Source: Sphaerolaimus hirsutus
Taxonomy: Eukaryota > Nematoda > Chromadorea > Monhysterida > Sphaerolaimidae
DNA: 64,000 nucleotides
NCBI GenBank assembly: GCA_964036195.1
Contig: OZ038460.1
Coordinates: 17,363,504 to 17,427,503, forward strand
Direction of reading: 5' to 3'
In this document: positions 1 through 64,000 of the stretch, piece by piece
How positions within the stretch are numbered: position 1 is the stretch's first letter
Layout of the letters: every line of letters begins with the position of its first letter
Translations under genes and position numbers: made by a program
Notes under the pieces: generated by a model
The model's database searches: none
What the model was told of the DNA's origin: nothing
Seen by the model: the letters and a program-made list of their open reading frames with translations, nothing else

Positions 1-133
1 TTATGTGTCTACACATCGATAAAGAGTGCGGGAGTTTTAGTACCTTATTTGCTCGAATAATTCCCCTGGGTTATTATTTTTTCAACAGACTTTTTGACGG
101 GGGAACTTTTCAACGGGTGAAAAGCGCCTGGCG
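1..133. repeat. Fragment of CTCGAATAATTCCCC repeat family
   Basis: Carries the CTCGAATAATTCCCCTGGG signature followed by a G-rich stretch. The same signature occurs near 49.45 and 50.35 kb. The copy is cut by the window start or truncated, and I see no gene in it. Confidence 0.4.
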
Positions 134-205
134 CTAGCACAAAAAAGAAAAACCTGTATTTTCAACTATAAAATGTCGATTAAATATAAATATCCAAAAA
201 CCAAC

Positions 206-3200
206 ATTGATTAGATCCTTGGCCGTGATGTGTTTCATTTCCGGGTGTTCAGTGCGCAAATAATCCATGAAACCAACAAGTGCGGCCAACTCCTCCTTTG
301 GAATTTTGGGTCGCCTTCTGCGGCGAATTTTCCGCCCAAAATAATGGATCTTCATGAAGATGTATTTCAGTTCTGCGATTTTGAGAAGTTATTTTGAATA
401 TTGCAGTGTAAATATGGTTGGGTTTTTGAGAGGATTTATGGTAACTCCCAAAAAATAGTGCAAGTTAATGTGAAAATGTCTAGAAGACAACAGTACAGTA
501 CCGCAGACTGTGCACATTAGTGTCGGCAATCACAAAATATTCCACAAAATTTCACAATTCACAAAAGTACTCGGTTCCAAAATCTGGTTGGCCCAGGGTT
601 CGGGTTGGTTCGGATCGGTTCGGATCCCAACACTAGATACCGTAAATGCTCTAATAATACAACAGGTCTCCAATAATACGACATCTCCAATAGTGCGACA
701 GGTTTGGGCACGTTGTGTGAAAATAATCCGACACTCTCCAATAATACGACACTCTTCAATAGTGCGACACCCGAGAAAAAAATAAAAAACATCGTAATGA
801 TGTCGCAATCTGCGGAAGCCGTGGATTCCGCGCTTTTGGACAATTGTTTTGTTAATGTTGATGTTTAATGGCGATTTAATGGGCGATTGTTGATGTTTAT
901 TGCTTTACTAAGTCATGCTCACGTTTGAGTTATGTGGACAATGAAGTTGTTGATTTGATGAAAACAATAATGCGACACTCTCTAATAATGCGACATCTCC
1001 AATAGTACGACACCTAAAAATGTGCTGAAAAAAATAGTACGACTGTCGTATTATTAGAGCATTTACGGTATACCGTATTTCCTCGAAATACCCACCCCCC
1101 CTCGTTTAACCCCCCCCTCTCTCGGGACCACTATGAAACAATCACCCCCCGGGGGGTATTTCGAGGAAATACGGTAGGTAGTAAATAAGGCAGCTAAGAA
1201 AGTTAATAAAAAGTAACCCGAGGCTGCCAAATCAGCACACATCGTCAACACTGCCAGTCCAAAAGTGACAAAACAGACAATGTAAACCACAGCTGCCATG
1301 CTGGTGGCTTGCATCTCAGCCATCGTCAAGTTGGCAACCTGCCAAAGAAACATTTTTGGGCCACTTTTAATCAAAATTGAAGAAAAAAAATCAGATTTAC
1401 CAGATTGAAAGCGATAAAAAATGCATCCATCAGAGTGTATTTCTCCTCGAAAAATCGCAGGCACACCGCTCCCAGACCGCAAAATAGCAATAAAATTGTG
1501 GCATTCACCCACAGGGGAAGTTTGCGTTCGGCTTCACGTTTTACTGCGATTTTGATGGTTGCATTGTGAGAATGTTGGAAGAGAGAGATACGACGGGTAG
1601 GAAAATGGGAGACGCCCACGGATTGGGTGTAACTTCCAGTCCCAGACACTGCAAAATGTCAAATGTCAAATGTCATGCAAAGTGTTAAAAGTCAGGTAAG
1701 TATTTTTAGGTGGTATTTTCAGTATTTTTTGACACTTTCCAGAGCATTATCCATGATTTTTGACACTTTGCATGACATTTAACATTTCTCAGGGGATTTT
1801 ACATGACTTTTGACACAATATTTGACATTTTACAGGGTCTGGTACCCAGGTTACCTTTCTTCCTTGCAGCCCTGCGTTTTTTACAAGCCTCACAGGTCCT
1901 TTTGTCGTGCTTTTTCTCCCCATCAGTAGTGGATCCATCTGTCTGCGCCTGTTGTTGCATCGCCAAACTGCACCTGAGGGAATTGAATTTTGTGTCTGTG
2001 AAGCTGACAAATGTTGACATTTCACTGACAATTTCACATGTCTTTGTCAATATGTTGTCAACAAATTTTCAATGTTTCCCTAAAATGCTTTTGAAATATC
2101 GAATTTCGTTTTCGAATCTTTCAAAACAATTAGGTATACAATTTTTAACACTGGATTCCCAATTTTGACAAGTTTTGAACATTTTCAACACTGGCCTGAA
2201 AAATAAATCAAAAATTTTTCCGAATTGTTGAAGTTGCAAATTTGATAATCAAAAAAAAATTTTCAGTGTTTTTCTGACCATGAATTTGGAAACATTTCCG
2301 AATTTCTGTCTGACATCATAAACGCGTGACTATAAAAAACCATAAATAAAGACCCTAAAAACAAAAAGAGCTCAAACCAACTTTCGCTTTTTCTTATTTT
2401 TCTTCCTAGCATTCAAAACATCCCAAGTGGAATCCCTCCTTCTACCAACGGCGGGCGAATTTCCCGCCGGTGCAATTTTCAAGTATTTTCTGCCCATGTC
2501 GCGTTTTTCTTTCCTTTTTTGTTTTATATACTTCATTATGGATGAGATGCAAGTGTGCGCATAGCATAGGCGTAGAATTTTACGCATCTGCGAAATTGTG
2601 CGGAAATGTAATGGACCTGCGCACAGTAGTCTTCAACGGAAGTTTCGAAAACTCATAAATAAGCTTTGAGCGAATTTGAGTTTTCTAGACGGAGTGATTT
2701 TTAATCTCCGTCAACTGTAGTTGACGGATAGCTCATACAAGTAAACAAAAATGTGTTCAAAGCTGATTTATGAGTTCTCGAAATTTTGGTTGAAAACTAG
2801 CGTGCGCAAAAAAATGAAATGTTTTTTTTTATTCTCAAGTGACGAACCCTAGTCACCAAATTCAGCAAATTGCAAGCATTCAAAGTTGTATAAATTTCCC
2901 ACCAACCTTTTTATATATAAATAGCAAGCTATCAGAGAGAAATCGGCCAATATCAACTGCAGCGATAACAGTCAACGGAATACCGATCATTCCATACAAA
3001 ATTGCGGCTATTTGACCCCTTGGAGTGGTGGGGTTCACGTAAGTGTAGCCTGGGAATATGTTTACTCAGATTTAGTTTGAGTATTACCTTATTTCCTCGA
3101 GCTACCCCCCGGGGGTGATTGTTTCATAGTGCTCCCGAGAGGGGGGGGGGGGGTTAAACGATGGGAATGGGTATTTCGAGGGGGGGTTATTATTTCGCAA

Positions 3201-6200
3201 GAACTTTTTGAAATCCTAGTACAAAATCGTTGTTTGTGATGTGCGCTGGGGTAGAAAAATGCATCAATAACTGACATGTAAAGACTCCTATAGACTAATA
3301 TTAGTACGTAAATGGTATAAACACGTTCTAACGTGATTTCGACATTGTTTTAACGTGTGTTCTGCACTACGCAGAACACAAACTGCAGTATTTGTCATGT
3401 ACGTTCCCTTTACACTCAATTTGGGGGGTATTTCGAGGGGGAGGGGTGATTGTTTCATAGTGGTCTCGAGAGGGGGGTCAAACGAGGGGGGGTATTTCGA
3501 GGGGGGGGGGTATTTCGAGGAAATACGGTATATCACAAACCGCAAGCAATAAAAATCATCCTGGTGCACTCTCAGACCTAGTGATGTTAAAGGCACCGGA
3601 AAAAATGGCACCGGCACCGAAGGGCACCGGCCGGTTGCCGGTGCTAGCACCGAAAGGCACCGCACCGGGCTGGAATTTCTGAAGTAAATATCGGGCAGAT
3701 TCTCAGTGGTCTCACCTTTGGAAGTGCATATTTCCATGAATTTTCAACCGATTTTGATGGTTGAGCACTTAAAATGATCAGAATGATGTGGCAATCACTT
3801 TTATGAAGCAATTACAATTATTACAAATGAAAGATAAAAAATTGAATTCACTACAATGTCCATAGCCACTATTGTCTACTGATCGGAGTCGTTGCTGTTA
3901 AGAATGGAACTATCTCTGTCATAAACTGACAACAAATTTTGAACAAACAAGTAAGATAAATATAAAATATAAAAATGATTTAAAATTCAACAAAATTTTA
4001 GATTCGCTCATCAGATCACAGCTCTGGATTTCACAGTAGGTATATTTATTTGATGGGAGGTTTACAAAATAGGCAAAAACGGTTGGGTAAATATATCGCT
4101 GTTTTTTGAAATATGAATTAGCACATACTATGGACAAAATTGCACAGCACATGAAGCCTTGGCCGGTGCCTTTCCCGGTGCCTTTTACTTAGTCGCTGGT
4201 GCTAGCACCTTTGGCACCCGCAAAAAAATGGCACCGCACCGCACCGGCACCGGTGCTATTCTGAAAAAAATGGCACCGGCACCGGCATGGCACCCCTGAA
4301 GATTGCAATGGCACCGCACCAGCACCGGTGCTGGTGCCCTTCGGTGCCCAGCACCGGGGCACCGGTGCCCCGGTGCCTTTACATCACTACTCAGACCCTG
4401 TAAAAAACCCTGTAAAGTGTAAAAGACCCTGTAAAATGACAAGTGGCGTGTAAAATACCCTGTAAAATGTCATGTAAACGATCCTGTAAATTGTCAAATG
4501 TCATGTAAAAGCCCCTGTAATATGCCGCGTGTATCCAAATATTATTTTATCGTATCCAAATATTATGTTTTGTATTCAAATCTTACTTTTTACATAATAT
4601 TTGGATACAAAAACATAAGATTTGGATACAACAACAAAAATTTGGATTCACATGCCACTTTACAAGATCTTTTACGTGACATTTGACACTTTACAGGGTC
4701 TTTTACATGACACTTGACATTTTACAGGGTCTTTTGCATGACACATGACATTTTACAGGGTCTTTTACACTTTACAGGGTCTGGGAGTGTCCCCTGGGTT
4801 AGTAGAATGCCATCAAATTTGATGTATAATTCATATCTTGAGAACTACTGAATACATTTTGAATAATAATTTTTGGGGCACAACATAGATATACTAGACT
4901 AGGTAGTGCCTCTACAATTTAAGGGCTCACATCTCTAAAAGTTTACTGTTGTATTTGAAATAGCCGAGACTGTATTTTTAGTCCCACCCTTTATTTGTCA
5001 TTATGCTCTGTTGAAAATCCACCTTCAACTATGGTAAATCACACCTTCCAAATCCAAAACAACCCACCAGTAGTCGTCAAAATGCTGAGCGCGTACAAAG
5101 TCGACTCGATCGTGTTCCATCTGGATGGGAGCACACTTTCGGGATCTTGGCTGTTGTCGCCAATGGGCAGAACTGCGTCGAAATGCCTCCCCTCGTGGGC
5201 GGAGCTTAGCGCGTACAGTTGCGTGTACAGCTGCGAATTGAGGGGTGGGTATAATTATGTGAGGTTGTAAATGTGGGTCTTCAATTTAATTATTTATGAC
5301 CTTACTATTATCAGGAACCAAACAGAGGAACCGAGGATATTTTTTGAGCCGGAACCGGAAATTTCGCATTCCCAATCTTACAGTGGACTAATTCTTGTTA
5401 CATCCAGCAGTTTTTAGAAATAAAGGACACTTTAAAATGTCGAAAGGCAGTCAACTGCAGTGGCAAAAGTCATGTAAAAGCCCAGTAAAATGTCAACTTT
5501 CATTTATTTATTTTTTCACTGGGCATTTGACATTTTTATTGACATTTGTGATGATTTTCGACACTTTCCATGACATTAGACATTTCAAAGCATCTGGGAC
5601 TGCCCCAAGGCCACTCAGTTTCCAGTGTTCCACGTTCACGCTCTCAAAACCACACCAAAAAGCTCACTAAATAAAACTGAACCCCACTTTTTTCCTCCAA
5701 TCAGGCGCGGTCATTTCCCCGCCGCAGCTGGATTGTACAATTTCCGCCGCCTGTCGATATTGACCCAAAATTCGGGCACCTTTTCTTCGCAAAAATTGGT
5801 CATCTTCGCTTTTTTCTAGCCATCGGAAAAACCAGGCGCCGAAAGCCAAATAACCCAAAAGGACGAGATTTACGAAAACGTGGGGGAGTACGATTCGGAG
5901 ACCCTGGAATTTGGGGATTTGAAATTTTGGGGACACCAATGCAATTCATTTTATCACAGCGGAATGTAACAAAATGGTGAACCGGGCTTGAAAAATACAA
6001 GTTGACACAGAGTTGTGATGGTGCCTGTCAGGTCAGCGCCATTTTTGGCTACTGTTTTTACGATTTTATGCGTTTTGGCATGCAGCCAGCTTTGCTTTTT
6101 ATTTGAGGTACGCCTTTTGTTTAATTTGTCACGTTATTGGAGGTATACTTATAATTGCAGGTTGAAAAAATCAAGCTTGAAAAATTACAAAAGCATCTGC

Positions 6201-8018
6201 AAAAGACACCAATGTACAGCAAACTAGGCCGTTAAAATCGTTTTAAATACCCCCAAAAAAGAAAATGACAATCAAATAAATCATAAATAACCCCCAATCG
6301 ACCTTTCTCATCCTAGCCACATAACCCAAATCCGGTTTCAAACCGCTGCTTTTTCTGGTAACCGCGCTCAGTTTCCTAGTACTGACAACACTCGTTTTCT
6401 GGGTTCGAATTTGGTCATTTTCCGGCGTGGCCGGCGCCAAATGAATCGACACTGGCGGGGAATTTGCATTTCCACCCGTTTTACCGATGGACGTTTTCAA
6501 TACCGCCACAGAGTCTCTGGGACCGCTCCCGGATCCTGTAACATCGCCCTGTAAAAAGTGCAAAGTGTTGTTTGCCGTTTTGCCGTAAAGTGCAAAAATG
6601 GCAACTTGTTTGCCTTTTTCCAGGACATTTTACATGACTTAAGACACTTAACATGACATTTAAAATTTTACAGAGCATTTTACATTTTACAGGGCAGTTT
6701 GCACTTTACAAGGCATTTTACATTACTGACATTTTACATTACTGACATTTTGCATGACAGGACATGTTACAGAGTCTTTCACATGACACTTTCCATTTTA
6801 CATGGCATTTCACAGGGTCCGGGAGTGGCACCTGGGCCGAGATCTGAGCAATGCGGTCGGGGGCGGCATGGGGTCGCTGCTGGCGGAGGTGGCGCTGTTC
6901 GACCTGCGCGGATGTATCGGGTACCCGGAAGTGGGATGGTTGTAGTGATAGTTTAGGACTTATGTGTACTGGAAAAGGTTAATGTTTTTTGGTATTTTAA
7001 ATTTTAAAGATGGTTAGGCAAAAAGGATGTGTAAATAATATTGGAAGTATAAATGTTCATTCTATGGTGAATTTTTTTCTACGCGATGGCGCTGCACACA
7101 CTAGTATAACCACCAAATTTGGCAAAATCGTAAATCTGTTTTGCACACATTTGAGTTTATGAGTTTCCCAATGTTCAATGGTGGGTGTACTAGCGTGAGC
7201 GGCCGCAATAAAAACCTTTGGTTATTATTCTCGCCTTTAGAAATGTTTAGCTGTATTTTACTAATTTTTTGATACTTCCTCAGCATCAAATGTATGGGGG
7301 GGGCACCAAACTCAAAGAAACACACAAAAACACTTCCGAAAAAATTTATTGATCACACAAACTCATCACCCCCCTCCAACACAACTCAAGAAATAAAACC
7401 ACAAAACCACAAACCCCAAAACCACAACAAACCTAGAAGCAGCATACCCCCGCAATCCATCCACTGACATCCAAGCCTCCTTGGGCGGCGGCGAGGGCGC
7501 ATTCATTCTGCAATCGCCTTGACAATCAGAGTTATTCAGATTGGTAATTTGATTAATTAAGGCGCCATTGATGGATTCATTTTGCACGCTCGCAGATGGG
7601 TGCTCGTTTTCGGTGCCGGTGCACATGGGCACCGGGTGGCAGTCCCGGACACTGGAAAATGGCAAGTGTGATGGTAAGTGTCAAAAGTCATGTGGAATGA
7701 TCTGGAGAATGGCAAGCGAGTTTGCATGACATTTACATTTTACATGACTTTTGACACTTCGGATTACATTTGAAATTTTCCAGGGTATGTTACATAAATT
7801 TTCACACATTGCACGACATTTTCCAGGGCATTCATTTTACATGACTTTTTTGCATGACATTCAAAAAATTTCAGAGAATTTTACATGACATAGCACTTTG
7901 CATGACATTCATTTTACATTACTTTTGACACTTTACATGACATTTGACATTTTACAGGGTCTGGGATTGGCACCGGTTCGCAGTCGGGTGGAGTTGAATT
8001 GAATTGATTTGTAGACAT
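206..8018 (-). CDS. Two-pore-domain (K2P/TWK-like) potassium channel-like gene, 3' end outside the window
   Basis: Exons in transcript order: 7974-8018 (ATG in good context), 7433-7632, about 6832-6950, 6303-6516, 5688-5903, 5068-5230, 2907-3049, 2382-2530, 1846-1973, 1401-1648, 1218-1338 and 206-372. K2P channels are dimers with four membrane helices and two pore loops per subunit, and set background K+ conductance at the plasma membrane. Here exon 5688-5903 has TM1 (LPHVFVNLVLLGYLAFGAWF), 5068-5230 the first pore helix, 2907-3049 the filter and TM2 (ILYGMIGIPLTVIAAVDIGR), 1401-1648 TM3, and 1218-1338 TM4 followed by KIHYFGRKI in the next exon, a TWK-like signature. Phases match from 6303 to the last exon seen; the exon 2382-2530 boundaries are the weakest. 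Both filters are abnormal: TTTGYT for TTxGYG, and ANLTMAE where TTxGFGD is expected. Joining of the exons above 6.5 kb is uncertain (phase conflict at about 6.95 kb). Four of its introns or exons carry palindromic introner-like elements. Confidence 0.8.
638..1070. mobile_element. TA-flanked inverted-repeat element in a K2P intron
   Basis: The ends are inverted copies, TACCGTAAATGCTCTAATAA on the left and its complement on the right. The interior holds repeats of AATAATACGACACTCTCCAA type. A TA at each end suggests a Tc1/mariner or pogo-like element. No transposase is visible. Confidence 0.6.
1071..1177. repeat. CCGTATTTCC repeat, short copy
   Basis: Starts ACCGTATTTCCTCGAAATAC and ends with the inverted form GTATTTCGAGGAAATACGGT. 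Runs of C lie between the ends, with the family's internal GGGACCACTATGAAACAATC block. This is the most compact copy of a family seen more than ten times in the window. Confidence 0.7.
1649..1845 (-). mobile_element. Introner-like palindromic element forming a K2P intron
   Basis: On the minus strand it begins GTACCAGACCCTGTAAAATG and ends GACATTTTGCAG. Donor choices at 1854, 1845 or inside the terminal repeat (GTAAAA) all leave the upstream exon in phase 1, which fits the acceptor TTTTGCAG|TG. This copy appears to splice through the terminal-repeat acceptor, because the outer end lacks a clear target duplication. Confidence 0.65.
2640..2800. repeat. Short palindromic repeat in a K2P intron
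   Basis: Two outward copies of an ACTCATAAATnAGCTTTGA-like block flank a CCGTCAACTgtAGTTGACGG hairpin. A related hairpin (AACAGTAGTTGACGG) is at about 9.77 kb. Confidence 0.45.
3084..3533. repeat. CCGTATTTCC repeat, long copy
   Basis: Left end is degraded (TACCTTATTTCCTCGAGCTACC) and right end is GTATTTCGAGGAAATACGGT. Between them are long G runs and a conserved 200-bp core (AGACTAATATTAGTACG, then ACGTGTGTTCTGC) shared with copies at 46.98 and 58.74 kb. No coding capacity. Confidence 0.7.
3565..4792. mobile_element. Introner-like element interrupted by a hAT-like MITE
   Basis: Flanked by CCTGG on both sides (3560-3564 and 4793-4797). Its ends are TGCACTCTCAGACC and GGTCTGGGAGTGTC. The interior repeats units such as GACATTTTACAGGGTC and GTATCCAAATATTA. 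It lies in the K2P intron between exons 2907-3049 and 5068-5230, so it has not split an exon. Confidence 0.65.
3579..4389. mobile_element. hAT-like non-autonomous element with GCACCGG interior
   Basis: Terminal inverted repeats TAGTGATGTTAAAGGCACCGG-type are flanked by perfect 8-bp duplications CTCAGACC (3571-3578 and 4390-4397). Both ends are arrays of GGCACC/GGTGCC words. The central part (about 3660-4160) is unrelated unique sequence. It is inserted exactly in the terminal repeat of the surrounding element. Confidence 0.85.
5395..5612. mobile_element. Degenerate introner-like element
   Basis: The right end GGGACTGCCCC and internal TTTTCGACACTTTCCATGAC match the family. The left end is poorly preserved. 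It lies in the K2P intron between exons 5068-5230 and 5688-5903. Confidence 0.45.
6517..6831 (-). mobile_element. Introner-like element within K2P N-terminal coding sequence
   Basis: On the minus strand the left boundary is GGCCCAG|GTGCCACTCCC and the right GGAGCGGTCCCAG|AGAC, so the duplicated CCCAG supplies a 3' AG. Taken as an intron it is GT-AG. Splicing at the terminal-repeat sites (CCCT|GTGAAA to TTTTTACAG|GG) would also be in frame, adding a few codons. The two options imply different reading frames for the upstream exon. Confidence 0.65.
7633..7973 (-). mobile_element. Introner-like element within the first coding exon
   Basis: It splits an ATG-initiated reading frame. Minus-strand flanks are GCGAACCG|GTGCCAATCCC and ACTGCCACCCG|GTGCCC, with CCGG duplicated. 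Precise removal joins MSTNQFNSTPPDCEP to VPMCTGTENEHPS and keeps the frame open to a donor at 7432. The resulting intron would be GT-CG, not GT-AG. Confidence 0.65.
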
Positions 8019-10749
8019 GTTGGCCAGTTGATTTGATATTGGTTTAATTGAATTTTCGGGTTAACCTTTTATGAATAGATGGGTTTTTTATGTTTAAAAT
8101 CGCCTGATATTCAGTTTAAGATTTCCGATTATATTTATAAACTTCGCAACGAAAGCCAATCAAAGTCGCACTGCACTGAAAGCTGAAATCGAAACTTTTG
8201 AGTTTTAACGGCGCATGCAAACTTTTACTGCGGCGGCACAGCCGAAAATCACCCATTGTGTTTCAGTTTGGCTTGCAGGGTGGTTCAGTAAGTGTGCAAA
8301 TATTGAGGATGAAAAACATTCTTTTCACGAGACTGAGAGACAATTTTGAATTCAAATTTGAAGGAAACACAAAATCACATAGGGCACCGTTTTTCTAACA
8401 CCGAGATCCCAAACTTCAGCGCAGCTGAACGTTAGAATTACGCCACTCAGTGGTCAAAGAGCGACAGACAAACGAAAATGGCAGAGTTATTTTACTGATG
8501 CCAATTCCGCAAGAGAAGTAAAAAAACAATTTAGGAGTGAGAAGATTAAAAGTCTATCCAGAACCGAGAAGTGAAATTGCAAGTAAAACATCAAAAACGT
8601 TTTAGTGTTTTAATGTAAATGGCGATTTGTCTGGTACACTTCACCTTAAATTTCACTTCTCACTTTAATTTCCTTTCAACTTTTTACTTGCCAGTCTGCT
8701 TCCCACTTCAATTTTTAACTTTCCACCTCAATCTGGTTTTATTGACTTCTCCACTTGAGGAATTGAACCCCTGGAGAGAACGATAGCCACCTATTTACCT
8801 ATGAACAGTCACTCCAATTCTGGCGCCACTGTTAAATGGCGCTGGCGCCATTTTCTGGCGCTACCCCAAAACCAGTGAGGATACAATCCACTGGTCTATT
8901 CAACGCAGCGCAGCACATCAAGAGCCAATGTTTCATGCGACTGCGGTTTGGTTTCATGCGCTGCTCTGCACCTTCAAACAATACACGCACGGGCGGGAAA
9001 TTGGTCACCGCGTGTATTTTAGTTGACCGCGGTCAACTCCGCATGTGGAGAAGTGAAAAACATTTGGGAAGTGAGAATTGAAAGAGTTAAAAGCAATGTA
9101 AATTTAGAAGTGAAATGAGAAGTAGAAAGTTATAAGCGAAGTAGGTAAACTATTAAGGTTTCTTTTAACTTCCCACTTCTAATTTTACTTGGTTTTTAAC
9201 TTTTAACTTCTAAAATGGTACCTATTTTACTTCCCCACTTGCGGCATTGACACTAGAATGTCAAAGTTTTGGCATGCCGAATATTGACCTGGGTCAATTC
9301 CTGAGTGGGAACAACGGCGGTGCACTTGTACGCACAAATGCCTGGTACGCACAAATGCCCGGTACGCACAAAATTGTGCCCGCAACGCACATCTGCCCGG
9401 TACGAAATGACATTAAATTACATTTTGACCGTGTTTTTCACATCACACTTGTGAGTGAAGTGAAAAAAAGTTGCGCAATGACATTAGTTAACTTTTTGTC
9501 ACTTCACACATATTTGAACATCACTTGAAAAAGTGTCATATGAAAAAACGGTGGATGATGGCTATTTTTGACCGTTTTTTTCACGTGACACTTTTTCAAG
9601 TGATTTTCAGATATCAGTGAAGTGAAAAAAGCTGTGCAATAACATCAGTGACCATCTGTCCGGTACGCAAAGATCATCAGCCATGTAAGTTACCGGGCAG
9701 GTACCGGGCGTTTGTGCGTACCAGGCATTTGTGCGTAGGAGGCCTGACCCGGAACAACTGACAACAGTAGTTGACGGACTCCTCATTCCCGTCAACTCAA
9801 GTGTATTCAAAACAGATTTATCAGCTTTGAAAATTTCTTTTATCAACTAGTGAACAACGCATACGGAAATCCCCTTGTAAAACGCTGACATTTTCACATT
9901 GATTATCCGCCCATGTTGCGAGTTAAAAGATAAAGTAAAAGGGAGTAGTTTACCGAAATGATTCCTCGGAGGCATAGTAAAAGTGGGACTGCGACTTATC
10001 GCATAAAATGTAAATCGCTTGGCTGCCACATTTGTAGATGAGTTTTGCTATTGGAATTTTTTTCATTTTGTCGAAATCGTGTTTTCTGCATTTCATATTT
10101 TGGCTTTCCATTGCAAAAAATTGTACATATAATTGCAAGTCAACAGTTGCTTTAACTCGGTGAAAAGGCGAATGATGGCAAAAATGAATGTAAAATTTTC
10201 GTTTTTAATGGAAAACAACTTGCGCACAGTAAATCACTACATTGCAAATTCTAACATTTTTTAACGACAACAAAATGAGGTAAACTAATGGTGTTTTTAT
10301 ATAACACAGAGAAAAATTACATCATATAAAAACGCTGTAAAAATAAAAGTATCCATAATGAAAACTGCTCAATCGCAACTTATTTTTCAGCGAATTTATG
10401 AAGGCGGTAACCTGCAAATTTAATATCAGTGCCATGCAAAATCGGAGAGAAGTGGAAAAATATGCAATTGGAGAATATCTAAACGAGAAAACTATTTCCG
10501 CAAAACCCCCACATTGAAGCAAGATTTGTATACGGACCAAAATTCACGCAAAACAAGCACTGGAGCAGTATTTTGATGATCAAAGTTGTGAGAAAAATCA
10601 CGCACCAAAGTCACCCATATTGTGAGCAACTTAGTGCATTTTGGCTTTATATTCAGATGGGAAATGGTAAATAAATTACACTATAGTGTGGGACCATTAC
10701 AGTATATCAAGATTAAACATACCCACGATTACACAATTACACTGAAACT
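8019..10749. other. Intergenic region between the K2P 5' end and the FCP1 3' end
   Basis: No convincing gene. About 8400-9250 holds blocks of AAGTGAGAAGTGAAAT and their inverse, a CAAGT-rich family resembling the element at 17.8 kb, with GGCGCC words near 8.85 kb. About 9760-9850 is a copy of the AGTTGACGG hairpin. The rest looks unique and AT-rich. Confidence 0.5.
9240..9760. repeat. Palindromic repeat with GGTACGCACAAATG arms
   Basis: Arms carrying TACGCACAAATGCCCGGTACG flank an inverted core built from TTTTTCACTTGACACTTTTTCAA-like units. The same structure recurs at 53.85-54.21 kb. It could fold into a long hairpin. No coding sequence. Confidence 0.6.
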
Positions 10750-13700
10750 TCACCTGCCACTGTCATTCAAAAAATCCTCTACCGCATCAGCCATGTCATC
10801 ATCCACACTTCCAATGGACTCGTTATATTCATCATTATCACTGTCATTATTTCCATTATTTTTTGCATTGTTTTCGTCAGAAGAGCTGGCGCTGCGTTTC
10901 CGTTTCTTGCCTGAGAAAATTCATTTTAGTTGAGAATTTATTTAAAAAAAATTATTACAGCTTTTTCAATGCATAAACTGATGTAATTGTTATCAATATA
11001 TTGATGTACCGTATTACCTCGAAATACCCCATGGGGGTTTATTATTTCGCCAGCAAAATTTGAGGGGGGTTAATTCTAGGGGGGTGGGGGTTATTCGAGG
11101 GTTTTTTTATTATTTCGTCAGAAATTTTCGTAAGGATCCTAGTAAAAAGTAGGCATTTGCGTACCCAAAACAGGTAATAAATGTGTCCAAACGGGGGGTA
11201 TATTTGGACATAAAAACGTAGATAGCTACACAAACTTGTCTATGTGTAGCTGCAACGCAAATTAGCAGTAACATACATCATGTACATTGCATACATGACG
11301 TATTTATTACGTACATGACGTACATCATTCCGAAGGGGGGGGGGTTATTTCGAGGGGGGTTATTATTTCCCCAGCCCATTTTGAGGGGGCGGGTTAATTC
11401 GAGGGGGGGGGGGGATAATTCGATAATACGGTAGATTGGTATAATAAATTTTTTAACGGTATGAAAAACAAGGCCGGGTCAAAAAATGAAAAGATTTCAG
11501 GCGCAAACGTTTTTATGGTCACGTTATGGCTTTGCAATTTGGGATCAAATGGCATATTTATGCAAAAAAAAACTTTTCGGGGATATTCGATGAATTGTAA
11601 TTCAGTAGAGTAATGTGCCTACACACACTAGTTTTCACCGTGACTTCGTGTGAAAACTGAAATTTTTTCAAATACAAATTAATGAACACGGTTGAAAAAT
11701 ATAATCTAATTTAAATTTGAAAGTAAATCAATGAAAGTTAAAATTTGAAAATTTTAAAACTAAAACATATAGCACGCAAAAAGAGTAGGCTGGATGTCGC
11801 CATTTCAGTTTTCACAGATGTCACGGTGAAAACTAGTGTGTGTAGGGCCAATAGAACATTGTAAAATCCAAATACTTACAATAAAAAACGACCGAGTTTA
11901 AAAAACCGTGTATAATATGTATATGTACCGTATATCCTCGAATAAAGCCCCCCTCGAATAAAACCCCCCAAAAAGTTTTATTCGAGGATATTCGGTATGT
12001 AATTTAAAATTGAGAATCAATAACTGACAATCGGGCGGTTCCCCGTCACTTTCCCCCTGAGGGTCGATTCCATCCCCACTTTCACTGCCGCTCAATTCAT
12101 CAATTTCCGATGACATTTCTTTATCAAAATCGGCTTCCATCGATTCCAATTCACCCATCGAAAAGTGCACATGTTCTTCAGTAGAATCTTGGTCGACGAT
12201 TTTTGTAGGATTTTCGCTTTCTTCCGTTGATTTTGGCAGCGTGCCAGATGGGTGCGCATCGGTTTCAGTGGTTTCTCTGGTTCCTGTAAAAGTAGTGTAT
12301 TTCGTGAATCGCATTCCAAAAATTGGTGATTTTTGAAAAAGAATATTAAATATAAAATCCCATGAAATCACGCCAAAGGAAAATATAATTAAAAGTTGGG
12401 TACTCAGATAAAAATCAGCGAAAATATGAATTCTCGGCGTTGTGGAGTTATGCTCCTATGTCAGCTTGGCTTTTTTCGCGTAATGACCGCCGCGCGCATC
12501 ACAGAATCGCGCGTCTCATCGGTGCGTGCAGAAAAATGTGGCTTTTGCCCATGTTATGCAACATTCTGTGTATGCGTGTGAAATGGAACCGTTGCGGTTG
12601 CATAACAAGCGTGGTTAAAGTTTGTAGTGAATGTACTTTTGAATAGGCACTGTCAATGGATCTAAAATTTTGATAAATTCATATTCAAAGTTGGCTAAAA
12701 TCGACAACCGAGATAGCATATTTTGAAAAACATGGAAAATTGACATGTACATACAATTATAGAACGAACAAATTGAGCAGTCTTATTAAGAAATTAATCA
12801 TAAAATATATCTAAATCTAGTAGTCTGATCTGATTTAACAGCTGATATGCATTATGCAAGCATAACAGTTCTACTTTACATGCATACGCAGAATGTTTCA
12901 TAACACAGGCACGCGATATTTTTTACACACGCCTTTGACCCCTAAAACATCCAATATGGCGAAAAACCTATAACTGGACTCGAGTGCACAAACAGACGCC
13001 GCAATCTATAGGAGCATAACTCCACTCGACCGAATTCTCTTCTATTTGTTCATCAACTTTTACCCTCTACTGGAGACCTGTCCTTCTATAAGAAGAAAAA
13101 CGGTGGATAAAATGCAGTATTTTCTTATCAGAAATTCAGTATACCTAATAAAATCCCCCGGAAATCCCTGGAGAAAATGTAAATTGGAAATATGTGTTCT
13201 TAAATTAAATTAAATTTGGAAAAGCCGTGCAAAAATATAAATAATCATAAGACCAGGGACGTATCCAGGATTTTTGAGCGGGGGGGGGCTGCTTGTTTAC
13301 GGAGTCCGGCGAACGGGGGGGGCTCAGCCCCCCCCCCTAAAATTTTTCCCTATATAGGGACGGAAAGGCGTTTTGGCGCTAGCGCCATACAAAGGCGCCA
13401 CACCCTGGCGTTATTGGCGTTGGCGCCAGCGCCAGGAACCGCTTTATATGTATGTAAATATGCATATATATACAGCGAAAGTCGCAAAAATATGCTCATT
13501 TCCGAGGATCTTTGTTTACAGGGACCGATCCGCTGAAAATACCATGCATCGGGAAGACATTGCGCGCTTGCGCGCAAAATTTTTGAGAAACATAGAAAAA
13601 TATACATGAAAAGTTGCATTTTCCAGGACTTTTTAGGTCTCACCCCGGGAAGGGGGGGGGGCTGCAGCCCCCCCCCGCCCCCCCCCCTGGATACGTCCTT

Positions 13701-16700
13701 GCATAAGACTCAACCATCAAACTTACTTTCACCATCGTGTAAACTGGGTGCGCTATTCGATGAAACTATAGTCCTTCCACTCAAATGCAGCGGAAGGCGG
13801 CACACATCAAAGGGCGCGCTGCTCGGACGTAGCGCAAATTCTGTCTCGTTGGCACGATGCCAACGTTCGATCGAAAGTGACAGCCAGTTAGGCGAGACAA
13901 TGTGAATGCTCGGATGGCGGGAGGCTATGTGTACCTGTCGTGGGTAAATTGGTCAGCGGTCGAGCGTAAATATTTGATTCAAATTTGATACGGTGGCAGG
14001 ATTAAGCTTATCGCACCGTTTATTCAAAATTAACCTTCAAAAAGCGCACCAAAATCTTGGGATACTTATATTTTTTAAATATAAGACAATAAGAATATCT
14101 TATATTTATCTATTTTTACTACTGTTTTTTTCAGATAGATTTAATCATATTCATATTATGAGAAGAAAACAAAAAAATCTCCACTTTATATTTTTAGGTA
14201 CCTATATTTTCTGTTGTTTTTTTCAGAGATTTTATTTTTTATTATTTTTGGGAGGTTTTCTGAAGTTCTTTGTAATTATATTTTCTGAAAACCACTCAGA
14301 ACTTAGCTTTTAGAACGCTAACAATATATCACAAAAGTAAGGATTGACATTTTTTTCACCATACCTCAAACAAACCCCCATCAAACCTTACTAGTCCCCC
14401 ACTTTGCAGCGACCACATGCGTGGTCGCACTTTCTTTCCCTTTCGCCCCAGGAAGCACCAAGTCTGGTTGTACGCTGGCGCCAAAATCCACCACGGATTT
14501 GTAAATGGCAGTGCCGCGAGGGTCCACAGCCGCTGGCACCATGCCAGAAAGAACCAAATTGCAGTTGGACAAAGTTCGGCGGCGTACCTGGTAGTGTTCA
14601 AACGGGATTGACTTTTAGGGATTGGGTGGGATTGCTTTTTGAATTTTGGGATCGGGAGTGGTGTTTTGAATTCTTGGAATCGGGATTGTGGTCGCGGAAT
14701 CATGAATTTTTTCTTTTCGGGGTCGGGATCACGATTAATGTATCGGGATCGTTTTCGGAATTTTGTCAAAGTGCTGGTATTGAGTGTTTTTATATAATTT
14801 TGCTCCAAAAAGGCCTAAAAACACACCTTAATGGCAGAGAAGTGGCAAAAATGCACAATTGAAATTTCCATTCACATTTCTCAGCAAAAACAAGTCATTT
14901 TTTTCACTTTTTCATTCCCGAAATTTATCGTTCATTTTTCACACCGCCTACCTCAACACACAAAATAAGCTTACCAGTGGCACTATCATTTTCGTATCCG
15001 GAAGCACTCCGCAACTTTTCGCACCATTCCCACTGGTGCCCGGCTGCGGTTTGCCCTCGTCTAGTTCAGAACTGCTCAGTAATTCGGACAGAGGCATGTC
15101 GTCCTGTGAGAGAAATGGGCGGAGTTTAAAGAAACTGAGTAGGGATGGACAAATAGCGATGGCCGGGGTTTTTTAAAAAGTTTTTTTAAACAAGGTTTTT
15201 TTAATAAAAAAGTGCGTCGTTAAAAAACGTTGTTTCCATTCCTAGTTGCAAGGTAGTTCCGTGTTAAATATGACGATCTTTATATGAAGAAAAAAAGACA
15301 TTTGTTCACCATTTTTAGGGTTGGCCGCTGTTTTTTTTAAAACGTTTTTTTTTTTTAAAAACATGACGTCCGAAATGTTTTTTTTTATTAAAAACATCAA
15401 CCGAAATTTTTAATCCTAAGCACTAGGTATTTTGCAAAAATTTTTGCGCGCAAGCGCGCAATTTCACACACAAATTGACATTGGTGGTTGTTTTCATTGG
15501 TTTTGTGGCATTTTTAGTATCAAAGTATCCATTTCTATGTGCTACCATGGGTTAATAAGCCGTCATATGTTGCTGTACTATATACTATTGAGGTAATGTG
15601 CTTCCATGTACCTCAACAGTGTGTAACTTCACTCCCAAAGTAACAACCTCCTTTTATAACCTTGTTTGATCACTATTCCGTGCCAAACTTTACCTGAAGT
15701 CACGAACATTCGACTATAAGGCGATATACGAACAATATGTCGACGAAAAATGGATATTTTTGACACAAATCACCACTTTTGCTATCCCATGGCTCCACAG
15801 CCATTATATGGTCATATATAACATCAGAGTATTGCCACTGTCTGATATACCTATATATGTTGACACAAGGTCATATCTGGGAGCTTTTAAAAAAAACGTT
15901 TTATATTAAAAAAAACGTCGGTTTAAAAAAAACAACGTTTTTTTTAAAAAAAAACATCGAGTTAAAAAAAACGTTTTTTTCCAACCCTAAGCATTTTAAA
16001 TGTTGGTTTTCAATAAAAAAGCTCAATTGTCGATAATCAGCATCACAGATCATGCCAACCCTAATTTAAATCACAAATATAACAAACATATTTCTTGTCA
16101 CTAGTATTGCCCTTCCCACACTGATTTGCCAGGTCATACACCTCGTAATAGGCCTTGTGTATGCGCACCAAAATGTCCTCTAAATGTGTCATATAATCCC
16201 CATCATTTTCATTCACGTCATAACCACTATTCTCAGATTTTTCATTCACAGGAACACTTTTACTAGCATTTACATCTGAATTAGCTTCGCACGGCGGTAT
16301 TGGCTCTTCTATACAACCTTCTATCGGTTTTTCAGACTGTTTTCCTTGAGATTCAGGATTAACATCAGCACTAGACGATTTGTCCCCCGAATTTTTGACG
16401 GCTGCAGCGTCACGTAGATCTGGGGCGGTTTTAGAAGCTGAAAATGGACATAACTTTCAGAAAAGTTTAATTCATAACCGGAAAATAAACATCAGAAAGT
16501 AGACCTTTTTCCGTTGAATCTTTTGCTCCAGGTGGTGCGTTAATGTCTCCAGTGGTTCGAAAATATCTGTAAGCTTTGACTTGAACCGCGTTTTTGGCAT
16601 GTTGCCAAACATCCAAACGGTCGTCAATTATAACCGCCATGTAGTCGCCGCATGGGAAAAGTGCTCTGCGAAAAAAGTTGTTTCAACATCAGAAACACAC

Positions 16701-19512
16701 AGAAACCAACAATATGACTATGTCAAAGTAGATAATATTGTATTCTCTTTAATTCGGTTTGTCAATCAACTCGCATATTTGCGCATGCAAAATCAAATCA
16801 AATCAATAATTGAGATTTTGCATGTAAATACCAGTGGCTAATTTTTTTGGCGATACTACCGAGGTGGTGCTGCGTCGTTTTTAAAAATGGCGTATTTCTC
16901 TTTTTAAACGCGGTTAACCCCCCCCCCCCCCACCCTTATCCCAAACGCACGACAAATTCGCAGTTTTCATCATCGGGTCAAAGCATTCATCCCTGCTCAA
17001 AATCCTCTCCGCAAAAATGCCTTTTCCTTCCGCATCCAGTAAACTGGCCATGGAGTGAGCGTACGCACGTTGCCCAAACGTAGCAATGTGCAATTCGTAG
17101 ATTTGACCCAAACGGTGCAACACTTCAATGGCGCCCGGTCTGATGTGCGTGTGGTACCATTGGGACGCGGCTCCGTATAAACGATAATGGTGGACATCCT
17201 GGAAGAATAAGGTTGGATTGGTGCCAATTTTGCAAGTGGTGTTCGCAAAAGGAAAGTAAACTGAACTTTTTACTTTAAATTTACTTCCCTTTCAACTTTT
17301 GACTTGTCACTTCAAATTTGTTGTTTTTTACTTGTAGAATTGACCGATGGTTCTTCTACGCGAACAATTCTTCTTTTATAAATTCGAAAACAGTAGGCGT
17401 GAACGATCACACTTGCAGAGAACAGTAATTAACCTACAAGAAGTAAGTGTTACAGACACAATTTCTGTAATTTGCTCTTTTAAAACAGCAGTAAACACGA
17501 CGCATGCAACCTCTCAGAGCATCCAAGCTTTCAGCGCATCTGCAGCATGCACTGAGAGCTGAGAGTATAAACGACCTTCAAATCGTTGGGCACCAATTCG
17601 TTGGTGGTGTGCAACACGGTCTGGTCCAAATCGATGAGCAGCGCCAGTTTTCTGCGCGACACCAGCCTTTTCACGTCGGCCACCGCGTGAGATCTGGCCA
17701 CGTCGGGTGCCACGTGCAATTCGGGTACACTGTGAAGTTTTGGGCACACTTTGGGGTATTGGAATTATGTCAAGGCGAATATGTGGAAAATGGCGAGGCC
17801 AGGTGGCAGTTCCGTAAGTGGAGAAGTTGAGAACAAAGCAATTTGAGAATTGAAATGGGGAGCGAAGTGGTAAGTAAAATGAGAAGTGAGACGTGAAATG
17901 GCAAGTTAAAAGCGAATTCTTCTCATTTTAGATAGCTTTTACCTTTTTACTTGTCATTTCTCTTCTCACTTCTCATTTCTGAAATGTTTTTTTACTTGTC
18001 CACATGTGGAACTGGCCCCAGTTAAGCGCGCAGAAATGAGCACAAACGTGAAAGCATCAATACCGCTGGTGCTCAATATTTTAGTCTATTATTATCGCCA
18101 GGGTTTAAACGGGAAACTGATTCCGAACAGAATTGTTACTACTAGGGATGACCGGAGCTTTTAACGTTTTTAAACAACGTGTTTAAAAACGGGGTCGTAA
18201 AAAATCCCTCCATACTATCGATTGCAACTTGAGCAATCCCGACTCCGCGAAAATGGTATTTTACAAATCGTGATTTTTTTTTAAAAACGGACACTCATCG
18301 CGGAAATTTCAACGGAATTTGTCCCAGACAGAATTTGAATTCGGACCCACTACCACTCCCCAATCAACCAATCCCAACCCCACCTGTGAATCATGGGAAT
18401 GGCCGCGACGGCCGGCAATTTCCTCTGGCCGGGCGGGCCCCCAGCCGCTCGCAGATCGCATCCGCAGTCGGCGCACATGTCCTTCATCACCACCGGGTGC
18501 TGGCACGCTGCCAAGTGGCACAGCGGCTGACTGGGGGGGGGGTTAGGGGGTACACATAAAATATATGTTATTTTTTGGATCTTTAAAATTTGCATGAACA
18601 AGACATGGACGCTGAAAAAGGTGAAAAAAGGAATGTCGTATTTTCAGATCAATCTTGACATCAAATGGCCATGGCCGGCAAAAGTGGGAGATGTTTTTCA
18701 GAATTTTCGAATCAAGTAAAATCACCTAAAGTCAATGCCCGAAAAGATCATCAAAATAGTTCGCTTAAAATTTGAACTCAGAAAATAAACCCCCTGGGGG
18801 TATTTCGAGGAAATACGGTAAACGCATTCACTTACACCTCGAAATCACCCAAACCTCAGCACACTGTACAACCCCCCCCCCCGCCAAAAACACACACACA
18901 TACACTCCAAAATTTCAACCAACCCCTGATCGACCCCCTGGCCGGCCTTCAACTTAACATCCAGCCACTCAACAGTGCCAAACACATCAGCTTTCACTCT
19001 TACTAACTGTCCATTGTGCGCAGCGACCAGCGCCACTACGCCACCGGGGGCCACTGGCGCACCGACGCGCACCTGTGAGGGGGGGATTGGCAGGTTGCCA
19101 GAGAGTTGCACTATAGCCGCTACTAGTTGACGACGATAACACATGTCAACTGGTTTAGATCCCGATTCAAAGGTTGATGACGAGCAACACTCCGCATTAT
19201 TGTATACACATACTCACACCTTGTGCATTGCACACCAGCATTGCTTATCTGGTACATCAGCAATACTTTTACAACACTAAAGCTTCATTTGCAACACAAT
19301 TGAACACATTTGCATTTTCAAGTAGTCCGCAAGTTCTCCAGCAAACTTTGAATTGGGACCGGAACCAGTTGACATCTGGGTTCGTTGTCAAATTGTGTGC
19401 ATAGGGCCAATGGTGGTATTTTGAAATTGAATTGAACCTTCCAGGCGGAAAAGGTGCAGTTGGGTTGAGGACATTTCACCGCTAAAGCGCCACCCCCATT
19501 CGCAACGGCCAT
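10750..19512 (-). CDS. CTDP1: RNA polymerase II CTD phosphatase FCP1 (CTDP1) homologue, complete
   Basis: Exons: 19438-19512 (ATG), 18906-19072, 18384-18530, 17576-17729, 16951-17198, 16505-16665, 16088-16437, 14975-15103, 14387-14587, 13727-13934, 12029-12283, 10750-10910 (TGA). All phases agree and the total is 2256 nt, giving 751 aa. FCP1 removes phosphate from the polymerase II C-terminal domain so the enzyme can be recycled. Visible: an N-terminal segment with FSAWK then VRVGAPVAPGG; a Cys-rich motif CQHPVVMKDMCADCGCDL; the catalytic DxDxT motif LLIDLDQTVLHTT in exon 4; ILSRDECFDP; LFPCGDYMAVIIDDR with the second Asp pair; the FCP1 helix HLEDILVRIHKAYYEVYDL; a BRCT domain over exons 14387-14587 and 13727-13934 (IHIVSPNWL); and an acidic tail with KKRKRS and a final SVDDDMADAVEDFLND. 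Catalytic residues are intact, so it should be functional. Its introns host several hAT-like elements. Confidence 0.93.
11008..11435. repeat. CCGTATTACC repeat copy in an FCP1 intron
   Basis: Left end TACCGTATTACCTCGAAATA, right end ATTCGATAATACGGTA, with G runs and a conserved internal TAGTAAAAAGTAGGCATTT block. A second small copy is at 11.93-12.0 kb (CGTATATCCTCGAATAAAGC). Confidence 0.6.
13254..13701. mobile_element. hAT-like element, CAGGGACGTATCC family
   Basis: Ends CAGGGACGTATCCAGGATTT and GGATACGTCCTTG, flanked by perfect 8-bp duplications CATAAGAC (13246-13253 and 13702-13709). G and C runs flank GGCGCTAGCGCC words. It sits 17 bp inside the intron from an FCP1 splice donor (13726). 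Confidence 0.85.
14592..14790. mobile_element. TAGGGTTCAAACGGGA-family remnant abutting an FCP1 splice acceptor
   Basis: Starts TAGTGTTCAAACGGGATTG and continues with GGGATCGGGA-type repeats. On the minus strand its terminal inverted repeat ends about 2 bp before the CCAG acceptor of exon 14387-14587. The far end is not resolved. Confidence 0.5.
15316..15989. mobile_element. hAT-like element, TAGGGTTGG family
   Basis: Ends TAGGGTTGGCCGC and CCAACCCTA, with 8-bp flanks ACCATTTT and AGCATTTT (one mismatch). The arms are poly-T/poly-A around AAAACGTTTTTTT, and the core contains a GCGCGCAAGCGCGC palindrome shared with the element at 22.45 kb. It is in an FCP1 intron. Confidence 0.75.
17803..18021 (+). 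mobile_element. Second intron-like palindromic family (GTGGCAGTTCC ends)
   Basis: Left GGCCAG|GTGGCAGTTCCGTAAGTGG, right GGAACTGGCCCCAG|TTAAG, with CCAG duplicated. The outer boundaries read GT-AG, and GTAAGT lies just inside the left terminal repeat. The interior is built of AAGTGAGAAGTGAAATGGCA and its complement. It lies in an FCP1 intron, so here it is an intron within an intron. Confidence 0.55.
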
Positions 19513-20417
19513 CTAGATGGTGCTAGGTCAATTTTCTGTGAAACTGCACGGGTTATGTCGATAAAGTTGATAAAGATCAATGGAGATATATTGCAGTTCG
19601 CGGAATTTCCGGCCCAGACAAATTCAGGGCAGCAAAATTCATTTTTTTGGGAATTATTCGCAGCCCCAGACGTCCACTTTTGAAAAAGGACGCGTATGAT
19701 TTCTGGGATAATGAATTCAGCTGCCCAAAAAACGTTCCGAGTCGGAAAACCTTTAGCGCAATGCATCAGCATAGCCTGAGAACATTTTTGTTGAAGATTT
19801 GTACTCGGGGTGTTAAAAAAGTTGTTTTTAACGATCGTTGTTTTTGTAAAAACATCTCAAATATGGTAATGTGAGTCAACAGAGTGGACAGAAACGCACG
19901 GAATCCTACCATAATTTAATGAATACAATCTTGTGATAACTTTTGTAATTTATTATTCCATAGTAAGAATTATTTTGATGGAAAGACTAAAATTTTTGGT
20001 TCATTATTCAGATGGGTTATGGTAGGTTTTCATACTAAGTGTGATTTCCGCCCAGTATACTGAAAATTTCGGCGAATTGCTTTTACCGTATCGATTCTGG
20101 CCCGTTTTGAGAATGTTTTTGAACAGTTAAAAACTACCCAGCCATACCTAATTTGAACAATGAACGATGATACAGAAAACAGAAACTGTTGATTTGTCAC
20201 GCGAAAATACACACCACAGTCACAACATCAACACGACCAACGCAGATTCACAAAATTAAACCAAAAGTAGTGAAGGCAATTTGAAAAAAAAATCTATGAT
20301 CAATTACCCATGAATGTGGCACACCGCACTGAAATGACCCTGTGCTGGTACTCATGTAAACCCGTTACACATGTGATTCTACCCATTATTCATGTATACC
20401 CACTTCTCATCTATACC
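19513..20417. other. Upstream region of FCP1
   Basis: No gene seen. It should contain the FCP1 promoter and 5' UTR, but I find no clear TATA box or start-site motif. From about 20330 onward it becomes inverted repeat sequence of a large outer element (see 20418-22102). Confidence 0.4.
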
Positions 20418-20653
20418 CAGGGGTTTCCAAGATTTTGGCCCTCACGGGGGCTGGGTAGATAGCAAATCGCTCCTCCGGAGGGATAGATAGCTGAAAATTT
20501 TTCTGGGGGGGGGGCTTGGAGGGGGGGGGGCTCGCGGGGGCAAAATTTATAAGCTTTTCAATGCATAGAAGGCAAAAAGGGAAAAAATAGCTTAAAACAG
20601 GCTAAAAGTAGCTAAAACAGGCTAAAAACAGGTATATAAACATGTGTATAGAC

Positions 20654-21429
20654 TAGGGTTCAAACGGGACCGCGGTCCCGGTACATGGTTCGGCAAAAAG
20701 TCAGGGCTGGGGCGGTCCCGGTCCCGACACCCCAGTCCCGGTCCCGGTCCCGACAATTGAAAAAGGCCAGTCCCGGTCCCAGTCCCGGTCCCGACCACCC
20801 AGTCCCGGTCCCGGTCCCGGAATTTTTCAGCGGTCCCGATAAGAAAAATTTACCGGACTGGATCCAAATTTTGCTTTTTAAATACTTGTAAAATTCGAAA
20901 AAATTCGCGCCAGTCGGCGCATTCTCATTCCGTCAACGAATTTTTGACGTTTTTTTGGTGAGTTCCAAACATTCTCATTCATGTTCGACATCAGAGAAGG
21001 CTGAAAAATTTATTTTCCTTCAGAAAGCACTGCACCAGCTTATGTATCAATACTCACTGTCATAATTTTTGTGCATTATTTGTGCAATTTTTGTGCATTT
21101 GTCTTTTTTTGTGACTCAATTGAATTTTGTGACTTATATTATATTTTTGATGACAATTTTGATTGAATGAAGTGTGAAAATCGTATGAAACTTCTGAAAA
21201 TATGCATTCAAATGGTTATTGGTCCCGATAGGGCTCAAAATAGGGCTGTGGTCCTGGTACCTGGTTCAGCAAATCCTGGTCCCGGTCCGGATGCCCCAGT
21301 CCCGGTCCCGGTCCCGACAATTGAAAAATGCCAGGCCCGGTCCCGACCACCTAGTCCCGGTCCCGGTCCCGATAAGAAAAATTTCTGGTCCCGGTCCCGG
21401 TCCGAAAAACTGGTCCCGTTTGAACCCTA
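20654..21429. mobile_element. hAT-like element, TAGGGTTCAAACGGGA family, GGTCCC interior
   Basis: Ends TAGGGTTCAAACGGGACC and GGTCCCGTTTGAACCCTA, with perfect GTATAGAC duplications (20646-20653 and 21430-21437). Arms are repeats of CCGGTCCCGGTCCC, and the centre (20.88-21.22 kb) is unrelated. Confidence 0.85.
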
Positions 21430-21538
21430 GTATAGACGAAAGCCACGATTTGGAAGGTGAAAAACTATAAAAGGTACGAAAATTAGCAATTTTGAGCGAA
21501 AATTGGGTCGAAATTTCGCAAAATCGCTCCGGATAGGT

Positions 21539-21975
21539 CAGGGACGTAGCCAGAATTTTTGAGCGGGGGGGGGCGGATTGTATACAGAGCCTCGCGAACG
21601 GGTAGGGGGTGTGCGGCGCCCCCCCCCCCCGAAATTTTGCCCGTGGTAGGGGAATGGCGCCATGGCACTGGCGCCATTTGTAGGCGTGACGCCATGGCGT
21701 TGGCATTGGCGCCAAAACAGCTGTAATATATGTCTGTATCTGACAGGCATACACAGCGACATGGACAAGAATGAAGGGTTTTCATTGGCTTTGGGGCTGC
21801 GGAGACTGGTTAGCCGAAAATGTAAGTTGTGTGATGGGAAAATGTGCGCTTGTGCGCAAATTTTTTTCAATCTGTGGCAAAATCGTCCTCTGGAAGTGCC
21901 ATTTCTGGCACATATTTTGTCTGGCTCGGGAAGGGGGGGCGGCCGCCCCCCCCCACCCCCCTGACTACGTCCTTG
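21539..21975. mobile_element. hAT-like element, CAGGGACGTAGCC family
   Basis: Ends CAGGGACGTAGCCAGAATTT and GACTACGTCCTTG, with perfect GGATAGGT duplications (21531-21538 and 21976-21983). Same family as 13254-13701. Confidence 0.85.
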
Positions 21976-22445
21976 GGATAGGTAGATAGCTGGCCGATTT
22001 GGGGGATAGATAGCCAAAAAATTTGCCTCCAGAATAGACAGATAGTTGGAGGATTAGGGGGGGGCAGCCCCCTCCAGCCCCCCCCCCGCTAGGGGACCCC
22101 TGTCTATACCCCCCTGCTGCAGCTCACAGATGCTGAAGATTCCAATTTGCATGTGTAAAATACATAAACAAAAAGTTTGAACATTTAAGTATTTATAAGC
22201 AAATCACAATTTTATATTTGCACATGAATACATAAATATTTAGAAACACTATTGCGGAATTTCTAACAATCATTCTTCAATATTTATGAATTGATGAGCA
22301 ACTTGTAATCTAAACATTTAAAAATTATTGTTTGAACTGTCACACTGGTGTTTCATAATATTTATGTGCAAATTAGTGTATAAATGTTTAAATTAGGTCA
22401 CAATAAAAGGCAAATACATTGGCAGTGATTTTTCACACTGTACGG

Positions 22446-23126
22446 TAGGGATGGCCGAGGGTTTTTCCAAAGGTTTAAAATAAATAAAAAACGTTTTATT
22501 TTTTTAAAAACGTGACCATCGAAACCGTTTATTTTAAAACCTTGGCCAAAATTTTTTCTACTAAGCACCAGGTATCTTGCAATTTTTTGCGCGCAAGCGC
22601 GCAATTTCACCTGCACTTTACTATTTGTGGTGGTTTTCATTGGTTTTGAGGCATTTTTAGTGCAAAAGCTTCCATTTGTTACTGCTATTGTGTCATAAAA
22701 AGCCATGATATGTTAGTGTAGTATATAATATCCAGTCAATGTGCCTCCATATACTTGTACAGTGTGAAAAATCACTGCAATGAATAAGCCTTCTATTGTA
22801 CCCTAATATAAACACTATTCCATTGCCAACTTCACTTAGTCATGAACGTTTGACAAAAGCCGATATACGCAATAAGTCGACATAAAATGGATATTTTTGA
22901 CAGAAATCACCACTCATAAATAATGCTATCCCATGACTCTACAGCCATTCTATGGCTATATAACATCACAGAGTACTGTCACCTGTCTGATTTACCTGTA
23001 TATGTTGACTGATGACCACATCTGAGAGCTTTTGAAAAAAACGGTTTCATTTCAAAATAAACCCTTTTTTTAAACATTTTTTTAAAAAACCTTGTCATTA
23101 AAAAAAACCTTTTTCAGCCATCACTA
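22446..23126. mobile_element. hAT-like element, TAGGGATGG family
   Basis: Ends TAGGGATGGCCGAGG and CAGCCATCACTA, with flanks CTGTACGG and CTGTACAG (one mismatch). The T/A-rich arms and the GCGCGCAAGCGCGC core match 15316-15989. Confidence 0.78.
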
Positions 23127-23298
23127 CTGTACAGATCCACTGCTCCACTTGTAGCTCCAAATATAGTGCCACTTGTTCACAAGTCACTTCACCATCACCT
23201 TGTGATAGGGTTCAAATTGGATTGAATTTTTGGAACGGATTAGGGATCAGGATTGTTTTTTGTATTTTTTGGGATAAGGATTAGGATTGGGGTCTCGG

Positions 23299-23728
23299 TA
23301 GGGTTCAAACAGGATCCCGATCCCGGATCCCGTGAAATTCCGGGATTTAGCAGTCCCGATCCCGATCCCGAAACTTTTCAAATCTCGATCCCGATCCCGA
23401 GAAACTCCAAAGTCCGGGATCCCGATCCCGTAAAATTTAGTAGAAATTATCAAAAGAGAAAAAACGACGTTTTTGCATGCAAAAATGTGAACGCAAACCC
23501 CCAGCGTTCATTTTATGCCACGTTTCTGGCATCCAACAGTGTTTTTAGACAACTGTGGATGCCAAAACATTGGCCAAAATCTCTATCCCAAGACCCCAAT
23601 CCCGATCCCGAAAAAATGCCAATCCCAATCCCGATCCCGTGACCCCAATCCCGGCCAATCCCGATCCCGAAATCTCAAAAAACCAATCCCGATCCCGATC
23701 CCGAAAAGTCAATCCCGTTTGAACCCTA
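23299..23728. mobile_element. hAT-like element, TAGGGTTCAAACGGGA family, GATCCC interior
   Basis: Ends TAGGGTTCAAACAGGATCC and ATCCCGTTTGAACCCTA. Flanks GTCTCGG(T) and GGCTCGG(T) are near-matching. The arms repeat CCCGATCCCGATCCCG. It is inserted in an older, decayed copy that starts at about 23207. Confidence 0.72.
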
Positions 23729-24167
23729 GGCTCGGTACCAGGATCGCGACTGGGATAAGGAAATTGGCAGGCACTTGCGAAACTGGTTGTCAAGCGGGTG
23801 GTCATAAAGCGACGATTATTGGTATTTGCTTGAATAACTTGTGAACAAGTGGAGCTATCACAGCGATATTTTGTGGAAACCTTTCCTATGTAGTTGTTAA
23901 TATTCACCTAAATTTTGACATTCATCTGACCACCCAGTGTAAAGTTATTTAAAATCTAATGTGTCAGTCTAAAATGTAGCACCCTGTATTTACACATGCA
24001 AATCAAAATCTTCAGTCAGCGAAGTGGGGGGGGGGCTGGCACAGATGTGTAGTGGGTACACAGGAGTATTGTAGAATTACATGAAAAATGGGTAGAACTT
24101 CATGAGTAATGGGTCTACATGAGTAACAGACCCGGATTGCAGTCTTGTTTGAATACTCCTTGCATTG

Positions 24168-26196
24168 TCATTGATGCAGGTGTACTGCTCTGGTATGCTT
24201 GTCCATGCTTCCTTTTCGAGAAAATGTCAAGTCACATTGACTGCACCTATGTGGTCGTTGTTGCAAGTGGACTACCCTAGGAGCAGTCCCACACCCTGTA
24301 AAGTGTAAAATATCATGCAAAATGTTAAACAAATTAGTATGCAAAATTTTGTAAAACAAACATGTTAAACACATCACACACATAAGTGTCAAAAGTTATG
24401 TAATAGGGTTGGGAATTTCAAAATTTTCAGGTTCAGGTTCAGGTATTGAGGTCAGGTATCGGGTCGGGTTTTCAGGTCAAAATGTCGGGTATCAGGTAAT
24501 AGGATAGTTGGGTATCAGGTAATAAAATCACCTGGTATTAGATTGAACAAAAAATACAGCATGGTGTAGTGTATCTATCACAAGGTGGATAATTAAATGC
24601 AAAAACACATGGAGACACAACAGTTATTCCAAAAAAATCAAGAAAAAAGCATGACCATTGAATTGTGATATAAAACATAACCCCATTTGTCATGGAAGAA
24701 CATCACATCATGGTGGATGAGCTCCTAAAAATAGTGAAACATATTTTTGGTGGATTCAGATTGACTTAAACTGTTACCTCAACTTGCTTGAGTAATAACT
24801 GCCGAAGCCATTGCACTGTGAACCTAAAAGAAATATGTTACAATGATTCTTAGTAATCATTTCCAATTGAGCTTCACCAAAATTAATTAACTAAACCTTG
24901 AGCTTAATTGACTAAACCCCACCTAAATGTTTCAATAGTGGTTAAAACATATTAGTTAATGGTGGCAGTATTCCAGTGGCATTCACAGGATCGCAATAGG
25001 GTGTAACTGTTGGCACCCACTCAAAATATCAATTCTCATTGCCTGATTCCAAACTGTTGTAAACTCAACTGTGTGAACATTCTGCAGTTGAGCAAACAAC
25101 TTTTTCTAAGTTGCTCTGGCACTGTGCCTGGCAGTGCATCCAGTGAAACTGTCTACCTCACTGGATCAGTACAACTGGATACCCTCTGAGGAGAAAACAG
25201 AAATCAAATGCACCCAGATATCTGGCAGCCATTTTGGCCGAGAGAAAGGAGCTTTATCTTCAATTGAATCAATTTTTCAAATGTGAATGAAAGCATGCAG
25301 TACAAAATAAAACTGTATCTGAACTAATTGAAACAAACCAATTAGAAGTGTCTAAATTACAACTGCACCAAACAACAGGAAGTTGTATTCACAACACTTT
25401 CAAACTGCTTGAAAGATTGAACTGTGGGAAACTTCTGCGTGGATTTTCAGGTATTGAGTGTGGGCTCGGGGTTTTGAGGTCGGGTATCAGGTTCCGGTTC
25501 GGGTAACACAGTCGGGTTTGGGTATCAGGTTTCGGTTACAAAAAGTGTGTGGGTATCGGGTTTGGGTCCCCAACCCTATTATGTAATAATTTATTTTGCT
25601 TTTTATTTTTTTTTACAATTTCCACAACATTTGACACCTTACAGGATGTGGGACTGCCACCTGATATGCTTATCCAAATCACCTTTTCGTGCAAATGCTG
25701 TATCACACTGACTGCACTTGTGTGGTCGTTGGTGCAAGTGAACTGCTCTGATATGATTCGACAATATCCAGTTGAGGCTGAATGCCTTACCACAATGCAC
25801 ACACTTGTAGTTTCTTTCTCCAATGTGCACAGTTCTCAGGTGTTTTGTTAATATACTCCGTCGGTAGAAAGCCTTCCCACACAACCAACACTTATTTGGC
25901 CTCTCACCCAGATGCACAGATCCCATGTGCTTGTTCAAACTGTCTAGCCAACCGAATGCCTTGCCACAGTAGCTGCATTTGTACTGTTTTAGCCCCAGGT
26001 GGACAGCATTCACATGTCTCAAAAGGTTATTTTGAGAGAACGCCTTGCCGCAATGCTCACAGCTGTACGGCCGCTCACCCGTGTGCACGCGCATGTGTTC
26101 GTCCAGAGACGGCCGTGTGGGGAATGTCTTGCCGCAGAGAGTGCACTGCTTGCCCTGCCTGGTCTGTGCCCTGCGCCGTGCAGTGCGCGGGTGCAT
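24168..26196 (-). CDS. C2H2 zinc-finger protein A, seven fingers
   Basis: CDS 25661-26196 plus 24168-24276, 645 nt in total, 214 aa, starting MHPRTARRRAQ. An upstream acceptor (GCCTCGCAG, about 26.25 kb) implies a separate 5' exon, which I do not find. The product is a probable nuclear DNA-binding protein with finger linkers of HTGERPY and HLGxRPxxC types. Fingers begin at CTLCGKTF, CEHCGKAF, CSYCGKAF, CWLCGKAF, CVHCGKAF, CSQCDTAF and CSQCDLTF. The second has only 11 residues between Cys and His. The sixth is split by an introner-like element; removing 24277-25660 as a GT-AG intron gives HIRVVH with correct His spacing and the natural stop after HLHQ. Its targets are unknown. It belongs to a family with the genes at 30.6, 50.0 and 56.9 kb. 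Confidence 0.85.
24277..25660 (-). mobile_element. Introner-like element splitting finger 6 of zinc-finger gene A
   Basis: Minus-strand boundaries are CATATCAG|GTGGCAGTCCC and CTGCTCCTAG|GGTAGTCC, a GT-AG intron. Without the hAT-like element nested in it, about 200 bp remain, the usual family size. The terminal repeats also carry CCTGTAAGG and CTTTACAGGG, but splicing at those sites would shift the frame. Confidence 0.85.
24404..25578. mobile_element. hAT-like element nested in the zinc-finger A introner
   Basis: Ends TAGGGTTGGGAATTTC and GTCCCCAACCCTA, with perfect TTATGTAA duplications (24396-24403 and 25579-25586). Arms are rich in CAGGTATCGGGT-type repeats; the interior is unrelated. A partial relative lies at about 29.1-29.2 kb. 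Confidence 0.85.
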
Positions 26197-26465
26197 CAGC
26201 TGCACGAGCACGCTGAGCTGCTCGCAGCCCCGCCCCGCCGCCGCCTGCGAGGCAAATCTTCCAAATGAATGCATGCACGTTTTCTTTTAATCACTATATT
26301 TTTTACATTTTGCAGGGAACGCACATATTTTAAGGTGCATAGTTCCGTTTTCGTGTTGCTTTCGTCTAAATATATGGAACAGAAGAAAAAAAAACAGAAA
26401 TTTCTGCACGCACTGTAGCGACTTCGCCGGCAAACAACCAACAACAGTAAAATACGCATTCATAT

Positions 26466-27030
26466 TAGGGTGTCAAAAAAAACTTTTTACGGAAAACGGA
26501 AACGGAAAAAAAATTTCAGCGGAAAACAGAAACGGAAACGGAAAAAAAATTTAAGTGGCCGGAAAATGGAAAAAGGGGCCGGAAAAACGGAAAAATGGAA
26601 TTCGCATGGAAATGGAAAAATTTGCTGAAATTTTGCCAAAAACGATAAAATTCACTGAAATTTTGCTGGAAACAGAATTTTTTATACATAATTGACAATC
26701 TGCATGACTGTTTACCAGTTTGGCTGGAACAGAAAGCCAAAAGTTGAGCCAGAAAAGGGTAAAATGAGGCGGAAAGCAGAAAATTGAGGCGGAAAACGGA
26801 AAAAAGGCGGAAAAACTGGAAATTGAGCCGGAAAACGGAAAAAAGGCAGAAAAACTGAAAATTAAACCGGAAAACAGAAAATGACCCAAAAAAACGGAAA
26901 CGGAAAAAAGGTGGCCGGAAAACGGAACAGAAAACGGAAAAAAAATTTCACCAGCCGGAAAACGGAACGGAAAACGGAAAAAATTTGCCTGCAGAAAACA
27001 GAAAACGGAAAACGGAAATTTGACACCCTA
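26466..27030. mobile_element. hAT-like element, TAGGGTGTCAAA family
   Basis: Ends TAGGGTGTCAAAAAAAAC and TTTGACACCCTA, with perfect ATTCATAT duplications (26458-26465 and 27031-27038). The whole interior is GGAAAACGGAAA-like, so all frames look open and highly biased. These are not genes. Confidence 0.87.
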
Positions 27031-27038
27031 ATTCATAT

Positions 27039-29459
27039 CACATTTAAGAAAAAAAGTCACCAAATTAACCATTTAATTCAAACGTGCACAGTTGCGCGTA
27101 GTGTTCCACAGCGCAATGCAGTTCGAACAGCAAGCGGTCGCTCCTTAATCATAAGTGAAATTGCCCATCTGAAGGGGGAAGGGAAATGTGTGAGTTGGCT
27201 CAGTGCCAATCGACTAGAATAGCGGCTGTTTGATCCAGAAAACACCAACCCTCAGTTCAAACTGCGTATCTGCATACATGCTTCGAGTGGAAATAGATTT
27301 TAAATGGACTGTGTGATAAATCTGGCCGCACAACCAAGAATAACGAGCTTTGAATCAAAACACGAACGCAGGCTTTTATTTTTTTACAGAAATGACTTGT
27401 TTTGGATACATAAATGAATATGACCTCTGACCAGCTAGACACAATAGATGAAAAGCATCGTAACATTTTGCGAAGACGCACTGCCACAGTGGACACAGTA
27501 GTTTTCCCGTGCACTGAGCAAAAAATCAGCTGGATGAAGCCCCACGCACGAACAACAGTTGTTACTGAAGCAGCTGAAGGAAGAGACCCCGTATGGGAAC
27601 TTGGCAGTCGACCAAAATTTAAAAAGCGCTATCAATATAAAAAGGGCCACAAAATAACCAAAAAATGACCGGTATATAACCGGTATGTAGACGAGAAATA
27701 GCGATTACGAAGGTGAAAATTGGGAAAATGGAGCACATTTTAGCGATTTTAAGCAAAAAGTGAGGTTGAAAATGCAAAGTATAATACGCAACCGGTAACT
27801 TGGACGTATGCCAAGTCTCATACAAGACCCAATCCCAGCTGCACGCTCGGGCAGGTAGCGACGGCAAACTGAAAATTGAAGAACATGTTAAAAGCTTCTA
27901 TTGTCGAATTAATTCAATAAATTCGAAAACGTTTTCGAATATTCAAATTGTAGTTTTCCATCGTTATGCGCAAAGCGGTCGGAAGAAATGGGCACCGCGA
28001 TCGCTACCACACTCGTGATGGATTCTCAATCAGGATGGTTAAAAAATCGGCATTCCCTCAACCGCACCGCACCAGCGTTTGTGTCACTGATATTGATGCT
28101 TTAGCACTCAGAAATTCAAAATGATCAGAATCCTGTGGATATTTCATTCTTGTCAGAACTCAAATTTGTCATAAGAATAATCACAAATGATGTCACAGAT
28201 ATGTAACGCACAGTAATGCAATTAAATAATACATAAAATACACAGTCTACTGAAATGTTAGCATACCTATTTTAATGGAGAGTTTATGTACAAAACTTAC
28301 TGACAGTATTTATGATGAAAAACTGTTTGGTGTTTGGTTCTTATTCAAATGGGATATCTATGCTGCTATTTAGATCTCTTGTAAAGTGTGTATACTCGGC
28401 GGACATGATACTATACAATGAGTTGCATGATGTCATATCATGCACGCTGTATCCAACCCGTAGAACTCTGTTTTGGTGACTCGTGCTCACGCATATACGG
28501 AGTGAAACTATTCAATTGTGCCCGCACAATTCAAACCCCCCGACAAAGTATAGTTGAGTTTTTTGGCATGATGCCATCCAAGCGTCGTCTGGATGGACAG
28601 CATCTGAATAAATACAAAGCGGGAACGTTTTCTGAATTCAAAATTTTGAACGTAACAAGTTTTCTTCAAAATGAATCGATAGCATGTAACTTTTCTAAAA
28701 ATGAATTAGATCAAACGTAGGTAAACGTATAATCAAAAATTTGCAGCACCTATCGGCACAAAAATTGGAGTAAACGAGTGCGTAAAGAACCGCACATTTT
28801 TATTTTCCTTTTTATTATCTTTCCATTTTCTTTTTTAATATTTTCATTTGTCGTTCACTCCGTACAAGAACAAAATTTAACTTTCCAATTTTGTAGAATG
28901 ATATGTCCGTCGACTATACATATTGACATATTTACAACCCACTGTGCACCGTTTTTCTACCGTAGTTAAGATGTATCGCACTTCGCTGTTCAGTAAGATG
29001 TTGAATTTCATTGACGCTCAGCGAAGCGAAACATAAGTGGACCAAACCTGTATTATATCATGTCTGTCGAGTATAACCAGTAAATTTTTTTATGGTTTGT
29101 GATAGGGTTGCGAACCTGCCCTAAATCCTGATACCCACACAATTTTTGGAACCAAAATATGATAACCAAACATGACTCTTCTACCTCAACCCGGTTTTAC
29201 ACCTGACCCCAGATTTTATTAGGATGGCGTGCCTGAAAGGTTGCTAACAGAGTTGTTAAAAGTACCAAACTTTTTGCAAAGTATACGTAAACGTAAAGTA
29301 TTTATTTTTTCACTCACTCCCTGAGTACAGAAAACGTAAAGTAATTTTTTACTTTTACTCATGAGTAAACATTAGTAAAATACTTTTCCCCCCAGAAAAC
29401 GTAAAAGTGAGTATTTTTCAGGGATTTTGCCCCAATTTTCATTAAAAATCAGCAATTTA
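27039..29459. other. Intergenic, no supported gene
   Basis: Contains scattered short open frames without recognisable domains (for example 27414-27668 and 28418-28720). A CAGAGTTGTTAAAAGTACC end starts at about 29.24 kb and relates to the hAT-like family at 32.7 and 50.85 kb. About 29.1-29.2 kb is a fragment of the TAGGGTTGnGAA family. Confidence 0.4.
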
Positions 29460-29607
29460 CTGTATTTCCTCGAAATACACACAGGGTTATTTTTTCAGAG
29501 TGAGAATTTTGCGGGGGGGGGGGGGGTTAAACGAGGGGGGTATTTCGAGGGGGGTTTATAAGTTCACAGTGACCATTTTGAGGGGGGTATTTCGAGGAAG
29601 TACGGTG
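29460..29607. repeat. CCGTATTTCC repeat, short copy
   Basis: TACTGTATTTCCTCGAAATA on the left and TATTTCGAGGAAGTACGGT on the right around G runs. Internal block ATAAGTTCACAGTGACC. Confidence 0.6.
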
Positions 29608-29894
29608 AATACCGTTTTGACCATTTTAACCTTCAGATTCACTAGTTCATGTGTTATTTGCCTATTTTCAGCTATTTTTGGTATTGTTTTGTTCCTATTT
29701 TTTGCTTTTCTCTCCATTTGCCAATCTATGCATCGAAAAAGCCTATAACAAAGCCTATTTGGGATACATTTTCTGTACTCAGGACTTTCAAAAAGTATAC
29801 GTAAAAGGGAGTACAGTAACTTTTTTCAAAGTATACATAAACGTATTTACTCAGTACTCAAGTATACGTACTTTTTGGGTATGCTGGGCTGGGC

Positions 29895-29928
29895 TTAGGC
29901 TTAGGCTTAGGCTTAGGTTTAGGTTTAG
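29895..29928 (+). repeat. Interstitial TTAGGC/TTAGGT telomere-like tract
   Basis: Three TTAGGC units are followed by two TTAGGT units and a partial one. TTAGGC is the nematode telomere unit. The tract lies between the end of a CAGAGTTG-type element and a repeat starting TGCTGGGCGCATTTG. Confidence 0.6.
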
Positions 29929-29929
29929 T

Positions 29930-30340
29930 GTGCTGGGCGCATTTGTAAAACGTCATGCAAAGTGTCAATTGCCATGACAAATGTAGTAAAGGGTCAATTG
30001 ACATCTCAAATGTCAAGCAAAGTACAATTGTCATGAGAAATGTCATGCAGAGTGTAAATTGTGTATCTGAATCTTGTTTTGGCATACAAATTTTATGTTT
30101 TGTTTCCAAATGCCCACATAAGATTTGGTTACAAAAACCACAACAAGATTTGGATACAAAAGATAACATTTGGATACAATTTGCTTTACAGTTTCCACTT
30201 TAATTTATATTTGTCATGACACTAATTGTCAATTATTGACACTTTACTTAACATTTGTCATGACAATTGACACTTTCCATTTCATTTCATATGACATTTT
30301 GACACTTTACATGGCTTGGGACTGCTTCAGCTCCATGAAT
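29930..30340. repeat. GTCATGACAATTGACAC repeat family copy
   Basis: Starts GCTGGGCGCATTTGTAAAA and ends TTACATGGCTTGGGACTGC. The interior has GTCAATTG/CAATTGAC palindromic units and GTTTTGTATCCAAAT-like blocks. A second copy occupies about 57.94-58.41 kb, and both continue into the same AT-rich sequence. The CTTGGGACTGC end resembles the introner terminal repeat, so it may be a larger relative. Confidence 0.5.
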
Positions 30341-30605
30341 AAACAGGTTGAACAATAAACAACAGAAAAAATTTTTTTACAAAAAATATGAATTTTTATA
30401 CAATTTTTACAAAAATATGAATTTGTATACAATTTTACAAAAAATTTACAAAAATTCGAATTTTTATACAATTTTTATTTTTATTTTGAAAGTTTCCATT
30501 TTATTTTATTTTATTCTTCAATTTTCCATTTTATTTTAATTTGATTCTTTTCTGAGATTTTGCCAACCCTGGTCAAGAATGACAAAAACATCACTTTAGC
30601 ATGCA

Positions 30606-33600
30606 TCATTTTTCAACAACAACAGTACAAGAATGCATCCTTTCCTTGGGGCAGTCCCAGACCCTGTAAAAAGCGCTGTAAATTTCCAAATGTAGTGCAA
30701 AGTGTCAAAAGTCATGTAAAATGCCAAGCAAAAAAGCGAATCGTTCGTCATTTTGCAGGGCATTTTCCATGACTTTTGACACTTTGCGTGATATTTGACA
30801 TTTTACAGTGCATTTTACAGGGTCTGGGACTGGCACCTGGTGTCTCTTCAGCGCTACAAACGACCTAGGGGCGTAGCTGCACTGGATGCATTTGTTCGGC
30901 CGCTCACCCAAGTGCACTGCGAACACGTGAGCCTTCATATTTAGAGGTGTCGCAAATGCCCTGCCGCAGTGCACGCACTCGTGTTCTCTCTCACCAAAGT
31001 GCACAGTTCTGACGTGAACAGTCATGGTAGACCGACCGTATGCAGTGACAGCGCAAAATGGACATTTGTGCTTTCTCTCGCCCAGATGAACCGCCGCCAC
31101 GTGCGCGGACATCAGCGTTTCAGTGAGGAACCTCTTGCGGCAGTGGGTGCACTGGTGCGGTCGGATACCCAGGTGGATACCATGCACGTGTTTCCTCAGC
31201 GCACTGCGCTCGGCGAACGCCCTGCCGCACTGCTGGTAGACGTACGGTCGCTCGCCCGTGTGCACGCGCATGTGCGAGTCCAGGGGCAGTCCCGGACCCT
31301 GTAAAATGCCCTGTGATATGTGGAATATGATGCGAAGTGTTGAAAGTCATGGAAAATGTTCGGTAAAATGGCAAACGTACGTTACCGGGCATTTTCCATG
31401 ACTTTTGACACTTTGCATGACATTTGACAATTTACAGGCCTTTTCCCAGGGTCTGGAACTGGCACCAGTTCAGCTCTGGAAGAATACGCCTTCCTGCAGT
31501 GGGTGCATTTGTATGGTTGCAGACGCAGGTGAACACCTCTCATGTGTCTCTTCATGTTGCTGAGTATACTGAATGTCCTGCCGCACTGCTCGCAGACGTA
31601 GGGACGCCCGCCCGTGTGCACACGCATGTGTGACCTCAGCTGCCGCTGTGATGCCAGTTTTTTGCCGCAGACAGTGCATATGTGTGGTCGTAGGTGAAGG
31701 TGGACAGCATTCACGTGGTGCTTCAAAGCACCATCTACAGAGAACGCCCTGCCGCACTGCTGGCAGACGTACGGCCGCTCGCCCGTGTGCACGCGCATGT
31801 GCACTTTCAGTTGTTGTTGCGACGCGATTGCTCTGCCGCAGATAGTGCACTCGTGTCGTCGCAGGCCAAGGTGGACAACATTCACGTGTTGCTTCAAAGT
31901 ACTACGTGCGGGGAACGCCTTGCCGCACTGGTCGCATACATGCGGCAGGTCGCGCTCGCCCGTGTGCACGCGCATGTGCCTGTTCATATTGCCCGGTTGT
32001 GAGAATGTCTTTCCGCACTGTGTGCACTCGTGCGGTCGCAGGCCAAGGTGGACTGCTTTCACGTGTCTGTTCAAATGACCGTGACTGGAGAATGCCATGC
32101 CGCAGTGGTCGCAGCTGTGCGGCCTCTCGCCCGTGTGCACGAGCATGTGTCTGGTCAGATGGCCACGTACACTGAAAGATTTGCCGCACTGGTCGCAGCT
32201 GTGCGGCCGCTCGCCCGTGTGCACGCGCATGTGTGCGACCATATGCCGCCGCGTGCTGAGTGTCTTTCCGCACAGGGTGCATTGCTTCCCCTGCATGGCC
32301 ACAGTGCCGCCGGGGGCAGTCCGCGGGTGCATGAGCTGCACTTGCACACTGAGCCGCTCGCAGCTCCGCCCCGCCCCAGCCGCCTGCGAGGGGAATGGCT
32401 GTGCAGTGCTGCGACCATAGGGGATTTTTGGGGTAGCATTTTAGTGGGGAGGGGGGGGTGGGGTCACCAAACTTTGATGTTGTCACATTCTGTCGTACAT
32501 TAGCTGATTTTGATGTCCTTCGAGTATGTTGGGGTTCGGGGTAGGGGCAACAACCATTTTTTTTGTTTTGTCGAATAATCCTACAGTCCCGAGATAAGGG
32601 GGGTCTACAAAAGCATGGTCATTTTGGCCGATCAGGTCGATTGACTTCGGAGCTCAATAACTCGGCCATTTCTGGGCCGATTTCGACCATTCAACACTTA
32701 AGATGATCACGACATCCTGTAGATACCAGAGTTGCGAAAGTGTATTTACACTTACCCAAAATACCCGGGTAAATGGGTATTTATATTTACACTTACACTT
32801 ACACTTTCATAAAATACCCATACACTTTTTTTACACTTTCCAGGGCAAAATACTCGGGTACAGAAAGTGTATTTTTTTTCAGATGGCCCTGTTTTATGCT
32901 TTTGAGAAAGCACTGAATGTAGAAAATATGGCAAATGTACGAACTAGCCTTTGATCTAAATACAACCTTTGATCAGTACTCATGGTATTCTACAGTTTCA
33001 TCATACTTTTGTAAAAAGGACAAGATCAATGGAAGTTCACCAACTGGACACACAGTCAATGATGGGTAAGTTCTCCAAAAAAAAACACTTTCTGTGTTTT
33101 GAGTTTTTCAAAAATGAATACCTGTGTTTTGAGTTTTTTTCTCGAAAAAAACTTGAGTAACTCTGTTTTTATTTCTGTGTTTTTTGTAAAAACTTGAGTT
33201 TTTTTTGAGTTTTTTCTAAAAAAACTCAAGTTTTTTTTCTCCAAAAAATTCAAGTTTTCCCCCCCAAAAATTTCGTTTTACAGCATTTCGATCTGGAAAC
33301 AGTGGTTTTCTTATAAAATTTTGGTTTTACACATGCTTTAACCCCAAATAACACTTGTGTATTCATTCAAGTGTCAAAAACATCCATAAAAATGTCCACA
33401 ATGAGGACATCAACACCACAACACCAGCAACAAAATGCCCAGAAACGACAATTTAAGCAGTACTCCAAAATTCTTCAATGGATGTGCACTGTATGGAAGA
33501 CTACAGAATTAATTTGAACTACAACTACCATTTACCTCGAAATACCCCCATGGGAGTTTATTATTTCATCAGAAAGTTTAGTAAGGATCATAGAAAATAG

Positions 33601-36600
33601 TAGGCATTTATGTACCCAAAACAGGTTAAAAATGCGTGGGTTAAAAACCAGGATATATTTGAAAAAAACATGTAGATAGCTACACAACCTAGTACAGTCT
33701 GTGTAGCTGCGGTGCAAATTAGCAGTAATAAATACATCATGTACATCATCCCAGAGGGGGCTATTTCGAGGGGGGGGGGTTAATTCAAGGTAATAAGGTA
33801 TACTTAAATGTTGAAACTTAAATTGTCAACTCCACCATGAGATGTGCCATCTTGAATTTCTTTTTTGTACCATTATAAAATATGAATACATTATGTACAT
33901 ATCATAGGCGGGGCAAGGTCCCAATTTGCGCTTGTGACATTCACATAAGCCAAACTTTCACCCTGTGACACCTTTTTATCAGAGCAATTATGTGAAGTTG
34001 GCAGCCAGCCAAAAATTTCAAAATCGCTATAAATATAATTTAAATGGCCTACAAATAGGTATATAACCATGTAAATAGATGAAAATAGTGACTTTATAGG
34101 TGAAAATTGGCAAAATGGAGCAAATCTTAGCGAATTTGTGCTAATTTTGTGATTTAACTCTTGTTTGTACAATACACGCTTGTGAATGTCACAATGTGAC
34201 ATTGAAATTTCCGCTTGTGACACCAAAAATTCCGCTTGTGACATTCACAAGCGTACAAGCACTTACGCCACCTATGGTACATATTTACATTCTTTACATG
34301 CTTATCTTATCTTGTTTAGTTTAACTGAATTAATGTGCATTCAACCGCTTCGCTGAAAAAAACACAAAAACTCAAAAAAACTTTTCTGTGTTTCCGTGTT
34401 TCTGTGTTCGCCAAAAAAAACTCATTTGAGTTTTGAGTTTTTCAAAATTTATGAGTTTCCGTGTTTCTGTGTAAAACAAAAACACAGAAACTCAATGAGT
34501 TTCTGTGTTCAATTTCTGTGTTTTTTCCATCGTTGCACACAGTCAACTTTTGCATTGACATTTGCTGCATGTCCATTCTTGCATTTAAACAGTGTGTATC
34601 GCGTTGCTTAATCAGTAAAATATCCACACTGAAAAACTTCCATGATTAGGGAACTTGATACCACTACAGTATTTGTTACAGTCTGAAATGTTTCAAAAAA
34701 GGCTGTAAAATGTGAAATAATGCATGAAAATGATAAATAAATTGATCTAAAGGTGAGAACAGCGGTGCTTTCTAATGCTCAACAGTGAGAGCTCTTTCTA
34801 AAAAAATTTTTACACTTACACTTTTTTTACACTTTCCTAGGTATTTTTAAAATACCTTACACTTTTGGTATCCATACTCAAAGTTTGGAAAGTGTATTTA
34901 CACTTACACTTACACTTTCCAAAAATACTGGTATTTTAACAACTCTGGTAGATACCATTTTTATGGTCGGCTTAGTGATGTCTATATTCCCAATGCCAAT
35001 TTGACCCAGTTTTTCAACACGTAAAAAAAAATTTCTGAACATACTATCATATACTTTAAACAAGGATTTACTTTGGACAATTTATTACAAGGATTCATAT
35101 AAAACAAAAATGAGTTTAATATCTCTTTCCAATAAAAAGTTATGGTGCTTCAAAATTTTCCCTCCAATCCACATAAATAACTGCATGAAGAACAATGCAT
35201 GCAACTTAAAAACTCCACAACTTGACCATTTCTCAGCCGATTTTCATCAATGAACACTTCAAATGATCAGAACGACATGGAGATTTCATTTTCTTTGCCA
35301 GGTTATCTGTATATTTTATCAGATTTCCCATACAAGAAAATAATGTGAACTCTTGAATGAAATTATCATAAGGCCGCGTTTACACGGATTTTTTGTGATG
35401 ACTCAACATCACTAAAAAGTTCAATAAGTTGAGTAAAAAGGTGCCATATTCATGGGAAAAAGTGGTTAACTGTGTATTCGACCTAGGTGAATACGCATGT
35501 CAAATTGCAGAATCGTGCTTTTAGCTTAGACATATATACATTTGAAACAATTTTGATGTTGTCGCTGGCTGTCGTAAGACTGTCCGACCACGGCAAATTT
35601 TTTTCAAACGTCTATAAGTCTAAGCTATAAACACGATTCTGCAATTTGACATGTGTATTCGCCTAGGTTGAATGTACAATTGACCACTTTTTCTCATGAA
35701 TTTGGAACCTTTTTACTCAATTTATTGAACTTTTTAGTGATGTTGAATCGTCACAAAAAATCCGTGTAAATGCGGCCTAATGAAAATAAATACAAAGTAA
35801 CTATGAATAAAAACGATATCTCCATGTCATTCTGATCATTGGTGTGCATTGGTGAAAATCAGCTGAGAAATGGTCGAGTTGTGGAGTTTTGAAGTTGCAT
35901 GCATTGTTCTTCATGCAGTTATTTATGTGGATTGGAGGGTAAAGTTTGAAGCACCATAACTTTTTATTGGAAAGAGATATTGAACTCATTTTTGTTTTAT
36001 ATGAATCCTTGTAATAAATTGTCTAAAGTGTATCCTTGTCTAAAGTATATGATAGTACGTTAAGAAAAATTTATTTTAGGTGTTGAAAAACCAAATCAAA
36101 TCGGCAGACATCACGAAGCCGACCATAAAAAGGGAATCTACAGGTTGTGCCTAGGGTGTCAAAAAAAGTTTTCTACAGAAAACGGAAACGGAAACGGTAA
36201 AAAATTTTCAGCGGCCGGACAATGGAACAGAAAACGGAAAAAAATTTGCACTTGGCGGAAAACGGAAACGGAAAAAAAATTTTCAGTGGCCGGAAAACGG
36301 AAAAAGAGGCCGGAAAAACGGAAACGGAAAAATCAAATGAGCACGGAAATGGAAAAAACTTGCTGAAATTTTGCCGGAAAATGGATCAAATTTGCTGAAA
36401 TTTTGCTGGAAGTGGAAAAATTTGCAGTAATTTTGCTGGAAACAGAAAATTTTTCACATCATTGACAATCTGCATGAATTTTTACCAGTTCGGCTGATCA
36501 GAAAACAGAAAGTTGGGCCAGAAAAAGGTAAAATGAGGCGGAAAAATGGAAAATTGAGGTGGAAAATGGAAAAAAGGCGGAAAAACTGGAAATTGAAGCG

Positions 36601-37215
36601 GAAAACGGAAAAAAAGTGGAAAAACTGAAAATTTAGCTGGAAAACGGAAAATGAGCCAGAAAAACGGAAACGGAAAAAAAAGTTGCCGGAAAACGGAACG
36701 GAAAACGGAAAAAAAATTTGGCAGCCGGAAAACGGAATGGAAAACGGAAAACAATTGCCTGCGGAAAATGGAAACAGAAAACGGAAAACGGAAATTTGAC
36801 ACCCTAGTTGTGCCGATCATCTTAAGCATTGAACGGTCAAAATCGGCCCAGAAATGGTCGGCTATTGAGCTCCGAAGTCAATCAGCCAGATCGGCCATGC
36901 AAAATGACCATGTTTTTATAGACCACCCTTTTCTCGGGACTGGGGGATTATTCGGGAAAACAAAAAAATTTGGTTGTTGGTCGTTGCCCGACCCTAAACC
37001 CCAACATACTCAAAGGGCATCAAAATCGGCCAATATACGGCAGAGCGGGTTTGGTGACCCCCCCCCCCCCCCCTAAAATGCCACCCTCGATTTCAGCTAT
37101 GGCTGCGACACGAGGCCACGGCTGCACTCACCCCTGCGCTCTGCTCGCTGCCGCCGCGCCGCTCCACTGGCCCGTGGCCGCCCGCCGTGCCCCCCAAGCT
37201 CCGCCCATCTGAGTG
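30606..37215 (-). CDS. C2H2 zinc-finger protein B, about fifteen fingers
   Basis: GC-rich exon 1 (about 37132-37215) ends at a strong donor GCAGGG|GTGAGTGCAG and is probably untranslated. Exon 2 starts after CCTCGCAG at 32383, with ATG at 32332 (MHPRTAPGG). CDS pieces are 31466-32332, 30837-31280 and 30606-30644: 1350 nt, 449 aa. Fingers run from CTLCGKTL to a final C-X2-C-X12-H-X4-H finger. Two fingers are each cut by an introner-like element and are restored exactly on removal (RAEL|DSHMRVH and KRHQ|ERMH). One finger has Tyr for its first Cys (YVYQQCG). It is likely a sequence-specific nuclear regulator with unknown targets. Intron 1 (about 4.7 kb) is almost wholly nested transposons. Exon 1 and the MHPRTA start are shared with genes A and C, indicating tandem duplication. 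Confidence 0.83.
30645..30836 (-). mobile_element. Introner-like element in the last finger of zinc-finger gene B
   Basis: 192 bp and not interrupted. Boundaries are AGACACCAG|GTGCCAGTCCC and CTGCCCCAAG|GAAAGG, GT-AG. Removal gives H-QERM-H, a proper C2H2 ending, then a short tail and TGA. The interior is a near-perfect palindrome around GCAAAAAAGCGAATCG. Confidence 0.87.
31281..31465 (-). mobile_element. Introner-like element in finger 10 of zinc-finger gene B
   Basis: 185 bp. Boundaries are GCTGAACTG|GTGCCAGTTCC and GACTGCCCCTG|GACTCG, with CTGG duplicated. Removal restores C-X2-C-X12-H-X3-H. The implied intron is GT-TG. A splice at the internal TTTTACAG|GG would stay in frame but add six residues inside the finger. 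Confidence 0.83.
32727..34947. mobile_element. hAT-like element, CAGAGTTG family, copy 1
   Basis: Ends CAGAGTTGCGAAAGTG and AACAACTCTG, with perfect GTAGATAC duplications (32719-32726 and 34948-34955). Arms repeat AAGTGTAAGTGTAAATA. It contains a further nested element. Confidence 0.87.
33057..34535. mobile_element. hAT-like element, CAACGATGG family, copy 1
   Basis: Ends CAATGATGGG and CCATCGTTG, with perfect CACACAGT duplications (33049-33056 and 34536-34543). Arms are CTGTGTTTTTGAGTTTTT-like. It contains a CCGTATTTCC-family copy (33.53-33.80 kb) and a palindrome based on CGCTTGTGACATTCAC (33.9-34.26 kb). Confidence 0.85.
35371..35779. mobile_element. 409-bp palindromic element (GGCCGCGTTTACACGG ends)
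   Basis: Nearly the whole length is an inverted repeat from AGGCCGCGTTTACACGGAT to ATCCGTGTAAATGCGGCCT, with matching inner blocks such as AAATTGCAGAATCGTG. Related ends bound the element at 60.13-62.66 kb. Confidence 0.75.
36152..36806. mobile_element. hAT-like element, TAGGGTGTCAAA family, second copy
   Basis: Ends TAGGGTGTCAAAAAAAG and TTTGACACCCTA, with perfect GTTGTGCC duplications (36144-36151 and 36807-36814). The GGAAAACGGAAA-type interior is the same as 26466-27030. Confidence 0.88.
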
Positions 37216-37411
37216 ACAGGCAAAAAAACAAATTTGATCACGATTGGACACATCAACAGTACCTAGTTCGGGTGACAAATACCGTATTTCCGCAAAATAC
37301 CCCGATGTGGTTTATTTTTTCATAGTGGAAATTTTGAGGGTTTTTTCGAGGGGGGGCTTATTCGAGGGGTATTCTTTCGTCAGAAATTGTCGTAAAGAAA
37401 TTCATAGTACA

Positions 37412-37709
37412 CACAGCAAAAAATGGGTTTGTGAAGTGTGTGTAAGTGCGCTCTGTGAAGACACTTCCACTCACTTCCACACACTTCACTAAGTTTTCAG
37501 TAAAGTGTCTTCCACTCACTCCACCTAGCTTCACGAAGACCGAAATTCGTGAAGTGCACTTCACGAACCTTTGCAGCATACTTTGCATGGTTCGTGAAGT
37601 GCCGTGAAGCATCTGGAATGCAGTGAAGTGTCTTCACGCCGACATTGCGCGTCTGCGTGAAATCACTTCAGGACACTTCACCGCGCATCCACACCCGTTT
37701 TTTGCTGTG
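37412..37709. mobile_element. Small inverted-repeat element with TGTGAAGTG interior
   Basis: Ends CACAGCAAAAAATGGGT and ACCCGTTTTTTGCTGTG, with an interior of CACTTCACGAA-like words. It interrupts a copy of the CCGTATTTCC repeat (37.28-37.78 kb). The target duplication is not clear. Confidence 0.6.
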
Positions 37710-37784
37710 ACAGAATGCATATTTACATACCCAAAATCGGTGATAAACGTGGCGAAATTGGTCGTTATGGGACATGTTAACGTA

Positions 37785-38325
37785 CAGGGTGCGGCAATTT
37801 AGACCTGCGCTCTAGATTTCGCATTACTTGTCACTGGGTGGTCGGATTAATGTCAAATTTTAGGTCAACATAACCACTAAATAGGAAAAAATCCCTGAAA
37901 ATCCACTCGTTCGCAAGTTATTCATGGAAACGTGTGATTGTCACTTTTGCACCACCTAGCTTTACGACCAATAACGCAAGCGCCCGGCGATTTCCTTCTG
38001 GGCATAGCGAATTGGTGGCGGGCGTGCACGCATTTATGCATGCAGCTGCGAAAAGAAAATCAGAAAATACCTGGAAAAATACAATCCGATCCCGATCCCG
38101 GTCCCGAGACGGCAATCCCGTTTGAACGATATCACAAGGTGGTGGAAAAGTGACAATTACGCGTTCACATGAATAAATTGTGAACGAGTGGAGCTATCGC
38201 AGCCATATTTTCAGAGACCCTTTCCTATTTAGTTGTTACTGTTGACCTAAAATTTGACATTAATCCAACCACCCAGTGACAAGTTATTCGAAATCTAGAG
38301 CGCAGGTATGAATTGCCGCGCCCTG
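37785..38325. mobile_element. Tc/mariner-like MITE with long inverted repeats
   Basis: Flanked by TA on both sides. Arms of about 140 bp begin CAGGGTGCGGCAATTTAG and contain CTAGATTTCG and GGTGGTCGGATTAATGTC. A GATCCCGATCCCG fragment sits in the centre. A decayed relative ends at about 23.99 kb. Confidence 0.75.
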
Positions 38326-38984
38326 TACATTTATGCAAAAATCAGCGTATGAGTAAAATATCTGCGATGCACACTGGCATCAATAAATACATCATGTAAA
38401 CCCCTGTCAACTACATTCCGGATGGTCGAGAAAATTTCATTCGACATTCGATCCTGCCAACCGCGGGCAATTTACAAAACTTTAAAAATAAGCCAAGACA
38501 TTTGTGAAAAAATATGTAGGGCCATCCCGTGCCAGGAACCCCCTGCGGGCCATTATATTTTTTGTACAAAAATTGGCTGCTAACATCGTTCCGCACGGTT
38601 GCTCTAAACAGTCACTATTCTGTTTTTCAAGGTCGGAATTCAGCCTGAAAGACAGAACAGAGCTGCCGGAGAGTGCCAAGAGGCCGCTGGGTCAAAAAAT
38701 AGATTTTGGATGCACTTTGGCGGTTAATTTTGAATTTTACTCATTTTCAACAAAAACACAATCATAAAAAATTGAGAACAATTTTTTTTGAAAAGAGTAA
38801 ATGTATGTTTTTTAAAGGGAGGTAAATGTATGTTTGTACATGTATCGATTTTTATGTATGTTTTTCATATTGTGATTAAAAATTCGAGAAATCCAAAAAA
38901 TTTGAAAATTCAAAAACAATTTAAAATTTTTGAAAAATTTTTTTCCATCGTTATCCAAGGACTGACAGTACGGTAGATTTCAAA

Positions 38985-40260
38985 GAAGCGCGCACACTCA
39001 GCGAGCTATACCACAGAGCTAAACAAACTATCCGCAGCGGACTCACCTTGATTTGGCATGGTGCCAGCAGCCAGATTCAATGCCGCAGCCAATCAGCACC
39101 GCGCGCCCGTTGCAGCACGCAGGGCATTTGGACCAATCGAAGTTTAGTAGGGTTATAGGGACACCGAACTGCGACAGCAACAGTTGCTGTAGCCTGCTCG
39201 TGGTCGATGTATTTTTCCGAAAACTTCTGTTTCTGGAAGACACGAAAATTCGAAAATGACAGAGGAAATTATTACATCGAACGATGAAAATCAGAGTTTT
39301 TTGCGCGATGAATACATGGACTGATCCTACTGAGCCTTCCACTTTTTATTTCTACACGTTTACACTGATTTTTGAGGACCGACAAAAAAGGATTTCTACC
39401 GTTTACACCGACAAAAAAGGAGTGAAAAAGTTCCATAGTTCCGGAATAGAGTTTCATCTCGGCAAGAAAATGCAGTGGAGTATACTCACTATGCCGATTT
39501 GAAGATAACTCGTGCATGTTGCTCAAGTTTTAAAATGGATTTCGGTTGTCAGTTCGGTTTCAAAACGAAATCCCGTTTGAAACGGAACCGACAACTGAAA
39601 TTCATTATCAAACTTCAACGACAATCACTAATTATCTGCGAATTGGCATGTGTGTACACTCAGCTAGTGAGTGTACTTCACTGCATTTTCTCGCAGATAT
39701 GAAACTTAATACCGGGATTATGGAACTTTCTAACTCAATTTTTTGTCGGCACAGGAAATCGTGTAAACGACCCTTTAACAGTTTACATTCCCTCAATTTT
39801 GATCTCAGCTGTTTGATTTTGAGAGCGAAAAGTATGATTGCAAACACAAGTCATGTTTTTACGCTGGTATTCGAATACAAAAAGTTACTAGGAGGTTTAA
39901 CTGGTAGGAATATTACGAAAGCAAATTTGTCGCGTGAGTGAAGCTTGAAGAAAAGCGAATGCGGTACACGTAAAAATGAAATGCATCACGAATGCATCAC
40001 AAAACAAAAATAACAAAACGTAATCACTCTACTTATGCAAAACTCACAAGGAAGCTAAGAAATTCTGTAAATATTTATATGCTGATAACATAAATAGATA
40101 AGACTGCGTAGACAAAAGATAAGACGTTCGGTGACAATTCCACAAATGGACAAGTGACAAGAAGTGTGGTATTTAAGTAACGTGAAAAATAACTATCAGA
40201 TCTAGGAAAAGTTCTTGGATTCACTTCACTAATTTTGGTTGACTATAGTTAGCATTTGAA
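38985..40260. repeat. Segmental duplication, copy 1 (copy 2 at 54.24-55.44 kb)
   Basis: Matching blocks in the same order and orientation: the exon-like block at 39.05-39.26 kb against 54.30-54.50, and CACAAGGAAGCTAAGAAATTC followed by CAATTCCACAAATGGACAAG at 40.05-40.17 against 55.27-55.38. Copy 2 also carries a hAT-like insertion. The middle portions have diverged. Confidence 0.65.
39044..39260 (-). promoter_or_regulatory. Candidate CCAAT-type promoter with short first exon
   Basis: The minus strand has two inverted CCAAT boxes (GATTGG, in TTCGATTGGTCC and CTGATTGGCTGC). It then has GGCACCATGCCAAATCAAG followed by a canonical donor GTGAGTCC, that is, an ATG exon ending after four codons. 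No following exon is recognisable, and a paralogous copy is at 54.30-54.50 kb. It could be a first exon left from a duplicated gene. Confidence 0.4.
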
Positions 40261-41189
40261 AAAATCACCGATTTTTTGGAAAATATATATAAATATATCA
40301 CTCCAATATTGGAAAAAATATAAATATATATAAATCACTCTAGGTCTCCAGAAAATATAATTAAATTACTGAAAAAATAACTCTTAAGCTCAAAAAAAAT
40401 CTCAAAAAATCACTTGCGCTTTATTGCAATTTCAAGAAATATTCTGGGCTTTATTTATTATTTGCAAGCACAAAAAAATGTACTCTAATATACCACAGTC
40501 CATATATTATCATTCCACAATCAGTATTCATTTATACAATATTTTACAAGTGAAAACATCAAGCAAATATCACAGAAAAATTCAACCTTCAGTTCAACCT
40601 CAATGAAAACTCAATGCACTGCAAATATTTAGCACTCAACCTATAGCGCCTGGTTGTGGCAATGGACGTTTGACTAAATAGGTGCTCATGCTCAGCACTT
40701 TTTCAATGGTGATGTGATGTGAAAAATCATTTTTGGGCACATGGCTACATTTTGGCAACATTGTGATGACACTAGTGGCACTGGTGACACCATGGTGACA
40801 GTTTTCCCTATATTTGAAAACAGCTGACATTGGTGCAAGTCACAAAGCATCGTCAGTTTTCAAAATTGTAAGCTGAGCTTTCAATCACTGTAGATTAATT
40901 TTGATCATATCAAATTGGCATTTGTTGATTCAAAGTCATGTTTTATTTCAGAAAAGTATGTTATAAGATAGAGAGATGCTTTATACCTAAAACATAACCA
41001 TAGAATTCATAGCAGGAGGACATAAATAAAAAGTTACTAAAACAGTTTACATTTTTCTCACATACAAAATGAAAACTAATTGAGGGTGATGTCACCATTT
41101 GTCATCATTTGAGTTTGAGTTGTGATCAAACTAGTGATTTGCCAACACCACCCCACCAAAATTCATGCCATTTGTGAAAACTGAACATA
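40261..41189. other. AT-rich region without a supported gene
   Basis: Holds runs of AAATATATATAAATATATCAC, shared with about 46.45 kb, and otherwise unique sequence. The short open frames show no recognisable domain. Confidence 0.4.
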
Positions 41190-41381
41190 CCAGGTGGCAC
41201 ATGTCAGGCGCACAGTTTCAATCTGCTCCCAACACGTCAATTTTTAATGAGAAGTGCTGAAATTTGGTATATCAGTAGATAAATGTACCCCATTTAGTAT
41301 GTTAAGAGCACGCATTCATATCGCTAAATTTTCACATACATCAAACCATATGAAGAATGTCACTCCACAGAACCACCGCCA

Positions 41382-41564
41382 TTATCGCAATACGACAATA
41401 CCCAAATGATTAAGCAGTTCACCCACAACATTCACACACATTCTAGGCAAAATTTCATTGAACTGCTGGACCATCAGATGCTTCAACTGCTCAATGTCCA
41501 TCATTTTGGGCAACGGTGGACTGTAGACCTTCTCCTTCACATAACTCCAAAGGAAAATGTCCAT
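41382..41564 (-). pseudogene. C-terminal fragment of a Tc/mariner-type transposase
   Basis: The frame reads FLWSYVKEKVYSPPLPKMM, then a leucine-rich tail with VGELLNHLG. This resembles the DFFLWGYVK-VYxPPLP C-terminus of arthropod Tc/mariner-superfamily transposases. The catalytic core is absent, so it cannot be active. Confidence 0.65.
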
Positions 41565-41670
41565 TCAATGTGCTACACATTCTAACATAAAAATCGTTCT
41601 ATATGAATGCATGCTCTTAACATACTAAATGGGGTGCATTTATCTACTGCCATACCAAATTTGAACAGTT

Positions 41671-44600
41671 ATACTGTTATCATGTGAAGGTAAATATGCA
41701 TGTGATAATTTATGGCATGGCACTTTTAGAAAATTATTTATTTTTCTAGCGTTATCAATAGTGGCTATAGATTTAGTCGCATTAGGAGATTTGGTGGACC
41801 AACACAGTTGTCGAAAGTGGTATGTTCCATTAGACAAGCTTCTAATATTCCTCAATAAAATGACAATTTATGTGATCATATTCATATGCTTGCTGCGCGC
41901 GCGCCGGTGGGGTGGTAGCATGTATCACGTAGCTTTTCTACTGGTTACATTACTACAGTTACCGAGTGTTGAAGCTAGTAATGACAAATTGAACCTTGGG
42001 ACAACCGGCACACTAATGTCATTGATTGCACTATCTGTTGTGTATCAGAATGCTCGATGTTTAAAAAATCAAGCACAGTGTTTACTAAATACTGTCAAAA
42101 AAAACGGTGCAGAAATACTGTGCTTTACTGAGACACAATATACAAATGCTTCTGAAAGCAAAATCATAGCTGGGTATAATGTGCTCCATGTGTTCAAAAC
42201 AACAAAAAATGCTGGGGGGATTTCTGTTTTCCTACGTAAAGGCTTACGATTTTCACAAAATAAAATCTCCAGCTCAGTGGATCAAAACGTCCTGAGTTTG
42301 AAACTTACAAATCATCCAGGTTTAGACAATACAGAGGGCAAAAGCCAGAACTTAAACATATATGTGGTGTATATGGAAAATAATAGCAAAGTGAAAAAAT
42401 CACAGTCAATTCTCACTCTTAACAAACAGATATTAGAGGAGTTGGAATCACATGTATCAAAAAATAGATGCAGTAGAGAGAGTACATTGATACTCAGAGA
42501 TTTCAATGGACATATAGGGTGTGACGACCTGGGTATCACGGGAAATGGTGTATTGATAAATACCAATGGCAAATTGGTACGGGATTTCCTATGTAACACT
42601 GGGGTGTCCCTTCTGAATAGGGAAATGAAGGGACTGTGGACCTTCAATAGGAGAAATGCGCAATCTGTGATCGATCTGTGTCTCCTTGACGGTGAAATAT
42701 CACTTTTGAACGGCGAGGTAGATGAATGTGGGCAACTTAGTAGTATTCAATCAGACCACAATGCTATAGTCATGTCATTTGAATATCGTATAGACAGATA
42801 TCATCAAAAATGTAAACTTACTAGACCTAAGAATATGAAAGATGAGATCACATTTCAAAGGGATTTAAGGAAACATAATCCTTCCAATTATGATACTCTT
42901 CAAAAAGCCATCACAGCAGTGGCGACTAAGACCCAAGATGTAGAAAATGGCAGAAATGTGCCTACTGTGATTAAAAAACAGTGCAAGAAGATTGCTAAGC
43001 TAAGGCGTAAACTCAAAAAGGGTAAAATTAGCCAGATAGGCTCATATGAGTCAAGTGGCCTACATGATGAACTTAGGCAAGAGAGAAGGAAACTTAAGAA
43101 TATAAAAACCATTATAGACAGAGAGAACAAAGAAAAACATATAAAATATCTAGCTAATAGCAAGACAAAGAGCCAACAGCAAATGTCGGAAATATTCAAA
43201 AAGGTCAATCTGCTTAGAGGTGATGGGAAATCAACTGTCCACACTATCCATGACAAAGATGGCATTCAAATATCGAGTGCGGCAGCAATGAATACTGAGA
43301 TGGGCATAGCATGGGGAATAGTTATGGAAAAAAACCCAGGTGCCAACCTCGATGAGCTGGGAGAGATAACACCGATAAATTCAAAGCAGAAGGATGTACA
43401 AAAACTGAAAATTCCGATCACACTGATAGAGATTGAGAAGTCAATCATACTTCTGAAGAATAACAAGTCTGCCGGCACAACAGGGATTTATCACGAACAT
43501 TTAAAACTATTAGAGGAAGACAATCAACAGCTTCTGTGCACTATATACAACAAGTGGCTACAGGGAGAAGAAATACCCGATGACGCGGCAATGTGCAAAA
43601 TGATACTACTACACAAAAAAGGAGACAAGGGGGATCTCAGAAACTATAGAACACTGGGCCTCTCGTGCAACATAAAAAAGGTATACATGTCCATCCTGAA
43701 TAGAAGACTTATAAGGTGGCTAGAAGACACGGATGCTCTGACAGAAATGCAGGGGGGGTTTCGCCCCGGAAGAAGAACATTAGACAACGTTCAAATAATG
43801 AAGGCTTGCTACAATTACGCCAAAACCAATGGCAACCCATTCATCATGTGCTTCGTAGATGCAGTAAAGGCATTTGACAGAGTAGATAGAAACAAACTAT
43901 GGAAAAAAATGGAGATGATGGGTATCCCAGTTGAATTGATTGTAGCCATCTCAAACGTGTACATGAAGACAAGAGCAGTTATGACATATGGAGGTTATGA
44001 AAGTGAGATTATGGAATACTCACTAGGAGTTATTCAGGGGTGTGCTCTAAGCCCGACTCTTTATGCAATATATATACATGATTTGGCGTGTGAGCTGATG
44101 GCAACAGGCATGGGTGCCAAATGTGGATACAATCAACATAAAATTCCAGCGCTGTTCTTTGCTGATGACATAGTCTTGATGGCCTCAAAAGATAGTGAAC
44201 TAAAACATTTGCTCAGTGTATTTAGTGGCTGGGCGTGGAGATGGAGCGTTAGCATAAATGCATCTAAGAGTGAAGTGCTGAGATGGGGCTCTCACAGCAT
44301 TGAACAGAAAGAATGGCATATACATGTAGGAAGACCAGATCAGGGCAAAAAAAGAGGTGATTAAAGAGACAAAATCAATAAGATACCTAGGTGTTACAAT
44401 AAACACAGGTGGTGATCCATTTGAACAGCACAAAGACAATGTAATTGTAAAAATGAAGAAATTAAGTGCACTAGCTATAAATGCAGCACGTAACACAATA
44501 TCACCCCTGCATACAGGCTATATAACCTGGAAAGCATATGTTGAACCAGGGAGTATGTACGGTGTGGAGGTTACTGGACTAGACAAACAGCATCTTGTTG

Positions 44601-45512
44601 AGATAGACAAAATATATACTCAAACAATGAAAATATGTATTGGTCTGCCAAAATCATGCAGCAACAGCTCGTTGCTACTAGACATTGGTGGCATCCTTCC
44701 CTCGGATAAATACCACCAACTAGTTCTTACAAATGACATCTATATGAATCACATAAACAAAAATAGATGGCTAGTAAGAGCGCTTGAAGTTGATCAGCAG
44801 GTGGCTGGGAATAATCGTCTGTACATTGACAACACAAATGAGATGCTAGTGCAAAAAAGCATGATAGCTGTCTCATTAATAGGATCAACTACTACAATGA
44901 GGAAACTTGATGTGAAACAACAGATTCAAAGAATACGTATGCGGAAGATAAAGTGTAAAATTCGTGAGGAAACAGCTCTGGATAGTAGAGGGGGACAGAT
45001 GGACCAATTGGAGATACGCAACATCCACTACAATGAGAAAAATTGGCTGGCTGCCAGATATAATGCACTACGGACCAGAAATGGGAAGTGTCGAAAAATA
45101 TGTCAATTCTGCTCTGATGACAAGGTGAAAATAGTTGCAAACCTACACCATATCATGAACATATGTAAATGGAATGCAAGGGAGAGGGCAAACCTCGTTA
45201 ACATACCATGCAGTATCCCATGTAAATGGAGCACTAACGCATTAGGTAAAGAGACCTGTCACGCACATAGGCATGGTTTGGACGGCATGATTCAAAAATG
45301 TATAGCCCAGATAACAGATAGATAGTTATTAAGATCCCAGATAACAAACAGACTGTACAGATTGTGTGGTATACTACCTGAAGACCCTGGAAATGTATGG
45401 TAAGGTTGCCAATACTGCAACTACGCCGTGCAAATCCAGGGGGGGTGGCTTGCAAGAGGGGCGTAATCCCGTAAGGGGTATGGCCCTAGATCTCATTTAA
45501 TTAAATTAAATT
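41671..45512 (+). mobile_element. Near full-length LINE (non-LTR retrotransposon), 3842 bp
   Basis: Boundaries are fixed by a perfect 7-bp target duplication AACAGTT (41664-41670 and 45513-45519) and by continuity of the interrupted mariner arm. The 3' end is a short ATTTAATTAAATTAAATT repeat rather than poly(A). One long ORF contains endonuclease, reverse transcriptase and a C-terminal zinc knuckle. I do not assign a clade. Confidence 0.9.
41860..45325 (+). pseudogene. LINE polyprotein: AP endonuclease, reverse transcriptase, zinc knuckle; one frameshift
   Basis: The protein nicks target DNA and reverse-transcribes the element RNA at the nick. The frame is open from the element's first base; the first in-frame ATG is at 41860. 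Seen in order: endonuclease motifs CFTETQ, DFNGHIG, a RNAQSVIDL block and SDHNAI; RT motifs HKKGDKGDLRNYR, GGFRPGRRTLDN, CFVDAVKAFDRVDR, GVIQGCALSP and the catalytic FADD (44155-44166). The thumb and C-terminus continue at IRYLGVTI in another frame, up to a C-X2-C-X13-H-X4-C-like knuckle (CQFC at 45101). The frame break is one extra base in a run of seven A at 44347-44353. The endonuclease has RDFN where the second copy in this window has GDFN. Otherwise it is intact, so it is young or affected by a sequencing indel. Confidence 0.88.
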
Positions 45513-45715
45513 AACAGTTTTCCATTAAAATTGACTTGTTGAGAGCAGATTGAAACCGTGCGCCTGACGTGCGCCACCCTGTATATAAATAGACAGTAGT
45601 GGAAAACTTGATGATTACATGTCACCATTTTTGGCCATTTCAGTTTTCAAAAAAGTCAGGGTGAAAACTAGTGTGTGTAGGCAGAATATTTACCTGCTTC
45701 AAATACAATTTTAAC

Positions 45716-46286
45716 TAGGGTTCAAACGGGATCCCAATCCCGATCCCGGATCCCGTGAAATTCCGGGATTTAGCAGTCCCGATCCCGATCCCGAAACCCC
45801 AATCCCAATCCCGATCCCGATCCCGAAATCCAAAAATACCAATCCCGATCCTGAAAACTTTCAAATCCCGATCCCGATCCCGAGAATCTCCCAAATCCGG
45901 GATCCCGATCCCGGAAAAAAAGCGAAAAGTATAAAAAGTGAAAAAATGGCATTTTTGCATGCAAAAATGTGAACGCAAACCCCCAGCGTCCATTTTATGT
46001 CACTTTTCTGGCATCCAACAGTGTTTTGAGACCTTTATGATTAACTGTGAATGCCAGAACAGTGACGAAAATCTATATCCCTAGACCCCAATCCCGATCC
46101 TGAAAAAATGCCAATCGCGATCCCGTGACCCCAATACCGGCCAATCCCGATCCCGATCCCGAAATCTCAGAATACCAATCCCGATCCCGATCCCGAAACC
46201 CCAATTCCGATCCCGATCCCAAAATCTCAAAAAGTGAATCTCGATACCAATCCGGATCCCAAAAAGTCAATCCTGTTTGAACCCTA
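45716..46286. mobile_element. hAT-like element, TAGGGTTCAAACGGGA family, third copy
   Basis: Ends TAGGGTTCAAACGGGATCC and CTGTTTGAACCCTA, with perfect ATTTTAAC duplications (45708-45715 and 46287-46294). GATCCCGATCCCG arms; the core (45.93-46.07 kb) is shared with 23.45-23.58 kb. Confidence 0.88.
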
Positions 46287-46294
46287 ATTTTAAC

Positions 46295-46978
46295 CCAATA
46301 ATGCTGTACATAAACAGATAGATTTTCTGGAGAAAATCACTCACAAATTTCTCTTGCACAGATTACATGTTTTAGTCATAAAGTGCAATCATTGCACCAC
46401 AATGTATCAAGTATGAGTGATTTTCTCAGTGATTTTTTTTCAAATTTAAAAAATATATATAAATATATCACTCAGAATTTGGAAAAAATATAAATATATC
46501 TAAATCTCAGGTTATTTATATTTATTGTGATTTTCGAAAATATAAATCACGGGTTATTTTTCGAATGCTAACTATAGTTTCCGTCCCGTCTGTTGCTCGG
46601 CTTGGTTTGCGCTCAGTAAGGGTCAAATATTGGTTTCCATTACGCTGGCTAAATTTCGTGCGTGTGGTCGATTTTTGCTCGATTACACGACCCCCACCAC
46701 CAATTTGGCATCGGAATGGATCAAAGGTTGAATGCGATGGGGATTAACCACCCATTCGATGGAGATTATATGGCCACGTTTCTTAGTAATGGCTCCAATT
46801 AAACGCGTTCTTAAAGTTTAAAAGAAATAGTTTCAAGAACACAAGGGCAAGATAAACTAAATTTATTTCAAAGAATTTTTGTTGAGTAGCATTTTTCCGC
46901 ACAGCTCAAATTTTTATATATCTCCAAATTTAAAAGTATAATTTATACTGGCGGCGTGCCAAACGGGACGGAAAGTGT
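46295..46978. other. AT-rich stretch without a supported gene
   Basis: Contains AAATATATATAAATATATCAC blocks as near 40.28 kb, then apparently unique sequence. No domain or splice structure recognised. Confidence 0.35.
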
Positions 46979-47430
46979 ACCGTATTTCCTCGAAATACCC
47001 CCCCCCCCCTTGAAATACCCCCCCTCGTTTGACCCGCCCCCCTCTCGGGACCACTATGAAACAATCACCCCCCCCCTCGAAATACCCCCCCCCAAAATTG
47101 AGTGTAAAGGGAACGTACATGACAATAACTGTAGTTTGTGTTCTGTGTACTGCAGAACACACGTTAAAACAATGTCGGTGTCACGTTAGAACAGTGTACA
47201 TACCATCTACATACTAATATTAGTCTACAGAACCTTATAAATGGCAGTTTTCGTGCATTTTTCGACGTCTGCGTACGTTTCAGACGACAATTTCGTACTT
47301 GGTTTTCAAAAATTTGTATGTGAAATAATAACCCCCCCCTCGAAATACCCCCCCCCCTCGTTTAACCCCCCCCTCTCGGGACCACTATGAAACAATCACC
47401 CCCCGGGGGGTATTTCGAGGAAATACGGTA
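46979..47430. repeat. CCGTATTTCC repeat, long copy
   Basis: Ends ACCGTATTTCCTCGAAATAC and GTATTTCGAGGAAATACGGT, C-runs, and a conserved core (ACGTGTGTTCTGC in inverse, CATACTAATATTAGTCTAC, TTCGACGTCTGCGTACG). Same core as 3084-3533 in opposite orientation. Confidence 0.75.
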
Positions 47431-48362
47431 ATTTGCTTTCATTTTACTCCTCATTCGACTTCCCACTTTACTTTTCTTGCACATTCTTTCTTGAGGCGTT
47501 TGGTTTCGTAAGCCGTAACATGGCGTTTTTCAAACTCGAGCGCCAAGCGCCAATGGCGCCATAGCAAAATAGCGCCAAGCACCATGGCGCTTTTTCCTTT
47601 GGCGCTAGCGTGGTGTTGATTTAGAACTAGGTATTTTAGTTAGCATTGTGTTGTTTTCTGTGTTTTCTGTTGTGCTGTGTTTTCAATAACAATGGTAAAA
47701 TAAATGAAAATTCGATAGTATTTTGAATTTTTCTTCTTTAATTTTGTATGTTTATTCATAGTCAGAATTTTTGAGTTCTTATTCATAGCCATAGTTTTTA
47801 ATTCTGAAAATTCGACAAGTAAACATGTAGAAGGTTACTAGACAAGAGACAAAAATTTTCACTCATAAGGTTAATTTTCTTAACAATTTTACAAAAATAA
47901 ATCTTTTTATACAATGTTGCAAAGATTCGCAATTAAACTTTATTTTCAAATTTTTCATTATATTTTATATATATTTTATTGTTTTATTTTCCATTTTATT
48001 TTCAATTTTATCTTCATTTTTTTAAATTTTATTCTCTTACATTATTCCCAACCCTGCACACCACAAAGTGTACAACCAGAATTTTATTTTTCTATGACGA
48101 ACTATTTCTTTCTCAAAATGTTTTGTAAATAAATAGTATTTTTGTAAAAAAGACATGAATCAATTGACAGAGTAGCACAATCGGTAAACTTATAAAAATC
48201 AGACTGGAAAATTAAATGTGGACGTAATGAACGATTTTGTTGAACAATAGCTTCAGATAGGAATTCTTGGAAAATGAACAGTTTATAAACAATTTACTGC
48301 ATTTCTTGTAATAGAAGGGCGCCATTCTATCTTAGGCTGCCTTTCCATTTTTTAGCGTGAAC
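47431..48362. other. Gene-free stretch
   Basis: GGCGCC words at 47.53-47.61 kb, then AT-rich low-complexity sequence. At 48.31-48.34 kb is an AGAAGGGCGCCATTCTAT block resembling 62.76 kb. No gene supported. Confidence 0.35.
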
Positions 48363-49309
48363 TAGTGATGGAATGGCGCCATGGCGCTGGCGCCATTTGA
48401 GGGCGCCAAAGGGCGCCGCGCCATGGCGCCATTGGCGCCCTTTTTCTGTGGCGCCCTCATTCTGAAAGGCGCCATGGCGCCCTTGGCGCTTGGCGCCCTT
48501 TTTCTGTGGCGCCCTTGGCGCCTGGCGCCCTCATTCTGAAAGGCGCCATGGCGCCCTTGGCGCTTGGCGCCCTTTTTCCGTGGCGCCCTTGGCGCCTGGC
48601 GCCCTGCTATTAAAGGGCGCCAAAAAGGTGCCAGCAGGGTTTCAAGGTGAGTGCTGTATAAATGGAAAAAAAGATGAAAAACGCATTCATGGATGATCTG
48701 AATTCGCCAGAAAAATGGATGAAGTGGTGTGAGTAGGTATAAATCTTTTGTGCAACGGTACATCAGATGTGTCTGACAGATCAGAAGACGAGAATGATGG
48801 AACATTGAACTTGCAAAATCATAAATCAACGGATCCAAATCGTTGCAATTCTATTTTTTTTGTCCATTTCAAGGAAACATGATTGGAAAAGTCAATTTGA
48901 AGTGAATGGATTGTTGTCAAATGACAATATTCATTGTGTTTGAATTGTCATGTGAATTTTACTCGAATTTTTTTGTTGCTAGTCTTTGTTCATTACACCC
49001 TGGAGAACGCAAATTAAGTAGTGAATGCATGTAGTGAAGAAACACTTTTAGCACGCGCAGGGTGTTGTATGCACTTATTTATCCTCGCGCCCTTGGCGCC
49101 TGGCGCCCTATTTTTCAAATGGCGCCATGGCGCCCTTGGCGCTTGGCGCCCTCTTTCCGTGGCGCCCTTGGCGCCTGGCGCCCGCTTTCCGAATGGCGCC
49201 ATGGCGCCCTTTTTCTGTGGCGCCCTTGGCGCTTGGCGCCCACTTTCTGAATGGCGCCATGGCGCCATTGGCGCCTGGCGCCCTTTTTTCTGGCGCTTTT
49301 CCATCACTA
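48363..49309. mobile_element. hAT-like element with GGCGCC arrays
   Basis: Ends TAGTGATGGAATGGCGCC and GGCGCTTTTCCATCACTA, with perfect GCGTGAAC duplications (48355-48362 and 49310-49317). Each arm is about 230 bp of units like TGGCGCCCTTGGCGCCTGG. The centre (48.62-49.08 kb) is unrelated AT-rich sequence. Open frames in the arms are artefacts of the repeat. Confidence 0.88.
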
Positions 49310-49439
49310 GCGTGAACGGCAAAAGCGAAGTGAAATGGCAAGAAATTTGGCAAAAGTGAAGTAAAATGGCAAGTCCAGTTAAACGACCAACGTGCCATTT
49401 CACTTTTCCACTCTCATTTGAGTATCTGGGGGTATTTTG

Positions 49440-49830
49440 AGGAAATACGTAGGTACCGTATTTGCTTGAATAATCCCCCTGGGGGATTATTATTTCGTCA
49501 GACATTTTTGAGGGGGCAGTATTCGAGGTGGGGAATTATTCTAGGGGGGAGGGGATTATTTTTCGTCGAAATTTTCAAGCATGTTTCCATCAACACATTT
49601 CATGAAATATACCTTATAAACACAATAACGTGCCATGTTTGTTTAAATTAGGTATAACAAATAAATCAAATCTTTATAGGGGGGATTATTCGAGGGGGGG
49701 ATTATAATTATTTCCTCACTCGTCTTAGATGGGGGGATTATTCGGGGGGGGGGGGAATTATTCAAGGGGGGGACTATTCGGGGGGGGAATTATTCAAGGG
49801 GGGACTATTCAAGCAAATACGGTATTTACC
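49440..49830. repeat. CTTGAATAATCCCC repeat copy
   Basis: Starts TACCGTATTTGCTTGAATAATC and ends ATTCAAGCAAATACGGTA, with G-rich GGGGGATTATTCGAGG blocks inside. This is a subfamily of the CCGTATTTCC repeats with a different arm. Confidence 0.6.
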
Positions 49831-49983
49831 ATCAAGAAACTGAAGTGCAAAAATAACAATGCCGCTGTATAAGTAAATATTTCTGTACATAATTCAATTG
49901 TTGACGCCATTGTTTCTGGCGCACTTCAGCGCCTGGCGCCATTATTACAGAGGGCTCCCGCCGGGTTTTCTGGCGCTTTTCAA

Positions 49984-52900
49984 TCAGTACTTCTCGCAGG
50001 TGTGCTGCTGCTCACCGGCCGTGTGCACGTCTTCATGTTTCTTCAGATATCCCCTTGTGGAGAATGTATTGCCACAGTGCGTGCACTCATGCGGTCGTAG
50101 GCCAAGGTGCACAGCTTTCACGTGTTTGTTCAGGATACCGCGAGTAGAGAATGCCTTGCCGCACTGCTCACAGACGTACGGCCGCTCGCCCGTGTGCACG
50201 CGCATGTGAGCCTTCAGACCCCCTTGTGAGGACAATGTCTTGCCGCACACAGTGCATTGTGTGTCTCTGCTCAGCTCGGTGGTGCACTGGGGCTGATCCC
50301 GCACCCTGTAAAGTGTGAAGTCAAGTGTCAAATGTCATGTAAAATGTACATACTGTATTTACTCAAATAATTCCCCTGGGGAATTATTTTTTTGTCAGAC
50401 ATTTTTGAGGGGGGAACTATTCAAGGGGGGAATTAGTCAAGTGGTGAAATTATTATTTCCTCTAATTTTTCAAGTATGTTACCGTCGCACAACATACACA
50501 TGTACCGTACTTCCTCGAATTACCCCCCGGGGGGTTATTTTTTCAGAGTGAAAATTTTGAGAGAAAAACGTGAAAAATGCAACAATAACCACCATTTATA
50601 AGTTTTTACAGCCTTTTATAAGGATGTAGATGGTATAAACGATGTTCTAACGTAACACAGTGTTTTGAACGTCTGTTATGCATTTCCCGAACCACAATAT
50701 CATAGTGCCCATTGTGAGGAGGGTATTTCGAGGGGGGGGGATTTCGAGGAAATACGGTATTTACGTCCAATTTCCATTCGTAGTGCACATTCCTTTGCAT
50801 CCTTACACACCGAATGTGCTGCATTTATATTCGATGAATCAAACGAGGCACCAGAGTTGTTAAAATACCGGTATTTTTGGAAAGTGTAAGTGTAAGTGTA
50901 AATACACTTTCCAAATTTTGAGTATGGATACCAAAAGTGTAAGGTATTTTAAAAATACCTAGGAAAGTGTAAAAAAAGCGTAAGTGTAAAAAAAATTTTT
51001 AGAAAGAGCTCTCACTGTTGAGCATTAGAATACACCACTGTTTTCACCTGTAGATCAATATATTCGTCATTTTTATGCATCATTTCACATTTTACTGCCT
51101 TTTATGAAACATTTCAGACTGTAGCATATACTGTAGTGGTATGAAGTTCACTAATAATGGCACTTTTTCAGTGTTGATATTTACTGATTAAGCAATGTGA
51201 TACACACTGCTTAAATGCAAGATTGGACATGCAGCAAATGTCAATGCAAAAGCCAGTTGACTTTGTGTCCAGCTGGTGAATTTCCATTGATCTTGTCCTT
51301 TTTACAAAAGTATGATGAAACTGTATAATACCATGAGTACTGATCAAAGGTTGGAGATCAAAGGCCAGTTTGTACATTTGCCGTATTTTCTACATTCAAT
51401 GCATAACTGCATGTGTGCACTGTGCAGTTATTTTTTGTACATGACCCTATTTTATGCTTTGACAAAAGCATAAAACAGGGCCATCTGAAAGAAAAAAATA
51501 CACTTTCTGTACCCGGGTATTTTGCTCAGGAAAGTGTAAAAAAAGTGCATGGGTATTTTATGAAAGTGTAAGTGTAAGTGTAAATATAAATACCCATTTA
51601 CCCGGGTATTTCGGGTAAGTGTAAATACACTTTCGCAACTCTGCGAGGCACTCTATTTTGCTTGGTTTGATTTCATCGATTGTCTTTTTAATAAATGTGC
51701 ATTATTTATTCTCCATCATTGTGGAGGGGGAATTATTCAAGTGGGGGAATTATTCGAGTAAATTCTGTATATAAAAGCACAAAAAGACAAGATTTTATTG
51801 ATGAACTTTTGACACTTTGTATTACAATGACAAGTTTGTTTGTATGACATTTTCCGCAGCATTTGACATTTTACTCAGACTTTACAGGGTCCGGGATTGG
51901 CACCTGGAGGGTAGCGTAGTGTACAGCTCTGAGGTGACCAGCCAAACCTCCTCGCTGACTGAAAGCCCTACCACACAGCTGGCACTCGTGTGGCTTCTCA
52001 CCAAAGTGCACTGCTCTGATATGTGCAGCCAAGTCTGACTGCTTGCTGAATGCACCGCCGCAGAGTGTGCACTCGTGTGGTCGTAGGCCAAGGTGCACAA
52101 ACGTCACGTGTCTGTCCAAACTCTCGGGTAGAGTGAACGCCCTGCCGCACTGCTGGCAGACGTACGGCCGCTCGCCCGTGTGCACGCGCATGTGATTGTT
52201 CAAAGTGTTTTGTGAAGACAATGTCTTGCCGCACTGGGTGCAGCTATATGACTGGAGCCGGTCGCCCGTATGTGCGACACGCATGTGCGACTTCACATTT
52301 GTTTGTAAGTCAAATGCCTTGCCGCAGAGAGCGCATTTATATGGTCGCACGTCGAAGTGAACAGCATCCACATGTTTCTTCATACTTTGCTTCACAGCGA
52401 AAGCCCTGGTGCCAGTCCCAGACCTTGTAAAATGCTCTGTAAAATGCCAAATATCATGCAAAGTGTCTAAAGTCATGGAAAATGAATTGCAAAATGGCAA
52501 CTCGGTTGCCATTTTGCAGGTCATTTTCCATGACTTTTGACACTTTGCATGACATTTGGCATTTTACACGGCATTTCACAGGGTCTGGGAGTGCCCCCTG
52601 CCGCACAGTTCGCAGACGTACGGCCGCTCGCCCGTGTGCACGCGCGTGTGATGATTCAGATATCTTCTCGAGGAAAACGCCTTGTCGCAGTGAGTGCACT
52701 GATGCGGTCGCAGGCCCAAGTGAACATCATTCACGTGAGTCTTCAGACGCTGCTGTGAAGGGAATGCCTTGCGGCAGTGTTCGCACGCGTACGCCTTCTT
52801 GCCGGTGTGCACGAGCATGTGAATGCCCATACTCCCGCGTGTGTAGAATGCCTTGCCGCAGTGGGTGCACTGGTGCGGTCGCAGACCCAGGTGTACGGCG

Positions 52901-53379
52901 TCCACGTGTTTCTTCAGACTTCGTCGAATGGAGAAGGCTTTGGCACAGTGTTCGCATTTGTACGGTCGCAAGTCTAAGTGGACGGCATTCACGTGGTTCT
53001 TCAGGCTTCGCCGTATGGAGAAGCCCTTGCCGCAGTGGTCGCACGTGAACGGCCGCTCGCCCGTGTGCACGCGCATGTGAAGGCGCATATACTGACGGGT
53101 GCAGAATGTCTTGTCGCAGAGGGTGCATCTCGTGCCTTTGCTAGTCTGTGCCCTGCGCTGTGCAGTCGTTGGTTGCATGAGCTGCACTTGCACACTGAGC
53201 CGCTCGCAGCCCCGCCCCGCCCCGGCCGTCTGCGAGGGGAATGACTGTGCAGCGCTGCAACACAATGCCACGGCTGCGGCTGCACTCACCTGTGCGCTCT
53301 GCTCGCTGCTGCCGCGCCGCTCCACTGGCCAATGGCCGCTCGCCGTGCCGCTCAAGCTCCGCCCATCTGAGTGGCACAT
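49984..53379 (-). CDS. C2H2 zinc-finger protein C, fifteen fingers
   Basis: Exon 1 53290-53379 (ATG, donor GCACAG|GTGAGTGCAG), exon 2 52598-53229, exon 3 51904-52405, exon 4 49984-50286: 1527 nt, 508 aa, or 461 aa if the ATG at 53178 (MQPTTAQRR) is used, as in genes A and B. Fingers run from CTLCDKTF to CTHCGNTF with HTGERPY and HLGLRPHEC linkers. Most have 12 residues between Cys and His. Finger 7 (CELCG|RAFAVKQSMKKH) is restored only by removing the element at 52406-52597. The last intron is another introner-like element in a linker (HYATLQ|CTTELSRDTQ). A probable DNA-binding regulator, targets unknown. Exon 1 is a close paralogue of gene B exon 1. Confidence 0.85.
50287..51903 (-). mobile_element. 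Introner-like element forming the last intron of zinc-finger gene C
   Basis: Boundaries are CCCTCCAG|GTGCCAATCCC and GATCAGCCCCAG|TGCACC, GT-AG, phase 0 on both sides. About 1.4 kb of its 1617 bp is a later nested insertion (50.35-51.77 kb, ends ACTGTATTTACTCAAATAAT and its inverse). The core is therefore about 200 bp. Confidence 0.85.
50852..51643. mobile_element. hAT-like element, CAGAGTTG family, copy 2
   Basis: Ends CAGAGTTGTTAAAATACC and TTTCGCAACTCTG, with perfect CGAGGCAC duplications (50844-50851 and 51644-51651). It is an uninterrupted version of 32727-34947, in inverse orientation. Confidence 0.88.
52406..52597 (-). mobile_element. Introner-like element in finger 7 of zinc-finger gene C
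   Basis: 192 bp. Boundaries are TGCGGCAG|GGGGCACTCCC and TGGCACCAG|GGCTTTC, with CAGG duplicated. Removal rebuilds C-X2-C-X12-H. No GT lies at the 5' junction for any alignment of the duplication, so it would be a GG-AG intron. Splicing at internal terminal-repeat sites (CT|GTGAAA to ACAAG|G) is in frame but adds residues inside the finger. Confidence 0.82.
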
Positions 53380-53829
53380 GCATTCAATCAACGTTTAAAA
53401 GATGTTTTGGCACAGTTCCAAATACAAATACAGCTACACAGATGCCAGGTGTGGACGATCTTGTAAATCTAGTAAAATTTATCTACTAAGATAGATCTAG
53501 TAAAATTGTTCAAAAAATTTTTATCAATGCGAGCATGCTTTGGCTCCTTATATTATATGATTGGGTGGATTGAACATCACTGCACTGCTGCCGGCTGGAA
53601 TACTGACCGGACTAGTGATGGAAGGCACCAGCCACCAGGGCACCGGTGCCGCGGTGCTGGGCACCAAAGGGCACCAGCACTGGTGCTGGTGCTGTTATTT
53701 TTTTATTCAAGGGTGGATAGTTATTCAAGCTCATGGGGGGAGTTTTTTCGTCAGAGTTTTTGAGGGGGAGTTATTCAAGGGATATTCAAGGGGGTCTTAC
53801 TCGAGGGAATACGGTACTTTGGAGTAAGT

Positions 53830-54215
53830 AATTTTAACGGGGCAGGCCTGATACGCACATCTGCCCGATACGCACATTTTCCCATTTTTTTTCACTTGAC
53901 ACTTTTTCAAGTGATTTTCAGATATGAGTGAAGTGAAAAAAGTTCACTAATGTCATTGCGCAACTTTTTTTCACTTTACTCATATCTGAAAATCACTTGA
54001 AAATGTGTCAAGTGAAAAAAACAGTGAAAGATAGCCATTTTTCACTGTTTTTCACTTGACACTTTTTCAAGTGATTTTCAGATATGAGTGAAGTGAAAAA
54101 AGTTCACTTATGTTATCGCGCAACTTTTTTTCACTTTACTCATATCTGAAAATCACTTGAAAAAGTGTCAAGTGGAAAAAACGGGCACATGTGCGTATCG
54201 GGCAGATGTGCGTAT
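53830..54215. repeat. Palindromic repeat with GATACGCACATCTGCCCG arms
   Basis: Four alternating units of TTTTCACTTGACACTTTTTCAA and inverse, bounded by CGCACATCTGCCCG and its inverse. Related to 9.24-9.76 kb. Confidence 0.6.
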
Positions 54216-54284
54216 CAGTGCACACCCATTTTAACACTGTGCACAAAAGATTTCAGAGAAAAATCGGCAAAATACACAAAATTG

Positions 54285-54500
54285 CTTCCGCAAAAACCAT
54301 CTGCAGAGGACTCACTTTGATTTGGCATGGTGCCAGTAGCCAGATGCAATGCCGCAGCCGATCACTGATGCCTGCCCGCCGCAGCGTACAAAGCATTTGG
54401 ACCAATCGACGTTTAGTAAGATTATAAGGACAGCGAATTGCGACAACAACTGTTACTGTGGTCTGCCCGTGGTCGATGTATTTTTCCGAAAACTGGATTT
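54285..54500 (-). promoter_or_regulatory. Second copy of the candidate promoter/first exon
   Basis: Paralogue of 39044-39260: one CCAAT box kept (CGATTGGTCC), ATG in GGCACCATGCCAAATCAAA, donor GTGAGTCC. In copy 1 the last exon base is G, here A. Part of the duplicated block 54.24-55.44 kb. Confidence 0.4.
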
Positions 54501-54768
54501 TTTCGAGAATGAAATAGGAAATTGAAATATCGAATGATGAAAATCTTGTTGAAACATGAATTTATTTGTACTGTATATTCATAGCACTACTTATACTGAA
54601 TTTATACTGATTATTCCGCTTTTTATTTCTAACGGTTTACGATTTACATCCCATCAATTTTGAGTGAACTTTTTCATTTTGGGGGCGAAAAGTACGATTG
54701 CAAACATAAATCATGTTTTTATACTGTAATTTAAGTGCACATAAAATACTATATATTTGTGTTTTAAG

Positions 54769-55048
54769 TAGTGATGTAAAAGCGCCATGGCGCTGGCGCC
54801 TGGCGCTAGCGCCAAAGGAAAAAGCGCCATGGCGCTTTTGGCGCTTGGCGCTATCTTTGCGTGGCGCCAGGAACAAAACGCCTGGCGCTGGCGCTTGGCG
54901 CTAGCGCCAAAGCAAAAAGCGCCATGGCGCTCTTGGCGCTTGGCGCTATTTTTCTCTGGCGCCATTGGCGCTTGGCGCTAGAGATCGAAAAAGCGCCATG
55001 GCGCTTTTGGCGCTTGGCGCCAAACTCCTGGCGCTTTTTACATCACTA
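54769..55048. mobile_element. 280-bp hAT-like element of GGCGCC/GGCGCT arrays
   Basis: Ends TAGTGATGTAAAAGCGCC and GGCGCTTTTTACATCACTA, with perfect GTTTTAAG duplications (54761-54768 and 55049-55056). Almost all of it is GCGCCATGGCGCT-type words. It interrupts segmental duplication copy 2. Confidence 0.9.
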
Positions 55049-55754
55049 GTTTTAAGGTTCAACCGGAACATTAAGGTACTCAATCGTCTAAAAAATGATT
55101 GGAATTATTTTTTCGGGTAGTGTGAGGCAAGGCTTAGGTAAAGAAAAACAAACACTGTACACGTCAAATGTAATTCACAATATGTATATCATTTGAAATT
55201 ACATTAGTCAATGTATAGCACGATAACAAAAACACAAAGGTAATCACTCTCTTATTACAAAATGGACAAGGAAGCTAAGAAATTCAGTATACCATCATTG
55301 ATAACATGAAAAAAAGATAAGATAGCGTTGACCACAGATAAGACGTGCCAATTCCACAAATGGACAAGTGACAAGGAATGGGCATTTTATGAACAGTGAT
55401 AAAAACTCGCAGATCGTGAACAAGTTACCATTAAAATAACTTTACTTCTCACTCAACTTTCCACTTGAGTTTTCTCGTCACTTGCAAGACTATTCCAGCA
55501 ATTTAATAAACAAGCTTAAATAAACCACGGTCGACTTTTCATACAGCGCAACAGCATTATGCAATCTGTATGGCCAAGTCCCAGACGCAAATGTAAAATG
55601 CATAATTGTTCAAACGTATTTACGTTTACTCGAAAAATATGTAGGTACACTTTACAAATATTTATGTTTACCTTGAAAAAAGTACAGTACATTAAAACAT
55701 TGTAAAATGTGAGTGTTGCTAGACTAACGTTCCTTCATAGTTGTTGAAACGTAT

Positions 55755-56250
55755 TTACCGTATTTCCTCGAAATACCCCCAGGGGGTTTATTTTTTCAGA
55801 GTGTAATTTTTTTGTGAGAGGGGGGGGGGTTAAACGAGGGGGGGGGGGTATTTCGAGGGGGGGGGGGGGTTTAAACGAGGGGGGTATTTCGAGGGTGGGG
55901 GGTTATTATTTCGCCAGAATTTTTTAGAAATCCCAGTACAAAATTGTTGTTTGTAACGTACAAAATCGTGAAAAATGCAACAAAAACCGCTATGTATAAG
56001 ACTGTATAGACTTATATAAGTACGTAGACGGTGTAAACCCTGTTCACACATAGACTTTCATTGTTTTTAACGTGTGTTCTGCGCTTCCCAGATCACAAAC
56101 AGTAGCTTTTGTCATTTACGTTCTCTATGCGCTATATTTGGGGGGGGGATTTCGAGGGGGGGTTATAAACTCATAGTGTCCATTTTGAGGGGGGTATTTC
56201 GGGGGGGGGGGGGGTATTTCGAGGGGGGGGTATATCGAGAAAATACGGTA
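55755..56250. repeat. CCGTATTTCC repeat inside an inverted-repeat element
   Basis: Ends ACCGTATTTCCTCGAAATAC and ATATCGAGAAAATACGGTA with long G runs. It is surrounded by GTTGTTGAAACGTATTTAC (55.74 kb) and its inverse (56.75 kb), so it is nested in a further element of about 1 kb built of AAGTAAATACG words. Confidence 0.6.
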
Positions 56251-56923
56251 CTTCGATAAATAAATACTCAAGTACAGAGTAAATACGTGCACGTTTCCTC
56301 CTAAAAAAGTTACTGTACTCACATTTATGCATGCTTTTTGAAAGTACTCAAATACCAATAACGTATTTTTTTTATAGGTTTTTAAAAGGCATAGAAGGGA
56401 AAAAAAGAGAAAATATGCTAAAAACAGGGGAAACTGGTAGAAATTGGGTATATACGCAAATATATAGCCAAAAATTGCTTAATATTGGCACAAAGTTACG
56501 ACAATGATTGATTTAGAGTGAAAATTTTGGCGACATTTTCAGAAGTACTCACGTTTACGTTTTCTGAGGAAAAGTATGTTTAATCATGTTTACTCATAAG
56601 TAAAAGTAGAAAAACTTTACGTTTTCTGTACTCAGGACGGGGTGAGTAAAAAATAAATACTTTACGTTTATTTTGGAAATTTTAAAACATTTTTTGGTGG
56701 AAACGTAAATGTATTTACTCTGAACCCGAGTATTTTTTGAGTCAAAGTAAATACGTTTTTAACAACTACGGCAATATGATGCAGTTGATTCTGGAAATAA
56801 GCAAGAAGCTTGGTGTGATGAATGATGTGAAGTGTAGCAATTCGCAAATGCGAATGGGCCATGGAGTACCTGTTGCTCGAAGCGAAATGTGTGCGATGTG
56901 AAATGATGCGACCCCCTGTGGAG

Positions 56924-57345
56924 TCATTGCACCTGGTGAACTGCCCTGATATGGGTGATCAGATTTTTCGTTATACTAAATGCCTGGTCACATTGACCTC
57001 ACTTGTGTTGCCGCTTTCGAACGTGGATCGCATTGACATGTTTCAACAAATCGCTCTTGCTGCAGAATGCCTTGTCACAATGGTCGCACTCGTGTTTTCT
57101 CTCACCCAAGTGCACATTTCTGACGTGTTTTGTCAAGCCAGACTTACTAGAAGTTGTCACGCCGCAAAGTTTACATTCGTACGGCCTCTGACCCAGATGC
57201 ACCGCCGCCACGTGCATAGACTTGTCCCGCCGAGCCGAGTACCGAAACCCTTGCCGCAGTGGTCGCACTCGTGCGGTCGCATGCCAAGGTGGACACTATT
57301 CACATGATGCTTTAGTGCCTGCTGCACGGTGAAAGCCCTGCCGCA
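56924..57345 (-). pseudogene. C2H2 zinc-finger gene D, pseudogene fragment
   Basis: Starts after an introner-like acceptor (GGCACCAG|TGCGGCAGG) at CGRAFTVQQALKHH, and ends HIRAVHQVQ then TGA. Five fingers are recognisable. A frameshift lies after CDHCGKGF (about 57.25 kb), and in the last finger the first Cys codon is TGA (HK-stop-GQC). Upstream exons are missing: above 58.41 kb there are only repeats. It is a decayed member of the local family. Confidence 0.75.
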
Positions 57346-58413
57346 CTGGTGCCACTCCCAGACCCTGTAAATGACCCTGTAAAGTGTTAACTACCCTGTA
57401 AAATGTCACGTGTCATGTAAAAGACTCTGTAAAGTGTCATGTGTATCCAAATTTTGTTTTATTATATCCAAATCTTATTTTATCATATCCAAATCTTATT
57501 TGATTGTAGCCAATACCTGTTTTTTGTATTTTATCCATAAAAAAATTGTTGACCTGTAGTACTCATGTACAGGGTTGGTTTTATAAAAATTATTTGTATA
57601 CAAATTGTATAAAAATTGTATACAAATTGTATTTTATTGTAATTTTATTCTTGTATCATTTTATTTTATTTTTTTTATTCCCAAAAGTCGTTAATATAAT
57701 AAAATGACACCATTTTACAAAAATTTTACAGAAGTTTACAAAAAAGTACAAAATTTCCGAATCATACATGCAAGCTCAGAAAAATGTTATCATCATACCT
57801 CTACATGAAAAACATGTGACAAATTTTTCCATTACTTTACAAAAGCTGCATGCAGTAGGCATTGTTAGCTATCTGCACGTGTAAACTTACAATTATTGAT
57901 AACAATGGTTTGCATTTCCAGTAGAAGGACTACTGGAGTGCGCTGGGTGAATTTGTAAAATGTATTGCAAAGTGTCAATTGTTCTGATAAATGTTAAGTA
58001 GTGTGAATTGTCATGCAAACTGTCAAGTGACATGTCAAATGTCAAGTAAAGTGGCAATAGTCATGACAATGTCAGGCAAAGTGTAAATTGTGTATCCAAA
58101 TCTTATGGTTTTGTATCCAAAGCTTATGTTTTGTATTCAAATAGTTTTTTTGTATCCAAATGTTCACATAAGATTTGAATGATCAAATAACAAGATTTGG
58201 ATACAGAACATAATATCTGGACACAACAAATAGTTTTGGATACAGTTTGCTTGACAATTTACACTCACAGTTTATATTTGTCATGACAATTGACACTTCA
58301 ATTTATATTTGTCATGACAATTGACACTTTACTTTACATTCATCATGACAATTGACACTTTGCATGACATTTTACATGACATTTAACACTTTACAAAGCT
58401 TGGGACTGCCCCC
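57346..58413. mobile_element. Introner-like end followed by GTCATGACAATTGACAC repeat
   Basis: The left part (GTGCCACTCCCAGACCCTG, then GTATCCAAATCTTA blocks) resembles the element at 3565-4792. From about 57.94 kb it is a copy of the 29.93-30.34 kb repeat, ending GCTTGGGACTGCCCCCAG. Whether these are one element or two abutting ones is unclear. Confidence 0.5.
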
Positions 58414-58739
58414 AGTTCCACAAAAAACAGGTAGAAGCTCAAGCAGCAATATATTTTTCTTACAAAAATATGAATTTTTATACAATTTTACAAAAATTTG
58501 AATTGTTATACAATTTTACAATAATTTTACAAAAATTCAAAATTTTTTACAATTTTTATTTTTATTTTGAAATTTTTCATTTTTTATTATTTTATTTTAT
58601 TCTTAAATTTTCCATTTTATTTTCATTTTATTTTTATTTTTTTTTCTGAGATTTTGCCAACCCTGCTCATGTAATTAATTTTATGGCGTAATGTTACGCT
58701 TCGCTTACGTCAAATTCACGTTGAGCTGTAATATCAACT

Positions 58740-59335
58740 TACCGTATTTCCTCGAAATACCCCCCCCCCTCGAAATACCCCCCCCCCTCGTTCTACCCCC
58801 CCTCACGGGACCACTATGAAACAATCACCCCCCCCCTCGAAATACCTCCCCCCCCAATTGAGTGTAAAGGGAACGTACATGACAATAACTGTAGTTTGTG
58901 TTCTGTGTAATGCAGAACACACGTTAAAACAATGTTGGTGTCACGTTAGAACAGTGTTTATACCGTCTACCGTATTTCCTCGAAATACCCCCCCCCCCTC
59001 GAAATACCCCCCCCCAAATTTAGTGTATAGATAACGTAAATGACAAAGGCTGCGGTTTGTCATCCCGACAATGCAGAACACACGTTAAAAACGATGACTC
59101 TGTTATGTGAGAACAGTGTTTGTACGTCTACACACTTATAAATGTCTTTAGAGTCTTATAAATGGCGATTTTTGTTGCATTTTTCGACGTCTGCGTACGT
59201 TTCAGACGACATTTTAGTACTGGGATTTCAAAAAATTTCTGGCGAAATAATAACCCCCCCCCCCCTCGAAATACCCCCCCCTCAAAATTCTCACTCTGAA
59301 ACAATAAACCCCCCGGGGGTATTTCGAGGAAATAC
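58740..59335. repeat. Two joined CCGTATTTCC repeat copies
   Basis: A full left end at 58.74 kb, a second left end at 58.97 kb inside the first, and a right end GTATTTCGAGGAAATACGGT at 59.33 kb. Both carry the ACGTTAAAACAATG core. A fragment continues to about 59.51 kb. Confidence 0.65.
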
Positions 59336-59514
59336 GGTACATACTAATATTAGTCTACATAACCTTGTAAATGGCGGTTTTTGTTGTATTTTTCGACGTC
59401 TGCGTACGTTTCAGACGACAATTTCGTACTGGGATTTAAAAAATTGTCTTGTGAAATAATAATCCCCCTCGAAATACCCCCCTCGTTCTACCCCCCCCCC
59501 CCACCCCTCTCGAG

Positions 59515-60127
59515 AACAATTTTTTATGGATAATATCTGAATCAATACCTTAATTGTGCCCAATGCTGAGTGTCGTCGGCCACAGCTAGAACGAATTAAA
59601 AAATTCTTTTTTTTTCTTTCATTTTACGTCATCATTTTACGTTTTTGTTTTTAATACCTAGGTAGAATGCTTTGTTTACTATAGAATTTCTTTATCATAT
59701 TGTGAAGTTTATTTCATGGCGTTTTGAACAACATTCAGCGACGATTGGAAGTAAAATCGATAATAATGTAATAAAGTCAATCAAATCAAAAATACTGTGC
59801 TTGAACAAAACTAGCAGAATGTGGAGTTTTGAATGTGCCATCTTTAACGATGGCAAACATTTCGAATTTTTATTTCACCCCAAGAAATACGTGAGAAGTT
59901 GATTTTTCCTTTGAAAAATTCGAAAATTCTGAAATTTCAAAAGTGGTTTCTTATTTTTTTGGGCCAAAAACTGCTGGAATTGTGACAAATGCAAAGAAAA
60001 TAAAGAAGGCACCATATGATGTTATTTAGCGGCTTTGGTCCATTGTTTACTGCTGTTTTAAGATCAAAAGTTTTTGAATGGACCCTATGAATCGTCATTC
60101 TTTTAATCGTACGTGACGCAACGCTTT
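59515..60127. other. Gene-free stretch
   Basis: AT-rich, apparently unique sequence. A 76-codon open frame (59672-59902) has no recognisable domain and no splice context. Confidence 0.35.
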
Positions 60128-60503
60128 AGGCGCCGTTTACACGGTTTTTTGTGATGACAAAAATGTCGATTTTGTCAACGATATTTTGGGATGAAAATCA
60201 GTTAGTAGATATTTAGATGGGACACCTCAATTGATCATGATTTGATCAACCACTGCATAGAACAATAATTAACTTTTATACATTGCGTAATCACACACAC
60301 CAGATAACGTATTTTTCTTGTTGTCGGAGGTTGTCGGAGGGTTTGTCCTGTGCGGCCTCGCTAGCGAGGCCGCGTAGAACAACTCCTCCGACAACCACCG
60401 ACAACATGAAAATAGTGTGATTTAGTGTGTGTTTTTACAGAATCTTTGTGATCTGATGTCTGCCTCAGGCAGTGAAGCTGGCACAATCATGATTGATCGA
60501 GGT

Positions 60504-61316
60504 CAACGATGGCAAAAACACACATATTAAATACGGAAACTCATTGAGTTTCCGTGTTTTTGTTTAACACAGAAACACGGAAACTCAACCATTTTGAAAA
60601 ACACGGAAACTCAAATGAGTTCTTTTTTGAAGAACACGGAAACACGGAAACACAGAAAATACGGAAATGTTTTTTGAGTTTTTTATTCAAGCAATTGAAG
60701 GCACAATATTTGAACTGAACAATGTGTGTATGTGCATACATTAGGTATGCATGTATGTATAGTGTGTAAATATGTGCATAGTATCCAAGTTTAACAATGA
60801 AATAAGTATCCCAAAAAATAACGGTGTCCACAGCTCCTGGTGGTTTTGACAATATTATGGACTGTGATCAAAGTGTTGAGGAGTGTCCATCAGGGTCTGC
60901 TAGCTCACACAATTGAGCTGAGGGCTCCTCACCTCCCAAGCTGTCAAAAGTATTGGTCACCCATTTGGAACTACCTCCAGTGAACTAATGAAAATTTTCC
61001 AATACATGACAAAACGTATGCAAAACCAATATTTGATAAGAAAACCACTGTTTCAACAGTAAAATGCTGTAAAATACAACTTTTTGTAAAACAATTTGAG
61101 TTTTTACCAAAAAAAAACTTGAGTTGTTACTAAAAAACTTGAGTTTTTATTTAAAAACTTGAGTTTTTACCAAAAAACTCAAGTTTTTTCAAAAACACAG
61201 AAATAAAACACAGAAACTCATATTTTTTTGTGAAAAAAACTCAAAACAGAGATATTCATTTTTGAAAAACTCAAAATACAGAAAGTGTTTTTATTTTGAG
61301 AACTCACCCATTGTTG
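60504..61316. mobile_element. hAT-like element, CAACGATGG family, copy 2
   Basis: Ends CAACGATGGCAAAAACAC and CACCCATTGTTG, with flanks ATCGAGGT and ATTGAGGT (one mismatch). Arms of ACACGGAAACTCA and AAACTTGAGTTTTT words match 33057-34535. Confidence 0.78.
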
Positions 61317-61341
61317 ATTGAGGTATCTCACATGTAATATA

Positions 61342-62601
61342 CACTACCGTGCAGAATAGTTTAGACTTTTCACACATAGAAAAACAGTAGGCTGGGGGTC
61401 CACTGCACTTTTTTGCTTCCTAATTTCTTGTCCCTTGCCCAATTTTGATGCCATTTGAGTATGTTGGGGTTTGATGCTGGGGCTACAACGAAAAAATTTT
61501 TTTTCCTCAAATAAACCCCCAGGCCCGAGATAAGGGGGGTCTATAAAAAGATGGTCGATAAATATACAAAAAATGGGCAATCTGGATGACTGTCATTGAA
61601 GCTTAATAACTCAACCATTTCTGGGCTGATTTGAATCATTCAACACTTCAAATGATCGGGACAACCTGCAGATTCTATTTTTGTGGTCGGTTTAGTGATG
61701 TCTAAAGTCGGTATCTCAATTTGACCAAGTTTTTGAACGTGAAAAAATAATTTTTTTGAACATACTATCATATACTTTAGACAACGAGGATTCATTTAAA
61801 ACAGAAATCAGTTCAATATCTCTTTCCAATCAAAAGTTATGGCACTTCAAAGTTTTCAATGGTGTCTTAATATTTTATGCTTTTTTTACTGGGGTTTGCA
61901 GTATGAAAATTTTGTTATTGAACAGTCTATAACATACTTTAAACAGAGAGAATTAATATGACAAAAACGTGTTTTCAATATCTCTTTCAATCAAAAGTTA
62001 TAGCACTTACAACTTTCCATCTTCATTCCATCCAAAATAATTGCACATTACTCATTCACAGTTGGGCTAACTTTTCTCCCTAATAGAGCAAGGCCAAAAC
62101 CTCAAATTTACACACCAAATAGCCCCACCCAGTAGTATGCCTACCCCCATTTCAGAGTTGCTGGCAATGGATGCAAAACTGCAGCAAAAATTAATAAATG
62201 CCACATTTCCATATATGCATCGCCATATGCTGTTCATGCTTAGAATGTTTCTTGCTGCACACAGAGCTCAGCGATGCAGGCAAGCAGTTGCCATGGTGAA
62301 AATTTTGTTGAAAAATGAACATAGGAGGTGGATATAGACTTTAAAGTGAGATACTGGGTGGCTACTGCCCAAAACAAGAAAAGTCTCAACTATTCTGAAA
62401 CATGAACAAACTGAGTTAATATGTTTGTACACTAGGAATATACACAGATTTGAACTTGAGGGGCGGTCATCCTGAGCATGTGTAGTCAACCCCCGGGGTA
62501 CCCATGTTTGGTATCCAAATGTTTTGCATATCAACCATTTCGAAATTCTGACAACATTAATCACGCAGCGCAAAAAGTCTCAACTATTCTGCACGGTAGT
62601 G
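61342..62601. mobile_element. Tc1-like element, TA-flanked
   Basis: Ends CACTACCGTGCAGAATAGTT and AACTATTCTGCACGGTAGTG between TA dinucleotides, as in Tc1-type elements. Inside lies one arm of the 32.4-kb foldback family (61.39-61.75 kb). No transposase motif can be read. Confidence 0.75.
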
Positions 62602-62841
62602 TATTTCACGTCCATTCCACAAGAACGGTTGTCACAGAAAAACCGTGTAAACGCCGCCTTAAAACACCTTCGCTGAAGTTGGAAAAAATTGGCAGAAGAA
62701 ATGACAAAAAGTAGAAGGGCGGCTTCCAATAGAAGGGCGGGTAGAAAGTTTATAAAAAAATAGAAGGGCGCCCTTCTATTGGAAGAAATATGTTATTCAA
62801 GATAATACAATGTTATCAATTTCCTTGTCGAAATCATTTCA

Positions 62842-64000
62842 AGAGCTGTCTTTCCAGCTTTCCAGAATCAAGCCCTAAGCGTATGGGATACAGTCCTAAA
62901 AACAGGGAGTGACATATTGTGTTTCACGGAAACTCAGTATGAGAATGCCTCGGACTGTGTAAATATAGGCGGCTATACATTATTGCATTCATACAGAATT
63001 CCAAATCAGAGTGGGGGGATATCATTCTATATCCGCAAGGGGATAAGATTCTCCCAAAACAAAGTCTCAAAGGGTCTTGAGAATAACATTTTGAGTCTGA
63101 AAATAACGGATCACCCTGGTATGATCGATGAAGGTGCTAACAACAACAATAATAGTAGGAATTTAAACATCATCATTGTATACATGGAAAATAACAGCAA
63201 GGCAAAAAAATCCAAAGTAGTGTGGAAATTAAACAATGCAATACTCATAGATGTATTACACAATGTGAAAAATATGCATGCTATGAATGAAAGCACACTG
63301 ATACTGGGGGATTTTAATGGGCATATAGGCAATTACGAGCTAGGTCTAAATGGCAATTCAGCTGAAATGAATATCAATGGTGAGCTTGTACGAACTTTCA
63401 TATGCCAATCCGGGCTACAGCTCCTAAATAAAGATATGACGGGACTCTGGATGTTCCAGAGGAGAAATGCTCGATCTGTCATTGATCTATGTTTTGCAGA
63501 TCAGAGTATAACCATGCAATCAGGGGTTATAGATGAGTGCGGAACACTAAGTACCATTCAATCAGACCACAATGCCATCATATTACAGGTTGGACACACA
63601 ACATATAGGGAAACTGAGCATAACTACTACCTAAGACCAAAGACATCAAATGATGAAATTGCCTTTCAAGAAAAATTGTCTTCAAAGAGAGCTACAAGCT
63701 ACGAGACGTTGATAACAGTTATAAAAACAAGTGCAGAAAAGACAATACTAGAAACCACTGCGGTAAAGGTACCAGCAAAAATCAAGAAACAATGCAGAAA
63801 AATTGCAAAATTAAGACGTAAGATCAATAGGATTGAACAAATGGAGGATCGAATGGAGGATTGAATTGAGACGCAAGACATACTGTACACAGAACTGAAG
63901 AATGAAAGAAAAAATCTAAAATCATTGAAGTCCGATCATGAGAGAATATTGAAAGAAAATCACATCAACAGATTGATACAAAATAAACAGGGGAATCAAC
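62842..64000 (+). pseudogene. Second LINE copy: endonuclease domain, truncated by the window end
   Basis: Same family as 41671-45512 but clearly diverged, roughly half of residues identical by eye. The shared frame begins about 62842 and reads CFTETQYENAS, GGISFYIRKG, LGDFNGHIG, RNARSVIDLCF and IQSDHNAI, so the endonuclease catalytic motifs are intact. An in-frame TGA at 63862-63864 interrupts it in the linker before the reverse transcriptase. The same frame then stays open to the last base with matching sequence (ELKNERKNLKSLK). It may continue beyond the window. Confidence 0.85.

Follow-up and report, generated by a model that had tools for sequence, protein, structure and literature searches.

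Insertions in the window

The 64-kb window, that is, the whole stretch of DNA analysed, holds C2H2 zinc-finger genes, a putative channel gene and seven copies of a palindromic family whose unit is a 189-nt near-perfect hairpin, with GGGG at one terminus and GTGC at the other (Table 1). A short repeat flanks each of the seven copies on the minus (coding) strand. A ~190-bp palindromic family with shared ends had been proposed in the preliminary description, and its seven intervals were correct within a few bases; a scan of the 64-kb window that allows three or fewer mismatches gives 14 terminal repeats, against an expectation of 0 from 100 shuffles. The same description placed all copies in coding sequence. 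This is possible only for the seven that it listed, with the coding status of 6520-6831 and 7636-7973 resting on open frames. The remaining copies or single ends, at 1633-1851, 3563-4793, near 5602 and at 57349, lie by reading in an intron or have no assigned location.

Table 1. Copies and ends of the hairpin element in the window, with boundaries as read on the coding strand
Feature	Position	Strand	Location	Boundaries	Ends
Older copy	1633..1851		By reading, intron of putative channel gene; adjoins GTAACC donor		
Copy	6520..6831	(-)	Open frame upstream of putative channel gene	CAG|GTGCC...GGTCC|CAG	GT-AG
Copy, GTG at both ends	7636..7973	(-)	Further upstream	CCG|GTGCC...CCAC|CCG	GT-CG
Copy enlarged by nested sequence	24280..25660	(-)	Inside C2H2 finger	CAG|GTGGC...CTCC|TAG	GT-AG
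189-nt hairpin copy	30648..30836	(-)	In C2H2 finger	CAG|GTGCC...CCCC|AAG	GT-AG
183-nt hairpin copy	31283..31465	(-)	In C2H2 finger	CTG|GTGCC...CCC|CTG	GT-TG
Copy enlarged by nested sequence	50290..51903	(-)	Between fingers	CAG|GTGCC...GCCC|CAG	GT-AG
189-nt hairpin copy, reverse sense	52409..52597	(+)	In C2H2 finger	CAG|GGGGC...GCAC|CAG	GG-AG
Single recognisable end	57349..57367	(+)	Beside C2H2 finger; partner end uncertain		

The splice-type ends on the coding strand are GT...AG in 4/7 copies, with one GT...TG, one GT...CG and one reversed GG...AG. Excision had been said to rebuild four C2H2 fingers, and all four joined sequences do give finger-type matches, of varying strength and some of them weak. 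For example, joining across 24280-25660 yields a finger of C-x2-C-x12-H-x4-H spacing with zf-C2H2 spanning the junction (E=1e-6), and zf-C2H2 likewise spans the excised 31283-31465 junction (E=1.2e-6). The finger match across the excised 52409-52597 copy is below the curated cut-off, and the 30648-30836 junction gives weak finger matches only, none to PF00096. A Pfam search with the frame joined across the excised 6520-6831 copy gave no match.

Abundance and hairpin structure

The genome-wide terminal-repeat search that had been suggested covered a genome of 348 Mb and found the exact 19-mer end at least 1500 times and the reversed control 0 times; this count and those of target pairs below are lower bounds. 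Many of the fetched copies are near-identical, but they were selected as such. A 22-mer of the element had zero matches among viral contigs, and a 17-mer matched 86 prokaryote contigs (80 listed), the same order as the hand-estimated chance number of ~30.

Three window copies have predicted folds of -83.6, -107.6 and -134.4 kcal/mol, where sequences with shuffled bases reach -38 to -41, and the consensus of 79 copies (fetched and window) has a predicted fold of -164.6 kcal/mol. In the consensus palindrome, a 5-nt loop and the terminal GTGC and CCCC are unpaired and the rest is paired. The predicted folds thus provide the stable inverted-repeat pairing in RNA that a substrate of SOS-type excision requires. 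In SOS splicing, transposons are taken out of C. elegans mRNA in a manner that depends on their hairpins; the removal of Tc1 from mRNA in that species was reportedly treated by Rushforth and Anderson in 1996.

Target duplication

The target duplication is 3 bp, CWG, mostly within CCWGG, and not the 4-5 bp CCTGG/CCAG-like duplication first described; the longer form was rejected as some copies lack a repeat of the C and G on either side. Among 100 oriented copies, an identical CAG pair is found in 32 and an identical CTG pair in 27. A hairpin MITE with this target had been suggested to be undescribed in this lineage; the target type itself is described, a 5'-CWG-3' target duplication and a GGG-starting TIR being marks of the NuwaI group (PHIS: PIF/Harbinger, ISL2EU, Spy) (PMC4482050). 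The NuwaI hosts given in section 7 of that paper are 12 bony fish, a beetle, a crustacean, a mollusc and an anthozoan. The present element shares the 3-bp CWG duplication of NuwaI (PHIS) MITEs; of its two ends, one has GGGG, comparable to the GGG start, and the other GTGC. Unlike NuwaI as described there, it is non-autonomous and 189 nt long (PMC4482050).

The target pairs counted genome-wide on the strand with the GT-bearing end 5' (5'/3') are at least 229 CAG/CAG, 116 CTG/CTG, 58 CTG/CAG and 22 CAG/CTG. The mismatched classes are unequal (58 vs 22, p=7e-5; 2x2 Fisher p=4e-10), and T-to-A change is seen in 58/174 at the 3' target copy vs 12/811 cells at other terminal T positions. The 3' target copy is apparently drifting toward a splice AG. 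CAG/CTG (22/251) is also above the A-to-T background (14/721), so that a factor besides selection, e.g., mispaired ends, inflates the mismatches. The mismatched pairs in the sample number 9 vs 1, one of the 9 (57353 in the window) being probably a false pairing, and a broader count gives 12 AG gained vs 12 lost, the lost class by eye being mostly one-base shifts that keep AG. In a cyclin-domain gene (L143), a 3' target copy of CAG is paired with a 5' copy of CTG, which we take to be the Leu codon of cyclin Y.

It is very improbable that these CAG/CTG asymmetries arise from transposition chemistry at asymmetric ends with splicing not involved. Such chemistry is compatible with the 229:116 excess taken alone, which could be an insertion preference of the asymmetric ends, but the 58:22 asymmetry of mismatched pairs is hard to derive from it, and so is the surplus of long frames seen below on the GT-5' strand.

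Reading frames and domains across junctions

The earlier emphasis on restoration of the frame by exact excision deserves little weight, because any transposon insertion with target duplication gives the same. For 76 pairs outside the window, a few of which are doubtful or duplicate, the joined flanks have ORFs with a median of 367.5 nt, longer than the 285 nt of random sites (p=8e-8). Random CCWGG sites are also above random sites (median 291 vs 252), joined copies reaching 342. The trivial frame restoration and the longer ORFs at CCWGG would suit an ordinary MITE that favours GC-rich CCWGG, hence exons, and whose exonic copies stay in the mRNA and are recent, damaging or heterozygous, as would the near-identity of many fetched copies (chosen so) and the presence of some in introns or unassigned DNA. 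This explanation is improbable in view of the orientation bias and the 3' AG asymmetry, the copies with nested inserts (24280-25660, 50290-51903) that still lie inside open finger genes, and two copies within the OSCP1 domain of one gene.

Outside the window, Pfam alignments run across eight junctions left by excision: OSCP1 twice (9.9e-42), Xan_ur_permease, Srx, zf-C2H2, Cyclin_N, E1_dh and VWD, two of them via weak matches (E1_dh just under its cut-off, VWD weak). The frames were picked by eye as gene-like, and 20/30 of those sent to Pfam had no match; the junction of L110 was also placed by eye, as were the exon boundaries of OSCP1 and L103. The GT-bearing end is at the 5' side in 8/8, the ends being GT-AG in 4/8 and GT...TG in 4/8 (OSCP1 second site, L138, L142, L144). 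The boundaries of these Pfam-spanned copies are presumably intron boundaries. The internal ACAG of the element, used as a 3' site, would leave 19 nt and shift the frame. Two in-frame options were found by hand in OSCP1: the internal ACAG could be combined with a GTAC donor that lies upstream, or an AG further downstream could be used at the cost of 18 nt. Both use exon sequence and would change conserved residues. Two GPCR duplicates share a GT...TG copy, and by reading their exons are nearly identical and the next intron has diverged.

Strand and orientation

With no coding strand assumed, the joined ORF on the GT-5' strand is the longer in 61 and the shorter in 39 of 102 copies (p=0.017), and a protein-like score favours that strand 62 vs 40 (p=0.0016). 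Taken alone, the 3' AG copies give p=0.34 by ORF length and p=0.014 by score, and the 3' CTG copies 0.06 and 0.13; in the subset with 5' CTG/CGG/CCG and 3' CAG (15 copies) the strand signal is absent. An amino-acid classifier built on average amino-acid frequencies was weak, with 14% of 117 copies above the 95% null quantile, and for three sites (the second in OSCP1, the cyclin site and that of L103) it chose the strand thought wrong. Its calls with a score>10 and a margin>5, cut-offs chosen once the table was known, are 15 GT-5' and 3 reversed (L152, L156, L164), with L174 (repeat-like) and L108 (GT at both ends) excluded; the statistic was tested on 16 vs 3, i.e., before L108 was dropped. 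Reversed copies in coding frames include 52409-52597 and, by reading, L139 and L152. The Pfam domain at L152 stops short of the junction, and the exonic position of that reversed copy is therefore a candidate only.

These data bear on non-spliceosomal removal, in which the hairpin would be recognised in the mRNA and cut out and its ends ligated, whatever the terminal dinucleotides. The very stable predicted folds, the nematode host, the GT...TG copies within Pfam domains, the GT...TG copy shared by the GPCR duplicates and the reversed copy inside a finger favour it. It predicts neither the orientation bias nor the drift of the 3' copy to AG, both of which are observed, and is rather unlikely as the explanation, but it could act alongside a spliceosomal route. 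The independence from orientation and terminal dinucleotides reportedly expected of an SOS substrate was not found here. As with Tc1, an inverted-repeat transposon is apparently tolerated in nematode exons; unlike Tc1 and SOS splicing, the strand and 3' AG bias of the element points to splice sites.

A probable introner from a hairpin MITE

The family is probably an introner derived from a NuwaI-type (PIF/Harbinger-like, CWG-target) non-autonomous hairpin MITE in a nematode, its transposase presumably of that type, for which an autonomous partner would carry a DDE transposase and a Myb/SANT protein. On this reading, the element would insert in an exon and become a new spliceosomal intron. One terminus, presumably GGGG in the ancestor and since changed to GTGC, would provide GT for the 5' splice site. 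At the opposite terminus, a C-run is followed by the duplicated CAG, which would provide the 3' splice AG, so that a cut at CAG|GTGCC...CCCCCAG| would return the original exon. Sense insertions on CTG would begin as GT...TG and be tolerated in part; T-to-A in their 3' target copy would tend to supply the AG, with the 5' copy and its codon left untouched.

The introner reading is supported because domains are continuous across junctions, orientation is biased and the 3' target copy is asymmetric genome-wide. The earlier claim that a hairpin MITE generates introns gains from all three, and is weakened by the 3/7 window copies and 4/8 Pfam junctions that break GT-AG. Counting against it are the GT...TG ends of those four Pfam-spanned junctions and of 31283-31465, as well as the donor GTGCCA, which is weak by metazoan standards. 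The reversed copies in coding frames, CAG/CTG above background and a 229:116 ratio that may be insertion preference also count against it.

The DNA-transposon introners of a recent survey have in common with the present family TIRs, a short target duplication and insertion in exons, and the legend of its Fig. 2 includes cases in which the element brings one splice site and the target duplication supplies the second (PMC9860276). Animal introners fall in two groups only in the parts of the survey consulted, and the nematode host, full-length hairpin, CWG target and frequent GT...TG exonic copies set the present family apart from those described there (PMC9860276). Non-GT/AG introns in an animal also recall the larvacean tunicates, in which 95% of introns are reported outside GT/AG (PMC13326754); unlike in larvaceans, the few ordinary OSCP1 introns read here end GT...AG.

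Introns may, more tentatively, be born in two steps. The transposon would first be tolerated in exons because its RNA hairpin is removed by a route that depends on structure and not on sequence, or by stem-aided splicing of GT...TG, and a single T-to-A in the 3' copy would then make an ordinary GT-AG intron; this is a doubtful extension of the introner reading.

Significance

The origin of new introns is a long-standing question, and a nematode study discusses, in the portion consulted, the failure to find source sequences of gained introns (PMC9169325). The present family appears abundant and young-looking, and it is in a nematode. If it is an introner, the CTG/CTG, CTG/CAG and CAG/CAG copies that coexist in this genome would allow the birth of introns to be traced stepwise, and the family would test hairpin structure as a substitute for a proper 3' splice site. 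The two-step course, if true, would connect the way transposons are removed from nematode mRNA with how introns originate.

Abundance and anatomy of the element

The terminal repeat named in the preliminary description is recovered 14 times in the window (up to three mismatches), against 0 in 100 shuffles. The genome that holds the window (at C16:17363504-17427503) comprises 348,482,957 bases in 762 contigs; it contains 757 and 743 exact copies of the 19-mer ends, and the reversed control gave 0. Ninety-six stretches outside the window (L095-L190) were taken around listed exact matches on contig C1 only, a sample skewed towards young copies and a single contig. Left and right ends could be matched into 118 pairs, of which 100 are oriented and non-redundant. 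The consensus of 189 nt, derived from 79 copies of 140-200 nt, has a predicted fold of a single hairpin (-164.6 kcal/mol) in which everything is paired except the terminal GTGC, the terminal CCCC and a 5-nt loop. The target duplication, earlier put at 4-5 bp, is 3 bp in the oriented copies, namely CAG/CAG in 32/100 and CTG/CTG in 27/100.

Location of copies in coding sequence

Joining the flanks in silico at the target duplication leaves open frames longer than those at random sites, with medians of 367.5 and 285 nt respectively (p=8e-8); the comparison covers 76 pairs from outside the window, including a few doubtful or duplicate ones. This openness is partly due to site composition, since the medians of an earlier set were 342 for joined sites, 291 for CCWGG sites and 252 for random sites. 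Pfam matches were obtained for 10 of the 30 submitted frames (29 joined, 1 not), and in seven of these ten proteins the domain alignment spans the excised junction, giving eight junctions; at L103, L124 and L152 the domain adjoins the junction without crossing it. The joined OSCP1 exons have Plectus sambesii as top match (55% identity over 89%), with Trichinella and Toxocara within the first 25 matches, interspersed with many molluscs and other animals, among the best 120 of 878 matches. The Srx chemoreceptor domain is of nematode type. The host is thus probably a nematode, one with no close relative in the database searched with OSCP1.

Domains crossing excised junctions, and other features of the window and of stretches outside it (L numbers)
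Feature	Location	Pfam value across junction	3' end	Remark
OSCP1	L109	9.9e-42	AG (first site), TG (second site)	two junctions crossed
Xan_ur_permease	L144	1.7e-19	TG	presumably SLC23
Srx	L138	1.8e-7	TG	
zf-C2H2	L110	1.8e-7	AG	
Cyclin_N	L143	4e-7	AG	presumably cyclin Y
E1_dh	L142	1.7e-4	TG	just under curated cut-off; presumably BCKDHA
VWD	L119	0.016	AG	weak
Boundary copy	L103:8509-8879			MYND-domain gene
Reversed copy	L127:642-819			
Ion-channel domain	window 2880-3065 (-)			Pfam Ion_trans_2, E=1.3e-6
Element-like right ends	window 30307-30370, 58391-58460			downstream flanks similar; perhaps a related longer repeat
LINE-like frame	window 41665-44364 (+)			open for 899 aa; part is 24-37% identical to reverse transcriptases among the 120 relatives listed
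LINE-like frame	window 62806-63864 (+)			
Recurrent repeat	window near 29520-29600, 46914-47180, 58725-58910			GGGGGGTATTTCGAGG-like runs; several frames open
Low-complexity repeat	window 26480-27030			GGAAAACGGAAA; comparable runs in L137/L138 GPCR intron
CTTAGG units	window ~29890-29930			short TTAGGC-like run; TTAGGC is the nematode telomere motif

Orientation and splice dinucleotides

Read along the coding strand, all eight Pfam-crossed junctions have the GT-bearing end on the 5' side; four of them end in AG and four in TG. The window copies have a 5'-side GT in 6/7 and GT-AG in 4/7. With no coding strand presupposed, the strand carrying the GT-bearing end at its 5' side (GT-5' strand) was compared with its opposite in 102 copies. 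The GT-5' strand had the longer joined frame in 61 copies and the shorter one in 39 (p=0.017); for protein-likeness, it scored above its opposite in 62 copies and below it in 40 (p=0.0016). The test is weaker within the subsets with 3' AG (length p=0.34, score p=0.014) and 3' CTG (length p=0.06, score p=0.13).

By reading, the L103 copy sits at an exon-intron boundary (CCTG|GT), and this exon end would survive only with the element's own GT as donor or with excision of the element. With the coding strand of L127 assigned by visual inspection, the GGGG end of its reversed copy reads GCAG, giving GC...AG; the frame has no Pfam match.

Asymmetry of the 3' target copy

Genome-wide counts on the GT-5' strand (both ends exact, spacer 141-170 nt) are lower bounds that pool copies regardless of exonic or other location. 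They give at least 229 CAG...CAG and 116 CTG...CTG pairs, and among mismatched pairs at least 58 CTG...CAG and 22 CAG...CTG; the reversed controls of all four classes are 0. Without selection or insertion preference, both members of each pair should match. The two mismatched classes differ (58 vs 22, p=7e-5), and the 2x2 table of all four classes gives p=4e-10. Against a background of 12/811 cells for T-to-A at other terminal T positions and 14/721 for A-to-T, the 3' copy has 58/174 and 22/251 respectively, so that both classes exceed background, the AG-gaining one by far more. The L143 5' copy is still CTG, the conserved Leu codon, and its 3' copy is CAG; this is the trace expected if selection had favored a 3' splice AG.

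Copies ending in TG

At odds with selection for a 3' splice AG, GT...TG copies lie across conserved domains. They could be tided over by inefficient GT-TG splicing or by hairpin-dependent excision, a process that occurs in C. elegans. However, the hairpin route alone predicts neither the strand bias nor the AG bias, and hence hairpin excision is possibly a first step and not the whole story. The duplicated Srx-type GPCR genes of L137 and L138 share the same GT...TG insertion (974/1293 alignment columns identical). As their exon halves show by reading about 2 differences while the next intron has strongly diverged, the comparison suggests that the gene remained useful despite its resident copy.

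Affinity and novelty

NuwaI transposons, a PIF/Harbinger-like group confined to animals in the relevant passages of PMC4482050, are recognised there by target duplications of the form CWG and by termini that begin with GGG. The element has a CWG target duplication, with GGGG at one end and GTGC at the other. In the simplest history, which we infer, a symmetric ancestor with GGGG ends would have had one end turned into GTGC.

A limited literature search found no nematode introner family, and no wider absence is claimed. Sections of PMC9169325 discuss reasons for missing the source sequences of nematode intron gains, and introners are reported in two animal groups in part of PMC9860276. The principle of splice sites from target duplications is already known, because the same part describes GT or AG drawn from them for introners. 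Novelty seems to lie in the host, in the hairpin shape of the element, in its NuwaI-type origin and in a CTG-to-CAG step that can be seen.
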